NCBI RefSeq assembly: GCF_035917275.1
Contig: NZ_CP108509.1
Span: forward strand, 930,001-994,000
Direction of reading: 5' to 3'
Length of the DNA stretch: 64,000 nucleotides
From: Streptomyces sp. NBC_01237
GTDB lineage: Bacteria; Actinomycetota; Actinomycetes; Streptomycetales; Streptomycetaceae
Part shown: positions 1-64,000 of the stretch, one piece after another
Layout: each line of letters opens with the position of its first letter
Position numbering within the stretch: the stretch's first letter is position 1
Program-made: the position numbers and the translations under genes
Notes under the pieces: generated by a model
What the model was told of the DNA's origin: nothing
The model's database searches: none
The model's input: only the letters and a program-made list of their open reading frames with translations

Positions 1-2
1 AT

Positions 3-86
3 GACAGCGGGTTCCTCAAGGCGCCCTCGCGGCCGATATCCGCGGGTGCGGCGGGATACGCCGTGAAGAACTCCCCACCCGCATAA
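3..86 (+). CDS. C-terminal tail of an unidentified gene (partial)
   Basis: The third forward frame is open from the window edge to a TAA at 84-86. It reads as 27 residues ending AVKNSPPA, and most of its third codon positions are G or C, as in real genes here; the other frames look poorer. It is probably the end of a gene that begins outside the window. Nothing in so short a tail allows a family assignment. Confidence 0.3.
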   Translation, partial: DSGFLKAPSRPISAGAAGYAVKNSPPA

Positions 87-277
87 CCGGTCGACACGGA
101 CAGCCGTGTCCACGTCGGCCCGCGCTTCGTGGATCCGGCCCTCGCCACGGAGCTCCGGCCGGCGGCATGAGCCCCGCCGAACGGACGAGACGCGCTTCCG
201 GCAAGGACAGGCGCCGTGTACGCGACCAACCACACCCTGTGATGTTCAAATGTCTGACGTTTGTGTACGGTGTCTCC

Positions 278-988
278 ATGAAACGCATCAGTGCACCGCG
301 GCGGACGGCCAGCCTGTCCGCTCAGCTCGTGGACAGTCTCCGCTCGCACATCGAGTCGGGCGGGTGGCCGGTGGGGACGCGGATCCCGCCGGAACAGGCC
401 CTCATCGAGGAGCTCGGGGTCGGCCGCAGCACCCTGCGGGAAGCGATCGGTGCGCTGGTGCACCTGGGCCTTTTGGAGCCCCGGGCCGGGGACGGCACCT
501 ATGTCCGCGCGTCCAGCGAGCTCCAGTCGGTCATGGTGCGGCGGGCGAGTTCCGCGGAGCGGGACAACGTGCTGGAGCTGCGGACCGTTCTGGAGGAGTA
601 CGCCTCGGGAGCCGCGGCCCTGCGCCGCAGCGAGAGCCAGTTGCAGCAGTTGCAGGAGCTGCTGGCCGACGCCGACGAGGCCTCCGCCGGTGAGGACACG
701 GCCGCGATCACGGGCGTCGACGCGCTGTTCCACCGGGCCGTGGTCCGGGCGAGCGGGAACGACCTGCTGATCGAGGTGTACGACTACCTCGGTACGGCGC
801 TCACCTCGTCCCTGGGGGGTCTGCCGTGGGACGCCGTCCACGCCGAGGAGCATGCCCGCCTGCACCGGCGGCTCGTGGACGCGATCGAGGCCCGGGACCA
901 GGGCGGCGCCCGCTACGCGGCGGCCGCGATCGTCCGGCTCACCCGCGACCACGAGACCGGTACGCCACGAGCAGCGGAGGACCGGTGA
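278..988 (+). CDS. GntR-family (FadR subfamily) transcriptional regulator
   Basis: This 236-residue protein has an N-terminal winged helix-turn-helix (about residues 10-75; RIPPEQALIEELGVGRSTLRE is the recognition region and GDGTYVR the wing). An all-helical FCD-type effector domain follows (about 95-225), with the family's spaced histidines (FHRAVV, EEHARLHRRL). Such regulators bind a small carboxylate or amino-acid ligand and usually repress nearby transport or catabolic genes. I chose the ATG at 278 because the winged helix starts directly after it. A short CAAA/TTTG inverted repeat (247-263) lies just upstream and could be an autoregulatory site. The stop overlaps the GTG of the downstream transporter (GTGA), so the two are translationally coupled and probably share a ligand. 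Family call is firm; ligand unknown. Confidence 0.88.
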   Translation: MKRISAPRRTASLSAQLVDSLRSHIESGGWPVGTRIPPEQALIEELGVGRSTLREAIGALVHLGLLEPRAGDGTYVRASSELQSVMVRRASSAERDNVLELRTVLEEYASGAAALRRSESQLQQLQELLADADEASAGEDTAAITGVDALFHRAVVRASGNDLLIEVYDYLGTALTSSLGGLPWDAVHAEEHARLHRRLVDAIEARDQGGARYAAAAIVRLTRDHETGTPRAAEDR

Positions 989-2226
989 GTTCGCAGCCGG
1001 CCTCGCCGGCCCGCCAGCACTCCGCCTCCGGACCACCCGCCGCCGAGTCCGCCCTGCCTGCCGTGTCGGTCGGGCTCGTCGTCGCCATCTGTCTCGTGGC
1101 GGCGAACCTGCGCACCACCCTGACCGGTGTCGGCGCACTGCTGCCGGAGATCGAGCACGGCAGCGGCCTGACATCGAGCTGGGGCGGGCTGCTGAGCACG
1201 CTCCCGCTGCTGACGTTCGCCGCGACGTCGCCCCTGGTCGCCCGCGCCTCCCACCGGTGGGGCAGCGCACGCCTGCTGGTGGCGGCGCTCGGTGTGCTGG
1301 CCGTCGGAACGGTGGTCCGCTCCCTTCCCTCCGTCGTCTGCCTGTTCGCCGGAACGGTGATCCTTTCCGCGGCCATCGCGTTCGGCAACGTGCTGCTGCC
1401 CGCTCTGATCAGGCGGAGCGTGCCCGCCCACCGGATCCAGGCCGTCAGCGCTCTCTACGTGACCGTCATGGGCCTCATGGCCGCGGTCTCCTCCGGGATC
1501 TCCGCACCGCTGGCCCACACCGTGCCGGGTTCCTGGCGCACCGCGCTGGCCTGGGGCCTCGCGTTCACCGTCGCGGCGTTCCTCGCCTGGCTGCCCCGGA
1601 TACGGGGTGACAAGCCGCAGGAGTCCACCGGCGCGGCCCACAGCCCGGTACCGTGGCGGTCGCGGCTCGCCTGGCAGGTCACCTTCTTCATGGGCCTGCA
1701 GTCCCTGGCCTTCTACACCGCCGTCGCGTGGCTGCCCAGCATCCTGATCGACCGCGGCACGAGCAGCACCACGGCCGGATGGATGCTCTTCTACTACCAG
1801 GTGGTGTCCCTGGCGGCCAGCAGCCTGCTGCCGCTGCTCACCCGGGGCCGGCACGACCAGCGCTGGACCGCGGCCGGGGCCTCGGTCCTCGTGGCGGGTG
1901 GCTTCACCGTACTGGTCGCCGCCCCCGCGCTGTCCGTCCTGGCATGCACCCTGCTGGGACTCGGCGGCGGCGCGTGCCTCGTCCTCGCGCTGACCTTCCA
2001 GAGCCAGCGCGCCGGCAGCTCCGGCGAAGCCGCCGCGCTGGCGGGCATGGCACAGTCCATCGGCTACCTCGTGGCGGCGGCCGGGCCCCTCCTCCTGGGC
2101 ATCCTGCACGACACCACTCGCAGCTGGACGCTTCCGCTCACCGTCCTGGCCGTCCTCGGCATCGCCACGGCGGTCGCCGGACACGGTGCGGGACAGGACC
2201 GCCGCATACATCAGCCCGCCCCCTGA
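985..2226 (+). CDS. MFS transporter, CynX/NimT family
   Basis: A 413-residue membrane protein with about 12 hydrophobic segments and the layout of the cyanate/2-nitroimidazole (CynX/NimT) subgroup. The signature lies in the first helix and loop (ANLRTTLTGVGALLPEIE), followed by the RWGSARLL cytoplasmic loop of the major facilitator fold. Members export or exchange small polar compounds across the cytoplasmic membrane. The GTG at 985 overlaps the stop of the FadR-type regulator by four bases. The coding frame is open further upstream, but that part lies inside the regulator gene and lacks membrane character. The regulator probably controls this transporter in response to its substrate, which cannot be read from the sequence. 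Confidence 0.85.
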   Translation: MSSQPASPARQHSASGPPAAESALPAVSVGLVVAICLVAANLRTTLTGVGALLPEIEHGSGLTSSWGGLLSTLPLLTFAATSPLVARASHRWGSARLLVAALGVLAVGTVVRSLPSVVCLFAGTVILSAAIAFGNVLLPALIRRSVPAHRIQAVSALYVTVMGLMAAVSSGISAPLAHTVPGSWRTALAWGLAFTVAAFLAWLPRIRGDKPQESTGAAHSPVPWRSRLAWQVTFFMGLQSLAFYTAVAWLPSILIDRGTSSTTAGWMLFYYQVVSLAASSLLPLLTRGRHDQRWTAAGASVLVAGGFTVLVAAPALSVLACTLLGLGGGACLVLALTFQSQRAGSSGEAAALAGMAQSIGYLVAAAGPLLLGILHDTTRSWTLPLTVLAVLGIATAVAGHGAGQDRRIHQPAP

Positions 2227-2262
2227 CACGACCGCCCCGCCCGCACAGCGACTCCGCCCGCA

Positions 2263-2298
2263 TGAACACGTATGAACGGCTGAACACGTATGCACGGC
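2263..2298 (+). repeat. Two tandem 18-bp direct repeats
   Basis: TGAACACGTATGAACGGC is followed immediately by TGAACACGTATGCACGGC, 17 of 18 bases identical. The pair ends 17 bases before the GTG of the carboxylic acid reductase remnant and just ahead of its ribosome site (aaggag). The position suits a regulator binding site or promoter element, but no matching regulator is evident. Confidence 0.6.
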
Positions 2299-2315
2299 CG
2301 CGAAGGAGATCACAC

Positions 2316-2475
2316 GTGTCCCGCTCCCGACTCCTGACCGACGGGTTCGACGCACGTACGGACCGACGAAGCGCCCATCTGTACGCGACCGACGCCCAGT
2401 TCCGTGACACCGCACCCCTGGGCACCGTCACCGAGGCGATCCGGCGGCCCGGACTGCCGCTCGCCGTGGCGGCGT
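2316..2475 (+). pseudogene. Truncated N-terminus of a carboxylic acid reductase (CAR/FadD9-like)
   Basis: A good ribosome site (aaggag, 2303-2308) precedes a GTG at 2316. The first 50 or so codons read like the start of actinobacterial carboxylic acid reductases: DRRSAHLYATDAQF, then TVTEAIRRPGLPLA. Intact enzymes are about 1,170 residues (adenylation, carrier and reductase domains). Here the homology stops near 2465, just before the highly conserved start of the adenylation domain would be expected. The frame then runs on without meaning into the antisense of the neighbouring hydrolase gene. I read this as the surviving 5' end of a deleted gene. The assignment rests on remembered family sequence, so a search is needed to confirm it. 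Confidence 0.5.
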
Positions 2476-2509
2476 GGCGGAGTCCCCCGTCCGACGCCGT
2501 CTCTTTCGG

Positions 2510-3361
2510 TCACGCTGCGACCGCGTCCTCACCGGCCAGGAACGGATTCAACAGCGTGAGCAGGGCGCGGGGCCGGTGCAGAGGAATGATGTGGCCACAG
2601 TCGTCGATGACGTGTCCGGTGAGGTCGTCGGCGAGGGGGCGGAGTTGGCGTTCCAGCGCGGCGCCCACAGGGTGTGCGCCCAGCGTCATTGTCGGCACCG
2701 TCAGGCGGGCGGTGGTGACGGCCTGCGAGATCTGCAGTGCGCTTTCGGGCAGAGCCCGGTAGTAGGAGAACGCGCGGCTCAATGCGGGGCTGCCCGTGTA
2801 CGCGTGGACGAAGGCGTCCCGGATGGCCGGGGGCACTCCGTCGCCGAGTGTGCCGGTGTGCAGGAACCAGTCGATGTACGCGGCCTCGTGGCCCTCCAGC
2901 ACGGTCTCGGCGAGGCCGGGCTCGGCGGTATGGAAGCCGAACCACCACGGCGGCCCGCCGGCGAGGAAGTCCTCGGCGCCCGGCAGCCCGCCCAGCACGG
3001 ACTCCATGAGGACCAGGCGCCGGACGAGACCGGGGTGGCGCAGGGCGAGGAGGAAGGCCGCCGGGGTACCCGCGTCGATACCCACTACGGCGGCCGAAGA
3101 CACGCCGAGTTCGGTGAGAAGCGCTGCGGCATCCTCGGCCAGGGTGCCGGCGTCATACCCGGAGGCGGCCGGGCTGCTCGCGCCGAATCCGCGCAGGTCC
3201 GGGGCGATGACGCGGTGGCGGTCGGCCAGGTCGGCCATGATGTCCGTCCATAGCTCCCAGGTGTGCGGAAAGCCGTGCAGCAGCAAGACGGCGGGGCCGG
3301 ATCCGGCGAGGGCGACATTGAGTTCGACACCATTGACAGCAACACGTCGCAGTTCGGGCAC
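2510..3361 (-). CDS. Alpha/beta hydrolase, epoxide hydrolase/dehalogenase-like
   Basis: A 283-residue alpha/beta hydrolase. It shows the oxyanion motif HGFPHTWELW (about 35), the nucleophile elbow VVGIDAGTP and the catalytic histidine in CGHIIPLHRP near the C-terminus. The nucleophile position carries Asp, as in epoxide hydrolases and haloalkane dehalogenases, not Ser. The 'GHDWG' seen in many epoxide hydrolases is here G-I-D-A-G, so the substrate may differ. I prefer the GTG at 3361, which has GGAG seven bases upstream; the frame stays open to a GTG at 3412, but that would abut a palindrome at 3413-3426 and leave no room for a leader. It is divergent from an HxlR regulator, which may control it. 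Confidence 0.82.
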   Translation of the reverse strand: MPELRRVAVNGVELNVALAGSGPAVLLLHGFPHTWELWTDIMADLADRHRVIAPDLRGFGASSPAASGYDAGTLAEDAAALLTELGVSSAAVVGIDAGTPAAFLLALRHPGLVRRLVLMESVLGGLPGAEDFLAGGPPWWFGFHTAEPGLAETVLEGHEAAYIDWFLHTGTLGDGVPPAIRDAFVHAYTGSPALSRAFSYYRALPESALQISQAVTTARLTVPTMTLGAHPVGAALERQLRPLADDLTGHVIDDCGHIIPLHRPRALLTLLNPFLAGEDAVAA

Positions 3362-3412
3362 GGAGGGACTCCAGGGCTGGTGAGAGGTGGTGAGGGCTGG
3401 TGACAAGGTCAC

Positions 3413-3426
3413 GCTAGGGAACTAGC
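3413..3426. promoter_or_regulatory. Inverted repeat between hydrolase and HxlR genes (candidate operator)
   Basis: GCTAG-GGAA-CTAGC is a perfect 5-4-5 inverted repeat in the divergent promoter region. HxlR-type regulators generally bind short palindromes in such regions. Inference only. Confidence 0.4.
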
Positions 3427-3472
3427 CTGGTCCTTCCAAGACGGCACTTTCCCCTCAGGTGGTGAGCCCCGG

Positions 3473-3874
3473 GTGACCACGTCCATGCCCGGCGAACCCG
3501 GCCGGCGGCCGGGTGAGCGCGGTGATCTGCTGAACCCGGACTGCCCGACCCGCCGGTTGCTCGACCGTATCGGCACCAAGTGGACGTCGATGGTGGTCAA
3601 GGTGTTGGCCGAGGCGGATCCCAGCGAACTCCGGTTCGCGGAACTCCGGCGTCGCATTCCGGGCATCTCACAGAAGATGCTCTCTGTCACGCTGCAGAGT
3701 CTGGTCCGTGACGGCCTGGTCGCGCGCCGCGTGGAACCCACAGTGCCGCCCGCCGTCCACTACCGGCTCACCGAGCTCGGCCTGTCCCTCGAAGGGCCGC
3801 TCTCCGCCCTGCGGGTCTGGGCCGAGACACACATGCCGGAGATCGACCGCAGTAACCGGCTCGCCGGGGCCTGA
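3473..3874 (+). CDS. HxlR-family winged-helix transcriptional regulator
   Basis: A 133-residue single-domain regulator of the HxlR/MarR-like type. Its order is typical: CPTRRLLDRIGTKWTSMVV (the family opener with Cys near residue 24 and the conserved K-W), then RFAELRRRIPGISQKMLSVTL (recognition helix), then a wing with VHYRLTELG. Members sense redox or electrophilic stress or small molecules, and often sit divergent from the oxidoreductase or hydrolase they control. Here the partner would be the alpha/beta hydrolase. The GTG at 3473 is the first start of the frame. A perfect short palindrome lies 47 bases upstream. Family assignment is firm; the signal is unknown. Confidence 0.87.
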   Translation: MTTSMPGEPGRRPGERGDLLNPDCPTRRLLDRIGTKWTSMVVKVLAEADPSELRFAELRRRIPGISQKMLSVTLQSLVRDGLVARRVEPTVPPAVHYRLTELGLSLEGPLSALRVWAETHMPEIDRSNRLAGA

Positions 3875-3952
3875 CTTCTCCGGCAGGAAGAACGACGGTC
3901 ACAGCCACTCGCCGAGGGTGGCGACGAGGACGGCCGCCTCATCGTTCATCGC

Positions 3953-4873
3953 TCAGGATCCACTTTCGGTGCACGCGCCGGTCCCGCACCACGGCCCCAG
4001 CTTCTCCGGATTGCGGACCGCCCAGATCCGGGTGACGCGGCCGTCGGCGACCTCGAACGAGGCCACGGTCATGACGGCTCCGGCCCGCCGGGCCACCAAG
4101 CCCGGCACACCGTTGACCGACCGCTCCAGCAGTTCGAGCCCCGGAGCCTTGTCGGCGATGGCCACCATGTACCGGGCGATGCGCGCACCGCCTTCGACCG
4201 GGCGTAGGACGGTACCGACCATGCCACCGCCGTCGGCGGTCATCACGGCGGCCGGGTCGAGGAGGTCGACGAGGGCCGCGATGTCCTTGGTCTCCCATGC
4301 CTCTTTGACCTGCCGCACCGTGTCGGCCTGCCCGGCCGCCGTCGCCGGGGTTCGCTCGACACGTACCCGGCGCCGGGCGGAGGCCGCGAGCTGCTTGCAG
4401 GCCGCAGAGGTCCGGCCGAGGACATCGGCGATCTCGGCGAACGGGTACCGGAAGACGTCGTGCAGGACGAACGCCACCCGCTCGGCGGGTGTCATCGACT
4501 CCAGGACGACGAGGAAGGCCATGGTCACCGATTCGTCCAGGACCAACTGGTCGGCGGGATCGGTGCCATGGCCGTGCTCCCACTCGGCGTGATCGGGCAG
4601 CGGATCGGGCAGCCACGCCCCGACATAGCGTTCACGCCGGGCCCGCGCCGAGCCGAGCACGTCCAGACAGATACGGCCGGTCACCGTGGTCAGCCAGGCA
4701 CCGGGGGAAACGATCTCGTCCTGCCGACTTCGCGGCAACGCGTACCAGCGCGCGTACGCCTCCTGCACGGCGTCCTCGGACTCGGCAAGTGAACCGAGCA
4801 ACCGGTAGGCGACATTGATCAGTTGGCGCCGCTCACCGGCTATCCCATCGGCGCCCGCCGCAGCTGTCCCCAT
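3953..4873 (-). CDS. ECF41/SigJ-type RNA polymerase sigma factor
   Basis: About 306 residues. Sigma region 2 comes first (YRLLGSLAESEDAVQEAYARW), region 4 next (FRYPFAEIADVLGRTSAACKQLAASARRRV at about 145-170) and then a SnoaL-like C-terminal domain of about 110 residues. Two hallmarks of the ECF41/SigJ group are present: the YVGAWLPDP motif after region 2 and NPEKL near the C-terminus. In this group the fused C-terminal domain takes the place of a separate anti-sigma factor. I start at the ATG at 4873; GGAGG lies 11 bases upstream, and an upstream in-frame GTG at 4885 sits inside that sequence. These sigma factors usually control a neighbouring oxidoreductase or carboxymuconolactone decarboxylase gene; here the divergent neighbour is a small membrane protein instead. 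Confidence 0.9.
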   Translation of the reverse strand: MGTAAAGADGIAGERRQLINVAYRLLGSLAESEDAVQEAYARWYALPRSRQDEIVSPGAWLTTVTGRICLDVLGSARARRERYVGAWLPDPLPDHAEWEHGHGTDPADQLVLDESVTMAFLVVLESMTPAERVAFVLHDVFRYPFAEIADVLGRTSAACKQLAASARRRVRVERTPATAAGQADTVRQVKEAWETKDIAALVDLLDPAAVMTADGGGMVGTVLRPVEGGARIARYMVAIADKAPGLELLERSVNGVPGLVARRAGAVMTVASFEVADGRVTRIWAVRNPEKLGPWCGTGACTESGS

Positions 4874-4974
4874 ACTCCCGATCACCTCCTCGCCTTACCT
4901 TTCGCAGGCCCGCGTCGTCGGGCTGGTGAGACCTTATCGATCTACTGCCTCCGGGCAGAAAAGGGGACCGCGGC

Positions 4975-5337
4975 ATGGCAACCCAGGCGACGGCACAGCG
5001 CCGCTTCTCGTTTCTGCAGATCGCGATCATCCTGCAGACCCTGACCATCTTCCTTCAAGCGGTCTCCGCCGGACTGCTGCTGACCTCGTCCTACGGAGAG
5101 ACGCTGCACAGTGCCGGAGCCCGCGTGATGTACGGGGCGTCGATGCTCTACGTGCTCGCGGCGGCGCTGGCGTGGAAGCCGGGCGGCGGCTCGCCCCGGC
5201 CCATCTGGTACGCGTCCGGCTTCCTCGTCCTCGCCTCGGTCCAGGTCGCGGTCGGCATCGCGCACATCCCGTCGGTCCATCTCCCCCTGGGCGTCCTGAT
5301 GTTCGGCCTGAGCGTGCTGGCGCTGGCGCGGCGCTGA
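4975..5337 (+). CDS. Small four-helix membrane protein, function unknown
   Basis: A 120-residue protein with four predicted membrane helices (about 14-36, 46-66, 78-95 and 98-117). A charged start (RR) precedes the first helix and the protein ends in ALARR. A purine-rich ribosome site (aaggggacc) precedes the ATG. It is divergent from the ECF41-type sigma factor, 101 bases away, and is a natural candidate for that sigma factor's target. It resembles small DoxX-like or uncharacterised membrane proteins in size and layout, but no diagnostic motif is visible, so I give no function. Confidence 0.72.
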   Translation: MATQATAQRRFSFLQIAIILQTLTIFLQAVSAGLLLTSSYGETLHSAGARVMYGASMLYVLAAALAWKPGGGSPRPIWYASGFLVLASVQVAVGIAHIPSVHLPLGVLMFGLSVLALARR

Positions 5338-5591
5338 GGTCGGACACGGACGCCTGCACGGATCGGCAGGAGCCTGTCCGGCTGATCCGGGCGACACCGG
5401 TGCGGTGCCGTCGCTCGGCGCCCGGGGTTCGATCACGCCCACCAATGTCCCGTCACCACGCCCGAGCGACGCACCGAGCATGCCCGGCCCGCGCGAGCGT
5501 GACATCTTCGGGCCGTCCGGCGCTGGAATGAGTGCGGCCCCCGGCAGTCGGCGGCCGGGGGCCGCGCCCCGGTACTCGGCGGGTGCGCGGG
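5338..5591. other. Intergenic stretch without a convincing gene
   Basis: No frame in this stretch combines a start, a ribosome site and actinobacterial codon bias. It lies between the membrane-protein gene and the HIT remnant. Some GC-rich short hairpins occur near 5536-5570. No function assigned. Confidence 0.4.
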
Positions 5592-5819
5592 TCAGTGTTG
5601 CGCCGCGGTGAGTTCGGCGAGACCGGCGCGGACAGCGGCGGCGCCTGCGTCGAGTTCGTCCCGCTCCCTCACTCGCCAGTTCGCGTCGATCCGCAACCCA
5701 TCCCCCGCGAAGCGGGGGAAGACGTGCAGATGCACGTGGAAGACCTCCTGAAAGGCGGCCCCCACCCCATCAGATCCCCGGCCCGCGGACCAGTCGTTTG
5801 CGACCGCGGGGCCGAGCAC
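5592..5819 (-). pseudogene. C-terminal remnant of a HIT (histidine triad) family protein
   Basis: The minus-strand frame ends with a recognisable C-terminal half of a HIT-family nucleotide hydrolase or transferase: GAAFQEVFHVHLHVFPRFAG, which contains the H-x-H-x-H triad, then a normal C-terminal helix up to TAAQH. Full-length proteins have about 110-140 residues. Here only about 55-60 residues look genuine, and the preceding codons do not resemble the HIT N-terminal fold in any frame. I therefore call a truncated gene, not a working enzyme. It lies between the membrane-protein gene and the Rieske oxygenase, in a region that also holds another gene remnant (2316-2475). Confidence 0.6.
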
Positions 5820-6007
5820 GAGGAGCGATGGTCACAGCCGTTCGTCCACTGCCGCAACGACGACGGTCGCCCCGTGCCGAACGGCGATCCCGTCGGGCCG
5901 TCAACACCATTCCCGCGCCTTCCCGTTCGGGTGATCTACGGCGCGTCGGGAGGATCTCGGTGCGGTGTGGGAAGCCTCCAGGCGTCCGAATCCTGGGAGG
6001 GGAATTC

Positions 6008-7117
6008 GTGGGAGTGTCACGCGAGTACGGCGCCATCAGCGAGGGGCCGACGCCGGCCGATGCGGCGGGGACGCTCGCACTGCCCTATCCGAGCGGTTGG
6101 TCCGCACTGGCCTTCTCCGACGAGTTGCGCCCCGGTGCTGTGCTCACACGGCCCCTGGCGGGCCAGGACGTGGTGCTGTACCGGCTCGGTACGGGGGCTG
6201 TCCGTGCCGTCCGTCCGTACTGCCCGCATCTCGGTGCGCATCTGGGTCTGGCGAAGGTCGACGGGGACGATCTCGTATGTCCCTTCCACTTCTTCGCTTT
6301 CGGCCCCGACGGCACCTGCGTGCGGACGGGGTACGACACGAAGCCTCCGAGGTCGCCGTTGGCGCAGCTGCCCGTGCACGAGGTCAACGGTGCCGTCTTC
6401 GTGTGGCGGCACCACGACGGCCGGGCGCCGGACTGGTTCATTCCCGAGTGGCACGAGATCGGCCACCGACCTGCCCGCAACGCTGCCTGGGAACTGGCGG
6501 GCAATGTCCAGGAAGTCATCGAGAACTCGGTGGACCTCGGGCATTTCGCCACCCTGCACGGCTGGGCCAAGGCCGAGATCGGCGGTCCTGTCAGTTACGA
6601 CGACGCCTCGTTCCATGTGTCCATGCGGGCCCACGAGTCGGCGCCGCTCCTCGGCGACTTCGTCGTCGATGTGGAAGTGGACGGTTACGGACTCGGCTGC
6701 CTGCACGCCGACGTGCACACGCCCAGGCTCGGGCTGCGGATGTGCACGATGGTCATGCCGACGGCGATCGCCCCCAACCGGATGCAGTTCCGCCAGAAGA
6801 ACCGCATCGCCTTCACCGAGACGGCCCGGCTGCCGGCCCCTCTCGCCCGTGTGGTGAGCCGAACCGCCGCCAGGCTGCTGGACCGCGCCGTCTTCCGGTC
6901 GAGTTGCGAGTTCACCGCGGCCGACTTTCCGATCTGGCACCACAAGCAGTACCAGCAGCCTCCCCGGCTCGCCCCGGGCGACGGGCCGATCGGTCCCTTC
7001 CGGCGCTGGGCCCGGCGGTTCTACCCGGTGCCGGCGGTAGCGGAGGAACTCGGTTCGGCGACAACGACGAACGAGGCAGCGGAGCTGACAGGACTGCCGC
7101 GCCCCGAGAGCTCGTAA
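6008..7117 (+). CDS. Rieske non-heme iron oxygenase (aromatic/steroid ring-hydroxylating type)
   Basis: About 369 residues. The N-terminal Rieske [2Fe-2S] domain has C-P-H and, 17 residues on, C-P-F-H (around residues 73-95; YCPHLGAHLG and LVCPFHFF). The catalytic domain carries the mononuclear iron motif ENSVDLGHFATLHG (D-x2-H-x4-H type) near residue 178. This is the architecture of the oxygenase component of Rieske hydroxylases and demethylases; length and motif spacing recall 3-ketosteroid 9-alpha-hydroxylase and cholesterol 7-desaturase-like enzymes. The GTG at 6008 has a strong ribosome site (gggagggg). No reductase or ferredoxin partner is adjacent; the nearest ferredoxin is at 25921. 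It is convergent with the PTM cluster end and might act as a tailoring enzyme, but that is speculation. Confidence 0.86.
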   Translation: MGVSREYGAISEGPTPADAAGTLALPYPSGWSALAFSDELRPGAVLTRPLAGQDVVLYRLGTGAVRAVRPYCPHLGAHLGLAKVDGDDLVCPFHFFAFGPDGTCVRTGYDTKPPRSPLAQLPVHEVNGAVFVWRHHDGRAPDWFIPEWHEIGHRPARNAAWELAGNVQEVIENSVDLGHFATLHGWAKAEIGGPVSYDDASFHVSMRAHESAPLLGDFVVDVEVDGYGLGCLHADVHTPRLGLRMCTMVMPTAIAPNRMQFRQKNRIAFTETARLPAPLARVVSRTAARLLDRAVFRSSCEFTAADFPIWHHKQYQQPPRLAPGDGPIGPFRRWARRFYPVPAVAEELGSATTTNEAAELTGLPRPESS

Positions 7118-7414
7118 CACGGTCGCGCAGGCGCGGAACGGGCGGTTGGGGGCCAGGTTGAGCAGAGCGCCGCTGCCGGTGCCAAGGCCGTTCACCGGCT
7201 ACGCCGGAGTCATCCCGGAATGAGGAGGCTCGGCCACCACCGTTCCGAAGCAGCCCTCCGGTGCCGCGGTCTGCCCCCGCACGGGTCAGTCGTTCCGAGG
7301 CGTGTGCGGTGGTGGAGCCGCCACAACGGGTGGCTCGCCATCGCCCGATGCGTCGGCCTCATCGCTCTCGGCCACCACCGGTCGACGGCGCGGTTCCCCC
7401 GCGCCCAGGCACGG
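7118..7414. other. Intergenic region between Rieske gene and PTM cluster
   Basis: About 300 bases with no convincing coding frame on either strand. The phrase CTCGGCCACCACCG occurs twice (around 7229 and 7366), but no larger repeat unit or mobile-element end is visible. Confidence 0.4.
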
Positions 7415-7454
7415 GTGTGCGGGCCGCCTCCCGCCAGGGCGGCGGCCCGCACAC
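7415..7454 (-). terminator. Strong hairpin terminating the PTM operon
   Basis: GTGTGCGGGCCGCC (7415-7428) and its exact complement (7441-7454) form a 14-bp stem with a 12-base loop. It sits directly behind the P450 stop codon. No T-run follows, as is usual in Streptomyces. Confidence 0.65.
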
Positions 7455-8660
7455 CTACCAGGTCACCAGGAGCCGCATCGGGCTGCGGGAAGTGGAGCCC
7501 AGCCGCCAGGCGACCCTGTCCGGCGGCTCCGCGATCCTCAAGCCCGGGAATCCGGCGGCCAGGCGGTGCAGGGCCAGTTGCAGCTCCAGCCGGGCCAGCC
7601 AGGCGCCCAGGCAGTAGTGCGGTCCGGCGCCGAACGACAGGGTCGGGGCCTCCATCGGAGCGAACAGGTCATCGAGCGGCGTCTTCGAGAAGACCGCCGG
7701 GTCCCGGTTGGCCATGCCGCAGTCCGCGACGACCACCGCGCCCTCCGGAATGGTCACGCCGCCCACGTCGACGGCCGCGGAGGCGCGGCGTACGCTCCCC
7801 CGGTCGTCGCCCAGGGGGACCAGGTGGAGCAGCCGGTCGGCCACCGCCCCCGCCGCCGCCTCGTCGGTACCGAGCCGGGGCCAGCACTCGGGCCGTTCAC
7901 CGAGCAGGTAGAGGAGGGAGTTGCCGAGCATGGTCATCGTGCTGTCGTGGCCTCCCACCACCAGTCCGCAGACCAGGCTGACCAGCTGGGCCTCGGGGAT
8001 CTCGCCCTCCTCGTCGGCGGCCGCGACCAGGCTGCTGACCAGATCGTCCCCCGGCTTCAGGCGCCGCTCGGCCAGCAGTTCGGCACCGAACGCGGTGAAC
8101 TCGGCCAGCGCGGTGGCCACTTCGGGCGCGGAGTGGGAACCGTCCGAGAAGGCGTGCTCGCTCCAGTGCCGCAGCCGGCCCCAGGCCGAGGCGTCGAGCC
8201 CCATCAGCCGGCTGATCACCGCCACCGGCAGCGGGAGGGCGAATTCGGCGACGATGTCCACCGGCCGCTGCCCGCGGTCCAGTTCGTCCAGGAGCTGTTC
8301 CACGATCGCGGCGATCCAGGGGCGCCAGCGGGCGACGGCCCTCGGTGTGAACGCGCGGCGCAGGGTGCGGCGCAGCCGCAGGTGGTCGAGGCCGTCCTGG
8401 TTGAAGATCAGGTCGGGGTTGTTCACGAGACCCGGCGCTTCCGACAGGGCCGGACCGTCCGCCGCGTACAGTTCGGCGCGGCCGAACCGGGTGTCGGTGA
8501 GGACCTGCCGCACATCGGGATATCGGCTCACCAGCCAGCCCGGGGACCCGTCGGGCAGCGTCATGGTCCGGGGTGGGCCGGGTTCGGCGAAGTCCAGCCG
8601 GTGGAGCGGGGGCAGCGGCTCGTCGGGGCCGGCCTTCGTGGTGCTGTCCGCGGCGGGCAC
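7455..8660 (-). CDS. ftdF: Cytochrome P450, PTM cluster (FtdF-like), with atypical ExxR position
   Basis: A 401-residue soluble class I bacterial P450. The oxygen-binding I helix reads LVVGGHDSTMTML and the heme loop FGAGPHYCLG with the ligand Cys. The K-helix motif, almost always E-x-x-R (ELLR in relatives), is here RLLH at residues 276-279 (7824-7835), followed by the usual L-V-P. Few P450s lack this motif, but some Streptomyces CYPs (CYP157 type) are known to. The GTG at 8660 has GGAGG four bases upstream; the frame stays open for another 470 bases but only as antisense. It is the last gene of the PTM operon, 203 bases after the reductase. By position it corresponds to FtdF, which oxidises the finished macrolactam scaffold in related clusters. 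Confidence 0.88.
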   Translation of the reverse strand: MPAADSTTKAGPDEPLPPLHRLDFAEPGPPRTMTLPDGSPGWLVSRYPDVRQVLTDTRFGRAELYAADGPALSEAPGLVNNPDLIFNQDGLDHLRLRRTLRRAFTPRAVARWRPWIAAIVEQLLDELDRGQRPVDIVAEFALPLPVAVISRLMGLDASAWGRLRHWSEHAFSDGSHSAPEVATALAEFTAFGAELLAERRLKPGDDLVSSLVAAADEEGEIPEAQLVSLVCGLVVGGHDSTMTMLGNSLLYLLGERPECWPRLGTDEAAAGAVADRLLHLVPLGDDRGSVRRASAAVDVGGVTIPEGAVVVADCGMANRDPAVFSKTPLDDLFAPMEAPTLSFGAGPHYCLGAWLARLELQLALHRLAAGFPGLRIAEPPDRVAWRLGSTSRSPMRLLVTW

Positions 8661-8863
8661 GGTGCCTCCTGGTGTCGTCGTCGTCCGTTGCGGCAAGGGC
8701 TGTCCCAGCGGTCCCGGTGCATCGGCGCCCGGTGCCGGACGAGCTGCGTCGCAGGGCGGAGGGACGTCCGTGTACTGGATGTGTGCGGGTGCTCCGACAG
8801 CGCGGCGAGGTGCCGTGGTCGTCGTCGCGGGCCCGCCGGGGATCGTGGGACAGCCCTTACGGG

Positions 8864-9919
8864 TCACAGCTCGACCAGGACCTTTCCGAGGTTCGCCGCC
8901 CGGTCGTGATACAGACTCCCGTAGGCGGCCGGAATGTTGTCGAAGCCGCTGTGGAGGGTGTGGTCGAAGACGACCTCGCCCCGGCGGATCTGGCCGCCGA
9001 GTTCGGTGTGGAGTGTCCGCCAGTTCTCGTCGGTGAACCATTCCAGGGAGAAGATGCCGCGTACCGTCGTGCGCGGGAACATGATGTACGGCAGGAGCCG
9101 GGGGCCCACGGCGTCCCGGCCCACCTGGGTCGCCCACTGCCAGCAGACGGCGACCTGGCTGTTGATGTTCAACATGGAGAACACCGCGTCGGTCACGGCG
9201 CCGCCCAGGTTGTCGAAGTAGCGGTCGACACCGTCCGGGGCCGCCTGCGCGAGCGCGTCGCGGATGCTGTCGGGGCTGTCCCCGTGCCGGTACTCGACGA
9301 CGGCGTCGAAGCCGAGGCCGGTGAGGTGCCCGGCCTTCTGGGGGCTCGATGTCGTACCGATCACGCGCGCTCCGGCCCGCCGGGCCAGCTGGCCCACCAG
9401 TGCGCCGACGGAGCCGGAGGCACCGCTGATCACGAGGGTGTCACCGGGGCGGATCGTCATGAACTTGGTCAGCGTGCCCCAGGCCGTCATACCGGGGCCG
9501 CCCATCGCGCTCAGCGCCGTCGGCAGCGGAAGGGCGTCGTCGTACCAGGCGGGGTCCAGGCGGCGGTAGGCGGGGAAGACCATCGGGAACGTGCCGGTCT
9601 GCCAGAGCGTGGCGGCGCCCGTGCCGATCACATGGGAGCGCCAGCCCCCGAACCCCTGCACCAGGTCGCCGGGCCGGTGCGCGGCCAGGGGTCCGGCCTC
9701 CAGCACCTCCATGATCGAGTCGGCCCCCATGTGCCCGCCGAGCGGAGTGTCCAGGGCGATGCCCTGGAGGTACGGGTCCACCGAGACGTACAGCGTCCTG
9801 AGCAGCATCTCGTCGGGGGCGAGGTCCACGTCGATGTCCTCGACGACCTTCTCGTAGACCCGGTCGGTGTCGGGAACACCCTTGACGTGCTCACGGACCA
9901 CCCACTTCTTGATCTTCAT
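8864..9919 (-). CDS. ftdE: Zinc-free MDR-family NADPH oxidoreductase, PTM cyclisation (FtdE-like)
   Basis: A 351-residue medium-chain dehydrogenase/reductase of the zinc-free, PTGR/leukotriene B4 dehydrogenase-like branch. It has an N-terminal GroES-like fold (VSVDPYLQG typical of this branch), a Rossmann motif ISGASGSVGALVGQLA (about residue 160) and the signature DGVDRYFDNLGG. No structural or catalytic zinc cysteines are present. In 5-5-6 type PTM pathways (frontalamide, HSAF), and in ikarugamycin for the inner ring, an enzyme of this family closes a carbocycle by reductive cyclisation using NADPH. Its ATG at 9919 overlaps the stop of the preceding flavoenzyme (ATGA), so the two are coupled. 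The family call is firm; the precise cyclisation role is inferred from cluster synteny. Confidence 0.88.
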   Translation of the reverse strand: MKIKKWVVREHVKGVPDTDRVYEKVVEDIDVDLAPDEMLLRTLYVSVDPYLQGIALDTPLGGHMGADSIMEVLEAGPLAAHRPGDLVQGFGGWRSHVIGTGAATLWQTGTFPMVFPAYRRLDPAWYDDALPLPTALSAMGGPGMTAWGTLTKFMTIRPGDTLVISGASGSVGALVGQLARRAGARVIGTTSSPQKAGHLTGLGFDAVVEYRHGDSPDSIRDALAQAAPDGVDRYFDNLGGAVTDAVFSMLNINSQVAVCWQWATQVGRDAVGPRLLPYIMFPRTTVRGIFSLEWFTDENWRTLHTELGGQIRRGEVVFDHTLHSGFDNIPAAYGSLYHDRAANLGKVLVEL

Positions 9920-11634
9920 TTCGCTTCCCTTCCCATGCCTGCGTGCTTCCCGACCGGAATGACGAGATGGGTCGGCGGCGGCCCTGTCCGGTCGATGGAG
10001 GCGGTGAACGTCCTGTCGTCGTCACGGCAGATGAACTGCACGACGTGCCGGCCGGCCGCCGCGGCGCGGATCAGCCCGCCGGTCGTGGCCCAGACACCGG
10101 ACTGGTAGAAGTTGCTCAGCCCCGGCAGTCCGGGCCCGTGTTTCTTGACCAGTTCCTCCAGCGTCTCCCCGCTCTCCACGAACGGCTGCCAGCCGAGGAC
10201 GGTCCCGTCGTGGTTGCCCGTGTAGCGGACCTGGGTGAGCGGGCTCGACACGTCGCGTACGGCGATCGCGGCCTCGATGCCGGGATAGCGCTCCTCCAGG
10301 AATCTCACGAGCGCCACGCGTGCCCGGCGTTTGGCGGCGTAGTAGCCGCGTCCGTGCCGCACGGGCAGCGTGTGGAGTTCCTGGCCGCCGCGGGCGCGGC
10401 TGATCTGCTCCGGCCCTTCGTCCAGTTCGCGCCAGGGGGCGATGTCGCTGAAGTACGTGGCGTAGATGACGGTCGTCTCCTCGGGGGAGAGTTCCGGGTA
10501 GTGGCTGCTGCGGAACTGGACGTTGATGCTCGGATGGCGGATGCCGGTCAGCTCGGCCGCCTGGGCGTCGTCCAGCAGATACGTCGTGCACGGGTCGGCT
10601 TCGGGGAAGGTGCGCTTGAGCCCGAGGAACAGGGTGAAGTAGCCCGGGAACACCATGCCCGGTTCGTGGATGGTCTCGGTGTAGAGGCGGCGGTAGGCGT
10701 CGTTGAGATAGCGCCCGCCCAGGAACTTCATCATGGTGGTGTGCCCGTCGCAGGCGGAGACCACGATGTCGGCCCGGATCTCGCGCCCGTCGCTGAGGCG
10801 GACCCCGACCGCCCTGTCCCGCTCGACGAGCACCTCCTCGACCTTGGCGTTGTACGTCACCTCGCCGCCGAGACGCCGGTAGCGTTGCTCGATCGACTCC
10901 GCCAGTCCGAGCGAGCCGCCCTCGGGCACGCCCGCGGACAGATTGGCGTGCGAGGCGAGCTGGAAATGGGTGGGCAGGACGGGGAACGCCGGGTGTTTCT
11001 CGTACAGGACGAAGTTGAACGCCTGGCGCAGCAGCGGGTCCTTGAATCTCGCCGAGTAGTCGGACATGAGCACGCTGATCGACTTGCGGATGGAGTTGAA
11101 GTACGGGATGAACGAGGCCAGCATGCGCCAGCGTTCGGTCCGTCCCATGAGTCCGACCGGCTTGAGGAAGGGGTAGACGGCCAGACACTTGCGAAACGCC
11201 CGGAGCTGTTTGCAGAACTCCTTGATCTGTTTCGCGTCGGCGGGTGACAGCTCGGTCAGATGGGCCTGCAGCCGGTCCGGGTCGGAGTAGAAGTACACCG
11301 CCCGGCCGTCCTGACCGCGCACGATGTTGAAGACGTCGAAGTGGCGTACCTCCTTGCCCTGCAACGCGCCGAGCTCCAGCCAGATCTGGTGCATCTCGTT
11401 GCCGGGGCCGCTGCCGAGCAGCCAGCTGACGCAGGCGTCCAGCGTGAAGTCCCCCCGTTCCCAGGCGGTGCAGCAGCCGCCGGGGATCTCGTGCATCTCC
11501 AGGATCTGGGTCCGGTAGCCGTTCAGCTGCGCGTAGCAGCCGGTGGAGAGCCCACCGAGCCCCGCGCCGATGATGATCATCGTCTCTCTGCCGCGCGGCG
11601 AACGCGCCATGGACTCGCTCTCCTCAGTCTTCAC
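9916..11634 (-). CDS. ftdD: FAD-dependent phytoene desaturase-like oxidoreductase, PTM cyclisation (FtdD-like)
   Basis: About 572 residues from a GTG at 11634 that overlaps the preceding stop (GTGA) and has AGGAGG nine bases upstream; an ATG at 11610 is an alternative with a weaker site. The N-terminus has the FAD dinucleotide fold (MIIIGAGLGGLSTGCYAQLNG, PGGCCTAW), and the C-terminus the amine-oxidase/phytoene-desaturase FAD contact (GVWATTGGLIRAAAAGR). It is a clear paralogue of the next flavoenzyme upstream. In the PTM pathways such enzymes form the outer five-membered rings of the polyene tetramate. Two of them plus the reductase are the usual set for 5-5-6 ring systems. There is no signal peptide, so it acts in the cytoplasm or loosely on the membrane. 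Confidence 0.87.
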   Translation of the reverse strand: MKTEESESMARSPRGRETMIIIGAGLGGLSTGCYAQLNGYRTQILEMHEIPGGCCTAWERGDFTLDACVSWLLGSGPGNEMHQIWLELGALQGKEVRHFDVFNIVRGQDGRAVYFYSDPDRLQAHLTELSPADAKQIKEFCKQLRAFRKCLAVYPFLKPVGLMGRTERWRMLASFIPYFNSIRKSISVLMSDYSARFKDPLLRQAFNFVLYEKHPAFPVLPTHFQLASHANLSAGVPEGGSLGLAESIEQRYRRLGGEVTYNAKVEEVLVERDRAVGVRLSDGREIRADIVVSACDGHTTMMKFLGGRYLNDAYRRLYTETIHEPGMVFPGYFTLFLGLKRTFPEADPCTTYLLDDAQAAELTGIRHPSINVQFRSSHYPELSPEETTVIYATYFSDIAPWRELDEGPEQISRARGGQELHTLPVRHGRGYYAAKRRARVALVRFLEERYPGIEAAIAVRDVSSPLTQVRYTGNHDGTVLGWQPFVESGETLEELVKKHGPGLPGLSNFYQSGVWATTGGLIRAAAAGRHVVQFICRDDDRTFTASIDRTGPPPTHLVIPVGKHAGMGREAK

Positions 11635-13316
11635 GGGGCGACGTCCTCCTGGGGGGAGCGCCGGTCGAGCTGGGGCAGGTGTCCGAGCTTGCCGGGGTGC
11701 CAGGGCTCCTTGCCCTCGCTCTCCCAGGCCGTGAATTCGACGCCCAGCTCCTCGCACAGGTACTGGGTGGCGAAGCGGCCGGTGGACGCGGCGCGGATCA
11801 GGCCGCCCATGCCGACCCACTGCCCGGCCATGGAGAAGCCGCTCAGGCCGGGCAGCCGCATGCGGTCCTTGCCGACCAGGTCGGACGCCACGTCGTCGGC
11901 GTCGGAGAACGCCTTCCAGGCCAGGATCGAGCCGTTGTGATTGCCCGTGTACCGCTTGGTCGTCGCCGGTGATGCCACATCGACCAGTTCGATGCGCTCG
12001 GCCGTGCCCGGCCGCAGGCGCTCCAGGAAGCGCCGCACGAAGTCGGCGACCTTGCGCTTCTGCGCCCAGTACTCCTTGCGGTCACTGGCTCGCAGCGCCT
12101 TCCAGTAGGCGAAGTCGCTGAAGTAGGTGCAGTGGACCACCGACTTCCCCTCGGGGGCGAACCCCTCCGAGTAGCGGGAGCGCAACTGGACGACCAGGCT
12201 GTTCTGGAGTGCGCCGGGCAGTTCGGCCGCGTCCGCGTCGGAGAGCAGGTACGTGGTGCTGTGGGCGTCGTCGTCGGGGGCGTAGTCGCCCCGGATACCG
12301 ACGAAGGCGGAGACCACCGCGGGGAACAGGGTCCCCGGGCGGTTCAGCAGGTCGTTGTAGAGCTTGTCGATCCGTGGGCCGGTGTACTGCCCGCCCAGCA
12401 GCCCGTAGATCGTGGTGTGGCCGTCGCAGGCCGACACGACATGGTCGGCGTAGTACTTCCTGCCGTTGCGCAGTTGGATGCCGATGGCCCGGCCGTCCTC
12501 GACCAGTACCCGCTCGGTCCGGGCCCGGTAGGTGATCGTGCCGCCGAGCCCGGTGTAGCGTTCCTCGATGGACCGTGCGAGTCCGAGGGAACCGCCCTGC
12601 GGGAAGCCCGCGTTGTGGTGGTACGCGCTGGCCATGTTGAACAGGTACGGCAGCAGCGGGAAGCCCTCCGGGTCCTGGAAGAAGATGTTCCGGAACGCTC
12701 TGCGCAGCAGTGGGTCCTCGAAGCGGTCGGCGAAGGTGTGCATCGGGGTGGCGGCGGTGCGCCAGAAGAGCCGGAACGCCGGCAGCACGGTGCGCAGCGT
12801 CGCGGCCTTCTCCCGTACGGTCCGCAGGGCGGGTGCGGTCAGGAACGGGTAGAGCTCGATGTCGGTGAATCGCCGCAGATCCCGGCAGAAGGAGCGGATC
12901 AGCCGTGCGTCGGCCGGCGAGACCCCGGTCAGATGGCGTTCCAGCCGGGCCGGGTCGTTGTAGAACGTCACCGAGCGGCCGTTCTCGTCGACGACCTTGT
13001 TGAACAGCTCGAAATTGGTGATCGTCTTGCCGTCGAGCGCGCCCAGTTCACGCCATACCCGGTTCGCGTCGTTCCCGTCGGCCGTACCGATCAGCCATTC
13101 GATGCAGTAGTCGAAGATGTAGCCGTCGCGCGCCCAGGCCGTGCAGCAGCCGCCGGGCAGTACGTGTTTCTCGAAGATGCGGGTCCGCACTCCGCTCATC
13201 TGCGCGTAGCAGCCGGTGGACAGTCCGGCGACACCCGCGCCGATGACGATGACGCGGGGCTTGCTGCCGGCCGCCCGCTTTCGGGTGCTCCAGTCGGGCT
13301 CGTGGTCATCCGGCAT
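11631..13316 (-). CDS. ftdC: FAD-dependent phytoene desaturase-like oxidoreductase, PTM cyclisation (FtdC-like)
   Basis: A 561-residue flavoprotein with an N-terminal Rossmann fold (RVIVIGAGVAGLSTGCYAQ, then LPGGCCTAW) and a C-terminal FAD-closing motif (GQWVGMGGLIRAASTGR). It shares the whole layout, including the rare GG-CC-TAW sequence and the YTGNHNGS segment, with the following gene; the pair arose by duplication. Its ATG (13316) lies inside the end of the PKS-NRPS gene (11-base overlap), and its stop overlaps the next start, so all three are tightly coupled. By synteny it matches the first redox cyclase of frontalamide-type clusters, which starts closure of the five-membered rings. Substrate and ring order are inferred from known pathways, not visible in the sequence. 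Confidence 0.87.
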   Translation of the reverse strand: MPDDHEPDWSTRKRAAGSKPRVIVIGAGVAGLSTGCYAQMSGVRTRIFEKHVLPGGCCTAWARDGYIFDYCIEWLIGTADGNDANRVWRELGALDGKTITNFELFNKVVDENGRSVTFYNDPARLERHLTGVSPADARLIRSFCRDLRRFTDIELYPFLTAPALRTVREKAATLRTVLPAFRLFWRTAATPMHTFADRFEDPLLRRAFRNIFFQDPEGFPLLPYLFNMASAYHHNAGFPQGGSLGLARSIEERYTGLGGTITYRARTERVLVEDGRAIGIQLRNGRKYYADHVVSACDGHTTIYGLLGGQYTGPRIDKLYNDLLNRPGTLFPAVVSAFVGIRGDYAPDDDAHSTTYLLSDADAAELPGALQNSLVVQLRSRYSEGFAPEGKSVVHCTYFSDFAYWKALRASDRKEYWAQKRKVADFVRRFLERLRPGTAERIELVDVASPATTKRYTGNHNGSILAWKAFSDADDVASDLVGKDRMRLPGLSGFSMAGQWVGMGGLIRAASTGRFATQYLCEELGVEFTAWESEGKEPWHPGKLGHLPQLDRRSPQEDVAP

Positions 13317-16300
13317 GGTCCGCGCCCCCCGTCAGGATGGCGCGTACCAGGTCGGCGTTGCGGGTGAGGTGTTTGGCGTCGAGCATGTCCGCGTGGGTCC
13401 CGGAGCCGCGGAGCACGGTCGTACCGGTGGTGGAGCTGCCGTGCCAGGTGCCCCGGGCGCCTTCCGCGTAGAGCTCGGTCTTGTCCTCGTCCGTCACGAT
13501 GCTGACCGATGCCGCGACCGTTCCGGTGTTGGGGGTGCGGCCGCAGAAGGCGAGGTACTCGGCGGCGTGTTCGAGTGTGGCGCGGGCGACGATCTCCGAT
13601 CCGGTGTGCTTGCGCAGATGCCTGCCGAGCTCCGCCTCGAAGGTCTTGATCCCCTCGTCGCCCGGAACGTAACTCTGCAGAATGCGGCGCGAGTCCAGCA
13701 CGACGACATGGTCGACCTGGCGTCCTCGGCGTTCCATCTCCTTGGCGACCTCGAACGCGAGGTTGCCGCCGAGGGAGTAGCCGAGCAGGTGGCAGGGGCC
13801 TTCGGGCTGGGCGGACTCGATGAGATCCGCGTAGCGTGCCACCTTGTCGTCGCCCGGTACGTAGTTGAAGGCGATGATCCGGTACTGCGGGAGCTCTGCC
13901 GAGAGGCCGCGGTAGACGAGGCCGTGGCCGCCGGCCGGAGGGAAGCAGAAGACGGTCGGTCCGGCCCCGGTGTTGAAGGTCAGAAAGGGAAGTTCCTCGG
14001 CCGTCGTGCTGTGGATGAGTTCCTCCACGGTCGCGGCCATCCCGTGCAGCGTCGTGGCCTGGTAGAGCCGGCTCACGGGGATGCTGATGCCGAACTCCGT
14101 CCGCAGGTGGTGGAGCAGTTCGATCAGCTTGATCGAGCTTCCGCCCGACTCGAAGAAGTCGTCCTCCAGGCCGGCCTGTTCGAGGCCGAGCAGCGATTCC
14201 CACTGCCGGGCCATGCTGGTCTCGTAGAGGGTGACCGGCGCTTCGTGGGGCCGCTCCCGCTCCCCGGCCCGCGGTACGGGCAGTGCGGCTGTGTCGACCT
14301 TGCCGTGGGGGGTGAGGGGGAGGTCGGTCAGTTCGGTGAAGCTGGACGGGATCATGTACGTCGGCAGCGCCGTGGCGAGATGGCGGCGCAGGGTGCGCCG
14401 CTCCAGCACCGCGCCGGGCTCCGCGACGCAGTAGGCGCACAGCGTGTCGTCCCCCCGGCTGTCGGGACGGACGGCGACGACCGCTCGGGCCAGGCCGGGC
14501 ATGCTGGCCAGATGCGCCTCGATCTCTCCGATCTCGATGCGGTGGCCGCGCAGTTTGACCTGGTTGTCCATCCTTCCGAGCAGGTGCACGCGGCCCTGCG
14601 CGTCCCAGCGTGCGATGTCACCGGTCCGGTAGAGGCGTACGGGAGCGGCGTCCGGCTCGTGGCTGAGGGTACGGGTCACGAAGCGCCGGGCGGTCTGCTC
14701 CGGGTCACCGGCGTATCCGATGGCGATGCCTTCGCCGCCGATCCACAGTTCGCCGGGGACGCCGGGCGGGACCGGTTCGCCGTGTTCGTCGAGGACATGG
14801 AGCGTGCTGTTGGACAGGGGCCGGCCGATCGGGACCATCAGGCCGGGTTCCAGGTCGTCCACGGGGCCTTCGAAGCAAGCGCTGTCGATGGTCGCCTCGG
14901 TGAGGCCGTAGGAGTTGATCAGTCGGGTGCCGGGACCGCACAGGTCGCCCAGCCGCCGGTACTCGGCGACTTTCCAGGCGTCCGAGCCGACCACCAGGAG
15001 CCGCATGAAGTCCAGCCGCTTCCCTTCGCGGGAGCAGTGGTCCATCAGTCCCCGCACGATGGCCGGGACGAACTCGGCGCAGTCGACGCGCTCGGACCGC
15101 ATCGTGCGGTAGAGGCGCGGTGTGTCGAGGATGAGGTCGCGGTCGGCCAGCACCAGGCTGCCGCCGGAACACAGGGCGCGCACCAGGTCGCCGGTGAACA
15201 CGTCGAAGGACGGCCCGGCCATCTGGAGGTGGACGCGTACGTCCTGCTCCAGCCGGTACTCCACGCGCCATGCGTCGTACGCCGAGGCGAGGCTGCGATG
15301 GCTGACCTGTACGGCCTTGGGGCGGCCGGTGGAGCCCGAGGTGTTGATGATGTAGGCGGGGGCGTCCAGGTCGTCGGTCCCCGGCGGGGCGGGCCCGTCC
15401 GTCTCGGTCGCGCGCAGCTCCTCCAGGGTCACCGTCGCGGCCGGCAGACCCGCCGCCCACTCCCGGCGGCCGTCGTCGGCGATGACGACGAGTCCGGCGT
15501 CGGCGGTACGCAGGATGTGGGCGACGCGCTCGGCGGGCTGGTCGGGCTGGATCGGCAGATAGGCGCCGCCGGCCTTGAGGACGGCGAGCAGGGTGACGAT
15601 CAGCTCCGGAGACTTGTCCAGGCAGAGGGCGACCACCGAGCCCGCGGTGACTCCCAGTTCACGCAGCCGGCGGGCCCTGGCCGTGGCCCGGCGGTCGAGT
15701 TGTGCGTACGTCACCCGGGTCGCGGCGCCCTGTGGGGAGGGCACCGAGACGGCTGTGGCACCGGGATGCGCGGCGGCGACGTCGCTGATCAGCAGGTGCA
15801 CCGGCCGGACGGGAGCGGATTCCCCGTCCGTACGGCCCGGGGGCAGGGCGAGCCGGGCGGCCCCGCTCCACTCGCCGACCAGCTGTTCGCGTTCCTTGGC
15901 GCCGAGCATCGTCAGCTGCGGCGTGGGCCGGGCGGACGGCGCCCGGGTCATGCTGTCGAGCAGATTGATGTAGTGCGCGGCCATCCGTCGCATGGTCTGC
16001 GGCAGGAACAGGTCGGTGTTGTACTTGAAGACGCAGTGGAACCGGCCCTCCGCCTCGTCCTCGTACGCCGACAGCGTGATGTCGAACTGGCCTTCCTCCT
16101 CGGGCAGTTCGATGTACTCCAGGCGGTATCCGTACTTCTCGGTGGCCACCTTGTGGGTGAGCAGGATGAACATCGCCTGGAACACCGCGGAGCGGCTGGG
16201 GTCGTGCTGGAGGCCCAGCTCCTCGACCAGCAGGACGAAGGGGTACTCCTGGTTGTCCAGCCCGTTCAGCACGGCGGTGCGGACCTGTTCCAGCAGATCT

Positions 16301-19300
16301 CCGACAGTGGGGGCGCCGGAGAGATCGGCGTGCAGCGGGAGCGGGTTGACGAAGTACCCGTACACGGGGGCGAAGTCCTGCTCGGTGCGTCCGGTCACCG
16401 GGCTGCCGACGATGATGTCTTCCTGCCCCGAGTAGCGGTGCAGCAGGATGTAGTAGGCGCTGAGCAGGACCATGAACGGGGTCACGTTGTGCTCGCGGGC
16501 CAGCGCGTGGACGCGGGCGCTGAGTTCGGAGTCGAGCGTGAAGAACTCCGAGGCGCCGTTGTGCGTCTGCACGGCCGGGCGCGGCCTGTCGACCGGCAGG
16601 TCCAGCAGCGGGACCTCGGCGGGCAGGTGGGAGCGCCAGTAGTCGAGCATTCCCCCGGCCTCCCGGCCGGCCAGGAATTCGTTCTGCTTGTTGAGGAAGT
16701 CGAGGTAGCGGGTCCGCACCGGCGGCAGCGCGTGCTCCTGCCCCTTCTTCAACGCCTCGTACACGGCGAACAGTTCCTCGATGAACGTGAACGTCGAGAT
16801 CGCGTCCGAGACGATGTGGTGGACGGCCTTCATGATGATCCAGCGGTTCGTCTCCCGCCTGAAGAGGCGGAAGCGGACGAGCGGATCACGTTCGAGGTCG
16901 TACGGTTTGCGGTATTCGGCCACGATCGTCCGGTGGATGGTCTCCCAGTCCTGGCCCTCGACGTCGAAGAGGGCGAGGTCCGGGTCGACGTCGGTGGACA
17001 CCTGCTGTACGGGGCGGCCGTCCTCCAGGAAGAAGTTGGTGCGCAGTGCGGGATGCCGTGCGATGAGCCTGCGTACGGCCTCGAACATCAGGTCCGGGTC
17101 GAGTTCGACGCGGACTTCGACCGCGCCGCCGATGTTGTAGGCGTAGCCGTCGGGGTTGAGCTGCTTGAGGAACCAGAGGGCCTTCTGGTTCTGGGTGAGG
17201 GGGTAGCGCCGTTCGTCGGTGAACACCTCGATGCTCGTCGCGCCGGCGGGGCCGGTGTCGGTCGCCACCCGTTCGACGAGGCCGTCGTACAGCTGCCCGG
17301 CCAGTTCGCCGACGGGGGTGCCGCTCAGCAGGGCGACCACCGGCAGGGCGATCCCCAGTTCGGCGTGGACCTTCGCGCGCAGCTCCATCGCCAGCAGGGA
17401 GTCGAGGCCCAGCATGCCGAGTCCGGTCGACGGGTCGATCTCCTCGGCCGCCGTGCGCAGCACGGTGGCACACAGGCCGGTGAACCGTGCGGTGACCAGC
17501 GCGCGGCGTTCGTCCTCGCCGGCGTCACGAAAGGCGTCGAGGAATCCGTCGCCCCCGCCGGTGACCGGTTCCCGCGCGGCTGCCGCCAGTTCGCCGACGA
17601 GCGGGGGCGGGGCGGCGTACCAGGCGAGGAAGGTCTGCCAGTCGACGACCGTGGCGACGAGCAGCTGGGCACGGTCCTGGCCTATGACGCGTTCCAGGAC
17701 GCTCATGCCGACGTCCGGTGCCAGCGAGCTCATCCCCCGGCTGTTGAGGTAGTGGTCCACCAGGCCCAGTTCCTCGATCATGCCGGTGGCCCAGGGGCCC
17801 CAGTCCAGGCTGAGGGCGGGCAGGCCGTGGGCCCTGCGGTGGTGGGCCAGCGCGTCCAGGAAGGCGTTGCCCGCGGCGTAGTTGGTCTGGCCCGCCGTCG
17901 TCAGCAGCGAGGCGATCGAGGAGAACAGGACGAAGTGTTCGAGAGGTTCGTCGCGCAGGTGGTGGTGCAGCAGGTAGGAGCCGATGACCTTGGGGTCGTG
18001 GACCGCGTCGAACGTCGGCCGGTCCATGTCCGCGATCAGGGTGTCCCGGACCTGTCCGGCGAGGTGGAACACCCCTCGGATCGGCGGTGGGTCACCGCGC
18101 CGGTGTGTGTCGAGCCAGGCGGTGAGGGCCTGCTCGTCGGTGATGTCGACGGGTGCCAGAATCGTCTGCGCGCCCAGTGCCTCCAGTTCCCTCAGGAGCG
18201 CCACGGCCCGGCCCTGCGGACCGGCGGGGTCGGTCGCCCGCCACTCCTCGCGTGCCGGAACCCCGGTGCGGCCCATCAGGATGAGCCTGCGGGCGCCCCG
18301 CTTGACGAGCGTGCGGCACAGCAGCCTGCCGAGAGCGCCGAACGCACCGGTGACCAGGTAGCTTCCGTCGGCGCGCAGGCGCAGCGGCAAGGGGCGGGTC
18401 AGCCCCTCGGCCGTACGGATGCGGCTCGTCGCGCGGCGGTCGCCGCGCAGTCCGATCTCCTCCTCGTCGTCGGTCAGGAGCTCGCGCAGCAGCGCGTCGG
18501 CGTCGGCGCGGCGCCCTGCGTCGTCCTGCGGCCGCGCGGGGTCCAGGTCGATCAGTTTGCCCCGGTGGGACGTCAGTTCCTGGTGGCGCAGCACGCGTCC
18601 GACGCCCCAGGCGGGCGCTCCCAGCGGTTCGACCGGCTCACCGGGTGAGACGGGCTGCGCGCCGCGGGTGACGATGTGCAGTCTGCCGCCCTCTCCCCTG
18701 GCGAGGAGGGTCCTGGCGAGGGCGATGAGGGAGTACGTCCCGGTGCCGCTGTGCCGGGCCAGACCGGCGCGCCCGCACTCCGCGATGTGCGGCAGATCGA
18801 GGTTCCAGAGATGGACGACGTTGCCGCGGAAGGGGACGCCGTCCTGTTCCAGGTCGGCGAAGAGCTGTTCCAGGTGGGTGGCGGATCCGGGTTCGACGGT
18901 GAACTCCCGGCCGTCCCCGCCCCGCCCGTATGCGGGTCCCGGGCGTACGGTGCGGCAGCGTTCACCGCGTGCGGTCACCAGCGCGGCGAACGCGTCGCCG
19001 ACGCCGCCCGTATCGGCGAGAACCAGCCAGTCGTGCCCGTCGCCGGTGGCGTGGGCCTCCTGCCGCTCTCCCCCGTCCTGGGGGCCGGCCTCCTCCCACG
19101 GCCGGTCGATCCAGGTGGTCTCGGCCAGCCAGGAGTCGATGGTGCTCCGGGCGACGGCTGTCGACGCCTTCTCCACGTCGGCCGCGCGGAAGCCCCGGAT
19201 GCGGCCGAGTGCGGTGCCGTCCTGTGCGTACAGCGTGATGTCGCCGACGAGTTCGTTCCCGTCGTCGCCGGACACGGTGCCGTGCGCCCACAGCGGCTGG

Positions 19301-22300
19301 TCGCCCACCGGGTCGAGGCTCAGCTCGTCGAGGCTCAGCGGGAGCCGGATGCCGGTGCTCCGCGGCTGCTCGCGGTCCGTGAGGATCTGCGGCGTCAGCA
19401 GGGACTGGAAGCAGGCGTCGAGCAGTACGGGGTGGATGTGGTGGCGGGCCGCGTCGTCACCGATCGCCTCCGGGGGACGGATGCGTGCGAGGACTTCGCC
19501 GGAGCCGATCCACACCTCTTCGATGGCCTGGAACGCCGGGCCGTAGTGGTAGCCGAGGGCGGCGAGCGCGGCGTAGCACTCCGGGCCGTCGAGCCGGCGT
19601 CGGCTGCGGGCCCTGATCGCCTCGGCGTCCAGCGCCGGGCCGGGTGTACGGCGCTGCCCGGCACGGACCACACCGCTCGCGTGTACGGTCCGCTCCGCGT
19701 CCGGGTCGGGTACGGACGCGATGGTGAAGGCCGCGTTCTCCAGGGACAGGGACAGGTGCACCGTCCGGTCCTCGCCGTCGGGCAGGAAGAGCGCCTTGCG
19801 GAGATCGATGTCGGCCAGGACGGCCGTGTCGCCGCCGGTGAGCGCCCGCACGGCCTGCGTCGCCATCTCCAGATAGCCCGCCGCCGGGAAGACCACGGTG
19901 TCCTGGATCCGGTGGTCGGCCAGATACGGCATCGCCTCGGTGCCGAGCCGGACCTGCCAGGCGGGTTCGGCGTGGTCCGTGCGGCGGCCCAGCAATGGGT
20001 GGTCGACACGTCCGAGACGGACCTGTGCGACCGGTTCGGGCTCCGTCCAGTGACGGTCGCGCTTCCAGGGGTAGCGGGGCAGCGCGACGGGCTCCCCGGT
20101 GGGCTGGAGCACGTCCCACGCGACGCCGACGCCCGCGTTGTGCAGCGTCGCCAGCGAGGCGGCGAAGCGCTCGGGTTCGTTCTCCTTGCGGCGCAGCGAC
20201 GGTACCGCCGTGCCGGGCCGGTCCCTGCTGTCCAGGCATTCGCGGATCGCGTGGGCGAGCACCGGATGCGGGCCGATCTCCAGGAACAGGCTGTGGCCGT
20301 CGTCGGCGAGCCGGTCGACCGCCGCACGGAACCGCACCCGGTCACGGACGTTCTTCCACCAGTACTCCGCGTCCAGTTCGACGCCTTCGGCGATGCCTTC
20401 CCGACCCGTGAGATACACCGGTACCCGCGCCGGACGCGGCGCGAGGTCCCGCAGCGAGGTCAGCAGGTCGTCCTTGATGCGGTCCATGCCGGGGCTGTGG
20501 TACGGCACGCGCACCGACAGGAACCTGGTGAAGACCTGCTCGGCCCGCAGCTCGTCCGCCAGCAGGGTCAGCGCCGCCTCATCGCCCGCCAGGGTCACCG
20601 CGGTGGGGCTGTTGACGGCGGCCACGGACACCTGGTCCCGGTAGGGGAGGACGCGGCGCTCCGCCTCGTCCTCGGGCAGGCTCACGGCGAGCATCGTGCC
20701 CGTACCGTCGAGCGTGTGCTGCAGGCGGCTGCGGTGCACGGCGATGCCGACCGCGTCCTCCAGGGAGTAGACGCCGGCCTCGTAGAAGGCGGCGATCTCC
20801 CCGGTGCTGTGCCCGACGACGGCGTCCGGCCGCACGCCATGGGCCCGCCACAGGGCGGCGAGACCGATCTGCACGGCGAAGTTGGCCGGCTGCGCCAGCC
20901 AGGTCTCCCCCATGCGCGAGTGTTCCTCGTCGGCGGTCATCTCCTCGATCAGCGACCAGCCGGCGATCCTGCGGATCTCCCGGTCGCAGGCGGTGACCAC
21001 GTCGCGGAACACCGGTTCGCTCGCGAACAGTCCTCGGCCCATGCCCCACCACTGGGGGCCCATGCCGGTGAAGACCCAGACCAGCCGCCGTTCCGAGGGG
21101 TCCAGCCGACGTCCCTGGAGCACGCGGGGGTGCGGCTCGTCCCGCAGGTACGCGGCCAGCGCCTCGTCCAGGGAGGCGCGCGAGGAGTAGACGACGGACA
21201 GCCGTGACTCGAGGTGACTGCGACGGTGCGCGAGCGTGTGGCCGAGGTCGGCCAGCGGGACGGCCCGGCCGTTGCTCCCGTCGAGCTCACGCCGGATGCC
21301 CGCCGCCACGTCCGCCAGCGCTTCGGGATGACGTGCGGTCAGCGGGAGGATGCTCCAGGCCCGTTCCGCCCGGTGCGTGGGCGGGGCGGCCGGTGCCGGG
21401 CGCGGAGGTGCTTCCTCCAGGACGACATGGGCGTTGGTGCCGCCGAAGCCGAACGAGTTCACTCCGGCCCGTGCGGGCCCCTCGTGCTCGGGCCATTCGG
21501 TCAGCCGGGTGGGGATGTCGTACGGCGCGGCGGCGAGGTCGATGGCCGGGTTGATCCGCTCCAGGTTGATGTGGGGCGGGATCGTGCGGTGTTTCAGGGA
21601 CAGGGTGGTCTTGATCAGCCCGGCGATGCCGGCGGCCGACTCGGTGTGCCCGATGTTGGTCTTGACGGAGCCGACGTAGCACGCGGCTCCGGGGCTGCGT
21701 CCGATGGCCAGGGCGCGGGCCAGGGCGTTGGCCTCGATCGGGTCGCCGACCGGCGTCGAGGTGCCGTGCGCCTCCATGTACTGCAGCTCGCCGGGGGTGA
21801 TGCCCGACTCGGCGCAGACACGCTGGATGAGAGAGACCTGGGACTGTGCGTTCGGCACGGTGATGCCGTTGGTGTGGCCGTCCTGGTTGACCCCGCTGCC
21901 GAGGATCACGGCGTGGATCGGGTCCCCGTCGTCGAGCGCGTCCCCGAGCCGTTTGAGCGCCACCAGGCCGACTCCCTCGGCCCGTACATAGCCGTTGGCC
22001 GACGCGTCGAACGTACGGGAGCGACCGTCCGGCGAGAGGAAGCCGCCCTTCGTCTCCGCGATCGTGTACTGCGGTGCCATGTGCAGCAGTACGCCGCCCG
22101 CGAGCGCGAGATCGGTCTCGCCCTTGTTCAGGCTCTGGCACGCGAGGTGCACGGCCACCAGGGACGAGCTGCACGCGGTGTCGATGGAGAGGCTGGGGCC
22201 GCGGAAGTCGAAGCAGTACGAGATGCGGTTCGACACCATCGTCATCATGGTGCCGGTCGCGGTGTGCGCGGCCAGCGTCTCGAAGCTCAGATCGGAGAAC

Positions 22301-22722
22301 TGCAGGATCTTGTAGTCCAGCGTGAACGCCCCGACGAAGACCGCCGTGTTGCTCCCGGCGAGTTCGGCGGGCCGCTGGCCACCGTCCTCCAGCGTCTCCC
22401 AGGCCACCTCCAGCAGTTTGCGCTGCTGCGGGTCCATGTGGTCGGCCTCGCGCGGGCTGATGCCGAAGAAGGCCGGATCGAATTCGTCGAAGCCGTCGAT
22501 GTAGCCGCCCCGGCCACCTGTCAGGCGTCCGGGCTTGTCCTTGTGTCCGCTGCCGAGTGTGGTCACGTCGTACCGGTCGGCCGGGGTGGGCGTGATGCAG
22601 TCCTTGCCCTCCACCAGGTTCTGCCAGAACGCCCGATGGTCCGACGCCCCGCCGGGCATACGGCAGCCCATGCCGATGATCGCGACTTTACCCCGTAAAG
22701 CGTCGTTGATCGCGTCAGCCAA
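13306..22722 (-). CDS. ftdB: Iterative hybrid PKS-NRPS for a polycyclic tetramate macrolactam (FtdB-like)
   Basis: This 3138-residue megasynthase has the order KS-AT-DH-KR-ACP-C-A-PCP-TE. Visible active residues are: KS Cys184 (DTACSSS), AT Ser639 (GHSTGE), DH His937 (ADHRIQDTVVFP), KR Tyr1615 (QTNYAAGN), ACP Ser1775 (GLDSLL), C-domain HHIVSDA with His1969, A-domain TSGSTGRPK near 2460, PCP Ser2862 (GGSS), and TE Ser2983 (GYSLGG) with His3110. No enoylreductase is present, as expected for making polyenes. The A-domain pocket reads D-V-G-E-V-G-S-I-D-K, one residue from a published ornithine code. Known relatives build two polyene chains on one PKS module, join both to ornithine and release the tetramate through the TE. 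I place the start at a TTG (22722) with GAGGAG nine bases upstream; no ATG or GTG fits. Confidence 0.93.
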   Translation of the reverse strand: MADAINDALRGKVAIIGMGCRMPGGASDHRAFWQNLVEGKDCITPTPADRYDVTTLGSGHKDKPGRLTGGRGGYIDGFDEFDPAFFGISPREADHMDPQQRKLLEVAWETLEDGGQRPAELAGSNTAVFVGAFTLDYKILQFSDLSFETLAAHTATGTMMTMVSNRISYCFDFRGPSLSIDTACSSSLVAVHLACQSLNKGETDLALAGGVLLHMAPQYTIAETKGGFLSPDGRSRTFDASANGYVRAEGVGLVALKRLGDALDDGDPIHAVILGSGVNQDGHTNGITVPNAQSQVSLIQRVCAESGITPGELQYMEAHGTSTPVGDPIEANALARALAIGRSPGAACYVGSVKTNIGHTESAAGIAGLIKTTLSLKHRTIPPHINLERINPAIDLAAAPYDIPTRLTEWPEHEGPARAGVNSFGFGGTNAHVVLEEAPPRPAPAAPPTHRAERAWSILPLTARHPEALADVAAGIRRELDGSNGRAVPLADLGHTLAHRRSHLESRLSVVYSSRASLDEALAAYLRDEPHPRVLQGRRLDPSERRLVWVFTGMGPQWWGMGRGLFASEPVFRDVVTACDREIRRIAGWSLIEEMTADEEHSRMGETWLAQPANFAVQIGLAALWRAHGVRPDAVVGHSTGEIAAFYEAGVYSLEDAVGIAVHRSRLQHTLDGTGTMLAVSLPEDEAERRVLPYRDQVSVAAVNSPTAVTLAGDEAALTLLADELRAEQVFTRFLSVRVPYHSPGMDRIKDDLLTSLRDLAPRPARVPVYLTGREGIAEGVELDAEYWWKNVRDRVRFRAAVDRLADDGHSLFLEIGPHPVLAHAIRECLDSRDRPGTAVPSLRRKENEPERFAASLATLHNAGVGVAWDVLQPTGEPVALPRYPWKRDRHWTEPEPVAQVRLGRVDHPLLGRRTDHAEPAWQVRLGTEAMPYLADHRIQDTVVFPAAGYLEMATQAVRALTGGDTAVLADIDLRKALFLPDGEDRTVHLSLSLENAAFTIASVPDPDAERTVHASGVVRAGQRRTPGPALDAEAIRARSRRRLDGPECYAALAALGYHYGPAFQAIEEVWIGSGEVLARIRPPEAIGDDAARHHIHPVLLDACFQSLLTPQILTDREQPRSTGIRLPLSLDELSLDPVGDQPLWAHGTVSGDDGNELVGDITLYAQDGTALGRIRGFRAADVEKASTAVARSTIDSWLAETTWIDRPWEEAGPQDGGERQEAHATGDGHDWLVLADTGGVGDAFAALVTARGERCRTVRPGPAYGRGGDGREFTVEPGSATHLEQLFADLEQDGVPFRGNVVHLWNLDLPHIAECGRAGLARHSGTGTYSLIALARTLLARGEGGRLHIVTRGAQPVSPGEPVEPLGAPAWGVGRVLRHQELTSHRGKLIDLDPARPQDDAGRRADADALLRELLTDDEEEIGLRGDRRATSRIRTAEGLTRPLPLRLRADGSYLVTGAFGALGRLLCRTLVKRGARRLILMGRTGVPAREEWRATDPAGPQGRAVALLRELEALGAQTILAPVDITDEQALTAWLDTHRRGDPPPIRGVFHLAGQVRDTLIADMDRPTFDAVHDPKVIGSYLLHHHLRDEPLEHFVLFSSIASLLTTAGQTNYAAGNAFLDALAHHRRAHGLPALSLDWGPWATGMIEELGLVDHYLNSRGMSSLAPDVGMSVLERVIGQDRAQLLVATVVDWQTFLAWYAAPPPLVGELAAAAREPVTGGGDGFLDAFRDAGEDERRALVTARFTGLCATVLRTAAEEIDPSTGLGMLGLDSLLAMELRAKVHAELGIALPVVALLSGTPVGELAGQLYDGLVERVATDTGPAGATSIEVFTDERRYPLTQNQKALWFLKQLNPDGYAYNIGGAVEVRVELDPDLMFEAVRRLIARHPALRTNFFLEDGRPVQQVSTDVDPDLALFDVEGQDWETIHRTIVAEYRKPYDLERDPLVRFRLFRRETNRWIIMKAVHHIVSDAISTFTFIEELFAVYEALKKGQEHALPPVRTRYLDFLNKQNEFLAGREAGGMLDYWRSHLPAEVPLLDLPVDRPRPAVQTHNGASEFFTLDSELSARVHALAREHNVTPFMVLLSAYYILLHRYSGQEDIIVGSPVTGRTEQDFAPVYGYFVNPLPLHADLSGAPTVGDLLEQVRTAVLNGLDNQEYPFVLLVEELGLQHDPSRSAVFQAMFILLTHKVATEKYGYRLEYIELPEEEGQFDITLSAYEDEAEGRFHCVFKYNTDLFLPQTMRRMAAHYINLLDSMTRAPSARPTPQLTMLGAKEREQLVGEWSGAARLALPPGRTDGESAPVRPVHLLISDVAAAHPGATAVSVPSPQGAATRVTYAQLDRRATARARRLRELGVTAGSVVALCLDKSPELIVTLLAVLKAGGAYLPIQPDQPAERVAHILRTADAGLVVIADDGRREWAAGLPAATVTLEELRATETDGPAPPGTDDLDAPAYIINTSGSTGRPKAVQVSHRSLASAYDAWRVEYRLEQDVRVHLQMAGPSFDVFTGDLVRALCSGGSLVLADRDLILDTPRLYRTMRSERVDCAEFVPAIVRGLMDHCSREGKRLDFMRLLVVGSDAWKVAEYRRLGDLCGPGTRLINSYGLTEATIDSACFEGPVDDLEPGLMVPIGRPLSNSTLHVLDEHGEPVPPGVPGELWIGGEGIAIGYAGDPEQTARRFVTRTLSHEPDAAPVRLYRTGDIARWDAQGRVHLLGRMDNQVKLRGHRIEIGEIEAHLASMPGLARAVVAVRPDSRGDDTLCAYCVAEPGAVLERRTLRRHLATALPTYMIPSSFTELTDLPLTPHGKVDTAALPVPRAGERERPHEAPVTLYETSMARQWESLLGLEQAGLEDDFFESGGSSIKLIELLHHLRTEFGISIPVSRLYQATTLHGMAATVEELIHSTTAEELPFLTFNTGAGPTVFCFPPAGGHGLVYRGLSAELPQYRIIAFNYVPGDDKVARYADLIESAQPEGPCHLLGYSLGGNLAFEVAKEMERRGRQVDHVVVLDSRRILQSYVPGDEGIKTFEAELGRHLRKHTGSEIVARATLEHAAEYLAFCGRTPNTGTVAASVSIVTDEDKTELYAEGARGTWHGSSTTGTTVLRGSGTHADMLDAKHLTRNADLVRAILTGGADHAG

Positions 22723-22798
22723 GTTCGCACACTCCTCAAGTCGTGACACTGCCTCGCGGCAGTGGTGCAGTTGACGGTGTGGGGCCCGAAGGGCCCGG

Positions 22799-23740
22799 TC
22801 AGGCGGGTCCGCTCCCGGGCTTCTTCGCACGGCGCCAGGGGTGGAGAAGACTGGCGAGAATCTCACCGGTGGCGGGGAACGAGGCGGGATCGCCGAGTCC
22901 GACCGCGGCCGGCTCGCGACCGGGCCGCCAGGTGAAGCTCCCGAAGAGGTGGTCCCAGCACGACAGGTCGGAGCCGTAGTGGCCGGCCTCGGACAGATCG
23001 GTGCTGTGATGCAGGCGGTGCTGCTCAGGGCTTGCCAGGACGTGGTTGAGCCGGCCGATGCGCACATCGATGTTGGCGTGGACGAAGTAGCCCTGTGCGG
23101 CCACGAACAGCCCCACGACGAACACCGACTCACGGGAGAAACCGATCAGCGCCAGCGCGAGCTGGATGACTCCCTGCGAGAGGAGGATGTCGAGGACGTG
23201 GTTGACGCCGTTGTTGGCGACGTTGACCTTCTGCGGGACGTGGTGCACACCGTGCAGCCGCCACAGCAGGGCGTTGGTGTGTCCCAGTCGGTGCACGAAG
23301 TAGCTGGCCAGCGAACCGGTCACCAGCGCCAGCGGGATCTCGGCCCACAGACCGAGCGCCGGACGGGCCGGGGAGAGCTCCCCGACCGCGGTCGTCACCA
23401 GCAGTTGGGCCAGGGCGCTGCCGGCCATGGTCAGGAGGAAGTAGACCGTGTACCAGCGCCATTCGGCCCGGCTGGGATGCCAGTCGCGTTGGTGCGGGAT
23501 CAGCTTCTCAAGGACGCCCAGATAGAGGAGGGTGCCGATGAGGAAGAGCGGACTGACCCGCGTCAGGTCCCACCGCAGCAGCAGGGAAGCCCCACCTACC
23601 ACAACGGTGGCCCCGAGGAGCAACGGATAGGAAATCCTGCGGAGGACAGCACCCCAGGTTAATTCGGAGAGAATTCCCCGCCGTCCGGAATTTGTGCCCG
23701 GATACGCCCCACCGTCGATCTGCTGTTCATATTCGTCCAT
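22799..23740 (-). CDS. ftdA: Sterol desaturase/fatty acid hydroxylase family membrane enzyme (FtdA-like)
   Basis: A 313-residue integral membrane di-iron hydroxylase. Four or five membrane helices surround three histidine boxes: HRLGH, HGVHH and HRLHH, in the order H-x3-H, H-x2-H-H, H-x2-H-H of the family. In PTM clusters this enzyme hydroxylates the ornithine-derived part of the molecule (the C-3 hydroxyl in HSAF). It is the first gene of the operon, and its ATG at 23740 has GGAGG eight bases upstream; a GTG three codons earlier overlaps that site and is less likely. A 76-base gap separates it from the megasynthase. A perfect 8-bp palindrome lies 38 bases upstream and should bear on control of the whole cluster. 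Confidence 0.9.
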   Translation of the reverse strand: MDEYEQQIDGGAYPGTNSGRRGILSELTWGAVLRRISYPLLLGATVVVGGASLLLRWDLTRVSPLFLIGTLLYLGVLEKLIPHQRDWHPSRAEWRWYTVYFLLTMAGSALAQLLVTTAVGELSPARPALGLWAEIPLALVTGSLASYFVHRLGHTNALLWRLHGVHHVPQKVNVANNGVNHVLDILLSQGVIQLALALIGFSRESVFVVGLFVAAQGYFVHANIDVRIGRLNHVLASPEQHRLHHSTDLSEAGHYGSDLSCWDHLFGSFTWRPGREPAAVGLGDPASFPATGEILASLLHPWRRAKKPGSGPA

Positions 23741-23777
23741 CCGCAACACCTCCGTAGCGATGCGGTCGCGGGGCCAT

Positions 23778-23797
23778 GACCTGCACCCTTGCAGGTC
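23778..23797 (-). promoter_or_regulatory. Perfect 8-4-8 inverted repeat in the ftdA leader (candidate operator or hairpin)
   Basis: GACCTGCA-CCCT-TGCAGGTC is a perfect inverted repeat 38-57 bases before the ftdA start codon. On the coding strand TTGACC, a fair -35 hexamer, overlaps its upstream arm, so a bound protein would block polymerase; if transcribed, it would fold as a stem. No pathway-specific regulator lies inside the cluster. Confidence 0.55.
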
Positions 23798-23976
23798 AAA
23801 CCCCGCGTGGCGACACGTGGACGCCGCCCCCGTGGGCTCGGTTCATTCTTTTCCCTTTTCGGCGGCTTCAATCCTCACGCGCCCCCGAGAAATGAGAATT
23901 CCGCAGAACGCGAACCCTCACGTGAACCATTGAACCGGACGTCCTACCCGGGCGGAATATGAACAGAGCCCACTGT

Positions 23977-24007
23977 CGCTAATGTGAGTTACTTAGTATT
24001 ATTAGCG
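23977..24007. promoter_or_regulatory. AT-rich 7-17-7 inverted repeat upstream of ftdA
   Basis: CGCTAAT (23977-23983) and ATTAGCG (24001-24007) flank 17 AT-rich bases. This is the most AT-rich patch in the region. It lies 237-267 bases upstream of ftdA and just behind the stop of the TetR gene, so it may be a promoter or operator. Confidence 0.4.
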
Positions 24008-24021
24008 CCCCGGCGAAATGG

Positions 24022-24618
24022 TCACGCAGAGCTTTCGCCGGAGCGTCCGCCGAGGCGGGCGAAGGCGTCGAGCACCAGCTCACACACGGCGTCCGGGTCG
24101 GCGCCCGCCAGTGGCTCGCGCGCGACGACCGTACGCATCAGGCCGATGCCGAGGAGCCAGGCGATGGCCAGATCGGCGCGCAGCTCGCCGTCCGGCGTCC
24201 CGGAGAGCGAGGCCAGCACCTTCTGGTATTCCGCACCCAGTTCACGCAGCGCCCCGGCCGCCTCGTCGCCCCGGCCGATGGACCGGAGGTAGACCTCCAG
24301 CGTCCGGTCGCCGGAGCCGGGGGCGCTGCGGGTGAGCATGGAGCGCAGCGCCTTCTCGAACAGTTCCTCGGGCGGTGTCGCGCGCAGCTCCTCCAGCCCG
24401 CCCTCGGCGACGACCTCGGTCAGCAGCGCCTGCTTCGATCCGAAGTACCGGAACAGCAGAGCCTGGTTGACCCCGGCCCGCTCGGCGATGGCACGGACGG
24501 TGGCCCGCTGGTAGCCCCGCTCGGCGAACAGGTCACGAGCGGCGTCGAGCAGCCGTTCGCGGGTGACCGCAGCATCCCGGCGCCCCCGGCCGGACGACGG
24601 GGCGGGCGCTTCTGCCAT
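24022..24618 (-). CDS. TetR-family transcriptional repressor
   Basis: A 198-residue regulator. The N-terminal TetR helix-turn-helix spans about residues 17-63 (RERLLDAARDLFAERGYQRA, VRAIAERAGVNQALLFRYFGSK). A helical ligand-binding domain of about 130 residues follows. An ATG with an aaagga site marks the start at 24618. It is divergent from a P450-ferredoxin operon. The 109-base gap holds a perfect 22-bp palindrome that fits a TetR dimer, so I expect it to repress both itself and the P450 genes. Its stop lies 281 bases upstream of ftdA in the same direction, so some read-through into the PTM promoter region is possible. The ligand is unknown. Confidence 0.9.
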   Translation of the reverse strand: MAEAPAPSSGRGRRDAAVTRERLLDAARDLFAERGYQRATVRAIAERAGVNQALLFRYFGSKQALLTEVVAEGGLEELRATPPEELFEKALRSMLTRSAPGSGDRTLEVYLRSIGRGDEAAGALRELGAEYQKVLASLSGTPDGELRADLAIAWLLGIGLMRTVVAREPLAGADPDAVCELVLDAFARLGGRSGESSA

Positions 24619-24694
24619 GACTGCGTCCTTTCGAATGGCCCGTCAGAGTAACGGCTGTAAAGCGCTGTTGACCGCTCGTAGGGCCGGTCCTACC

Positions 24695-24716
24695 GTTGTA
24701 AGCAGCTGCTTACAAC
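24695..24716. promoter_or_regulatory. Perfect 22-bp palindrome, probable TetR operator
   Basis: GTTGTAAGCAG followed directly by its exact complement. The palindrome ends 11 bases before the P450 start codon, so a bound repressor would cover the 5' end of that gene. Imperfect relatives (GGCTGTAAAGC near 24654) lie closer to the TetR gene. Confidence 0.75.
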
Positions 24717-24727
24717 TGGGAGATCGT

Positions 24728-25915
24728 ATGACGACGCACGTCGAGCCCCACGCGTACCCCTTCAACACCGCCGAAGGACTCCAGCTCGCGGAAGAGTACG
24801 AACGCGTCCGCGAACGTTCGGGACTGCTCCGGGTCCAGATGCCGTACGGCGAGCCCGCCTGGCTGGTCACCCGCTACGCGGACGCCCGGCTGGTACTGGG
24901 CGACCAGCGCTTCAGCCGGGCCGCGGGCGCCGCGCACGACGAGCCGCGGCAGTCGGAGGGCCGCCGGGACAGCGGGATCCTGAGCATGGACCCGCCCGGC
25001 CACACGCGGCTGCGTTCCCTGGTGGCCAAGGCGTTCACCGTCCGCCAGATCGAGAAGTTACGGCCTCAGGTCAAGGAGCTGACCGCGAGCCTGCTCGACG
25101 GGATGGAGGCGGCCGGGCCCCCCGCCGACCTGGTGGACGGCTTCGCACTGCCGCTGCCCGTCGCGGTGATCTGCCGGATGCTCGGGGTTCCGGAGGCCGA
25201 TCGCCCACGTTTCCGGGTTTGGAGCGACAACGCGCTGTCGACCAGCTCCCTGACCGCCGCCGAGTTCGACGCCAGCCGCGAGGAACTGCGCTCCTACATG
25301 GGCGAGTTGATCAACCTGCACCGTGAGGATCCGCAGGACGACCTGATGACCGCGCTGATCGAGGCGAGGGACGGCGGCGAACGGCTCACCGAGCTGGAGC
25401 TGATCGATCTGTGCGTGGCCATCCTGGTGGCCGGACACGAGACCACCGCTTCGCAGATTCCCAACTTCGTGCTCACCCTGCTGGATCATCCCGATCAGAT
25501 GGATCAGCTCAGGGCACATCCCGAACTGATCCCGGGCGCGGTGGAGGAGCTGCTGCGGTTCGTGCCGCTGGGCAGCGGAGCGGGTCAGCCCCGGTACGCC
25601 ACCGAGGACGTCGAGGTGGGCGGCACTCTGGTCCGCGCCGGCTCCCCCGTGCTGGTCGCCATCGGCGCGGCCAACCGGGACGCGTTGCGCTTCACCGCAC
25701 CCGGTGTCCTCGACGTCTCCCGGGAGGGCAACCAGCACCTGGGGTTCGGGCACGGGGTCCACCATTGCCTGGGCGCCCCGCTGGCCCGGCTGGAGCTCCA
25801 GGAGGCACTGGGCGCGCTCCTCACCCGTTTCCCGGGACTGAAGCCGGCGGGGGACGTGACCTGGAAGACCGAGTTGCTCGTGCGCGGCCCCCGCGTCATG
25901 CCGATCGGGTGGTGA
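24728..25915 (+). CDS. Cytochrome P450 monooxygenase
   Basis: A 395-residue bacterial P450 with all signature elements: I helix LVAGHETTASQ, K-helix EELLR (E-x-x-R intact) and heme loop FGHGVHHCLGAPLARLEL with the Cys ligand. The substrate is unknown; overall it resembles CYP105/CYP107-like Streptomyces enzymes. The ATG at 24728 has gggag upstream, and the open frame before it lies in the regulator region. A small ferredoxin follows directly and should deliver its electrons. The promoter carries the palindrome described above, so expression is probably TetR-controlled and inducible. It could oxidise the PTM made by the neighbouring cluster or serve an unrelated, xenobiotic-inducible role; the sequence does not decide. 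Confidence 0.9.
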   Translation: MTTHVEPHAYPFNTAEGLQLAEEYERVRERSGLLRVQMPYGEPAWLVTRYADARLVLGDQRFSRAAGAAHDEPRQSEGRRDSGILSMDPPGHTRLRSLVAKAFTVRQIEKLRPQVKELTASLLDGMEAAGPPADLVDGFALPLPVAVICRMLGVPEADRPRFRVWSDNALSTSSLTAAEFDASREELRSYMGELINLHREDPQDDLMTALIEARDGGERLTELELIDLCVAILVAGHETTASQIPNFVLTLLDHPDQMDQLRAHPELIPGAVEELLRFVPLGSGAGQPRYATEDVEVGGTLVRAGSPVLVAIGAANRDALRFTAPGVLDVSREGNQHLGFGHGVHHCLGAPLARLELQEALGALLTRFPGLKPAGDVTWKTELLVRGPRVMPIGW

Positions 25916-25920
25916 GCACC

Positions 25921-26139
25921 ATGACCTGGCACGTACGTGTGGATCCGCAGCTGTGTCTGGCGTCGGGCATGTGCGCCGGGGTGGCCCCCGAGGTGTTCGC
26001 GCTGGACGGCGAGCACGCGAGGACCGTCGTCGACGGGATCGAACCCGACGAGCGGGTCCTGGACGCGGCCGACATCTGCCCGGCCCAGGCGATCACGGTG
26101 CACGAGGGGAACAGGGTGATCGCACCCGGACGGGACTGA
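25921..26139 (+). CDS. Small ferredoxin (3Fe-4S or single 4Fe-4S type), partner of the P450
   Basis: A 72-residue acidic ferredoxin of the Streptomyces P450-partner type: CLASGMC near residue 12 (C-x5-C) and D-I-C-P-A-Q-A-I near residue 52, with APEVFALD between. Three visible cysteines suggest a [3Fe-4S] cluster or an asymmetric [4Fe-4S] one. The ATG is six bases after the P450 stop. An in-frame GTG at 25912 would overlap that stop (GTGA) and add three residues, so the exact start is open. It transfers electrons from an NAD(P)H-ferredoxin reductase to the P450; a suitable general reductase (FprA-like, 53987) is encoded elsewhere in the window. Confidence 0.9.
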   Translation: MTWHVRVDPQLCLASGMCAGVAPEVFALDGEHARTVVDGIEPDERVLDAADICPAQAITVHEGNRVIAPGRD

Positions 26140-26221
26140 GGGCAGGCCCGGGGCCGCGAGGCGGGCCGGCGGCCGGGTCGGCTCAGGAACGGGACGGGAC
26201 CGGGCCGGGCCACCGAAGCCA

Positions 26222-26262
26222 GGACCGGTCCGCCCGGGGCCGGTCCGGGGCCGGTCCGGACG
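26222..26262. repeat. GC-rich short repeats between convergent genes
   Basis: GGCCGGTCCG occurs twice, with a third close copy (GGACCGGTCCG), between the ferredoxin and LysR-domain genes. The repeats can pair with each other and may act as a bidirectional terminator. Confidence 0.35.
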
Positions 26263-26295
26263 ACGAACCGCCCGGACGGCGACCGGGATCGGCTG

Positions 26296-27075
26296 TTACG
26301 ACTGGCGACGGGGCTTGCCCGACTTGCCGGGCCCGCCTCGCTTGCCGGCCTTGGTGCCGCCCGAACCCCGCTGGGGGCTCTTGCCCGTCGATTTCCCGGC
26401 AGCGGGCTTGCGCCCCGCGCCCCGTGCCTCGGCGCGCTTGCCCTTCGGCTGCGCCGGGGTCGGCGGGCGGCCCCGTGTGCTGTTGACGGTCCGCCCCCGG
26501 ACGATCCCGATGAACTCCTCGACCAGGTCGGTCGTTTCGTCCTCCGGCCACGACAGGGCGATGCGCGACTCGGGGGCGCCGGGGACCGGCCGGTACGTGA
26601 GGTCCTTGCGGTGGTGCAGCCGGGCGAGCGACTGCGGGACGACGAGCAGGCCCACACCGGCCGCCACCAGTTCGATGGCGTCCGCCGTGGTGTCCGGGCG
26701 CTCGATCGCGGGACGTCCCGGCCTGTTCTCCCATTCGAGGGGGTCGTCGAGGGGGTGCAGCACGATGTCGTCGGCCAGGTCCTCGACGGACACCTCGTCG
26801 ACCGCGGCCATGAGGTGATCCTTCGGGATCACGACCACGGTCGTCTCGGTGTACAGCGGGATCGCGCTGAGGTCCGTACGGTCGATGGGCAGCCGTACGA
26901 ATCCCGCGTCGGCCCCGCCGGCCCGCAGCAGGCCGGGCGCCTCGGCCGCGGGCACCGCGACCAGGGTCAGCGGGACCTCGGGCAGCCGCTCGTTCCAAAT
27001 CCGCACCCACTTGGTGGGCGTCACCCCCGGGACATAGGCGAGCCGGAACGCAGGGGGTACTTCCGAGACAGTCAC
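26296..27075 (-). CDS. LysR-type effector-binding domain protein without HTH, with basic tail
   Basis: A 259-residue protein whose first 200 residues match the periplasmic-binding-like effector domain of LysR regulators (FRLAYVPGVTPTKWVRIW, RTDLSAIPLYTETTVVVIP, VAAGVGLLVVPQSLAR). It has no N-terminal helix-turn-helix: the domain starts within ten residues of the GTG. The last 60 residues are instead very rich in Lys, Arg, Gly and Pro (KPAAGKSTGKSPQRGSGG), like histone H1-type tails. Such a tail could bind nucleic acid without sequence preference. It is divergent from the DUF5997 gene, 58 bases away, an arrangement I recall as common in Streptomyces. Function unknown; a role as ligand-sensing DNA-associated factor is inference. 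Confidence 0.8.
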   Translation of the reverse strand: MTVSEVPPAFRLAYVPGVTPTKWVRIWNERLPEVPLTLVAVPAAEAPGLLRAGGADAGFVRLPIDRTDLSAIPLYTETTVVVIPKDHLMAAVDEVSVEDLADDIVLHPLDDPLEWENRPGRPAIERPDTTADAIELVAAGVGLLVVPQSLARLHHRKDLTYRPVPGAPESRIALSWPEDETTDLVEEFIGIVRGRTVNSTRGRPPTPAQPKGKRAEARGAGRKPAAGKSTGKSPQRGSGGTKAGKRGGPGKSGKPRRQS

Positions 27076-27133
27076 CCGCCCAGATTACCGGTCGTGGTCG
27101 GCGGTAGCTCACACGCTCGATACTCTTGACACC

Positions 27134-27538
27134 ATGACGTCGCACCAGACCACCCAGACCATGAAGCCCGCGACCGCGGCGAAGAAACTGGGTGTGTACC
27201 TCGAGGCCACCCCCACCGAGTTCCAGGAGGGTGTCGTCTCGCGCTCCGAGCTGAACGCCCTGCAGACCGATCCGCCCGAGTGGCTGCAGGAGCTGCGACG
27301 CACCGGCCCGCACCCCCGGCCCGTGGTCGCGGCGAAGCTCGGCGTCTCCATCGCCGGTCTCGCGCGCGGCGGAGTCACGGAGCCGCTCACCACGGAGCAG
27401 ATCGAGGCCCTGAAGAACGAACTCCCGGAGTGGCTGCAGAAGGAGCGCGCCACCCAGGCGGAGGTCCGCAAGGAGACGGTGCGCATCAAGGAGAAGAAGG
27501 CGGAACAGGGCGAGCAGTCGCACCGGCCGCGTTCCTGA
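27134..27538 (+). CDS. DUF5997 family protein
   Basis: A 134-residue soluble protein made of two similar segments (MKPATAAKKLGVYLEATPTEF...PEWLQELR and RPVVAAKLGVSIAGLARGG...PEWLQKER), then a charged C-terminal helix. I recognise it as the actinobacterial DUF5997 family; the segments look like small helical HTH-like units, but no function is established. No ribosome site precedes the ATG. A TACTCT hexamer seven bases upstream fits a -10 box for a leaderless transcript starting at the ATG. The gene is divergent from the LysR-domain protein and ends before two strong hairpins. Confidence 0.8.
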   Translation: MTSHQTTQTMKPATAAKKLGVYLEATPTEFQEGVVSRSELNALQTDPPEWLQELRRTGPHPRPVVAAKLGVSIAGLARGGVTEPLTTEQIEALKNELPEWLQKERATQAEVRKETVRIKEKKAEQGEQSHRPRS

Positions 27539-27546
27539 CCTCCCGC

Positions 27547-27573
27547 GTGGCCGCCGGGTTCACCGGCGGCCAC
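27547..27573 (+). terminator. Hairpin terminator after the DUF5997 gene
   Basis: An 11-bp perfect stem (GTGGCCGCCGG and its complement) with a GTTCA loop begins eight bases after the stop codon. Confidence 0.65.
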
Positions 27574-27591
27574 GACGACCGGCGCCCCTCA

Positions 27592-27632
27592 CACATCAGC
27601 CCCCCGGACGTGTCGTCCGGGGGGCTGATGTG
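27592..27632. terminator. Bidirectional hairpin between DUF5997 and cold-shock genes
   Basis: A 19-bp perfect stem with a three-base TGT loop (left arm 27592-27610, right arm 27614-27632) separates two convergent genes. It would terminate both. Confidence 0.75.
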
Positions 27633-27646
27633 CTGTGCGGACCGGG

Positions 27647-28102
<456 letters not shown>

Positions 28103-29701
28103 TCAGTCACGCGGTGCGCCGGGGGCCGGAGGGCGGCTCCCGGGGGCGTCCTGGGGCGTCGTCGGCGGTGCGGCGCCGCCCTGGAGACGCTCCAGATCCC
28201 CGGGGCGTACCTGGATGACCACGAGCGCGACCAGAGCGGCCACCACGGCCATGATCGCGGCGACGATGAACGCGCTGGAGACGCCCGAGGCCAGCACCTC
28301 GTCGCCCCAGTGTCCCGGGAGCTGCCCGGTCCTGCGGAACTCCAGCAGCTGGGCCGGGGTCCCTTCCTTCAGGAAACGAGGAATCTGCTCGGCCGCCGCA
28401 TTACGGCTGGCCGTGCCGAAGACCGTGACCAGAATGGACAGACCGAGCGACCCGCCCACCTGCTGGGTGGCGTTGAGGACCCCGGACGCCGCGCCCGCCT
28501 CCCGGGGCGCCACACCCGACACCGCCATCAGCGTCAGCGACACGAACTGCATGCCCATGCCGAGGCCGAAGACCAGCACGGGACCGAGGATGCTCCCCAG
28601 GTACGAGCTGTTCACATCGGTCATCGTCAGCCAGCCCAGCCCCACCGCGGCCAGGACCGCCCCCGTCACCATGAAGGGTTTGGGGCCCCATCTGGGCAGC
28701 AGTTGCGAGGTGATGCCCGCGCCCACCGCGACGATCACGCTCACCGGCAGAAAGGCGAGACCGGCCTGCAGGGGGCTGAATTCCAGGATGTTCTGCACGA
28801 ACAGGGTCAGGAAGAAGAACATCCCGAACATCGCGGCGGACAGGCTCAGCATCATCCCGTAGGAACCGGCACGATTGCGGTCGCGGAACATCCACAGCGG
28901 GGTGATGGGCTGCTTCGAGCGCCGCTCGATGGCGATGAACACGGCGAGGAGCACGAGCGCCGCGCCGAAGGACAGCAGGGTCACCCGGTCGCTCCAGCCG
29001 TCCTCGGAGGCACGGATGAATCCGTAGACCAGCATGACCATGCCCAGCGTGGAGGTGAACGCGCCGACGATGTCGAAATGGCCCGGGTGGCGTTCGGACT
29101 CGCGGATGTAGCGGCGGGTGGCGAGCGCGATCAGCAGGCCGATGGGCACGTTGACGAAGAAGACCCAGCGCCAGTCGAGCCACTCCACCAGCACCCCGCC
29201 CGCGAGCAGTCCGATCGCGCTGCCACCCGCCGAGACGGCGGCGAACACCCCGAACGCCTTGTTCCGTTCGGGGCCCTCCCGGAACGTCGTGGTGATCAGC
29301 GACAGGGCCGTCGGGGAAGCGATGGCGCCACCGACACCTTGCAGCGAGCGGGCCGCGAGCAGTTGCCAGGATTCCTGCGAGAGACCGCCGAGCAGCGAGG
29401 CGAAGACGAAGAGCAGGACGCCGAAGACGAAGACCCGGCGGCGGCCGAGGATGTCTCCCAGCCGCCCGCCGAGCAGCAGGAGCCCGCCGAAGGTCAGCGT
29501 GTACGCGTTGACCACCCAGGACAGGGATTCGGTCGAGAAACCCAGTGACGTCTGGATGTGCGGCAGCGCGATGTTGACGATGGTGATGTCGAGGACGACC
29601 ATCAACTGGCACGAGGCGATGACGAGAAGCGCCATCCCACCGCCTCGGCCCCGCTCCGGGGCCTGGGCAGTGTCCGCAGGTGTCGCGTGGGAGCCCGTCA
29701 T
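28103..29701 (-). CDS. MFS drug exporter, DHA2 (EmrB/QacA) family
   Basis: A 532-residue membrane protein with about 14 hydrophobic segments, as in the DHA2 proton-drug antiporters. Helix 1 carries the family motif LDITIVNIALPHIQ, the loop after helix 2 GGRLGDILGRRRVF, and helix 5 the antiporter region GGSAIGLLAGGVL. A hydrophilic Gly/Ala-rich N-terminus precedes helix 1, and a Pro/Ala-rich tail ends the protein. It is likely to export hydrophobic or antibiotic compounds. A perfect 7-4-7 inverted repeat lies about 60 bases upstream, but no regulator gene is adjacent, so control may be from elsewhere. It is not obviously part of the PTM cluster, 4.4 kb away, though it could export that product. 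Confidence 0.88.
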   Translation of the reverse strand: MTGSHATPADTAQAPERGRGGGMALLVIASCQLMVVLDITIVNIALPHIQTSLGFSTESLSWVVNAYTLTFGGLLLLGGRLGDILGRRRVFVFGVLLFVFASLLGGLSQESWQLLAARSLQGVGGAIASPTALSLITTTFREGPERNKAFGVFAAVSAGGSAIGLLAGGVLVEWLDWRWVFFVNVPIGLLIALATRRYIRESERHPGHFDIVGAFTSTLGMVMLVYGFIRASEDGWSDRVTLLSFGAALVLLAVFIAIERRSKQPITPLWMFRDRNRAGSYGMMLSLSAAMFGMFFFLTLFVQNILEFSPLQAGLAFLPVSVIVAVGAGITSQLLPRWGPKPFMVTGAVLAAVGLGWLTMTDVNSSYLGSILGPVLVFGLGMGMQFVSLTLMAVSGVAPREAGAASGVLNATQQVGGSLGLSILVTVFGTASRNAAAEQIPRFLKEGTPAQLLEFRRTGQLPGHWGDEVLASGVSSAFIVAAIMAVVAALVALVVIQVRPGDLERLQGGAAPPTTPQDAPGSRPPAPGAPRD

Positions 29702-29762
29702 GGGATTGCTTGCGTCGTGAGGGTCACTCGCGGTTCGGTCCCGGGTCGGGAGCGACCAACGG

Positions 29763-29780
29763 GTGAACGGTCGCGTTCAC
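29763..29780. promoter_or_regulatory. Perfect 7-4-7 inverted repeat upstream of the DHA2 exporter
   Basis: GTGAACG-GTCG-CGTTCAC lies 62-79 bases before the exporter start codon, a usual place for a TetR- or MarR-type operator. No cognate regulator is adjacent. Confidence 0.4.
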
Positions 29781-29795
29781 ACATCGACCCTAGGA

Positions 29796-29812
29796 CGGGG
29801 CATCGCGCCCCG
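29796..29812 (-). terminator. Short hairpin behind the methyltransferase gene
   Basis: CGGGGC-ATCGC-GCCCCG, a 6-bp stem nine bases past the stop of the methyltransferase gene; weak but well placed. Confidence 0.4.
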
Positions 29813-29820
29813 CGAATCGA

Positions 29821-30687
29821 TCATTGGGCAACCAGGCCGCCGAGCGGGTAGGTGTCGATGTCGGCACGGGGGCGCGACAGGTGCAGTGCGGTGTGGAAGT
29901 GGCCCGCCGTCTCCTTGCCGTCCGGATTCTCCCCTGTCGCGGTCACCGCGGCGACGGCGTACCGCTGCTCGGCGGCGCTGGTGAAGCGGCGCTGGACGAA
30001 GGTGGCCCCGGCGTACTTCTCCGTGGTCAGGCCGTGGCGGGCGAGGTGCTCGGCGATCGGCGCGTAGGAGCCGGTGCGCAGCACGAACGCGGCGACCCAC
30101 GGTGGCGGGCCGGCGTTGTCCAGGATCGGCCGGAAAGTGGCCCCGGACAGGAAGCTGGCGCCGCCGGTGATCGTGATGAGGCGGACGTTCCGTGCCGCGT
30201 CCAGCAGGGCCGGGGAAGCCGGGGAGGTCTCCAGATTCTCGGCGAACCCGTCGTCGAGCAGGCCGACCGCCCGCGCGTAGGCGATGGCGCGGGGGGCGAT
30301 GTCGAGGCCGATCACCGGGACGGCGTCCCGTCGGCGGCGGGCCCGGAAGAACGCCCGGTCGTGCTCGATCAGCTCCTGGGTGGTCATGGCCACCGTCCGC
30401 GGAGCCGTGTAGTGGGCCCGCAGGCCCTCCAGCGTCACGTCGTGGTTGAGCAGAGCGGCGTTGATCCCGTACGAGCAGCACAGGTCCAGCACCGCGTCGC
30501 CCGTGCCGCTCAGCCGGAGTTCGGCCAGGCGTCGGAAGACGGGCCGGGCGTGCTGGGGTGTCCGGTAGCCGAACGCCCCCAGTTCGCGGAAGAAGGCTCG
30601 GGGATCGGCCCGGTCGTAGATGTCGTCGAACGGGGTCATCGTCCGCTGGACGGGCGCCTCGGCGCCCTCTCCTCGTGCTTCGGCCAT
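29821..30687 (-). CDS. Class I SAM-dependent methyltransferase-like protein
   Basis: A 288-residue protein with a nucleotide-binding motif I near residue 65 (AVLDLCCSYGINAALL), followed by alternating strands and helices as in class I methyltransferases. The Gly-rich loop of motif I is unusual: C-C-S-Y-G instead of G-x-G-x-G. This variant occurs in some uncharacterised actinobacterial families, so methyl transfer is probable but unproven. The ATG at 30687 has a GGGGAG site. The gene is divergent from the peptide-importer operon across a 244-base gap. It might share a control region with it, but no motif links the two. Substrate unknown. Confidence 0.7.
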   Translation of the reverse strand: MAEARGEGAEAPVQRTMTPFDDIYDRADPRAFFRELGAFGYRTPQHARPVFRRLAELRLSGTGDAVLDLCCSYGINAALLNHDVTLEGLRAHYTAPRTVAMTTQELIEHDRAFFRARRRRDAVPVIGLDIAPRAIAYARAVGLLDDGFAENLETSPASPALLDAARNVRLITITGGASFLSGATFRPILDNAGPPPWVAAFVLRTGSYAPIAEHLARHGLTTEKYAGATFVQRRFTSAAEQRYAVAAVTATGENPDGKETAGHFHTALHLSRPRADIDTYPLGGLVAQ

Positions 30688-30931
30688 CGCTCGCGCTCCC
30701 CTCGGTACCCGGGCCCGCGCCCGTGGTCACCACAGCCTCCAGCAACGGGCGCGCGGGGGAAACAGGGCCTCCGCGGAACCGGACACGGCCCGGGCGGCAG
30801 GGACCGCGTCTTCGGTGCGGCGCACCGTCGACGGGGCGGTTTTTCGTCCGCCGCCACCAATCGGGACCGGTACGCCGCTGCCTAGTGTTCCCCTCACTCG
30901 GCGGCGGCCTGCCGCTCCTTCGGAGGTGACC

Positions 30932-32539
30932 ATGCCCAGTTCCGCAGGCAAGGGGACGCGACGTACACCGAAGCGCGGGGTGCGGCCCGTGACCGCTGTG
31001 GCGGCGGCGTTCGGTCTCATCGCCACAGCGGCCGCGTGCGGGGGCGGCTCGGCCGGGGGCAGCGCGGGGTCGAGGGTGGTGGTCGCCATCGGCGCCGATC
31101 CGGGCAGTCTCAGCCCCACGACGGCGCTGGCCGGCACCGCGCTGGCGATGAACTCCTTCGCCTACGACACGCTCGTGCACATCGCGGCGGACGGTTCGCT
31201 GATCCCCGGGGTGGCCGAGAAGTGGACGGTCACCTCCACTTCGGCCCGGTTCACCATCCGCTCCGGGGTGAGCTGCGAGGACGGCTCGGCGCTCACGGCA
31301 ACGGATGTGGCCGCCGAGTACAACCACATCGCCGACCCGGCGAACCAGTCGCCGATGCTCGGGCTCTCCGTACCCGTCACCGCCGTCGCGAAGGCCGACG
31401 AGGCGACGCGCACGGTCACCGTCACCACGACACGACCCGCACCGTTCATCGCGCACATGGCCCGGCTGCTGCCGCTGCTCTGCGAGGAGAGCCTGGCGGC
31501 CCCGGCCGCGCTGGCCAAGGCCACCGGGGCGAGCGGCCCGTACCGGCTGACCGAAGCGGTTCCGGGCGACCACTACACGTACGCCCGGCGGGACGGGTAC
31601 ACCTGGGGGCCCGGCGGCGCCACCGGGGAGGACCTTCCCCGCACGGTGGTGTTCAAGGTCGTCGCCAACGAGTCGACCGCGACGAACCTCCTGATGGCCG
31701 GGCAGATCGACGTCGCCCAGATCAACGGCGGCGACCAGCAACGGCTGGACGCGGCCGAGGTGAAGAACCGGAGCATCGACGCGCTGGTCGGCCAGCTCAT
31801 GTTCAACCAGGCCGCCGGGCGTCCGTCCGCCGACCTCGCGGTGCGCCGCGCCCTGATCTCCGTACTGGATCTCAAGGACCTCAGGAACGTCGCCACGGGC
31901 GGCATCGGGACACCCCCCACCAGCATCGGGGAGGTCGCGCCAACCCCCTGCACCGGCGACCCGGTGACCGGGAATGTCCCCGCCCACGACCCCGAGCGGG
32001 CCGCCGCCGCCCTCACCGCGGCGGGCTGGACCAGGAGCGGCGGCACCTGGACGAAGGACGGCAAGCCGCTGACCATCGGGTTCAGTTACGCGACCAACCA
32101 GGGCACGCAGGTCGCGTCGGCGATCGAACTGGCCGTCCAGAAGTGGACCTCCTTCGGGGTGAAGGCATCGGCCGACCCCGTGAGCGGGTCGAGCATCGCG
32201 GGCACCCTGACGGGCGGCGACTGGGACGTGGCCTGGGCTCCCATCGGGGTGACCCTCCCGGACCAGCTGACCCAGTTCTACGACGGACAGCCACCGCCGA
32301 AGGGCAACAACTTCGGGTCCGTCGCCAACCCCGACTATCACCGGCTCGCCGCACGTGCCTCCGCCATGCCCGGCACGTCGGGCTGCGCCCTGTGGGAGCA
32401 GGCGGGTGCCGCCCTGGTCAAGCGGGTCGACATCGTGCCGATCGTCAGCAGGCCGATCCGGCACTACGCGAAGGGCGTCACCTTCCAGGTGGACGGCGGC
32501 GGCATCATCCCCAGCACTCTGCGCCGGAGCGCGAGCTGA
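30932..32539 (+). CDS. Oligopeptide ABC transporter substrate-binding lipoprotein (SBP family 5)
   Basis: A 535-residue lipoprotein. A basic start (RRTPKRG) leads to a hydrophobic segment and a lipobox ending A-A-A-C (about residue 37). The mature part is a DppA/OppA-type binding protein: GADPGSLSPTTALAG opens the domain, and the AFAYDTLVHI-like NSFAYDTLV and FTIRSGVSCEDGSALTATDV segments are family signatures. It captures peptides or similar solutes outside the membrane and feeds them to the permeases encoded downstream. The ATG at 30932 has a clear cggagg site. It heads an operon of eleven genes, most joined by stop-start overlaps; its stop overlaps the first permease start (TGATG). Confidence 0.9.
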   Translation: MPSSAGKGTRRTPKRGVRPVTAVAAAFGLIATAAACGGGSAGGSAGSRVVVAIGADPGSLSPTTALAGTALAMNSFAYDTLVHIAADGSLIPGVAEKWTVTSTSARFTIRSGVSCEDGSALTATDVAAEYNHIADPANQSPMLGLSVPVTAVAKADEATRTVTVTTTRPAPFIAHMARLLPLLCEESLAAPAALAKATGASGPYRLTEAVPGDHYTYARRDGYTWGPGGATGEDLPRTVVFKVVANESTATNLLMAGQIDVAQINGGDQQRLDAAEVKNRSIDALVGQLMFNQAAGRPSADLAVRRALISVLDLKDLRNVATGGIGTPPTSIGEVAPTPCTGDPVTGNVPAHDPERAAAALTAAGWTRSGGTWTKDGKPLTIGFSYATNQGTQVASAIELAVQKWTSFGVKASADPVSGSSIAGTLTGGDWDVAWAPIGVTLPDQLTQFYDGQPPPKGNNFGSVANPDYHRLAARASAMPGTSGCALWEQAGAALVKRVDIVPIVSRPIRHYAKGVTFQVDGGGIIPSTLRRSAS

Positions 32540-33561
32540 TGGCCACGCTCCCCGCGCGCTCCCCGCGCCGACGGCGCACACTCGGCATGCCGCGATTCCC
32601 GCGCGAGCGGGCCCGCAGCCCCTGGGTCGGATTCGCCCTGCGCCGCACCTGGCGGCTGGTCGCCTCTCTTGCCGCCCTGGTCACCGCCGCTTTCGCGATG
32701 ATCCATCTGATTCCCGGGGACCCGGTGCGGGCGGCGCTGGGACCCACCGCCGATCCGGCCCTGGTCGATGCCCGCAGGCAGTCGCTCGGGCTGGACCAGC
32801 CGCTGCCGCAGCAGTACGGCGACTTCGTCGGCAGGCTGTTCCAGGGCAGCCTCGGGGACTCGATCGGTGCCCAGCTGCCCGTGTCCGAGATCATCTCCAG
32901 CCGGCTTCCGGCGACCCTGCAGATCGCCGTCCCCGCGTTCGTGCTGATCCTGCTGCTCGCGATCCCGGTGGGGATGACGGCCGCGGTCCTGACCCGGGAC
33001 GGCCGCAGGCGGCGCGGTGAACTCGCCTTCACCGGGATCACCGGATTTCTGGGCGCCGTGCCCGAATTCCTGCTGGCGGTCGGTCTGGTGGCCGCGTTCG
33101 CCGTGGCCTGGCCGGTCCTCCCGGTGGCCTCACAGGCCGGCCCTGCCTCCTACGTACTGCCGGTACTGGCCCTCACGCTCGTCCCGGCGGCGACGCTGTC
33201 GCGCATCGTCCGGGTGGAGACGCTGCGGGTGCTCGGAGAGGACTACATGCGTACCGCCCAGGCCAAACGGCTGCCCGCCCGGCTGCGCTATCTGCGGCAC
33301 GCGCTGCCCAATCTGCTGACCTCCTCGCTCACCCTGGGCGGCCTGCTGTTCAGCTCGCTGCTCGCCGGCACGGTACTGATCGAGAACGTCTTCGCCTGGC
33401 CCGGCCTCGGCACCACGATCGTGCAGGCCATCACCGAGAAGGACTACCCCCTGGTCCAGGGCGTCGTGCTGGTCTACGGGGCGGCCGCGCTGCTGATCAC
33501 CTTCGCCGTCGACGTGGCCGTGGCCGTCGCCGACCCCCGGTCCACCGTTCGCGGGAGCTGA
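32539..33561 (+). CDS. Peptide ABC transporter permease (DppB type)
   Basis: A 340-residue inner-membrane permease of the DppB/OppB class. It has a long first helix with IHLIPGDPVRAALG (the conserved periplasmic opening), then five further helices. The EAA loop reads DYMRTAQAKRLPARLRYLRHALPN. It pairs with the second permease domain in the next gene to form the channel. The ATG overlaps the stop of the binding-protein gene by one base. The N-terminus is about 30 residues longer than in typical DppB and is rich in Arg and Pro; a later start is possible, but the stop-start overlap favours this one. Confidence 0.9.
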   Translation: MATLPARSPRRRRTLGMPRFPRERARSPWVGFALRRTWRLVASLAALVTAAFAMIHLIPGDPVRAALGPTADPALVDARRQSLGLDQPLPQQYGDFVGRLFQGSLGDSIGAQLPVSEIISSRLPATLQIAVPAFVLILLLAIPVGMTAAVLTRDGRRRRGELAFTGITGFLGAVPEFLLAVGLVAAFAVAWPVLPVASQAGPASYVLPVLALTLVPAATLSRIVRVETLRVLGEDYMRTAQAKRLPARLRYLRHALPNLLTSSLTLGGLLFSSLLAGTVLIENVFAWPGLGTTIVQAITEKDYPLVQGVVLVYGAAALLITFAVDVAVAVADPRSTVRGS

Positions 33562-33563
33562 CG

Positions 33564-35483
33564 ATGCCTCAGAGGAATCACGACACCGCGCTGCGGCACC
33601 GGCTGGGGCGCACCCTCAGGACGCCGATCGGCGTCACCGCCCTCACCGCCTGCCTGGTGGTGGCGCTGGTCGCCGTGTTCGGCCCCACCCTGCTCGGCGC
33701 CCAGGCGGCGCGGGTGGACACGGACGCGATCAACGAGGGCAGCAGTGCCGCGCACCTGCTCGGCACCGACCAACTGGGCCGCGACATCGCCGCCCGGGTG
33801 GTGGTGGCGACCCGGCTGACCCTTCGCCTCACGCTGCTGGCCACCGCGATCGGGGTCGGTGGCGGGCTGCTGCTCGGTGTCGCACCCGCGGTGCTCGGGC
33901 GCCGCGCCGGGCGGCTGATCACCGCCGTGGTGGGCGTGCTGGTGGCCTTCCCCGGACTGCTGTTCCTCCTCTTCCTGGCCACGATCTTCGGCGTGGGCAG
34001 CACCGGGGCGGTGTTCGCGGTGGGGCTCGCCATGGTCCCGCCGATGGCACGGCTGGTGCAGAACCTCACGGCGTCGGTCGCGGGGGCGGACTACGTCTCG
34101 GCGGCACGGATCCTCGGTGTGGGGCGGTTCCGGCTGGTGGTCCGTCATCTGCTGCCCAACATCGCCGAGCCGTCGGTGCTGTTCGCCACCCAGGCGGCGG
34201 GGGGCATCCTGGTCGCCTTCTCGGGTCTCTCCTTCCTCGGGCTCGGTGTGCAGCCCCCGGACTACGACTGGGGGCGGCTGCTCAACGAGCAGTTGAACCG
34301 GGTCTATGTGAACCCGGTGGCGGCCCTGGCGCCCGGTGCGGCCGTGGTGCTGACGGGGCTGATGTTCGGGCTGGTCGGCGAGGTGCTCGCCCAGGCGGGC
34401 GGCCGACGGGCACCACAGGCGCGCGGGACGTCGGCGCCGCGGCGGCCGGAAAAGTTCGTGCGGGACACGACGGCCGGCGCCGACGGCGGGCCGGTGGTCC
34501 GGGCGCACGATCTACGGGTGACCTTTCCCGGCGGGCGGCAGGCCGTACGCGGCATCTCGCTGGACATCGGCGCGGGCGAGGCCGTCGGGCTGGTCGGCGA
34601 GTCCGGTTCCGGCAAGAGCCTGACCGCGCTGGCACTGGCGGACCTGGTTCCGCACCCGGGACAGGTCTCCGCGCGTACGCTCCGCTTCGACGGGCACGAT
34701 CTGCGGGCGGACCCCCGGCTGGGCACCGCCCTGGCCATGGTCTTCCAGGACCCGATGGCCTCGCTCAACCCCGCCCTGCGCGTGGGCCGCCAGCTCGCCG
34801 AGGTGGCGGAGGTGCACCTCCGCCACACCCGGGCGCAGGCCGCGGCGCGCGCCGTCGACCGGCTCGGCGCCGTCCGTATCCCGTCGCCGGAACGCCGGGC
34901 CCGGCAGCGGCCGCACGAGTACTCCGGCGGGATGCGTCAACGGGCCGTCATCGCGATGGGGCTGATGGGGAACCCGAAGCTGATCATCGCCGACGAGCCG
35001 ACCACGGCACTGGATGTGGCGGTCCAGAAGCAGGTGCTCGACCTGCTGGCCGAGGTGCGTGAGGACTCCGGCGCGGCACTGCTGCTGATCTCCCACGACC
35101 TCGCCGTCGTGGCCCAGGTCTGCGAACGGGTGCTGGTGATGTACGGCGGCCTGATCGTCGAGAGCCTCCCCGTCACGGAGTTGCTGCGCGGCGCCGCGCA
35201 CCCCTACACACGGGCGCTGATCGGAGCGGTCCCGACGATGACCACGGCCCCCGGTACGGAGCTGGTGACCATTCCGGGCCGTCCGCCGGAGCCGGGCGAG
35301 GACAGCGGCGGATGCTCCTTCGCCCCGCGCTGCGAACGGGCCCGGGAACGCTGTCACACAGCCGCGCCCGCGCTGGCCGGCTTCGGGGCGGGCCGGGAGG
35401 TCGCCTGCTGGTATCCGGTGGGCGGGGCGGCGGGCGGCGACCCCGTCGGGACCGCGCCACGGACGACGGAGGCCACCTCATGA
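33564..35483 (+). CDS. Fused peptide ABC permease (DppC) and ATPase (DppD)
   Basis: This 639-residue polypeptide joins two normally separate subunits. Residues 1 to about 285 are a DppC-type permease (GTDQLGRDIAARV near the start, EAA loop DYVSAARILGVGRFRLVVRHLLPN). A linker of about 25 residues rich in Ala, Arg and Pro follows. The rest is a DppD-type ATPase: Walker A GESGSGKS with Lys351, signature YSGGMRQR, Walker B LIIADEPTT, H-loop SHDLA. It ends in the oligopeptide ATPase tail with its Cys-containing CSFAPRCERARERC motif. Both halves look intact and there is no stop between them. The gene starts two bases after the first permease and its stop overlaps the next ATPase start. Confidence 0.9.
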   Translation: MPQRNHDTALRHRLGRTLRTPIGVTALTACLVVALVAVFGPTLLGAQAARVDTDAINEGSSAAHLLGTDQLGRDIAARVVVATRLTLRLTLLATAIGVGGGLLLGVAPAVLGRRAGRLITAVVGVLVAFPGLLFLLFLATIFGVGSTGAVFAVGLAMVPPMARLVQNLTASVAGADYVSAARILGVGRFRLVVRHLLPNIAEPSVLFATQAAGGILVAFSGLSFLGLGVQPPDYDWGRLLNEQLNRVYVNPVAALAPGAAVVLTGLMFGLVGEVLAQAGGRRAPQARGTSAPRRPEKFVRDTTAGADGGPVVRAHDLRVTFPGGRQAVRGISLDIGAGEAVGLVGESGSGKSLTALALADLVPHPGQVSARTLRFDGHDLRADPRLGTALAMVFQDPMASLNPALRVGRQLAEVAEVHLRHTRAQAAARAVDRLGAVRIPSPERRARQRPHEYSGGMRQRAVIAMGLMGNPKLIIADEPTTALDVAVQKQVLDLLAEVREDSGAALLLISHDLAVVAQVCERVLVMYGGLIVESLPVTELLRGAAHPYTRALIGAVPTMTTAPGTELVTIPGRPPEPGEDSGGCSFAPRCERARERCHTAAPALAGFGAGREVACWYPVGGAAGGDPVGTAPRTTEATS

Positions 35484-36268
35484 GCTCCCTGGAACTGTGC
35501 GGGATCACCGTGCGATACGGCCGCTTCACCGCAGTGGAGAACGTGGATCTGCTGGTGCCGGACGGGACGGTGACGGGCCTGGTCGGCGGTTCGGGGTCGG
35601 GCAAGTCGACCCTCGGCAGGGCCGTGGTGGGGCTGGCGCCACTGGCGGCGGGCCGCGTACGGGTGGCGGGGCGCGAGGTCGGCGTACGGCGCGGTCGCAG
35701 CCCGGTGCAGCTGGTGTTCCAGAATCCGTACGCCTCGCTCGACCCGCGCATGAGCATCGGTGCCGCGGTCGCCGAGGCCCTGCCCCGCCGGGCCCGTACC
35801 GACGGGGAGCCGAATCGCCGGCCGACGGCCCGCGAGCGGCGCGCCGCCCGGGACGCGGAGGTGGCGCGCTGCCTCGAACTCGTGGGCATCGACCCCGGGC
35901 GGGCGGCACTGACGCCGGACGCGCTCTCCGGCGGACAGCGCCAACGCGTCGCCCTGGCCCGCGCCCTGGCCGCCCGGCCCGCCGTGCTGATCGCGGACGA
36001 GATCACCTCGGCGCTGGACGTCTCCGTCCAGGGCGCGGTGCTCAATCTGCTGCGGCGGCTCCAGCGCGAACTGGGGTTCTCCATGCTGTTCATCTCCCAC
36101 GACCTCGCGGTCGTGCGCCATCTGTCCGACCAGGTCGCCGTGCTGGACGGCGGGCGCCTGGTCGAGTGCGGTCCCACCGCCGAGGTACTGGAGCGGCCCG
36201 CACACCCGACGACGCGCACCCTCATCTCCTGCGTACCCACCCTTGCGACCGCCGAGGAGGCGTCATGA
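35480..36268 (+). CDS. Peptide ABC transporter ATPase (DppF type)
   Basis: A 262-residue ATPase with Walker A GGSGSGKST (about residue 41), Q-loop LVFQNPYASLDPR, signature LSGGQRQRVALARAL, Walker B VLIADEITS and H-loop SHDLAVV. Together with the ATPase half of the preceding fusion it makes the heterodimeric motor of the importer. It lacks the long C-terminal oligopeptide-binding tail of some DppF proteins, ending shortly after the YTR-like HPTTRTL segment. The ATG overlaps the upstream stop (ATGA), and its own stop overlaps the start of the S9 peptidase gene in the same way, so transport and hydrolysis are translationally linked. Confidence 0.9.
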   Translation: MSSLELCGITVRYGRFTAVENVDLLVPDGTVTGLVGGSGSGKSTLGRAVVGLAPLAAGRVRVAGREVGVRRGRSPVQLVFQNPYASLDPRMSIGAAVAEALPRRARTDGEPNRRPTARERRAARDAEVARCLELVGIDPGRAALTPDALSGGQRQRVALARALAARPAVLIADEITSALDVSVQGAVLNLLRRLQRELGFSMLFISHDLAVVRHLSDQVAVLDGGRLVECGPTAEVLERPAHPTTRTLISCVPTLATAEEAS

Positions 36269-38205
36269 CCAGAGCACTGAGGATCGACGATGTGTACCGC
36301 TTCGAGATCCCCTGCGACCCCTCGTTGTCCCCCGACGGCGAACGCGTCGCGTACACGCTGACCACCCAGGATGCCGAGCGGGACTGTGCGGTGACCTCGA
36401 TCTGGGAGGTCCGCGGTACGGGCGGCCCGGCCCGCCGGCTCACCCGGGGTCCCTCGGACGCCGCGCCGCGCTGGTCCCCGGACGGCACGCGGCTGGCGTT
36501 CCTGCGCGCGGGGCAGTTGCATCTGCTGCCCGCGGACGGGGGCGAGGCGGCGCCGCTGACCACGGCCGCCCGGTGTCCGGCGGGGGCGGGGGTGCCGGTG
36601 TGGAGCCCGGACGGCTCGCGGATCGCGTTCGCGGGGCCGGGGTCGCGCCGCGAGGACACCGCCCCGGTGGTGATCGACGGCCTCGGCTGGAAGGTGGACG
36701 GGGCGGGTCTGCTCGGCGCGGTCCGCGCCCAGTTGTTCGTGGTGGAGGTGGAGTCCGGCGAGGTCCGGCAGCTCACGGACGGCGACCGGCACGCGGGCCC
36801 GCCCGCCTGGTCGCCCGACGGCACACGGCTCGCCTATCCTGCGCCGGCCGGGCCGGACGCGGATGTCACCGGGACCTCGGCGGCTCATGTCGTCGAGGTC
36901 GGGGCCGCCCTGCCCGCACCCGTACGGGTCGGCCCGCCCACGGGGGTGGCCGGGCCGGTGAGCTGGTACCCCGACGGGAGCGCGCTGCTCGTCGTCGGGC
37001 GGACCGGCACGGGGGTCGGCCATCTGGAGCTGCTGCGCCAGCCCCTCGACGGATCCGCTCCGGTGTCGCTCAGCGCCCCTCTGGACCGTAACGTCCTGCC
37101 CGGAGGGCCCGGATATCCGGGGGCGCTGCCGCAGTTCCACGGCGACGGCATCGTGTTCTGCGCCCGCGACCGGGGGGCCACCCGGCTCTACCGCGTCGAC
37201 GCTTCCGGGATCGGCGAGTTCGCGCTGCCCGCCGGTGAGGGGGTCAGCGGGTGTTCGGTCGCCGCCAAGGCGGGCCGGGCCGCGCTGGTCGTCTCCGACA
37301 CATCGAGTTTCGGCGAGATCGCGCTGCTCGACCTGGCTGACGCGGGGTCCGGGCGGCCGGGCGACCCGGGCAGCGGACGGCAGCCCGCGCGGCTGACCGC
37401 GCACATGGCGCGCTCGCTGCCCGGCGTCGCCCTCCACCCTTTCACCGAAAGGGAGTTCACCGTCTCGGACGGCACCGTCGTGCACGGGATGATCACCCGC
37501 GCTCCCGGCACCGCCCCGGGCGGCCCCCTGCTGGTGGACGTGCACGGCGGACCGCACAACGCCTGGGCGCCGCACGCCGATCCGGCCCACCTCTACCACC
37601 AGGAGCTGGTCTCGCGGGGCTGGACCGTCCTGACACTGAACGTGCGCGGCAGCGACGGCTACGGCGAGTCCTTCTACAGGGCCGCCGTGGGCGCCTGGGG
37701 CGAGGCGGACGAGCAGGACATCCTCGAACCGATCGCCGCCCTCGTCGACGAGGGGCTGGTCGACCCGGCCCGGATCGCGCTCACCGGCTACAGCTACGGC
37801 GGCTATCTGACCTGCTGGCTCTCCGCCCGCAGCGATCTCTTCGCCGCCGTCGTACCGGGCGGCGTGGTCGCCGACCTGACGAGCCTGGCCGGGACGTCCG
37901 AGGAGGGACATCTGATCGCCGGTCACGAGATCGGCGACCGGGACCGGCTGACGGCACTCTCCCCGCTCAGCCATGTGGACGCGGTCCGCGCGCCCACGCT
38001 GATCCTGCACGGCGGCGCGGACGACTGCTGCCCGGCCGGCCAGGCCGAGCAGTGGTTCCACGCACTGCGCACCCGGGGCGTACCGGTCCGGCTGGTGCTG
38101 TACCCGGGCTGCTCGCACCTGTTCATCCTCAACGGCCGGCCCTCGCACCGGGAGGACTACTCCCGGCGCCTCGTCGACTGGGTCACCACACACACCGACC
38201 GCTGA
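36265..38205 (+). CDS. S9 family (prolyl oligopeptidase-like) serine peptidase
   Basis: A 646-residue two-domain peptidase. The first 370 or so residues form a WD40/TolB-like beta-propeller with repeated 'SPDG' blades (PSLSPDGERVAY, PRWSPDGTRLAF, PVWSPDGSRIAF, PAWSPDGTRLAY). The C-terminal alpha/beta hydrolase domain has GYSYGGY with Ser510, GGADDCCP for Asp and GCSHLF for His. Such enzymes are acylaminoacyl or dipeptidyl peptidases that admit only short peptides through the propeller. No signal peptide is visible, so it works in the cytoplasm on imported peptides. It overlaps the importer ATPase gene (ATGA). Substrate preference (prolyl, acyl or D-residue) cannot be read. Confidence 0.9.
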   Translation: MTRALRIDDVYRFEIPCDPSLSPDGERVAYTLTTQDAERDCAVTSIWEVRGTGGPARRLTRGPSDAAPRWSPDGTRLAFLRAGQLHLLPADGGEAAPLTTAARCPAGAGVPVWSPDGSRIAFAGPGSRREDTAPVVIDGLGWKVDGAGLLGAVRAQLFVVEVESGEVRQLTDGDRHAGPPAWSPDGTRLAYPAPAGPDADVTGTSAAHVVEVGAALPAPVRVGPPTGVAGPVSWYPDGSALLVVGRTGTGVGHLELLRQPLDGSAPVSLSAPLDRNVLPGGPGYPGALPQFHGDGIVFCARDRGATRLYRVDASGIGEFALPAGEGVSGCSVAAKAGRAALVVSDTSSFGEIALLDLADAGSGRPGDPGSGRQPARLTAHMARSLPGVALHPFTEREFTVSDGTVVHGMITRAPGTAPGGPLLVDVHGGPHNAWAPHADPAHLYHQELVSRGWTVLTLNVRGSDGYGESFYRAAVGAWGEADEQDILEPIAALVDEGLVDPARIALTGYSYGGYLTCWLSARSDLFAAVVPGGVVADLTSLAGTSEEGHLIAGHEIGDRDRLTALSPLSHVDAVRAPTLILHGGADDCCPAGQAEQWFHALRTRGVPVRLVLYPGCSHLFILNGRPSHREDYSRRLVDWVTTHTDR

Positions 38206-38228
38206 ACACAACGAAGCTGGAGCCGACC

Positions 38229-39659
38229 ATGACCACGAATCCGGAGCCGAACATGACCGACACCGCCGTCCCGTCCGCCGAGCTGCCCCCGGGCCTGTCC
38301 GCGGAGCTGACCGCCCACTGGGCAGCCCGCCTCACCGAGCTCGCCGCCCGCTACCGGGTTCCCGGCGCGAGCCTCGCCGTCCTGCACCGGGGCGAGGTGA
38401 CGATCGAGGCGTCCACCGGCCTGGCCAACATGGAGGCCGGGATCGCGGCGACGACCGACACCCTGTTCCAGATCGGCTCGATCTCCAAGGTATGGACCAC
38501 CACGGTGGCCATGGCCCTGGTCGACGAGGGGCTGCTCGAACTGGACGCCCCCATCGTCTCCGTGCTCCCCGAACTGCGTCTCGTCAACGACGAGTTGACC
38601 CAGGGAGTGACGCTCCGCCATCTGCTGACGCACACCAGCGGCATCGACGGCGACTTCTTCGCCGACACCGGCCGGGGCGACGACTGCCTGGAGAAGTTCA
38701 CCGCGCTGCTGGCCGATGTCGCCGCCAACCACCCGCTGGGCGCCACCATGTCGTACTGCAACGCGGGCTTCACCCTGCTCGGCCGGGTGCTGGAGCATGT
38801 CACCGGCGTCCAGTGGGACGAGCTGATGCGTGAGCGCCTGTACCGGCCGCTCGGCCTGACCCGTACGGTCACCCTGCCGGAGGAGGCGCTGCTCCACCGC
38901 GCCGCCGCCGGACACCCGGGCGAGCCCCCGGCGCTCGCCCCGCAGTGGGGCCTGATGCGGTCGGCCGGACCGGCCGGGCTGATCTGCTCGACGCCGCGCG
39001 AGGTCCTCGCCTTCGCCCGGATGCACCTCGACGGCGGTGTCTCCGGGAACGGCACCAGGATCGTCTCGGCCGAGAGCGCCACCGCCATGCAGACCCCGCA
39101 GGTGAAGGTCCCCGACGCGAACATGCTGGGGCATGCCTGGGGGCTGGGCTGGATCCTCGACACCTGGGACGGACAGCCGGTGTACGGCCACGACGGCGGG
39201 ACCATCGGCCAGAGCGCGTTCCTGCGGGTGCTGCCGGGGGCCGACCTCGCGATCTGCCTGCTCACCAACGGCGGCGACACCATGGGCCTGTATCTGGAGG
39301 TGTTCTCGGAGATCGCCCGCGAGCTGGCCGGGGTGACGATGCGCGCCACGCTCCAGCCCGCGAAGGAGCCGGTCGCGTTCGACCCGGCCGAGTACGTCGG
39401 GGTGTACGAGCGGATCTCCAGCCGGATGGAGATCGTGGAGCGGGACGGCGCTCTGGTGATGCTCGACAAGGTGACGGGGCCGCTGGCCGGGCTGACCTCG
39501 GAGCCCGACAAGGAGTACGCGATGCACCCGGTCGGGCCGGGTCTCTTCGTGCTGCGCCGGCCCGGGTTCAGCACCTGGATCCCGGTCGTGTTCTACACGC
39601 TCGCCGACGGCACTCCGTATCTGCACCACGGTGCCCGCGCCACCCCGAAGGCCCTCTGA
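38229..39659 (+). CDS. Serine hydrolase, beta-lactamase class C/D-aminopeptidase family
   Basis: A 476-residue protein. Residues 30-370 carry the class C beta-lactamase-fold motifs SISKVWTT (S-x-x-K), YCNAGF (Y-x-N) and HDGGTIG (H-x-G in place of K-T-G). An extra C-terminal beta domain of about 90 residues follows, as in D-aminopeptidases and some esterases. The Y-x-N and H-x-G pairing is typical of D-aminopeptidase, EstB and R61-like enzymes. No signal peptide is present. Among importer, peptidases and an amino-acid racemase, a cytoplasmic D-aminopeptidase or D-peptide hydrolase is the most attractive reading, but esterase activity is equally possible from sequence alone. The ATG at 38229 has GGAG upstream. 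Confidence 0.85.
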   Translation: MTTNPEPNMTDTAVPSAELPPGLSAELTAHWAARLTELAARYRVPGASLAVLHRGEVTIEASTGLANMEAGIAATTDTLFQIGSISKVWTTTVAMALVDEGLLELDAPIVSVLPELRLVNDELTQGVTLRHLLTHTSGIDGDFFADTGRGDDCLEKFTALLADVAANHPLGATMSYCNAGFTLLGRVLEHVTGVQWDELMRERLYRPLGLTRTVTLPEEALLHRAAAGHPGEPPALAPQWGLMRSAGPAGLICSTPREVLAFARMHLDGGVSGNGTRIVSAESATAMQTPQVKVPDANMLGHAWGLGWILDTWDGQPVYGHDGGTIGQSAFLRVLPGADLAICLLTNGGDTMGLYLEVFSEIARELAGVTMRATLQPAKEPVAFDPAEYVGVYERISSRMEIVERDGALVMLDKVTGPLAGLTSEPDKEYAMHPVGPGLFVLRRPGFSTWIPVVFYTLADGTPYLHHGARATPKAL

Positions 39660-39660
39660 C

Positions 39661-40806
39661 GTGCCCGCGTTCGCCACCGCGCTGGAGGCGGGTCTGCCGG
39701 ACCTGCTGGCGGGCATCGAGGAGCTGGTGCTGGCCGAGTCGCCCAGCACGGACCGGGCCGCCGTCACGGCCTGCGCCCGGGTCGTCGCCGCACTCGGCAC
39801 CCGGCTGACGGGTGCCGAGCCGGAGTGGCTGGACACGCCGGGAAGTCCCGCCCTGCGCTGGCGCTTCGGCTCCGGTGACAAGGTGCTGCTGCTGGGCCAC
39901 TTCGACACGGTCTGGCCGGTGGGCTCCCTGGCCGGGCACCCCTTCGCGGTGACCGGGGGCCGGCTGACGGGGCCCGGCTGTTTCGACATGAAGGCCGGGG
40001 TGGTGCAGCTGTTCCACGCGCTCTCCGTGCTCGACGACCGGGACGGCGTATCGGTGCTGCTCACCGGCGACGAGGAGATCGGCGCCCCGGACTCGCGCGC
40101 CCTCATCGAGGCCGAGGCCCGCCGTACACGCGCCGTGCTGGTCCTGGAGGCGAGCGAGGGCGGGGCGCTGAAGACGGCGCGCAAGGGGGTGTCCGGCTAC
40201 GAACTGGGGATCGCCGGACGCGCGGCGCACGCCGGTCTCGAACCCGAGCGGGGCGTCAATACGACCACCGAGCTGGCGCACCAGGTGCTCGCGGTGTCGG
40301 CGCTCGCCGATCCGACGACCGGCACCACGGTGACCCCGACCGTGGCCTCCTCCGGCACCACCGGCAACACGGTGCCCGACGCGGCCCGGCTGCTGGTCGA
40401 CGTACGGGTGGGGAGCCTCGGCGAACAGGTCCGGGTGGACCGTGCGATGGGCGCACTGGCGCCGGTGCTCGCGGGCGCCTCACTGCGGGTGTCGGGCGGT
40501 CCTAACCGGCCGCCGCTGCCGGCGAGCGCGTCACAGGAGCTGTTCGCCCGTGCCCGCAGCCTCTACGCCGGCCTGGGCTTCGGGGCGCTGCGCGGAGTGG
40601 CGGTCGGCGGCGGCTCCGACGGCAATCTGACAGCCGGGGTGGGTACGCCCACGCTGGACGGACTGGGGGCGGTGGGCGGTGGGGCGCACGCCGACGACGA
40701 GCATGTGACCGTCGCCGAACTGCCCCGTCGCGCGGCGCTGGTGGCGTCGCTGGTGACCTCGCTCGTACGTGAGCCGGTGGCCGGGACGGACCGGGTGGAA
40801 GCGTGA
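39661..40806 (+). CDS. M20 family metallopeptidase/N-acyl-amino acid deacylase
   Basis: A 381-residue enzyme of the M20 (carboxypeptidase G2/ArgE/DapE) family. Metal and catalytic motifs are in order: HFDTVWPVGS with the first His-x-Asp, GCFDMKAGV with the bridging Asp, and TGDEEIGAPDS with the catalytic Glu-Glu pair; a dimerisation lid occupies about 185-295. These two-zinc enzymes cleave C-terminal residues or N-acyl groups from amino acids. The GTG follows the previous stop by one base (TGACGTG). It is directly followed by a GNAT acyltransferase and an OSBS-like racemase, so removing the N-succinyl group from L-amino acids is a specific and testable role. Confidence 0.88.
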   Translation: MPAFATALEAGLPDLLAGIEELVLAESPSTDRAAVTACARVVAALGTRLTGAEPEWLDTPGSPALRWRFGSGDKVLLLGHFDTVWPVGSLAGHPFAVTGGRLTGPGCFDMKAGVVQLFHALSVLDDRDGVSVLLTGDEEIGAPDSRALIEAEARRTRAVLVLEASEGGALKTARKGVSGYELGIAGRAAHAGLEPERGVNTTTELAHQVLAVSALADPTTGTTVTPTVASSGTTGNTVPDAARLLVDVRVGSLGEQVRVDRAMGALAPVLAGASLRVSGGPNRPPLPASASQELFARARSLYAGLGFGALRGVAVGGGSDGNLTAGVGTPTLDGLGAVGGGAHADDEHVTVAELPRRAALVASLVTSLVREPVAGTDRVEA

Positions 40807-41660
40807 ACAGTACGCACGTCGTGGCCGCGGCGGCCGCCGCGGAACGGGCGGCGCTCGATGCGGGGGTGAGCGTCGCGGAGCTGCACGATCCGGACGAGAT
40901 CCTGGCGGCCTGCGGGCTGCTGGACCGGATCTGGCGGCCCCAGCCGGGCAACCCGCTGATCACCCCGGAACTGCTGCGCGTCTTCGCCCACTCCGGCAGC
41001 TATGTGGTGGGAGTCCACCGGGACGGCGAGATGACCGGGGTCTGCCTGGGGTTCCTGGCCACCGCCGGGCTGCACTCGCACATCGCCGGGGTGGCCGGCA
41101 GCGCCCGCGGCCGCAATGTCGGGTTCGCCGTCAAACTGCACCAGCGGGCCTGGGCACTGGCCCGTGACATCACGACGGTGACCTGGACGTTCGACCCGCT
41201 GGTCAGCCGTAACGCCTACTTCAACCTGGCGAAGCTGGGGGCGGTGCCGAGCGAGTATCTGGCCGACTTCTACGGCACGATGCACGACGCGGTGAACGCC
41301 GGTACCGAGACGGACCGGCTGCTGGTCCGCTGGGAGCTGACCGGCGGGTCCGCCGTCGGGGCCGCCGCGGGCACCCCCCTCGTCGTCACGTACGACACCC
41401 CGGGTGCCCGCACCGTGGTCGCACTGGACGCCAAGCCCGACGGCCGTCCCGCCGTCGGCCGCCTGGACGGCGACACCGTACTGGTGCGGATCCCGGCGGA
41501 GATCGAGGCGCTGCGCCGCACCGACCCGCCCCTGGCCCGCGAGTGGCGGTACGCGCTGCGCGAGGTCCTCGGTGGGCTGATGGAGCAGGGACACGCCGTC
41601 ACCGGATTCACCCGGGACGGCTGGTATGTGATCGACAAGCGTCAGGAGAGAACGGCATGA
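40803..41660 (+). CDS. GNAT-superfamily acyltransferase, possible N-succinyltransferase
   Basis: A 285-residue protein of the predicted GNAT group COG3375. The acetyltransferase-like core spans about residues 25-170 (GSYVVGVHRDGEMTGVCLGF, VAGSARGRNVGFAVKLHQRAW for the acyl-CoA pyrophosphate loop, WTFDPLVSRNAYFNLAKLGA). A second domain of about 110 residues follows. Relatives sit beside OSBS/racemase genes, and a GNAT enzyme is the succinyl-CoA-dependent N-acylase in the known D-to-L amino acid inversion pathway of Geobacillus. The GTG overlaps the M20 stop, and the stop overlaps the racemase start. The acyl donor and acceptor are inferred from context. Confidence 0.8.
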   Translation: MNSTHVVAAAAAAERAALDAGVSVAELHDPDEILAACGLLDRIWRPQPGNPLITPELLRVFAHSGSYVVGVHRDGEMTGVCLGFLATAGLHSHIAGVAGSARGRNVGFAVKLHQRAWALARDITTVTWTFDPLVSRNAYFNLAKLGAVPSEYLADFYGTMHDAVNAGTETDRLLVRWELTGGSAVGAAAGTPLVVTYDTPGARTVVALDAKPDGRPAVGRLDGDTVLVRIPAEIEALRRTDPPLAREWRYALREVLGGLMEQGHAVTGFTRDGWYVIDKRQERTA

Positions 41661-42763
41661 AGCTCGTCGGTGTGGAACTGCGCCGGATCGCGATGCCCCT
41701 GGTGGCACCGTTCCGGACCTCGTTCGCCACCCTGACCTCCCGGGAGATCCTGCTGGTCAGGGTCGAGACCGAGCACCACGAGGGGTACGGGGAGTGCGTC
41801 ACCATGGCCGATCCGCTGTACTCCTCGGAGTACACGGCGGCGGCGGTGGACGTCCTGCGCAGCCATCTGGTGCCCGCGCTCGGCGCACTGCCCACCCTCG
41901 ATCCATGGGCGGTCGCCCCGGCGCTGGCCGCTTTCAAGGGCCACCGGATGGCCAAGGCGGCGCTGGAGACGGCCGTGCTCGACGCCTGGCTGCGCGCCCA
42001 CGAGCTGTCGATGGGCCAGTGGCTGGGGGCGACGGCCGAGCGGGTGCCGGCCGGGGTGTCGGTCGGCATCATGGACTCCGTCCCCGCCCTGCTCGACGCG
42101 GTCGACGGCTATCTGGCCGAGGGATACCGGCGGATCAAGCTGAAGATCGAGCCCGGCTGGGACGTGGCACCCGTGCGGGCCGTCCGCGAGCGCTTCGGCG
42201 ACGACGTGGCGCTCCAGGTGGACGCCAACACCGCCTACACCCTCGCGGACGCCGGGCAGCTGGCCCGGCTGGACCCGTACGGTCTGCTGCTGATCGAACA
42301 GCCGCTGGACGAGGAGGACATCCGGGGCCACGCGGCACTGGCGCGTCGGGTGCGGACCCCGATCTGTCTGGACGAGTCCATCGTCTCCGCCCGGTCGGCG
42401 GCGGACGCGATCGCGATGGGTGCCTGTTCGGTCGTCAACATCAAACCGGGCCGGGTGGGCGGCTATCTGGAGGCGCGGCGGATCCACGACGTGTGCGCCG
42501 CGCACGGCGTCCCTGTCTGGTGCGGCGGCATGCTGGAGACGGGGCTGGGCAGGGCCGCCAACGTCGCCCTCGCCGCGTTGCCCGGGTTCACCCTGCCCGG
42601 CGACACCTCGGCCTCCGACCGGTACTACCGCACCGACATCACCGAGCCGTTCGTCCTCGATGACGGCTACCTCGATGTGCCCCGGGGGCCGGGGCTCGGG
42701 CTCTCCCCCGTCCCCGGCCGGCTGGCCGAGGTCACCGAATCGACGGAATGGATCAGCCGATGA
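41657..42763 (+). CDS. OSBS/N-acylamino acid racemase (enolase superfamily)
   Basis: A 368-residue enolase-superfamily protein of the MenC/NAAAR subgroup. The catalytic lysine pair K-L-K lies near residue 162, metal ligands follow in VDANTAY, IEQPLD and CLDES, and the second-side lysine is in NIKPGRVGG. It also has the GGMLETGLGRAAN loop of o-succinylbenzoate synthase/N-succinylamino acid racemases. No other menaquinone genes are nearby. In an operon with a GNAT acyltransferase and an M20 deacylase, it is best read as an N-succinylamino acid racemase turning N-succinyl-D-amino acids into the L forms. MenC activity cannot be excluded, as many members do both. It overlaps the genes on both sides (ATGA). 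Confidence 0.87.
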   Translation: MKLVGVELRRIAMPLVAPFRTSFATLTSREILLVRVETEHHEGYGECVTMADPLYSSEYTAAAVDVLRSHLVPALGALPTLDPWAVAPALAAFKGHRMAKAALETAVLDAWLRAHELSMGQWLGATAERVPAGVSVGIMDSVPALLDAVDGYLAEGYRRIKLKIEPGWDVAPVRAVRERFGDDVALQVDANTAYTLADAGQLARLDPYGLLLIEQPLDEEDIRGHAALARRVRTPICLDESIVSARSAADAIAMGACSVVNIKPGRVGGYLEARRIHDVCAAHGVPVWCGGMLETGLGRAANVALAALPGFTLPGDTSASDRYYRTDITEPFVLDDGYLDVPRGPGLGLSPVPGRLAEVTESTEWISR

Positions 42764-43686
42764 CCACGATCCGGCCGGGTACGACGGGAATACCGACCGC
42801 CACCGCCGAGAACAGGATCCGGGCGGCGTTCGACGAAGCCGGGGTCGAGGGATTCTTCCTCGCCCGCGAGATCGACGGGGACCGCACGATCGGCGTCTCG
42901 GCGGACGAACCGGTCGTTCTCGCCTCGGTGTTCAAGATCCCGGTCGCCCTCGCCTACGCCCGCGAGGCCGCCGCCGGGCGGCTGGAGCGGACCGAGCGTC
43001 TCGCGGTGGACACACGGTACCGGGACGGTGGAATCGGCACGTCCGGCTGCGCCGACCCGATCGAGATGAGCCTGCGCGACCTCGTCCACCTGATGCTGAC
43101 GATGAGCGACAACGCCGCCACCGACGTGGTGCTGGCCCGGGTCGGTCTCGACACGGTCAATGGCCTGCTCCGTGAACTCGGCCTGGAGCACACCCATCTG
43201 ATCGGCGGCTGTCTCGAACTGATCAGCTCGCTCCTCGCGGACCTCGGCGCGTCCACCGAGGCCGAGGCGCACGCGAAGCTGGCGGCGCTGGGGCCGGAGC
43301 GGATCATGGAGCTCTCGGTGTGCGTGCCGGAGCTCACCACCCGCTCCACGGCCCGGGAGACCGCCGAACTGCTCGCCCGTATCTGGCGTGACGAGGCCGG
43401 TTCCGCGGTCGCCTGTGCCGAGGTGCGGGCCGTGATGGCCCAGCAGATCTGGCCGCACCGGCTCGGCTCCGGGTTCGACGACAGCTACCGGCTGGCCGCG
43501 AAGACCGGGACGCTGCCGGGCTGGCGCAATGAGGCCGGGGTGATCGAACATCCGGGCGGCGGGCGCTGGGCGGTGGCCGTCTTCACCCGGTCCGACACCC
43601 CCGACCTGCGCAATCCCCGGGCGGACCGGGTGATCGGGCAGGTGGCGCGACTGGCCGTCGACGAACTCCGATCCCTTAGTTTGTGA
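42760..43686 (+). CDS. Class A beta-lactamase-like serine hydrolase, cytoplasmic
   Basis: About 308 residues. The penicillin-recognising motifs are in order: SVFKIP (S-x-x-K), MSDNAAT (S-D-N) and AAKTGTLPG (K-T-G). The omega-loop Glu of true class A beta-lactamases is not clear; the matching stretch reads LTTRSTARETA. No signal peptide is visible, so resistance to external beta-lactams is unlikely. An intracellular amidase or peptidase role on cyclic or D-residue peptides fits the operon better. I start at the ATG at 42760, which overlaps the racemase stop (ATGA); an ATG four codons earlier (42748) is possible. Its stop overlaps the regulator gene downstream. Confidence 0.85.
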   Translation: MTTIRPGTTGIPTATAENRIRAAFDEAGVEGFFLAREIDGDRTIGVSADEPVVLASVFKIPVALAYAREAAAGRLERTERLAVDTRYRDGGIGTSGCADPIEMSLRDLVHLMLTMSDNAATDVVLARVGLDTVNGLLRELGLEHTHLIGGCLELISSLLADLGASTEAEAHAKLAALGPERIMELSVCVPELTTRSTARETAELLARIWRDEAGSAVACAEVRAVMAQQIWPHRLGSGFDDSYRLAAKTGTLPGWRNEAGVIEHPGGGRWAVAVFTRSDTPDLRNPRADRVIGQVARLAVDELRSLSL

Positions 43687-45287
43687 CGATGACGGAGCAG
43701 CCGCGGGCCGTGCTCGGCCGGATACTCACGGATCTGGGATCGACGCTGATCGAGGTGGTGGCCGGGGAGGCGGATCCGGCCCGTGCCGTGACCGGGGTGC
43801 TGATCCAGGACCCGTTGGACGAGCCGGCCCGGCTGCCGGGCGCGGTGGTACTCGGCGTCGGGGTGTACGGCGCCGAGCAGGTCGCCGCCCTCGTCGACCG
43901 TTCCGCCGGTCTCGGCGCGGCGGCCGTGGTGGTCCGGTCGCCGGTCCCGGTGGAGGGGCCGGTGTCCGAGGCGGCCGCGCGCACCGGCCTCACCGTGCTG
44001 GGCCTGACCCCGGGCGCGTCCTGGGCGCAGGTGGCGGCGCTGCTGCGGTCGCTGCTCGCCGTCGACGAACTGGGCACGGTGGGCGGTCCCGACGAGGCCG
44101 ACGGCGGTGAGCCGCTGGCCGGGGATCTGTTCGCCCTGGCCAACGCGACGGCCGGGCTCCTGGACGGCCCGGTCACCGTGGAGGACCGCAACGGGCGGGT
44201 GCTGGCGTTCTCCAGTCGGCAGGACGAGGGCGACGAGGCCAGGATCGCGACCGTCCTGGACCGTCAGGTGCCCGCGGAGAAGCTGCGGGCGCTGGAGGAG
44301 CGCGGCGCCTTCCACGCCCTGTACCGCAACGAGGGTCCGGTCTTCGTGGAGGGCATCTCCGCCAAGCCGCGGGTCGCGATCGCCGTCCGGGCGGGCGGTG
44401 AGATCCTCGGTTCGATCTGGGTCGTCGTCGAGGGCCCGCTGAGCGAGGACCGTACGCAGTCCCTGCACGAGGCGGCGAAGGTGGCGGCCCTGCATCTGCT
44501 GCGGCAGCGGACGGGCGAGGACGTCGAGCGCCGGCTGCGCGCGGATCTGCTCGCCACCGTGCTGGAGGGCGGCCCGCACGCGCCCCAGGCCGCCATCCGG
44601 CTGGGCCTTTCGGTGCAGCCCGCCTGCGTCCTGGCCCTGGCGGTCACCGGAGAGGCGTCCGCGCCCGACCGGGCGGCGGCGGGCGAGCGCGTCGCGGAGG
44701 CCCTCGCCCTGCATCTGTCGGCGATCCACCCCCGTACGGCGGCGGCCTCGCTGGGTGGTGTCAGTTACGCGGTTCTGCCGACGAGTTCGGACGAGCAGGC
44801 GCTGCGGGTGGCCGAGGCGTTCCTGGGCCGCATCGGCGGTCGGGTCCCGGCCGTCATAGGCGTCGGCAGGCTCGCCGCGCGCCCGGCCGAGCTGCGACGT
44901 TCCCGCGCGGATGCGGACCGGGCGCTGCGGGTGCTCTGCTCCGGGCGCTCGGCGCGCCGGGCGGCCCGGCTGTCGGACGTCTACGCCGCCTCGCTGCTGG
45001 AGGAGCTGACGGACCGGATCGCCGCCGAGGACGATCTTCCCGACGGTCCGGTGGTCCGGCTGCGCGCCTACGACGCGCGGCACCACACCGCCCTCACCGA
45101 GACGCTGGACGCCTGGCTGAGCACGTTCGGTGATGTGATCGCCGCCGCGGCCACCGTCCACATCCACCCCAATACCTTCCGGTACCGGCTCAAGCGGCTG
45201 GCCGTGGTGGCGGGCATCGACCTCGGCGACCCGGAGGCACGGTTCGAGGCCATGCTCCAGTTGCGGCTGCGGCCGCCCGGTCCGTGA
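43683..45287 (+). CDS. PucR/CdaR-family transcriptional regulator
   Basis: A 534-residue regulator. The N-terminal PucR-like ligand domain spans about residues 15-130, and a GAF-like part (about 150-270; GPVTVEDRNGRVLAFSS) follows. The C-terminal HTH_30 has the diagnostic VHIHPNTFRYRLKRL near residue 500. PucR/CdaR proteins sense a catabolic substrate and activate the genes for its use (purines, sugar diacids, amino acids). The GTG overlaps the stop of the beta-lactamase-like gene (GTGA), which makes it the last of eleven co-transcribed genes. It most likely controls this operon from the 30688-30931 promoter region in response to an imported peptide or D-amino acid. Confidence 0.88.
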   Translation: MTMTEQPRAVLGRILTDLGSTLIEVVAGEADPARAVTGVLIQDPLDEPARLPGAVVLGVGVYGAEQVAALVDRSAGLGAAAVVVRSPVPVEGPVSEAAARTGLTVLGLTPGASWAQVAALLRSLLAVDELGTVGGPDEADGGEPLAGDLFALANATAGLLDGPVTVEDRNGRVLAFSSRQDEGDEARIATVLDRQVPAEKLRALEERGAFHALYRNEGPVFVEGISAKPRVAIAVRAGGEILGSIWVVVEGPLSEDRTQSLHEAAKVAALHLLRQRTGEDVERRLRADLLATVLEGGPHAPQAAIRLGLSVQPACVLALAVTGEASAPDRAAAGERVAEALALHLSAIHPRTAAASLGGVSYAVLPTSSDEQALRVAEAFLGRIGGRVPAVIGVGRLAARPAELRRSRADADRALRVLCSGRSARRAARLSDVYAASLLEELTDRIAAEDDLPDGPVVRLRAYDARHHTALTETLDAWLSTFGDVIAAAATVHIHPNTFRYRLKRLAVVAGIDLGDPEARFEAMLQLRLRPPGP

Positions 45288-45333
45288 TCCCCGGTACGCC
45301 GACCGGGCCCGTTCGGCCGCCGCTGTGGCGGGC

Positions 45334-46347
45334 TCATCGCAGGGCGTGCACCGCCGCCCCGAACAGCGCCGGTGCGCGCTGGGCCGCGGTGACGATCAGA
45401 CGGCCTCCGCCGGGGTACCGGGCCGCCCTCAGCAGGGCTTCGGTGAGCAGCCGGTGACGTCTCGTCAGCCGGGCCCAGTGCCGGGGGTAGTCCTGGGGGC
45501 GGCCTGTGGCCAGGCAGCCGATCGCCGCGGTGGCCGTCGCCATGGCCAGGGCGATGCCCTCCCCCGTCAGCGCGTCGATGTAGCCCGCCGCGTCGCCGAC
45601 CAGCAGGACACGTCCGGCCCGCAGGCTCCGGGCTCCCTGCCGCAGGGGTCCGGCGCCGCGCACGGGGGTGGCGTCCAGGCCGTCGAGTACGGCGGCGAGC
45701 GCGGGGAAGGCGGTCAGGTGCCGCGCGTAGGGGCGGCGGTCGCGGCTGAGTACGGCCACGCCCACGAGGTGCTCCCCGACGGGTGTCACATAGGCCTCGC
45801 CCTGCCGGGACCAGTGGACTTCGACGAAGTCCGTCCAGGGGGCGATCCGGTAGTGGCGGCGCAGCCCGTAGCGCCGCGGCGCCGCGGCGGGGCGGTCGAG
45901 GCCCAGTTCACGGCGGAGCGGGGAGTGCAGACCGTCCGCGGCGATGAGCCAGCGGGCGGTGAGTCCCATCGCGCCGACGCTGTCGTGGTGCTGGCGGACG
46001 CCGGTCACCTTGCCCGGTACGACCCGGACGCCGAGTTCCACGGCCCGCCGGTGCAGCGCGGTGTGCAGTTCGGTCCGCCGTACGCCGAGCCCCCGGCCGT
46101 CGCGGAACGCCGCCTGGGCGCTGCGGCCGCCTTCGAGGTAGCGGATTCCCCGCAGTTCGCGGCCGGAGGGCCGCACTCCCAGCGCCCGCAGGGCCGCGAC
46201 CCCGCTCGGCATGATCCCCTCGCCGCACGCCTTGTCGACGGGGGTGGTGCGGGGTTCGACCACGACGGTGTCCATCCCCGCGCGGGCCGCCGCGATCGCC
46301 GCGGCCAGGCCGGCCGGGCCGCCGCCGGCCACCAGGACGTCGATCAC
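45334..46347 (-). CDS. FAD-dependent oxidoreductase (SrsC-like / geranylgeranyl reductase family)
   Basis: A 337-residue flavoprotein. The dinucleotide fold is VLVAGGGPAGLAAAIAAARAG; it is followed by KACGEGIMPSG, a motif of the geranylgeranyl reductase/aromatic hydroxylase group, and the second FAD motif RVLLVGDAAGYIDALTGEGI. In the Streptomyces griseus srsABC operon the third gene encodes a flavin hydroxylase that oxidises methylated alkylresorcinols to quinones; the gene order here is the same. The GTG at 46347 overlaps the methyltransferase stop (GTGA). The alternative, a reductase acting on prenyl double bonds, deserves thought because a UbiA prenyltransferase lies nearby. Hence SrsC-like is a context-based call. 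Confidence 0.82.
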   Translation of the reverse strand: MIDVLVAGGGPAGLAAAIAAARAGMDTVVVEPRTTPVDKACGEGIMPSGVAALRALGVRPSGRELRGIRYLEGGRSAQAAFRDGRGLGVRRTELHTALHRRAVELGVRVVPGKVTGVRQHHDSVGAMGLTARWLIAADGLHSPLRRELGLDRPAAAPRRYGLRRHYRIAPWTDFVEVHWSRQGEAYVTPVGEHLVGVAVLSRDRRPYARHLTAFPALAAVLDGLDATPVRGAGPLRQGARSLRAGRVLLVGDAAGYIDALTGEGIALAMATATAAIGCLATGRPQDYPRHWARLTRRHRLLTEALLRAARYPGGGRLIVTAAQRAPALFGAAVHALR

Positions 46348-46871
46348 ACCCGCACCTGCGCTTCCGGCATACGTGCCAGTGCCCCGTCCTCGCACCGGAC
46401 CCGCACGACCATCAGGGCGGCGTTGAGCAGGGTGAACACGGTGGCGGTCACCCAGGCGCCATGGACCAGGGGCAGCGCCAGTCCTTCGGCGGCGACCGCG
46501 ACGTAGTTGGGGTGGCGCAGCCACCGGTAGGGCCCGCCGGTCACCAGGGGCAGGCCCGGAACGACGATGACGCGGGTGTTCCACCGGTGTCCGAGCGTGC
46601 GGATGCACCACCAGCGCAGTGCCTGCGCGGCGAGGACCACGGCCGCCATGGTCCAGCCGAGCAGCGGCGGGAACGGGCGTCCGGTCAGCGCGACTTCGGC
46701 CAGGCAGCCCGCCAGCAGGCCCGTGTGCAGGGCGACCATCGCCGGGTAGTGCTCCCGGCCGGCCTCCGTGCCGCCGCGGGCCAGGCTCCAGCGGGTGTGG
46801 CGCCGGGCCACGGCGAGTTCGGCGAGGCGTTCGGCCGCGACGGCCAGCACCAGCGCGGTGTACCAGATCAT
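46344..46871 (-). CDS. srsB: Isoprenylcysteine carboxyl methyltransferase-family protein (SrsB-like)
   Basis: A 175-residue membrane protein with four or five helices and the ICMT-family C-terminal motif GGPYRWLRHPNYVAV near residue 115, where S-adenosylmethionine binds. Despite the family name, bacterial members next to type III polyketide synthases O-methylate alkylresorcinols (SrsB in S. griseus). Its position directly after the type III PKS gene, 12 bases away, and its overlap with the flavoenzyme gene reproduce the srsABC order. It would act in the membrane on the lipid phenol. Assignment as SrsB rests on family and gene order together. Confidence 0.87.
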   Translation of the reverse strand: MIWYTALVLAVAAERLAELAVARRHTRWSLARGGTEAGREHYPAMVALHTGLLAGCLAEVALTGRPFPPLLGWTMAAVVLAAQALRWWCIRTLGHRWNTRVIVVPGLPLVTGGPYRWLRHPNYVAVAAEGLALPLVHGAWVTATVFTLLNAALMVVRVRCEDGALARMPEAQVRV

Positions 46872-46883
46872 GTGTCCTCCGTC

Positions 46884-47939
46884 CTACCAGCGCAGCAGCA
46901 CCAGTTCGCAGCAGAATCCGGGTCCCATGGCCATCAGCAGACCGGGCGTTCCCGGTTCGGGCCGCCGCTCCGCCAGCGTGTCCCGAAGGACGTGCAGGAC
47001 CGAGGACGAGGACAGATTGCCCACGTCGGCCAGTGAGCGCCGGGTGACGTCGAGGGCGTTCTCGGGCAGTGCGAGGGCCTCGGAGACGGCTTCGAGCACT
47101 TTGGGGCCGCCCGGATGGCACACCCAGTGGGCGATGTCCTTCGGTTTGAGGCCGTGTTCCGCCAGGAATCCGCTCACGTCGTCGGCGAGATACCGGCGGA
47201 CCACGTCGGGGACGGCCGGGTCGAGCACCACCTTGAAGCCGGTGCTGCGGACGTCCCAGCCCATGATGTGCTCGGTGTCCGGGTACATCCGGCTCCGGGT
47301 GGCGACCACCTCGGGGCCGGCGGTGCGGGGCCGGCGGTCTCCGGTGACGACGACGGCGGCCGCACCGTCGCCGAACAGCGCGGTCGCCACCAGGTTGGCG
47401 GGGGTCACGTCATCGCGCTGGAAGGTGAGGGAGCAGAGCTCGACCGAGAGCAGTACGGCGACGTGGTCGGGCGCGCCGAGCAGATAGTCGTGCAGCCGGG
47501 CCACCCCGGCCGCTCCGGCGACGCATCCCAGGCCGAAGACCGGCAGCCTCTTGACGTCCTGCCGCAGGCCGAGGCGGCCCACGAGCCGGGCGTCGACGGA
47601 CGGCGCGGCCACTCCGGTGACGGAGGTGAACATGAGCAGGTCCACATCGGTGGCCCGCAGTCCGGCGGCGCGCAGTGCGCCGCGTACCGCCTCGGCGCCG
47701 AGGTCGACCGCAGCGCCGACGAACACGTCGTTGGCCCCGCCGAAGCCGTCGAGTGCGTCATAGCGTTCCAGCGGCAGGACCGTGTGGCGGTTGCGGACCT
47801 GCGCGTTCTCGTGGAGCCGGTCCAGTACGCGGCGGTCGGCGCCCGGCGGCAGGCAGGTGCGCGCCACCATGTCGGTGACCTCCCGCTGGGCGTGGCGGTG
47901 CGGTGGCAGGGCCCCGTGGACAGCTGCGATCCGGCTCAT
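46884..47939 (-). CDS. srsA: Type III polyketide synthase, alkylresorcinol synthase-like (SrsA-like)
   Basis: A 351-residue chalcone synthase-fold enzyme with the triad visible: Cys in VFGLGCVAGAAG (about residue 138), His in HWVCHPGG and Asn in DVGNLSSSSV. The C-terminal GFCCELVLLRW matches the family end (GPGFCCE). Homologues in Streptomyces condense a long-chain acyl starter with malonyl-type extenders to make alkylresorcinols, the phenolic lipids that replace some membrane lipid and affect beta-lactam tolerance. The starter chain cannot be read. It is the first gene of a three-gene operon and is divergent from a UbiA-type prenyltransferase, 118 bases away, which suggests shared control. 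Confidence 0.92.
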   Translation of the reverse strand: MSRIAAVHGALPPHRHAQREVTDMVARTCLPPGADRRVLDRLHENAQVRNRHTVLPLERYDALDGFGGANDVFVGAAVDLGAEAVRGALRAAGLRATDVDLLMFTSVTGVAAPSVDARLVGRLGLRQDVKRLPVFGLGCVAGAAGVARLHDYLLGAPDHVAVLLSVELCSLTFQRDDVTPANLVATALFGDGAAAVVVTGDRRPRTAGPEVVATRSRMYPDTEHIMGWDVRSTGFKVVLDPAVPDVVRRYLADDVSGFLAEHGLKPKDIAHWVCHPGGPKVLEAVSEALALPENALDVTRRSLADVGNLSSSSVLHVLRDTLAERRPEPGTPGLLMAMGPGFCCELVLLRW

Positions 47940-48057
47940 CCCGACTCCTGCTTAGGCGGCGTCATGGCCCCATCCTGCCCCCAGAAGTGGATGAATCGCC
48001 GTAAACGACCCGTGCGGCTGTCGTGTTGGCCCGGCCCCGGGTCCGTACGATCAGCCG

Positions 48058-48927
48058 ATGGACAACCCGGACGAACCGGCCATGACCGTGGCGGTCACCC
48101 CGCCGTTCCACCGCGCTGCGGGGCTAGCCATGGCCTGTCATCCCGGGCCGGTGGTCGCGGTGACGTCGCTGGCTGCCGCGCTGGCCGTCGCCGCCGGTTC
48201 GAGCGCGGCCCGTTGCCTCCTGATCGGCGCGGCCGTGCTGGCCGGTCAGCTCTCGGTCGGCTGGTGCAACGACGCCTACGACGCGCGGCGCGACGCCGAG
48301 GCCGGCCGCCGGGGAAAGCCGGTGGCCCTCGGGGCGGTGAGCCCCGGCGAGGTGTGGGCAGCGGCGTTCATCGCCCTCGCCCTGTGCGTACCGCTGTCGC
48401 TGGCCTGCGGCCCGCAGGCGGGTACGGTGCATCTGGCCGCGGTCGCCGCGGCGTGGCTGTACAACCTGCGGCTCAAGGCGACCGCCCTGTCCTGGCTCCC
48501 CTATGCGGCCGGATTCGGCGCGCTGCCGGCCGTGGTGACCCTGAGCCTGCCGGGCCACCCCTGGCCCGCGTGGTGGGCGGTGGGCGCCGGTGCGCTGCTC
48601 GGGTTCGCGGCCCATCTGGGCGACACGCTCGCGGACATCGCCGACGACGAGCGGGCCGGTATCCGCGGTCTGCCGCACCGGCTCGGCGCCACGGGCACCC
48701 GGCTGCTGCTGCCGCTCGCCCCGGCGGCGGCGACGGCGGTGCTGGTGCTGGGCCCCGCGGGGCCACCGGACCGGTGGGGCGCGGCCACGCTCGCGCTGGT
48801 CCTCCCGACGGCGTTCGCCGGACTCGTCCTGGGCCGGTTCTGGCGCAAGGCGGCTCTGGCGGGGACGGTGGCCGTGGCGGCGGTGGACCTGTCCCTGCTC
48901 CTGGTCCGGGGCAGCAGCTTCACCTGA
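48058..48927 (+). CDS. UbiA-family prenyltransferase
   Basis: A 289-residue membrane protein with about eight helices. Both aspartate-rich motifs of the UbiA superfamily are present: NDAYDARRDAEAGRRGKP (N-D-x2-D-x3-D, near residue 70) and DTLADIADDERAG near residue 195, which bind the prenyl diphosphate through magnesium. Members transfer prenyl chains to aromatic acceptors or make menaquinone- and digeranylgeranyl-type lipids. Divergent placement beside an alkylresorcinol operon suggests, without proof, that a phenolic lipid is its acceptor. A short CCCGCC-GAC-GGCGGG hairpin (48955-48969) follows the gene. Start codon choice between 48058 and a later ATG (residue 9) is open. Confidence 0.87.
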   Translation: MDNPDEPAMTVAVTPPFHRAAGLAMACHPGPVVAVTSLAAALAVAAGSSAARCLLIGAAVLAGQLSVGWCNDAYDARRDAEAGRRGKPVALGAVSPGEVWAAAFIALALCVPLSLACGPQAGTVHLAAVAAAWLYNLRLKATALSWLPYAAGFGALPAVVTLSLPGHPWPAWWAVGAGALLGFAAHLGDTLADIADDERAGIRGLPHRLGATGTRLLLPLAPAAATAVLVLGPAGPPDRWGAATLALVLPTAFAGLVLGRFWRKAALAGTVAVAAVDLSLLLVRGSSFT

Positions 48928-49042
48928 CCCCGCACCAGGAACGGGGGATCTCCTCCCGCCGACGGCGGGGGTCCCGGCCGCGGTCCCGTATTTTCCGGTC
49001 GCGGCACTATGAACTGATAGGTCCTCCCGCTACCCTCCGCGC

Positions 49043-50118
49043 ATGATTTCCACGGTTGTCTGGGGAACTGGCAACGTCGGCCGCGCGGCGATCCGCGCCG
49101 TCGAAGCACATCCGGCCCTCGCACTCACCGCCGTCATCGTCCACGACCCCGCCAAAGTCGGCCGGGACGCCGGTGACCTCGGCGGGACGGGCCGCCGTCT
49201 GGGGGTCGCCGCGACCGACGACGCCGCCGGTGTGCTGGCCGCCGGTCCGCGGGCGGTGGTGTACGCGGCGTCGGGCGACATCCGCCCCGACGAGGCCCTC
49301 GACGACATCTGCCGGGCGATCCGGGCCGGTGCCGTGGTCGTCACCCCCGCGCTGTACGCGCTCTACGACCAGCTCAACGCCCCCGCGGAGCTGCGGGAGC
49401 CGGTCCTGGCCGCCATCGCGGACGGCGGCGGCTCGCTGTTCGTCTCCGGAGTCGACCCCGGCTGGGGCAACGATGTGCTGCCCCTGCTGATCAGCGGCCT
49501 CGGCACCACCGTGGACGTGATCCGCTGCCAGGAGATCTTCGACTACTCCACCTACGACCAGGAGGACTCGGTCCGCGACCTGATCGGCATGGGCCGGCCG
49601 ATGGACTTCGAGCCGCTGATGCTCGCCCCGACGGTCCCCACGATGGTGTGGGGCGGGCAGATACGGCTGATGGCCAGGGCGCTCGGGGTCGAACTGGACG
49701 GGATTCGCGAGACGTTGGAGCGGTGCCCGCTGGAGACCGCGGTGACGACCAGGACGATGGGCGGGTTCGAGGCCGGTACGCAGGGTGCGGTGCGGTTCGA
49801 GGTGCAGGGCATCGTCGAGGGCGAGCCCCGCATCGTCATCGAGCACATCACCCGCATCCACCCCTCCTGCGCACCGCACTGGCCGAGCCCGCCCGACGGC
49901 GACGGCGCGCACCGGGTGGTCATCGAGGGCCGCCCGCGTATCGAGGTCACGGTGGAGGCCACCGACGAGGGCGAGAACCGGTCGGCGGGCGGGAACGCCA
50001 CCGCGGTCGGCCGCCTCGTGAGCGCCGTCGACTGGCTCGTGGCGGCGGAACCCGGACTGTACGACGCACTCGACGTCCCACTGCGCCCCGCAGTCGGCAG
50101 ACTCGGAAGGAGATCACG

Positions 50119-50122
<4 letters not shown>
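49043..50122 (+). CDS. DapB-like NAD(P)-dependent dehydrogenase
   Basis: A 359-residue protein with an N-terminal Rossmann motif VVWGTGNVGRAAIRAVEAHP and a C-terminal half like dihydrodipicolinate reductase/2,4-diaminopentanoate dehydrogenase relatives (VDPGWGNDVLPLLISG, CQEIFDYSTYDQEDSVRDLIGMG). Family members include amine dehydrogenases and many uncharacterised actinobacterial enzymes linked to lipid or steroid metabolism. It is not the lysine-pathway DapB, which is about 250 residues and lacks this middle segment. The stop overlaps the next gene (ATGA), an AhpD-like protein, so the two act together. Substrate unknown. Confidence 0.8.
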
Positions 50123-52279
<2,157 letters not shown>

Positions 52280-52355
52280 CTACTGTCGATCGCGTGGTAA
52301 GTCACTACATACCTGTGGGTAACTTGCACCGGATGCCCGGCATGATCCGGAATCA

Positions 52356-52400
52356 CCGATGGGCGGTGAAGGGGCCGAAAGCCCCTTCACCGCCCATCGG
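52356..52400 (-). terminator. Strong terminator behind the LysM/SLT gene
   Basis: A perfect 20-bp stem (52356-52375 with 52381-52400) and a five-base CGAAA loop lie 28 bases after the stop codon of the LysM/SLT gene. It is the longest perfect hairpin seen in the window. Confidence 0.8.
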
Positions 52401-52428
52401 TTCGTCCCACTGCCGGCACTGCCATGTA

Positions 52429-53337
52429 TCAGTAGGCCCCGAACACGTTGTCGATCGAGCCGTACTTGTCGGCGGCGTAGTTGCACGCGGCGGTGATGTT
52501 GGCGACCGGGTCGAGGCTGTCCATCGACGTACCGGGCACGTGGTACGCCTGGAAGGTCGGGTCGATGACCTGGAGGAGCCCCTTGGACGGGGTCCCGGCG
52601 ACGGCGTTCGAGTCCCAGTTGTTGACGACCTGCGGGTTGCCGGACGACTCACGCATGATGTTGCGGTGGATGCCGTCGTAGCTGCCGGGGATGCCGTGCT
52701 CGGCCATGACGGCCAGCGACTCCTTGATCCAGCCGTCGAGATCGTCCGTGTACGTCGCGGGCTGCTCGGCGGGGACGGTGGTGGTGTCGGCGACGGCGGT
52801 GGCCTCGGCGACGCCGTTCGCGGTCCCGGTGGTGTCGTCCGCCGGGGTCGTGGCGGCGGCACCGGGGGCACCGTGCGCGGCCTGCGGTGCGGCCGTCCGC
52901 TCGGAGCGGTCGGCACGGTCGCCACCCGCGGCCCGGTCCGACGACGCGTCGGAGGACTTGGAGCCGGTCACTGATGCGGCGCCGACCGACAGCTTCAGAC
53001 CGGGGTGAATCAGATCGGGGTTGCCGCCGACGGCCTCCCGGTTGTCCTCGTACAGCTTCTGCCAGCCGCCACCGAGGGAATACGCACGGGCGATCTTGGA
53101 AAGGGAATCACCCGCGATGACGGAATGAGTCGTCACGGCGCCCTTACCGACGGCGATTTCCTTGGCGGATACGGCAGTGGGCGCCTTTTCGGCGGTGGCG
53201 GATTGCGCGGGCGCCGCCGAGGCGACGGTCGCACCGGCCAGCGGAATCACGAGAGCGGCTCCGCCCGCACCCACGGCGATGATGCCGCGGGTCAGCGAAG
53301 TGGCCTTGAAACGACGGTGCTTACCCATGGAGGGCAT
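52429..53337 (-). CDS. Secreted LysM and lytic transglycosylase (SLT) domain protein
   Basis: A 302-residue secreted cell-wall enzyme. After an Arg/Lys start comes a signal peptide (GIIAVGAGGAALVIPLAGATVASA, cleaved about residue 42 before AP). A LysM domain follows (HSVIAGDSLSKIARAYSLGG to HPGLKLSV, about 70-120) that holds peptidoglycan, then a low-complexity Ala/Thr/Asp linker (about 120-200) and an SLT-like domain with the catalytic Glu in IMRESSGNP and the GLLQVIDPTFQAY motif. It cleaves or remodels peptidoglycan during growth or germination. The ATG at 53337 has GAGAGGA seven bases upstream. A ydaO-type riboswitch in its leader ties it to cyclic di-AMP, as known for rpf-type wall hydrolases of Streptomyces. 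Confidence 0.9.
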   Translation of the reverse strand: MPSMGKHRRFKATSLTRGIIAVGAGGAALVIPLAGATVASAAPAQSATAEKAPTAVSAKEIAVGKGAVTTHSVIAGDSLSKIARAYSLGGGWQKLYEDNREAVGGNPDLIHPGLKLSVGAASVTGSKSSDASSDRAAGGDRADRSERTAAPQAAHGAPGAAATTPADDTTGTANGVAEATAVADTTTVPAEQPATYTDDLDGWIKESLAVMAEHGIPGSYDGIHRNIMRESSGNPQVVNNWDSNAVAGTPSKGLLQVIDPTFQAYHVPGTSMDSLDPVANITAACNYAADKYGSIDNVFGAY

Positions 53338-53349
53338 GGTGGATTCCTC

Positions 53350-53485
53350 TCCGTCGCCTACGAGGTGAGCTGTCGGGTTCAGGCTGGAGTTGCCTGGCCG
53401 CACGCGAATGCGACTTCACCCCGAGCCGATCCGGATACCGGATCGGCGGCTTACCTGGGTCCCCCGCTCCTGCCGTACGTAAGTA
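53350..53485 (-). promoter_or_regulatory. ydaO-yuaA class riboswitch (cyclic di-AMP)
   Basis: On the minus strand, the leader of the LysM/SLT gene holds the conserved blocks of this class in order: GGAGCGGGGGACCCA near the 5' end, GGGGTGAAG, a variable hairpin, ACTCCAGCCTGAACCCG, then ACAGCTCACCTCGTAGGCG shortly before the ribosome site. In Streptomyces the same element is found before wall-hydrolase genes (rpfA and relatives), where c-di-AMP lowers expression. Boundaries are approximate, set by the conserved blocks. Confidence 0.82.
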
Positions 53486-53489
53486 GGTC

Positions 53490-53910
53490 CGATTGCCGGA
53501 CGGCGGCAGGATTAGGCGTTCCATCCGGATTGACGGTGACCGTAGGCGAGAAAGGCCGGGCAGAACAAGCCCCGAATTCTTGATCGCAATTCTTCCGCAA
53601 GATCAATTCATGGAAATACCTGTCGGCAATCCCACAGCGCGAAGTCAACTTTCCCGTCGCAGAAGGGAACCGGGCGACGTGTCACGCCGTCAGGGGTCCG
53701 GAACGTGACTCTCGCCACTGAGTCCGAAAAGGCCGTTTTGCTCCACACTCCGAAGATCGCGCATCGCCCGCACGGCCTTCGTGAGCGGAAAGTCTAATTC
53801 CGGAAAATCCCCCATAATGCAGAATTCGGGCATCTTGGGGCGGACCGATGGACTCCACAGGACCCCGGCCCGAGGTCCGGCCGCGGCAGGGCTTAACGTG
53901 TGCGGTGGAG
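53490..53910. other. Non-coding region between the riboswitch and fprA
   Basis: No frame here has both a ribosome site and the usual codon bias. The part from 53570 to 53660 is AT-richer than its surroundings and probably contains the promoter for the riboswitch-controlled gene on the minus strand. Nothing else is recognised. Confidence 0.4.
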
Positions 53911-53914
53911 ACTG

Positions 53915-53930
53915 GTAAGCCAAGCCTTAC
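53915..53930 (+). promoter_or_regulatory. Candidate iron-box-like inverted repeat upstream of fprA
   Basis: GTAAG-CCAAGC-CTTAC is a 5-6-5 inverted repeat 57-72 bases before the fprA start. The reverse strand, AAGGCTTGGCTTACC, loosely resembles the DmdR/IdeR iron box. The match is partial, so this is only a candidate. Confidence 0.25.
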
Positions 53931-53986
53931 TTGCGCAGCTTGCCACCCGTCCTGCCCGCGTCGCCCGCCCTAAGGAACAACACGCC

Positions 53987-55405
53987 ATGACACGCCCCGT
54001 CCGCGTCGCCATCGTCGGAGCCGGTCCCGCCGGGATCTACGCAGCGGACGCGCTGCTCAAATCCGAAGCCGCACAGGACCCGGGCGTATCGATCGACCTG
54101 TTCGAGCGCATGCCCGCCCCCTTCGGCCTGATCCGCTACGGCGTGGCCCCGGACCACCCGCGGATCAAGGGCATCGTCAAGGCACTCCACCAGGTGCTGG
54201 ACAAGCCGCAGCTGCGGCTGTTCGGCAACGTCGACTACCCCCATGACATCGGGCTGGACGAGCTGCGGTCCTTCTACGACGCGGTGATCTTCTCCACCGG
54301 CGCCGACGCCGACCGCGCGCTCGGTCTCCCCGGGATCGAGCTGGACGGCTCCTACGGCGCGGCCGACTTCGTCTCCTGGTACGACGGGCACCCCGAGGTG
54401 CCCCGCAGCTGGCCGCTGACGGCCGAGAAGGTCGCCGTACTGGGCGTCGGGAACGTGGCCCTGGACGTGGCGCGCATACTCGCCAAGACGGCCGACGAGC
54501 TGCTGCCGACGGAGATCCCGGCCAACGTGTACGAGGGCCTCAAGGCCAACAAGGCACTCGAAGTGCATGTCTTCGGCCGCCGCGGTCCGGCCCAGGCCAA
54601 GTTCAGCCCGATGGAACTGCGGGAGCTGGACCACTCGCCCAACATCGAGGTCATCGTCAACCCCGAGGACATCGACTACGACGCGGGGTCCATCGAGACC
54701 CGGCGGGGCAACAAGCAGGCCAACATGGTCGCCTCCACGCTGGAGAACTGGGCGATCCGCGATGTCGGCGACCGGCCGCACAAGCTCTTCCTGCACTTCT
54801 TCGAGTCGCCCGTCGAGGTCCTGGGCGAGGACGGCCGCGTGGCGGGTCTGCGGACCGAGCGGACCGAGCTGGACGGCACGGGCAACGTCCGGGGCACCGG
54901 CGAGTTCACCGACTGGGACGTGCAGAGCGTCTACCGTGCGGTCGGCTACTACTCGCAGGAGCTCCCGAAGCTCCCCTTCGACGTCTCCTCCGGCACCGTT
55001 CCGCACGCCGCCGGACGCGTCATCGCCGGTGAGGAGCCGATGACGTCCGTGTACGTCACCGGCTGGATCAAGCGTGGACCGATCGGCCTGATCGGGCACA
55101 CCAAGGGTGACGCCAACGAAACGGTCGCCTGCCTGCTGGAGGACCGCGCCGAGGGCCGGCTGCCCGCCCCCGCACAGCCGGACCCGGACGCCGTCGTCGC
55201 CTTCCTCGACGAACGAGGCGTCCGCTACACCACGCGTGAGGGCTGGCACCGCCTGGACGCGCACGAGCAGGCGCTGGGTGCGGCCGAGGGCCGCGAGCGG
55301 ATCAAGGTCGTGGACCGCTCCGCCATGCTGGACGCGTCGGGCGCTCCCGCCGTGTCGGGGGCTTCCGGTGCCTCCGATCCGGCGGACGCCCCCGCCGGTT
55401 CCTGA
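53987..55405 (+). CDS. fprA: Ferredoxin-NADP+ reductase, FprA/adrenodoxin reductase type
   Basis: A 472-residue flavoprotein of the adrenodoxin-reductase class. The FAD fold comes first (VAIVGAGPAGIYAADALLKS), then the family hallmark APFGLIRYGVAPDHP. The NADP site is VAVLGVGNVALDVARIL, and the C-terminal FAD contact is VYVTGWIKRGPIGLIGHTKGDA. It transfers electrons between NADPH and ferredoxins and can power P450 systems such as the P450-ferredoxin pair at 24.7-26.1 kb. The ATG at 53987 has aagga upstream. It ends in an Ala/Ser/Gly-rich tail of about 25 residues (GASGASDPADAPAGS) not typical of the core enzyme. The gene stands alone and is convergent with the phosphatase gene. Confidence 0.92.
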   Translation: MTRPVRVAIVGAGPAGIYAADALLKSEAAQDPGVSIDLFERMPAPFGLIRYGVAPDHPRIKGIVKALHQVLDKPQLRLFGNVDYPHDIGLDELRSFYDAVIFSTGADADRALGLPGIELDGSYGAADFVSWYDGHPEVPRSWPLTAEKVAVLGVGNVALDVARILAKTADELLPTEIPANVYEGLKANKALEVHVFGRRGPAQAKFSPMELRELDHSPNIEVIVNPEDIDYDAGSIETRRGNKQANMVASTLENWAIRDVGDRPHKLFLHFFESPVEVLGEDGRVAGLRTERTELDGTGNVRGTGEFTDWDVQSVYRAVGYYSQELPKLPFDVSSGTVPHAAGRVIAGEEPMTSVYVTGWIKRGPIGLIGHTKGDANETVACLLEDRAEGRLPAPAQPDPDAVVAFLDERGVRYTTREGWHRLDAHEQALGAAEGRERIKVVDRSAMLDASGAPAVSGASGASDPADAPAGS

Positions 55406-55435
55406 CCGGCCGGAACCGCGCCGCTGGACGGCGGC

Positions 55436-57943
55436 TCAGTCCGCCGCCGTCCAGCGGGAGGCGAGCAGCAGCGCGATGTCGTCGGGCCGGTCGTCGGCCT
55501 GCCCCGCCTCCTCGATCACCCGGTCCGCGATGTCGCCGAGGGATGCCGAGCCGAGCGCGGCGATGCCGCTCCGCAGCCGCTCGATGCCCTCGTCGATGTC
55601 GGTCCCCGCGCGCTCGATGAGCCCGTCGGTGAACAGGGCCAGCATCGCCCCGGGGTCGAGCCGGAATTCCGTGACCGGGTAGACCGCCTCGCTGTCGATG
55701 CCGAGGACGATGCCACCGGCGAGGTCCAGGACCTCCGTCGTGCCGTCGGGATGGCGCAGCACGGGCTGCGGATGCCCCGCCCGCACCGCCTGGACGACAC
55801 CGGTGACGGGGTCGAGGACGACATAGCAGCAACTGGCGAACTGGCCGGGGTCGAGATCGATGAGCAGCCTGTTAGTACCGCTCATCACCTCCTGCGGATC
55901 ACGTGCGCCGAGAGCGAAGGCGCGTACGGCGCTGCGCAGTTGGCCCATGGTCGCGGCGGCTGCCACACCGTGTCCCTGGACGTCGCCGATGACCAGGGCG
56001 GGACCGCGGCCGGTCTCGATGACGTCGTACCAGTCGCCGCCGACGTCCATGCCCTGCGTGCCGGAGAGGTACCGGGCGGCCGTGTCGACGCCTTCGATCC
56101 CGGGCAGCCGGTGCGGCAGCAGGGCGTCCTGCAGACCCCGGGCCAGCGCCGCCTCGCTGTCGTAGCGCTGGGCCCGCTTGAGTGCCTGTGCGATGAGCCC
56201 CGCCAGGGCGGTGAGGACGGTGCGCTCCTCCGGGCTGAAGCCGCGCGGCCGGTCGAAGCCGAGGATGCAGGAGCCGACCAGCCGCCCGGAGGCGATCAGC
56301 GGCAGGAAGGCCCGCGCTCCGACGTCGGCGTCCATGGGGATGCCGGGATAGGCCTCCCCCAGGCGCTCCATGGACTCGAAGAAGATGGGGCGGCCCGAGG
56401 TGAGCGTCTCCACTCCGGGGATACGGGCGTCGAGACCGACGCCGTCGAACCGGTCGAGGAAGCCCTTGGGGAAGCCGGTCTCCCAGGCCAGATAGAGATG
56501 GCGTTCGCTCAGCAGATAGATCGCCAGCTGTCTGCCGCCGAAGGCGGGCAGCAGTTCCTCGGTGACGACGGCGGACACCTGGCGGGCGGTGACGGCCTCC
56601 GTCAGCGCGATGGCGAGGGCGACCGGCCGGTACAGGGCGGCGGATCGGTCGGCCGGGGAGCCCAGTCCGGCGCCCGGCACGACGACGGACCCGGGGGCGT
56701 AGGCCGGCTGTTCCGTGGCGTCGAGCACCACCGTCACCCCGTCGTGGCCGGGGTACATGGAGACGGAGAGCCATTCATCCGGGGCGCGGCGGGCCAGGAA
56801 GTGGACGGCCTCGTCCGAGAGCAGCGCGGCCCGGTGGTGGTCCTCGTAGGCGGGGTGCCCGAACCACGGCAGGGTCTCCCACAGGACGCGCCCGACCAGC
56901 TCGGTCCGGCTGCGGCCGAGGAGGTCCTCGGCCAGGTGGTTGGCGTAGGTGATCCGGCCGAGCCGGTCGAGCGAGAAGATGCCGCGGGGTATCCGTTCGG
57001 CCGCCTCCGCGACGACCGGGCCGGCGCCGAGGTCCACCACGAAGCCGGTCAGGTGGCTGGCCGCTCCGTCGCCGGTCGGGTGGACCCCGCGTCCCGAGAG
57101 TTCCAGCAGGTGCGAGCGGCCGTCGGGTCCCCGCAGCCGCATCCTGCGGACGACGGAGGCGTCCGGCTCCACGGCTTGGCGGGCGAGTGCCCACAGCCCG
57201 TACACGTCCTCCGGCACCAGCCGCGCCGCGAGGGCGTCGACGGTGCCCGGGAATGCGGCGGGGGTGGTGCCGAGGATCGCGCACATCTCCTCGTCGGCGG
57301 TGACGGCGCCGCTTTCGAGTTCCCAGTCGAAGCGGCCGATCCGCAGCGGCGGCGCGATGGCCGCGGGCAGCTGGACGGGCAGCGGCGCCTCGTCCCACAG
57401 GCACGAGGTGCCACCGGATCCGAGTTCCGCGAGGTCCTGGCCGAGCCGCCGGGCGATGCGCTGGAGCCGCCCGCTCTCGGCGGGTGCCACCGGCTCCCCG
57501 GGCGTGGCGGCGCGCATCACGAACAGGACGCCCGCTCGGTCCCGGCCGGCCCCGACCGGGAGGTACAGCGAGCCGAAGGGGAACGGCAGCCCCGCCATCA
57601 GCTGCGGGAAGCGGCGCATGGCCTCCTCCGCGTCGGCCAGGAGCACCGCTCTGCCCGTGCGGTAGGACTCGGACACCGGGAAGGGCCGCTTGACCTGCAT
57701 GCGCCACCAGGGGCGGAACAGCGGACCGGGCAGCCCCGCGAGTACCGCCAGCCTCAGCAGTCCGGGCGTCGACGAACGCAGGTACACACCGCCCGCGTAT
57801 CCCCCCGCGGACTCGATCGCGCTCACGGCGGCCTGGGCGAGCACCAGGGAAAGCTCGTCCGGTACTCGGCCAGTGCTCGCTTCCCCTGCCACATCCCCGC
57901 TCTCGTCGAGCGGGGTGTGCCGGGTCGTGCCGTGCCGGGTCAC
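55436..57943 (-). CDS. PAS/GAF-domain SpoIIE-type protein phosphatase (PP2C)
   Basis: About 835 residues. A GAF-like domain comes first (about 25-165, GYAGGVYLRS to GVLFVMRA), followed by two PAS-like segments (about 205-300 and 310-415; RIGRFDWELESGAV and ERIPRGIFSLDRLGRITYANHLAEDLLGR) and a second GAF domain (about 450-590, with AFLPLIASGRLVGSCILGFD). The C-terminal SpoIIE phosphatase has GGDWYDVI, GDVQGHGVAAA, LFTDGLIE and the closing DDRPDDIALLL. Such soluble phosphatases dephosphorylate anti-anti-sigma factors in partner switching, in response to signals at the PAS/GAF domains. The GTG at 57943 follows an aggggga stretch; a GTG 12 codons earlier (57979) is possible. No anti-sigma gene is adjacent. 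Confidence 0.9.
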   Translation of the reverse strand: MTRHGTTRHTPLDESGDVAGEASTGRVPDELSLVLAQAAVSAIESAGGYAGGVYLRSSTPGLLRLAVLAGLPGPLFRPWWRMQVKRPFPVSESYRTGRAVLLADAEEAMRRFPQLMAGLPFPFGSLYLPVGAGRDRAGVLFVMRAATPGEPVAPAESGRLQRIARRLGQDLAELGSGGTSCLWDEAPLPVQLPAAIAPPLRIGRFDWELESGAVTADEEMCAILGTTPAAFPGTVDALAARLVPEDVYGLWALARQAVEPDASVVRRMRLRGPDGRSHLLELSGRGVHPTGDGAASHLTGFVVDLGAGPVVAEAAERIPRGIFSLDRLGRITYANHLAEDLLGRSRTELVGRVLWETLPWFGHPAYEDHHRAALLSDEAVHFLARRAPDEWLSVSMYPGHDGVTVVLDATEQPAYAPGSVVVPGAGLGSPADRSAALYRPVALAIALTEAVTARQVSAVVTEELLPAFGGRQLAIYLLSERHLYLAWETGFPKGFLDRFDGVGLDARIPGVETLTSGRPIFFESMERLGEAYPGIPMDADVGARAFLPLIASGRLVGSCILGFDRPRGFSPEERTVLTALAGLIAQALKRAQRYDSEAALARGLQDALLPHRLPGIEGVDTAARYLSGTQGMDVGGDWYDVIETGRGPALVIGDVQGHGVAAAATMGQLRSAVRAFALGARDPQEVMSGTNRLLIDLDPGQFASCCYVVLDPVTGVVQAVRAGHPQPVLRHPDGTTEVLDLAGGIVLGIDSEAVYPVTEFRLDPGAMLALFTDGLIERAGTDIDEGIERLRSGIAALGSASLGDIADRVIEEAGQADDRPDDIALLLASRWTAAD

Positions 57944-58015
57944 ACAGCCAGCATGCTCCCCCTCCGCCGTGCCGCGCACCTTCGCGGGCCGCGGCCCGGG
58001 CGGCTCGCGAAGGGT

Positions 58016-58046
58016 GCCGTACGGCTCGCTCCGGCTGCCGTACGGC
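58016..58046. repeat. Paired 10-bp palindromes
   Basis: GCCGTACGGC, itself a palindrome, occurs at 58016-58025 and 58037-58046. The two copies can also pair with each other into a hairpin behind the secreted-protein gene (stop at 58050), so this may be its terminator. Confidence 0.4.
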
Positions 58047-58049
58047 GGC

Positions 58050-58667
58050 TCAGTGGAGCTTGGCGACGGCGGTGCGGGTGCTCTTCCTGAAGCCCTCCAG
58101 CGGTGCTCCGTCGAGATCGCCCAGCTGGCCCCATTCCAGGACGGTCACCGTCCGGCCGTCACGGCCGACCGAGTAGAGGCCGATGTCGGTCGAGCCGCCC
58201 TCGGGGTGGGACGTGTCGACGCTGTAGACGTGCGCGCCGTCCTCGACGTTCACCCGGCCGTGGTAGAAGGCCTCGCCCTCAAGCCCCGGGTCCTCCTCCT
58301 TGAGCCGGTCCAGGCAGCTTTCGAGCGCGGCACGGAGCTCGGCGGCCAGTGCCGTCGCCCGCGCGGTGGTGGCCGCGACCGTGGTGGTCTGGCGTGCGCC
58401 GGTGTCCAGCTCCGTCCGGAAATCGCGATGGCCGGTGGACGCCGCCGGCGCGATACCGGCGGTGCAGACGGAGCCGGAGTCGGGCAGTCCCCGGCGCACC
58501 GGACCGGCGGTCCACGGGCTGAGGGAGGCGGGCAGCTGCGAGGCCGAGAGGAACTTCGGCGCCGCGGGGGCCGCGAGCGAGGCGGGTGCGGCGGCGGCCG
58601 GTGAGGGTGCGGTGAGGGTGATGCCCGCGGCTACGGCGGCCATGACGGCGGCACGGATCTTGTTCAC
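58050..58667 (-). CDS. Secreted protein of unknown function
   Basis: A 205-residue exported protein. From the GTG at 58667 (ggggag site nine bases upstream) a signal peptide runs through IRAAVMAAVAAGITLTAPSP to an AAAA-P cleavage region about residue 28. The mature part has one Cys pair (VCTAG and SCLDRL) and ends in a strand-rich stretch (SVGRDGRTVTVLEWGQLGDL, FRKSTRTAVAKLH). I do not recognise the family. It is divergent from a membrane-anchored XRE protein whose outer domain is also of unknown type, so the two may be functionally paired. Confidence 0.78.
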   Translation of the reverse strand: MNKIRAAVMAAVAAGITLTAPSPAAAAPASLAAPAAPKFLSASQLPASLSPWTAGPVRRGLPDSGSVCTAGIAPAASTGHRDFRTELDTGARQTTTVAATTARATALAAELRAALESCLDRLKEEDPGLEGEAFYHGRVNVEDGAHVYSVDTSHPEGGSTDIGLYSVGRDGRTVTVLEWGQLGDLDGAPLEGFRKSTRTAVAKLH

Positions 58668-58843
58668 GGAAGTACTCCCCGTTTCGGTGGCTGAGCGGAA
58701 CGGGCACCAGCCTCGGCGGCCGTCGGGGCGGTGCCAAGCACGACACGAACCCCTGGAACGGCGGAACCATCCCACCCCCGGTGACGTGGGGTCTTTCAGT
58801 GGGGTGGAACGCCCTCCTGGGACGGCCGGGGAGGTCGAGGGGG

Positions 58844-60199
58844 TTGGCAACAGCCGAGGAGAGCGCGAGCGAGGCCTTCGCGGCGCGGCTGCGCGCCCTG
58901 CGGGACGGGTCCGGCCGCACCTACGCCTCCCTCGCACGGCGGGTGGACATCAGCGCCTCGACACTGCACCGGTACTGCGTGGGACGGACGGTGCCGATCG
59001 CGTTCGCGCCGGTGGAGCGGCTGGCCCGCTTCTGCGGGTGCGGGGGCGACGACCTCGCGGCGCTGCACCGCCTGTGGATCATGGCGGACGCCGAACGGAA
59101 CCGGCGACGGGTCCCGGTGCCGAGCCTGCCGGCCGCCCCCGTCACGGCCGGGGGCTCCACGAAGGGCGAGGGTGGCGGGGACGGGCGGGAGCCTGTCGTA
59201 CGTGCCCCGGCGCGGCGGCGCGGTCCGTACGCCGCCACTGCCCTGCTCGCGACGCTCATCACGCTGACCCTGATCGTCGTGTTCGGCGGAACGCCGTTCT
59301 CGGGGGCGGACGGACCGGGAGCGGCCGTGGAGAAGTCCGAGGGGCGTGTCCCCGGAGCGGAACGGCCACGACGGGCCGTCGTCCCCTCCCCTGCCGCCCC
59401 CTCCTCCGGCGCCCCCTCCCCCGATGTCACGCCCTCCCCTTCCGGCGACGCGGCGGCCGGGGCGGTGGACCGCCCGCGGCAGCCGCGGGCGACGGTGGCC
59501 GAGAACGGCGTCGGCTCCGCCGGGGAACGGGAGGGCGACGCGTTGCCCCTCTCGTGGACCACCGACGATCACATCTGGAAGAACGGGTGCGATCACGGCT
59601 ATCTCCTCGGCGGGGACACCGCGGAGGTGCCCCCGCCGCCGGTGGAGGCGGACGCCGAGTCCTGGGCACGGTCCCTCGGTGCCGTGCACGCGTCCGACAC
59701 CGGCGTGCGGATCACGCTCCAGGGCAAGGGTGAGCGGGCGGTGGTCCTCGAATCGCTGCGGATCCGGGTGACCGCCCGGCGGGAGCCGCCGAAGCGGGAC
59801 GTCTACCGCATGAATCACGGGTGCGGCGGCGCGCTCACTCCCCGCCTGTTCGATGTGGACCTGGACCTGCCGCGGCCGCTCGCGCGGTCCGTCGCGGGCA
59901 ATGACTCCGGTGAGCCGATCGCGGCGGTCGCGTTCCCGTACAGCGTCTCGGCGACGGACCCGGAGGTCTTCCTGGTCACCGGTCGCACGGCCGGCTGTGA
60001 CTGCGACTGGTACGGGGAGCTGCGATGGAGCGCCGGCGGGCGATCCGGGACCGTGCGCATCGACGACAACGGCAGCCCGTTCCGCACCAGCGGTGCCCGG
60101 GGACGTCCGGTGTACGACTACGACTCCCACGCCGGCCGCTGGGTACGCGCCGAGCCGGAAGCACCCCTGCGTCAGCGTGGCGGCGGGCCGCTGCGTTAG
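58844..60199 (+). CDS. Membrane-anchored XRE-type HTH protein with an extracytoplasmic domain
   Basis: About 451 residues. An N-terminal XRE helix-turn-helix (FAARLRALRDGSGRTYASLARRVDISAS, about 10-60) is followed by a linker, one membrane helix (about 131-151, YAATALLATLITLTLIVVFGG) and a Pro/Ser-rich stretch. An outer domain of about 200 residues with paired cysteines (KNGCDHGY, NHGCGGAL, AGCDCDWYGELRW) completes it. It looks like a one-component regulator that could pass an outside signal to DNA, or an anchored scaffold. The TTG at 58844 has GGGGAGG nine bases upstream; a GTG at 58781 is open but lacks a ribosome site. It is divergent from the secreted protein gene. Confidence 0.75.
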   Translation: MATAEESASEAFAARLRALRDGSGRTYASLARRVDISASTLHRYCVGRTVPIAFAPVERLARFCGCGGDDLAALHRLWIMADAERNRRRVPVPSLPAAPVTAGGSTKGEGGGDGREPVVRAPARRRGPYAATALLATLITLTLIVVFGGTPFSGADGPGAAVEKSEGRVPGAERPRRAVVPSPAAPSSGAPSPDVTPSPSGDAAAGAVDRPRQPRATVAENGVGSAGEREGDALPLSWTTDDHIWKNGCDHGYLLGGDTAEVPPPPVEADAESWARSLGAVHASDTGVRITLQGKGERAVVLESLRIRVTARREPPKRDVYRMNHGCGGALTPRLFDVDLDLPRPLARSVAGNDSGEPIAAVAFPYSVSATDPEVFLVTGRTAGCDCDWYGELRWSAGGRSGTVRIDDNGSPFRTSGARGRPVYDYDSHAGRWVRAEPEAPLRQRGGGPLR

Positions 60200-60228
60200 C
60201 GCGGCCGGCTCGGGCGCCCGGCGGCCGT

Positions 60229-60556
60229 TCAGCCGCCCAGGGCCTTACGCGGTTGCTCCTTGTTCATCGAGGAGCGGTCCCCGATGTTCCGCCTCTTCGC
60301 CTCGCCGTACAACTGGTCCCTGGTCGGCCCCCCGGGCCCCGCTGTGCGACCGCTCCCCACCGCGTTCGTACGCCGACTTGCTGTCCTGCGTCCATGCTCT
60401 GCTCGCGGTCCTGGACTCGCCGGCCCTCGCCCGCTCCTTGTTCACGGTGCGGGCGGCGATCTCCTTCGCACGCCCGGTCGACTCGCCGCGCTTCTCGGCG
60501 CCCTCCTTGATGTGCTCGTACTGACGTTCACGCTTCCGACGGGAACCTGCGGGCAC
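60229..60556 (-). pseudogene. Small basic Rho_N-type ('plasmid stabilization') protein, frameshifted
   Basis: The GTG at 60556 (AGGAGAG site) opens a lysine/arginine-rich protein starting VPAGSRRKRERQYEH, the form of a small protein family common in Streptomyces. After SHSGAR the frame runs into an unlike tail ending GPLLDEQGATA and stops at 60245. One base over, the expected ending is intact: GPTRDQLYGEAKRRN, then SSMNKEQPRKALGG and TGA at 60229-60231, a short Rho-N-like motif. The shift maps to a run of six C/G (60328-60333); one base fewer restores a 108-residue protein. Either the gene is mutated, the run varies between cells, or the base call is wrong. Confidence 0.7.
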
Positions 60557-60772
60557 GACGCCTCTCCTCTCCGTGTCACGGCGGTGTGCGGCCCGGACAG
60601 CGCACGTCCACCACTCCACAGCGCCGGACCGCGCGCCGCCGGCGGAGCGGGGGCGGGCAGGGCGGCCGACGGCTCGCCGCCGTGCGGGCCGGTGGGCATC
60701 CGGCGATGCTGGTTGCGGACAGCCCCGGACGTCCCCGTCATCGGCGCTCGCCGTTCCGCCAGGGAGGTACTG

Positions 60773-61789
60773 ATGGATCCGGCCACCGCCTTGCGGCGGA
60801 TCGCGTTTCTGCTGGAGCGCTCGCAGGGCGCCACGTACCGGGTACGGGCGTTCCGCCGCGCGGCCGAGGCGGTCGAGGACCTGTCCGGAGACGAACTCGC
60901 GGAACGGGTGACGCGGGGAACTCTCGAAAAGGTGAGCGGCATCGGGCCCAGGACGGGCCAGGTGATCCGGGAGGCGCTGGCGGGCCGGGTGCCGGAGTAC
61001 CTGGACCGGCTGGAGACGGAGGCCACGGTCCCGCTCGCCGAGGGGGGCGAGGCGCTGCTCACGCGTCTGCGGGGCGACTGCCATCTGCATTCCGACTGGT
61101 CGGACGGTGGCAGTCCGGTCGAGGAGATGGGACGGACGGCCATGGAGCTGGGCCACGAGTGGGCGGTCCTCACCGATCACTCCCCCCGGCTGACGGTCGC
61201 GAACGGACTGTCCGCGCCGAGGCTGCGGGAGCAGCTGAAGGTAGTGGCGGAACTCAACGAGCGGTGGGCGCCGTTCCGGCTGCTCACCGGCATCGAGTGC
61301 GACATCCTCCCGGACGGCTCGCTCGATCAGGAACCGGAGCTGCTGGAACAGCTCGATGTGGTCGTCGTGTCGGTGCACTCCAAGCTGCGCATGGAGGCCG
61401 GGGCGATGACGCGGCGGCTGGAAGCGGCGGTGCGCGACCCGCACGCCGATGTCCTGGGCCACTGCACGGGGCGCCTCGTCGCGGGCCGGAGCCGGCCGGA
61501 GTCGGATTTCGACGCGGACCGGGTCTTCGCCGCGTGTGCCGAGTCCGCGACGGCGGTGGAGATCAACTGCCGCCCGGAACGGCTGGATCCGCCGCGGCGG
61601 CTGCTGCGCCGGGCCGTCGAGGCGGGCGTGCTCTTCGCCATCGACACCGACGCGCACGCTCCGGGACAGCTGGACTGGCAGATCCTCGGCTGTGCGCGGG
61701 CCGAGGAGTGCGGGGTGCCCGTGGAGCGCGTCGTCACGTCATGGACGGCCGACCGGCTGCTGGAGTGGACCTCACCGGGGGCCCGGTGA
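60773..61789 (+). CDS. PHP-domain metal-dependent phosphoesterase with helix-hairpin-helix N-terminus
   Basis: A 338-residue protein. The N-terminal 85 residues resemble the DNA polymerase X-type helix-hairpin-helix (ALRRIAFLLERSQGATYRVRAFRRA, LEKVSGIGPRTGQVIREAL). The PHP domain follows with its metal-binding motifs: DCHLHSDWSDGG (about residue 102), LTDHSPR, IECDILPDG, VHSKLRM, GHCTGRL and IDTDAHAPGQ. It matches the C-terminal half of bacterial PolX without the polymerase palm. The role is probably a nuclease or phosphatase in nucleic acid metabolism. A strong gggaggt site precedes the ATG. Confidence 0.87.
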   Translation: MDPATALRRIAFLLERSQGATYRVRAFRRAAEAVEDLSGDELAERVTRGTLEKVSGIGPRTGQVIREALAGRVPEYLDRLETEATVPLAEGGEALLTRLRGDCHLHSDWSDGGSPVEEMGRTAMELGHEWAVLTDHSPRLTVANGLSAPRLREQLKVVAELNERWAPFRLLTGIECDILPDGSLDQEPELLEQLDVVVVSVHSKLRMEAGAMTRRLEAAVRDPHADVLGHCTGRLVAGRSRPESDFDADRVFAACAESATAVEINCRPERLDPPRRLLRRAVEAGVLFAIDTDAHAPGQLDWQILGCARAEECGVPVERVVTSWTADRLLEWTSPGAR

Positions 61790-61862
61790 GGTCCGGGCCA
61801 TCGGCCGGGAGCTGCCGCGCGGGGGTCCGGGAGGAGCACGTCGCGGGGCCCGGGAGGAGCAC

Positions 61863-62054
61863 CTACTTCTGCGGGTGGATGTCTCCGCCGGCCATGCCGC
61901 TCTGCTGTTCGCTGCGGTCACGGATCGTCCGGGCCTTCTTCTCCAGGCGCTTGCGCTCCTCCGGGTCTGTCGCGCGCTGCGCGGCCTCGGTCAGCTGCTG
62001 TGCCTTCTCGCGCATCTGCCGGGCCAGGTTCGCAGGTTCGTCGGAACCGCTCAT
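61863..62054 (-). CDS. Small DUF6381-like helical protein
   Basis: A 63-residue charged, helical protein: MSGSDEPANLARQMREKAQ, then an A-x3-A-x2-D-PEERKRLEKKAR pattern and a flexible end (MAGGDIHPQK). The heptad-like spacing suggests a two-helix coiled coil. I recall this form as the Streptomyces DUF6381 family, without known function. The ATG has GAGGAG five bases upstream. It lies alone in a minus-strand position between the PHP gene (convergent) and another small protein gene. Confidence 0.75.
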   Translation of the reverse strand: MSGSDEPANLARQMREKAQQLTEAAQRATDPEERKRLEKKARTIRDRSEQQSGMAGGDIHPQK

Positions 62055-62212
62055 CACCACTCCTCGGACGGTACGGGCCACCACGTCGGGGGACCAACAC
62101 CCCCAGCGAACCAGTGCCGCGGCACACCCGCATCCCGGAACCGCCCGGCGGGGAGCACAGCGAGTGCGCACCCGCCCCGTGCCGCCCGCCGGAACACCGT
62201 GAGGCGCGCTGC

Positions 62213-62590
62213 CTACAGGACGGGACCGGGGTCGTCGTCGGGGCCGCCCGCCTCGACCCGGAGCGCGAGATCCCGCAGCACGTCGGTCGATGTCACGTCC
62301 GTCTGTCCGGAGTCGTGCACCTGCGCCAGCATCGTGAAGGCCAGGGTGAAGGCGCCCACGAGCTGCTCGACCGCGCCGCCGACCTCACGCCCGACCACGC
62401 TCACCACCTCCTCGACGGAGAAGTCCTCGGGGATCGCGATGTGGGGCATCGTCTCGTTCAGCAGGGCGGTGACAGCACCGGCACCGCTGTCCAGATCGTC
62501 CCGGTCGACGTCCGCCTCCAGCAGCCGCTGCATCTCACCCGCCTCGGTGAGAATGCCGATCACGCGCTTCACAACTTCCCTCTGCTCCAT
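62213..62590 (-). CDS. Conserved hypothetical protein, acidic and helical
   Basis: A 125-residue acidic soluble protein starting MEQREVVKRVIGILTEAGEM, helical throughout, with no Cys and no membrane segment. I do not recognise the family. No ribosome site precedes the ATG at 62590. Instead TATGCT lies six bases upstream (62597-62602), which fits a -10 box for a leaderless message. It is divergent from the DUF779 gene, 87 bases away. Confidence 0.65.
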   Translation of the reverse strand: MEQREVVKRVIGILTEAGEMQRLLEADVDRDDLDSGAGAVTALLNETMPHIAIPEDFSVEEVVSVVGREVGGAVEQLVGAFTLAFTMLAQVHDSGQTDVTSTDVLRDLALRVEAGGPDDDPGPVL

Positions 62591-62677
62591 GTCGCGAGCA
62601 TAGGGCGTGCAACCTTGCCGCAACGTCAGGTGCGGTTGACTCGGCCCGTCCGTGGCCGGTCGGGGAAGGGCTGATAC

Positions 62678-63043
62678 GTGGATCACGTTCCGAACGCTCC
62701 GGTAGTGGAGTTCACCGACGCGGCGGCCGATCTGGTCAGACGGCTGCGGGCGGGCCACGGCCCGTTGATGTTCCACCAGTCGGGCGGCTGCTGCGACGGC
62801 AGCGCGCCCATGTGCTACCTGGCCGGTGAGTTCCGTACCGGGAACTCCGATGTGCTGCTCGCCGATCTCGCCGTCGAGGGCGTCGCCGAGACGGTGCCCT
62901 TCTGGATGTCGAGGAGCCAGTACGAGGTGTGGGCGCACACCCGGCTGATCGTCGATGTGGTGGAGGGTCGCGGCAGCGGGTTCTCGCTGGAGGCTCCGGA
63001 AGGGGTGAGGTTCCTCATCCGCTCACGGCTCGTCGGCACCTGA
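62678..63043 (+). CDS. DUF779 family protein
   Basis: A 121-residue protein of the DUF779 family. Its conserved part, LMFHQSGGCCDGSAPMC, clusters cysteines and a histidine, which suggests a bound metal; it continues with VPFWMSRSQYEVWAHTRLIVDV and ends EGVRFLIRSR. Homologues are often found next to aldehyde dehydrogenase genes and may help in aldehyde oxidation; no such gene lies here. The GTG at 62678 has a ggggaaggg site. Family call is confident; function is not known. Confidence 0.85.
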   Translation: MDHVPNAPVVEFTDAAADLVRRLRAGHGPLMFHQSGGCCDGSAPMCYLAGEFRTGNSDVLLADLAVEGVAETVPFWMSRSQYEVWAHTRLIVDVVEGRGSGFSLEAPEGVRFLIRSRLVGT

Positions 63044-63110
63044 GGCGCGCCCCGGTGCACGGAGCGCCCATGCGTGGGGACGGCCGGTGCGCGGGGCCCT
63101 GTGCGGGGGC

Positions 63111-63851
63111 TCAGCGCGGCCGGCGCTGTTTGTGGGAGCGGTTCTCCAGCATGGCCCGGCGGATTCCCGCCGCGGTCGCCCTGGCGTGGTCCGGGGTGGC
63201 CGTGTGGTCGGCGACCGAGGTGACGAAGCGGTGCGTGGGCTGTCGGCAGCGGCCGCAGGGCGCGTCGGTGGTGATCAGATGGCCGTCCTCGCACTGCGGG
63301 TCGGCGCACTGGCCCGGCCGCAGCAGCTGCTCGGCGATGTCCTGGGCGCTCCAGCGCCGCCTGCCGTCCTCGTCCTTCTCGTTGAGGGCGTGGGCCCAGC
63401 GGAGGTTCCACCGGCGTTCGATGCGTTCGCGCAGACCGCCCGCGGTGCGCCGGCCGAGCTCCTGGTGGATCAGCTCCTGGACGGACTGCGGTACGCGACC
63501 GCCGAACGCCTGCATCAGCGGCTGCGGCAGGGCCTGCAGAACGTAGCGCGGCGGATTGCCCTTCGCGTCCTCGCGCCACCTCTGGCATTCGCAGGAGCCG
63601 TCGGGCCGCCGCGGGCTCTGGCAGCGGCCGCACAGGCCGCGGCACTCGGCGCACAGCCCGTCGTCGAGCCCGTCCACATGCGGCGCGGGAGCCCGGCCGC
63701 ACTCACGGCAGCAGGAGGCGCACGGCCCGCAGAGCCGTTCGTTGCCCACCTTCGTCGACCAGGTCCGCATCTGGCACCGGCAGCAGAGTCCGTTGTTGCA
63801 GTACTCGTGGTGGGCGGCGCCCGAGTGCCGTCCGGGTGGCGGGAAAGACAT
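63111..63851 (-). CDS. Cysteine-rich multi-zinc-ribbon protein of unknown function
   Basis: A 246-residue protein whose first 95 residues contain repeated C-x2-C knuckles (CNNGLCCRCQ, CGPCASCCREC, CAECRGLCGRCQ, CECQ). A helical middle follows (about 95-175, with RRWSAQDIAEQLL), then a further zinc-like site (CADPQCEDGHL, CGRCRQPTH) and a basic end (NRSHKQRRPR). The pattern suggests four or more bound zinc ions and contact with nucleic acid or protein. I recognise it only as a Streptomyces-type conserved hypothetical; no known domain name can be given. A weak tggggcc stretch precedes the ATG. Confidence 0.75.
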   Translation of the reverse strand: MSFPPPGRHSGAAHHEYCNNGLCCRCQMRTWSTKVGNERLCGPCASCCRECGRAPAPHVDGLDDGLCAECRGLCGRCQSPRRPDGSCECQRWREDAKGNPPRYVLQALPQPLMQAFGGRVPQSVQELIHQELGRRTAGGLRERIERRWNLRWAHALNEKDEDGRRRWSAQDIAEQLLRPGQCADPQCEDGHLITTDAPCGRCRQPTHRFVTSVADHTATPDHARATAAGIRRAMLENRSHKQRRPR

Positions 63852-63918
63852 GGCCCCATTGTGCGGGATCGGGCCGCACCGGCACGAACCGTCCGCGGGG
63901 ACGGGGCGCCGGTCCCGG

Positions 63919-64000
63919 TCAGGGGTTCAGGGCGCTGACCACGTTCGCGGTGGCGACGATGCCTTCCTGGATGGTCGGCGCCATGCTCGTGCCCGCGAGG
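63919..64000 (-). CDS. C-terminal part of a gene running off the window
   Basis: The minus-strand frame is open from the window end to a TGA at 63919-63921, reading SMAPTIQEGIVATANVVSALNP at its end. Codon bias is typical. The hydrophobic, Ala/Val-rich sequence would suit a small secreted or surface protein, but the visible 26 residues do not identify a family. Confidence 0.5.
   Translation of the reverse strand, partial: LAGTSMAPTIQEGIVATANVVSALNP

Follow-up and report, generated by a model that had tools for sequence, protein, structure and literature searches.

A Streptomyces operon that joins a peptide importer and peptide hydrolases to a putative D-to-L inversion module

Why are a peptide importer, several hydrolases and a racemase encoded in a single Streptomyces operon? 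In the window, a 64,000-nt stretch of contig NZ_CP108509.1 from Streptomyces sp. NBC_01237 to whose positions all coordinates refer, eleven co-directional genes between 30932 and 45287 encode a peptide ABC importer, S9, S12 and M20 hydrolases, a GNAT enzyme, an NSAR/OSBS-family racemase, a class A-fold hydrolase and a PucR regulator. Genes overlap at seven of the ten junctions, which confirms the co-directional, mostly overlapping operon described in an earlier note. The operon probably serves the salvage of peptides with D-residues through import, cytoplasmic cleavage and D-to-L inversion, where both the substrate and the direction are what we infer. The features are as follows.

30810 to 30847, + strand: conserved upstream footprint CTTCG ... 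CGCAC ... TTTTTCGT, lying some 85 bp ahead of the first start codon and a candidate promoter/operator
30932 to 32539, + strand: family 5 solute-binding protein of a peptide/nickel-type ABC importer (PF00496, 165.3 bits)
32539 to 33561, + strand: importer permease B (PF00528, PF19300)
33564 to 35483, + strand: fused importer permease C and ATPase D (PF00528, PF00005 and oligo_HPY within a single ORF)
35480 to 36268, + strand: importer ATPase F (NCBIfam dipeptide/oligopeptide ATP-binding profiles, those shown being below cut-off)
36265 to 38205, + strand: S9 peptidase, beta-propeller and alpha/beta hydrolase (PF00326, PF07676)
38229 to 39659, + strand: S12 serine hydrolase with class C beta-lactamase fold (PF00144, 233 bits)
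39661 to 40806, + strand: M20 hydrolase related to carboxypeptidase G2 (PF01546; 1cg2, 123.7 bits)
40803 to 41660, + strand: GNAT-fold enzyme with a C-terminal extension (AlphaFold pLDDT 95.2; Foldseek and VIA)
41657 to 42763, + strand: NSAR/OSBS-family racemase (588.8 bits to Amycolatopsis 1sja over 367 residues)
42760 to 43686, + strand: class A beta-lactamase-fold serine hydrolase, BlaB/PBP-A-like
43683 to 45287, + strand: PucR/CdaR-type regulator (PF13556, PF17853)

NSAR/OSBS enzymes are well-known cases of enzyme promiscuity, and the racemase is closely similar to the Amycolatopsis NSAR/OSBS (1sja, 4a6g, 7s8w). It scores 309.7 bits against TIGR01928 (cut-off 200.65), a profile named o-succinylbenzoate synthase that cannot tell NSAR from OSBS. 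Residues K161, K163, D189, E214, D239, K263 and R266 are kept in all 81 aligned sequences, so that the Lys pair of the MLE subgroup and the metal ligands are intact; Arg266 is a determinant of racemase activity. The NSAR-family identity proposed earlier is thus borne out. The earlier note had also considered that the enzyme might work only as o-succinylbenzoate synthase, and a menaquinone enzyme placed in the operon by chance would fit the score over the TIGR01928 cut-off as well as the NSAR/OSBS name of the Amycolatopsis relative. However, searches of the genome for PF02621 and MenD gave two futalosine-type PF02621 genes and five weak matches to MenD, none over cut-off; therefore, a menaquinone role is very unlikely. 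One of the seven TIGR01928 matches in the genome exceeds the cut-off, and the GNAT partner of the racemase is conserved. This explanation is scarcely credible and was rejected. Kinetics of NSARs are tabulated in PMC8142540, and the available part of PMC7431475 describes NSARs as accepting many N-acyl groups and NSAR/OSBS enzymes as used in biocatalysis.

The M20, GNAT and NSAR genes are encoded together with 4-bp overlaps. In the M20 product, H80, D109, E138, E139, E163 and H343 are present in 53 of 53 aligned sequences; the proposed role is that of an L-specific desuccinylase. The GNAT enzyme, whose Foldseek and VIA matches span approximately residues 21-182, is proposed to be a D-amino acid N-succinyltransferase. 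By analogy, the GNAT enzyme would move a succinyl group from succinyl-CoA onto the freed D-amino acid, and the resulting N-succinyl-amino acid would be racemised by the NSAR. The M20 hydrolase would then take succinate off the L-form, pulling the reaction from D to L. Such chemistry is known for members of these families.

Geobacillus kaustophilus has a pathway by which D-amino acids are irreversibly converted to the L-form (Sakai et al. 2006, doi 10.1021/bi060230b); its genes for an NSAR, a GNAT N-acyltransferase and an M20 hydrolase reportedly lie together. The three genes and the proposed three-step chemistry are common to both systems, whereas the Streptomyces operon adds a peptide importer, S9 and S12 hydrolases and PucR, its M20 comes from the carboxypeptidase G2 branch, and the role of its GNAT enzyme is predicted. 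The trio had been said to equal the Geobacillus route; the trio does recur, in 50 of 80 actinobacterial NSAR loci, but 'equals' is too strong. In a Priestia plasmid locus, the sole Bacillota locus examined, NSAR and GNAT are 44% and 27% identical to the window proteins, and the M20 alignment is limited to 70 residues at 27% identity. A GNAT homologue also occurs in one plasmid record with no annotated NSAR nearby.

The earlier note had suggested looking for the whole gene set in other genomes; it does recur among the same 80 loci. GNAT adjoins NSAR in 74 loci, and together with a close NSAR relative that has every catalytic residue, this argues for the salvage reading. On the other side, a GNAT match is missing in six loci and M20 in 28, within the flank available; at the thresholds used, S12 was not seen in 42 loci and S9 in 55, many flanks being incomplete. 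Importer, S9, S12, M20, GNAT and NSAR occur together in 18 loci under ten genus labels, with the gene order kept in 14. In Catenulispora (L004) the remaining operon genes are present and M20 is missing, so a desuccinylase is not invariably encoded in cis. Three Amycolatopsis relatives (L008, L012, L014) have GNAT, S12, class A-fold and importer genes as neighbours. Within the genus the NSAR is patchy, being found in 76 of 295 genomes at E 1e-100.

Neighbouring genes in these relatives bear on the stereochemistry of the substrate. A PRK09061 D-aminoacylase-like amidohydrolase, which among solved structures matches N-acyl-D-glutamate deacylase and D-aminoacylase best, is found in 10 of the 80 loci, and an M19 dipeptidase in nine, as well as on an Arthrobacter plasmid. 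Both make D-configured substrates, as suggested before, likelier. Altogether, 26 neighbour clusters recur in at least four loci; those annotated outside the operon are the amidohydrolase, M19, MFS transporters, SDR, an FtsX-like permease and an aldo/keto reductase, and one cluster is without any match. A D-aminoacylase beside an NSAR could equally serve L-to-D conversion. In other phyla, genes for amino-acid uptake or regulators of the MurR/RpiR type accompany NSAR and GNAT; the regulators occur in Priestia, Sulfitobacter and Deinococcus sp. QL22 and not in D. radiodurans.

How would D-amino acids reach the inversion module? Judging by the protein families, short peptides would be taken up via the ABC importer, whose solute-binding protein is a putative lipoprotein by its N-terminus as read. 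The solved relatives of this protein (6lu2, NikA, AppA, MppA, DppA) do not fix its ligand; a substrate call from them was dropped, since they are too mixed and no single peptide-binding protein is decisively nearest. The S9 peptidase keeps Ser510, Asp586 and His618 in 24 of 24 aligned sequences. In the S12 hydrolase, Ser84-x-x-Lys87 is kept in 43 of 44 (one gap), and Tyr176-x-Asn178 and His321-x-Gly323 in all 44. No export signal was seen in the S12 product or, by N-terminal hydropathy, in the S9 peptidase; the two would therefore cleave the imported peptide jointly in the cytoplasm, most likely with S9 cutting at L-residues and S12 at D-residues. In 19 of the 27 loci having both, S9 and S12 form a single fused protein, with which the Pfam domains agree. 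These fusions and the 18 full sets strengthen the earlier suggestion that importer and serine hydrolases are real partners of the trio.

The S12 product had been called D-aminopeptidase-like. Its SxxK/YxN/HxG active site and fold are indeed shared with the D-stereospecific hydrolases (D-aminopeptidase 1ei5, D-amino acid amidase 2dns, alkaline D-peptidase 4y7p, ClbP), but the label holds at the fold level only, the score against the NCBIfam D-aminopeptidase NF009622 being 71.6 bits (cut-off 443). The best solved relative is IS11 (7spn, 208.1 bits). The S12 enzyme differs from the D-stereospecific hydrolases in its predicted cytoplasmic location and its frequent fusion with S9.

The beta-lactamase-like gene was likewise counted as an operon member. 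Its class A fold and motifs stand (SxxK, SDN and KTG are invariant in 16 of 16 sequences), but the gene is peripheral: it is present in 12 of the 80 loci, the other 68 giving no match at the threshold applied, several of them with incomplete flanks, and the protein reaches 75.8 bits against the NCBIfam class A profile NF033103, below the cut-off of 200. Position 191, a candidate for the general base Glu166, is acidic in 12 of 16 sequences. No export signal was seen in this protein. It shares a class A-like fold with BlaB of Streptomyces cacaoi (2wuq) and PBP-A (2j7v); PBP-A ranked high by Foldseek and is absent among the best 50 VIA matches. The protein is best seen as an optional extra: it may hydrolyse at D-residues as well, or be a partner of PucR in the manner of BlaB. 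As such a co-regulator it would bind a D-residue ligand and not be a catabolic enzyme, which is a reasonable possibility but somewhat short of even, given the invariant catalytic motifs and the scarcity of the gene compared with PucR, which is present somewhere in 45 of the 80 loci. This concerns the class A-fold protein alone and is compatible with the salvage of D-residue peptides. Compared with BlaB, the window gene adjoins PucR, not LysR, and the identity is 30%. Of the ten stretches taken around homologues, eight lie outside this operon and its NSAR relatives; of these, five (L133-L136, L140) contain the homologue ORF, each beside a LysR gene and giving no hint of the substrate, and in L137, L141 and L142 the ORF caller missed it.

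The PucR gene adjoins NSAR in 32 of the 80 loci. We infer that PucR binds the footprint at 30810-30847, and PucR probably exerts its control of the operon at the promoter region around 30810-30930. The footprint alignment has six rows, one of them Catenulispora L004; L001, L003 and L009, whose available sequence stops short of the upstream part, were left out. The exact pattern occurs in 3 of 246 same-genus genomes, always upstream of this operon, and once in its own genome; in G465 the alignment shows it with one altered base, which the exact-pattern count scores as a miss.

The same gene set can be read in other ways. The dpp-ykf operon of Bacillus subtilis is an operon for murein peptides and shares with the Streptomyces operon a dipeptide-type ABC importer, an enolase-superfamily epimerase and a D-amino-acid-related peptidase. 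An actinobacterial counterpart dedicated to recycling peptidoglycan stem peptides (D-Ala, D-Glu) would agree with hydrolases of the penicillin-recognising fold, the N-acyl-D-glutamate-deacylase-like and M19 genes in relatives, the MurR/RpiR regulators near NSAR-GNAT in the three genera, and MppA among the binding-protein relatives. However, N-succinylation is proposed here in place of dipeptide epimerisation, and the NSAR family is known for N-succinyl or N-acyl substrates, not dipeptides. Profiles of L-Ala-D/L-Glu epimerases score the racemase far below cut-off (72.1 bits against 500; 52.5 against 343), and LD-carboxypeptidase and NlpC/P60 are unmatched in the eleven products (ten by Pfam scan, ATPase F via NCBIfam). 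With these expected families not matched, such an analogue is kept merely as a rival and appears rather unlikely.

Alternatively, N-acylated or ordinary L-peptides may be imported and degraded, with GNAT and NSAR merely repairing or recycling N-acyl-amino acids and D-residues being incidental. S9 enzymes commonly cleave L-peptides, the M20 hydrolase resembles carboxypeptidase G2, and the breadth of N-acyl groups noted above (PMC7431475) would suit such a role. Nevertheless, a racemase is pointless if substrates are L-only, and D-aminoacylase-like and M19 genes share the same loci, which leaves this explanation unlikely. Inactivation of an antibiotic with D-residues (nonribosomal peptide or beta-lactam) through import and hydrolysis would account for two beta-lactamase-fold proteins, an importer with peptidases and the patchy distribution of the NSAR. 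It is quite improbable, since toxin import is an unusual defence and the class A-fold gene is sparse and below the class A cut-off; beta-lactam resistance is not favoured as the purpose of the operon for the latter reasons.

The proposed salvage of D-residue peptides combines a known part with an apparently new one: the inversion module has been known since 2006, and its joining to the importer and the S9-S12 peptidase appears to be new. Among the matches listed, neither the complete operon for import, cutting and inversion nor the S9-S12 fusion is described in open-access titles and abstract openings, which is weak evidence, most subscription papers lying outside this set. The available parts of the papers cited state no natural operon or physiological role for the Amycolatopsis or other actinobacterial NSARs. 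As a candidate bifunctional peptidase, the recurrent S9-S12 fusion could act on mixed L/D peptides, and the conserved operon offers a testable physiological setting for actinobacterial NSAR/OSBS. Tentatively, actinobacteria may possess a dedicated and widespread system for eating D-residue peptides from other organisms, in which an importer, a bifunctional S9-S12 enzyme with L- and D-bond cleavage on a single chain, and an integral D-to-L inverter would turn peptide antibiotics and cell-wall fragments into L-amino acids. If so, the long-studied NSARs of actinobacteria would have their native role here, and the operon predicts a route by which soil bacteria may recycle D-amino acids locked in peptides.

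Eleven open reading frames (ORFs) on the + strand of the window, from 30932 to 45287, overlap at seven of ten junctions and encode a binding protein (SBP), permease B, a fused permease C-ATPase D, ATPase F, an S9 peptidase, an S12 serine hydrolase, an M20 hydrolase, a GNAT-fold enzyme, the racemase (NSAR), a class A-fold hydrolase, and PucR, in that order. The gene list and coordinates of the earlier note were correct by ORF calling and Pfam/NCBIfam profile matches. The window (G000:C2:930001-994000) lies in a genome of 10.19 Mb, and the best named matches to its NSAR are from Streptomyces (93-95% identity). Downstream of the operon (45334-48927), ORFs on the - strand were read as FAD-dependent oxidoreductase-like, isoprenylcysteine methyltransferase-like, and type III polyketide synthase-like, followed by a UbiA-like prenyltransferase ORF on the + strand, also by reading. 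Elsewhere in the window lies:

53340-53499, - strand, c-di-AMP (ydaO/yuaA) riboswitch (60 bits; gathering score 38)

The racemase aligns with the Amycolatopsis N-acylamino acid racemase 1sja over 367 residues (588.8 bits), and the NSAR catalytic residues and Arg266 are kept in 81/81 aligned sequences. Since a single one of seven TIGR01928 matches in the genome is above cut-off, two futalosine-type PF02621 genes are present, and none of five MenD matches reaches its cut-off, it is very unlikely from these profiles that the operon racemase has an OSBS role. Three related genomes (G674, G676, and G677) carry three NSAR paralogues apiece, with about 80%, 69%, and 63% identity to the window NSAR, which suggests several specialised racemases per genome.

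The same gene set, which the earlier note had proposed to seek in other genomes, was found in many actinobacterial loci. The importer, S9, S12, M20, GNAT, and NSAR occur together in 18 of the best 80 NSAR loci, under 10 genus labels, and the order from permease B to NSAR is preserved in 14 of these 18. At E 1e-100, NSAR was found in 76/295 genomes of the same genus.

Genes in the best 80 NSAR loci among named genomes (fixed identity thresholds; flanks of at most 10 kb, several incomplete)
GNAT: 74, adjoining NSAR in all 74
M20: 52
PucR: 45
S12: 38
AtpD: 32
AtpF: 31
PermB: 29
PermC: 29
SBP: 25
S9: 25
Class A-fold: 12
Amidohydrolase: 10
M19: 9

An alignment block upstream of the first operon gene is common to the window, Catenulispora L004, and four other genomes of the genus, one of which belongs to the same species. 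The window's own genome has a single copy of the exact pattern, 3/246 genomes of the genus have it, and it always lies ahead of this operon. PucR or RNA polymerase may bind this block. In Streptomyces atratus OK807 (L002:5759-8000), the binding-protein, ATPase, and S9 genes are fragments, while S12, M20, GNAT, NSAR, PucR, and the upstream block are still present; either the import part was lost in nature or the assembly is faulty.

S12 is present in 23/25 S9-bearing loci among the best 80, so the two travel together. In 21 related genomes, S9 gave six matches in five genomes at E 1e-100, each directly adjoining an S12 match, and S12 gave 12 matches in seven genomes at E 1e-60, six without this S9. 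Four of the five non-window pairs there have NSAR nearby on the same contig; no NSAR was found on the contig of the fifth (G677:C184) at E 1e-60. Among 27 loci with both genes (24 from the 80 NSAR loci, two plasmid loci, and one further genome), S9 and S12 form a single uninterrupted reading frame in 19, are adjacent but unfused in six, and lie apart in two. At one of the latter, L014, S9 reaches the end of the examined stretch and Pfam found S9 alone, and a fusion may exist there. Pfam placed both domains within one protein in L102, L097, L043, L064, and L012, those of L012 and L097 being incomplete at the stretch end. L002, one of the six separate loci, has an S9 fragment only and was left out of the S9 tree, where the window supplies the sixth separate row. 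The separate form, window included, is one group with 100/100 support; three label changes are needed for the fused rows, and the long-branched fused L064 groups weakly with the separate form (68/52). Given this grouping, one fusion or fission event can account for the separate group. Fused forms are found across Nocardioides, Microbacterium, Actinomadura, Arthrobacter, Lentzea, Jiangella, Amycolatopsis, and other Streptomyces, a spread that speaks for both hydrolases acting on one substrate.

Catalytic residues are retained in both S9 and S12. The M20 protein is related to carboxypeptidase G2, and its six metal-ligand candidates are kept in 53/53 sequences. No export signal was seen in S9, S12, M20, or the class A-fold protein by N-terminal hydropathy and reading, a crude test.

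Hydropathy maxima of segments beginning within the first 35 residues
S9: -0.10
S12: 0.48
M20: 1.56 (residues 33-47)
Class A-fold: 0.70
Binding protein (comparison): 2.07

A second class A-fold gene in the genome (L133, G000:C1:3192046-3192927) adjoins a LysR-type gene, a pair that resembles the BlaA-BlaB arrangement of S. cacaoi. The family of the GNAT enzyme had no match by Pfam, NCBIfam, or PDB sequence search; its structural model (pLDDT 95.2) matches GNATs over about residues 21-182 and bears out the GNAT assignment made previously. The extension beyond about residue 182 is barely probed by these matches. In Nonomuraea (L036:7782-10004), the GNAT ORF was called at 740 aa, much longer than in other loci; either its start was over-called or it is a fused gene.

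The racemase itself and the accessory genes of variant loci point to substrates with D-residues. One accessory gene is an amidohydrolase (NCBIfam PRK09061, 658.4 bits, cut-off 340) with N-acyl-D-glutamate deacylase 3gip and D-aminoacylase 1m7j as best solved relatives; the other encodes an M19 dipeptidase, a family that accepts dipeptides with a D-residue at the end. What the operon takes as substrate, which way the inversion runs, and what the class A-fold protein does are all inferred. A three-enzyme D-to-L pathway was published for Geobacillus in 2006. Since this inversion chemistry is known, the new part is that it is linked here to a peptide importer and an S9-S12 peptidase, and that this linkage is broad within Actinomycetota. 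The sections used here of two reviews tabulate NSAR kinetics (PMC8142540) and describe NSARs used together with L- or D-acylases (PMC7431475), and those sections give no natural NSAR operon.

Searching plasmids for GNAT gave 43 matching records, of which eight were examined. On two Streptomyces plasmids and one from Arthrobacter, genes for an importer, a serine hydrolase, M20, GNAT, and NSAR lie together, and a Microbacterium record, one of the eight, has GNAT without NSAR annotated nearby. In Sulfitobacter, an amino acid ABC importer and a MurR/RpiR gene precede NSAR-GNAT, and in Priestia, MurR/RpiR, M20, and permease-like ORFs (by reading) do so; NSAR-GNAT lies alongside MurR/RpiR and a binding protein in Deinococcus sp. 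QL22, and alongside binding-protein genes in D. radiodurans. On a Priestia plasmid (L095:7159-8639), the permease-like gene that lies between M20 and GNAT spans two consecutive ORFs and is possibly broken. Overall, GNAT-NSAR looks like a constant core, to which peptide uptake and cleavage appear to have been joined in many actinobacteria.
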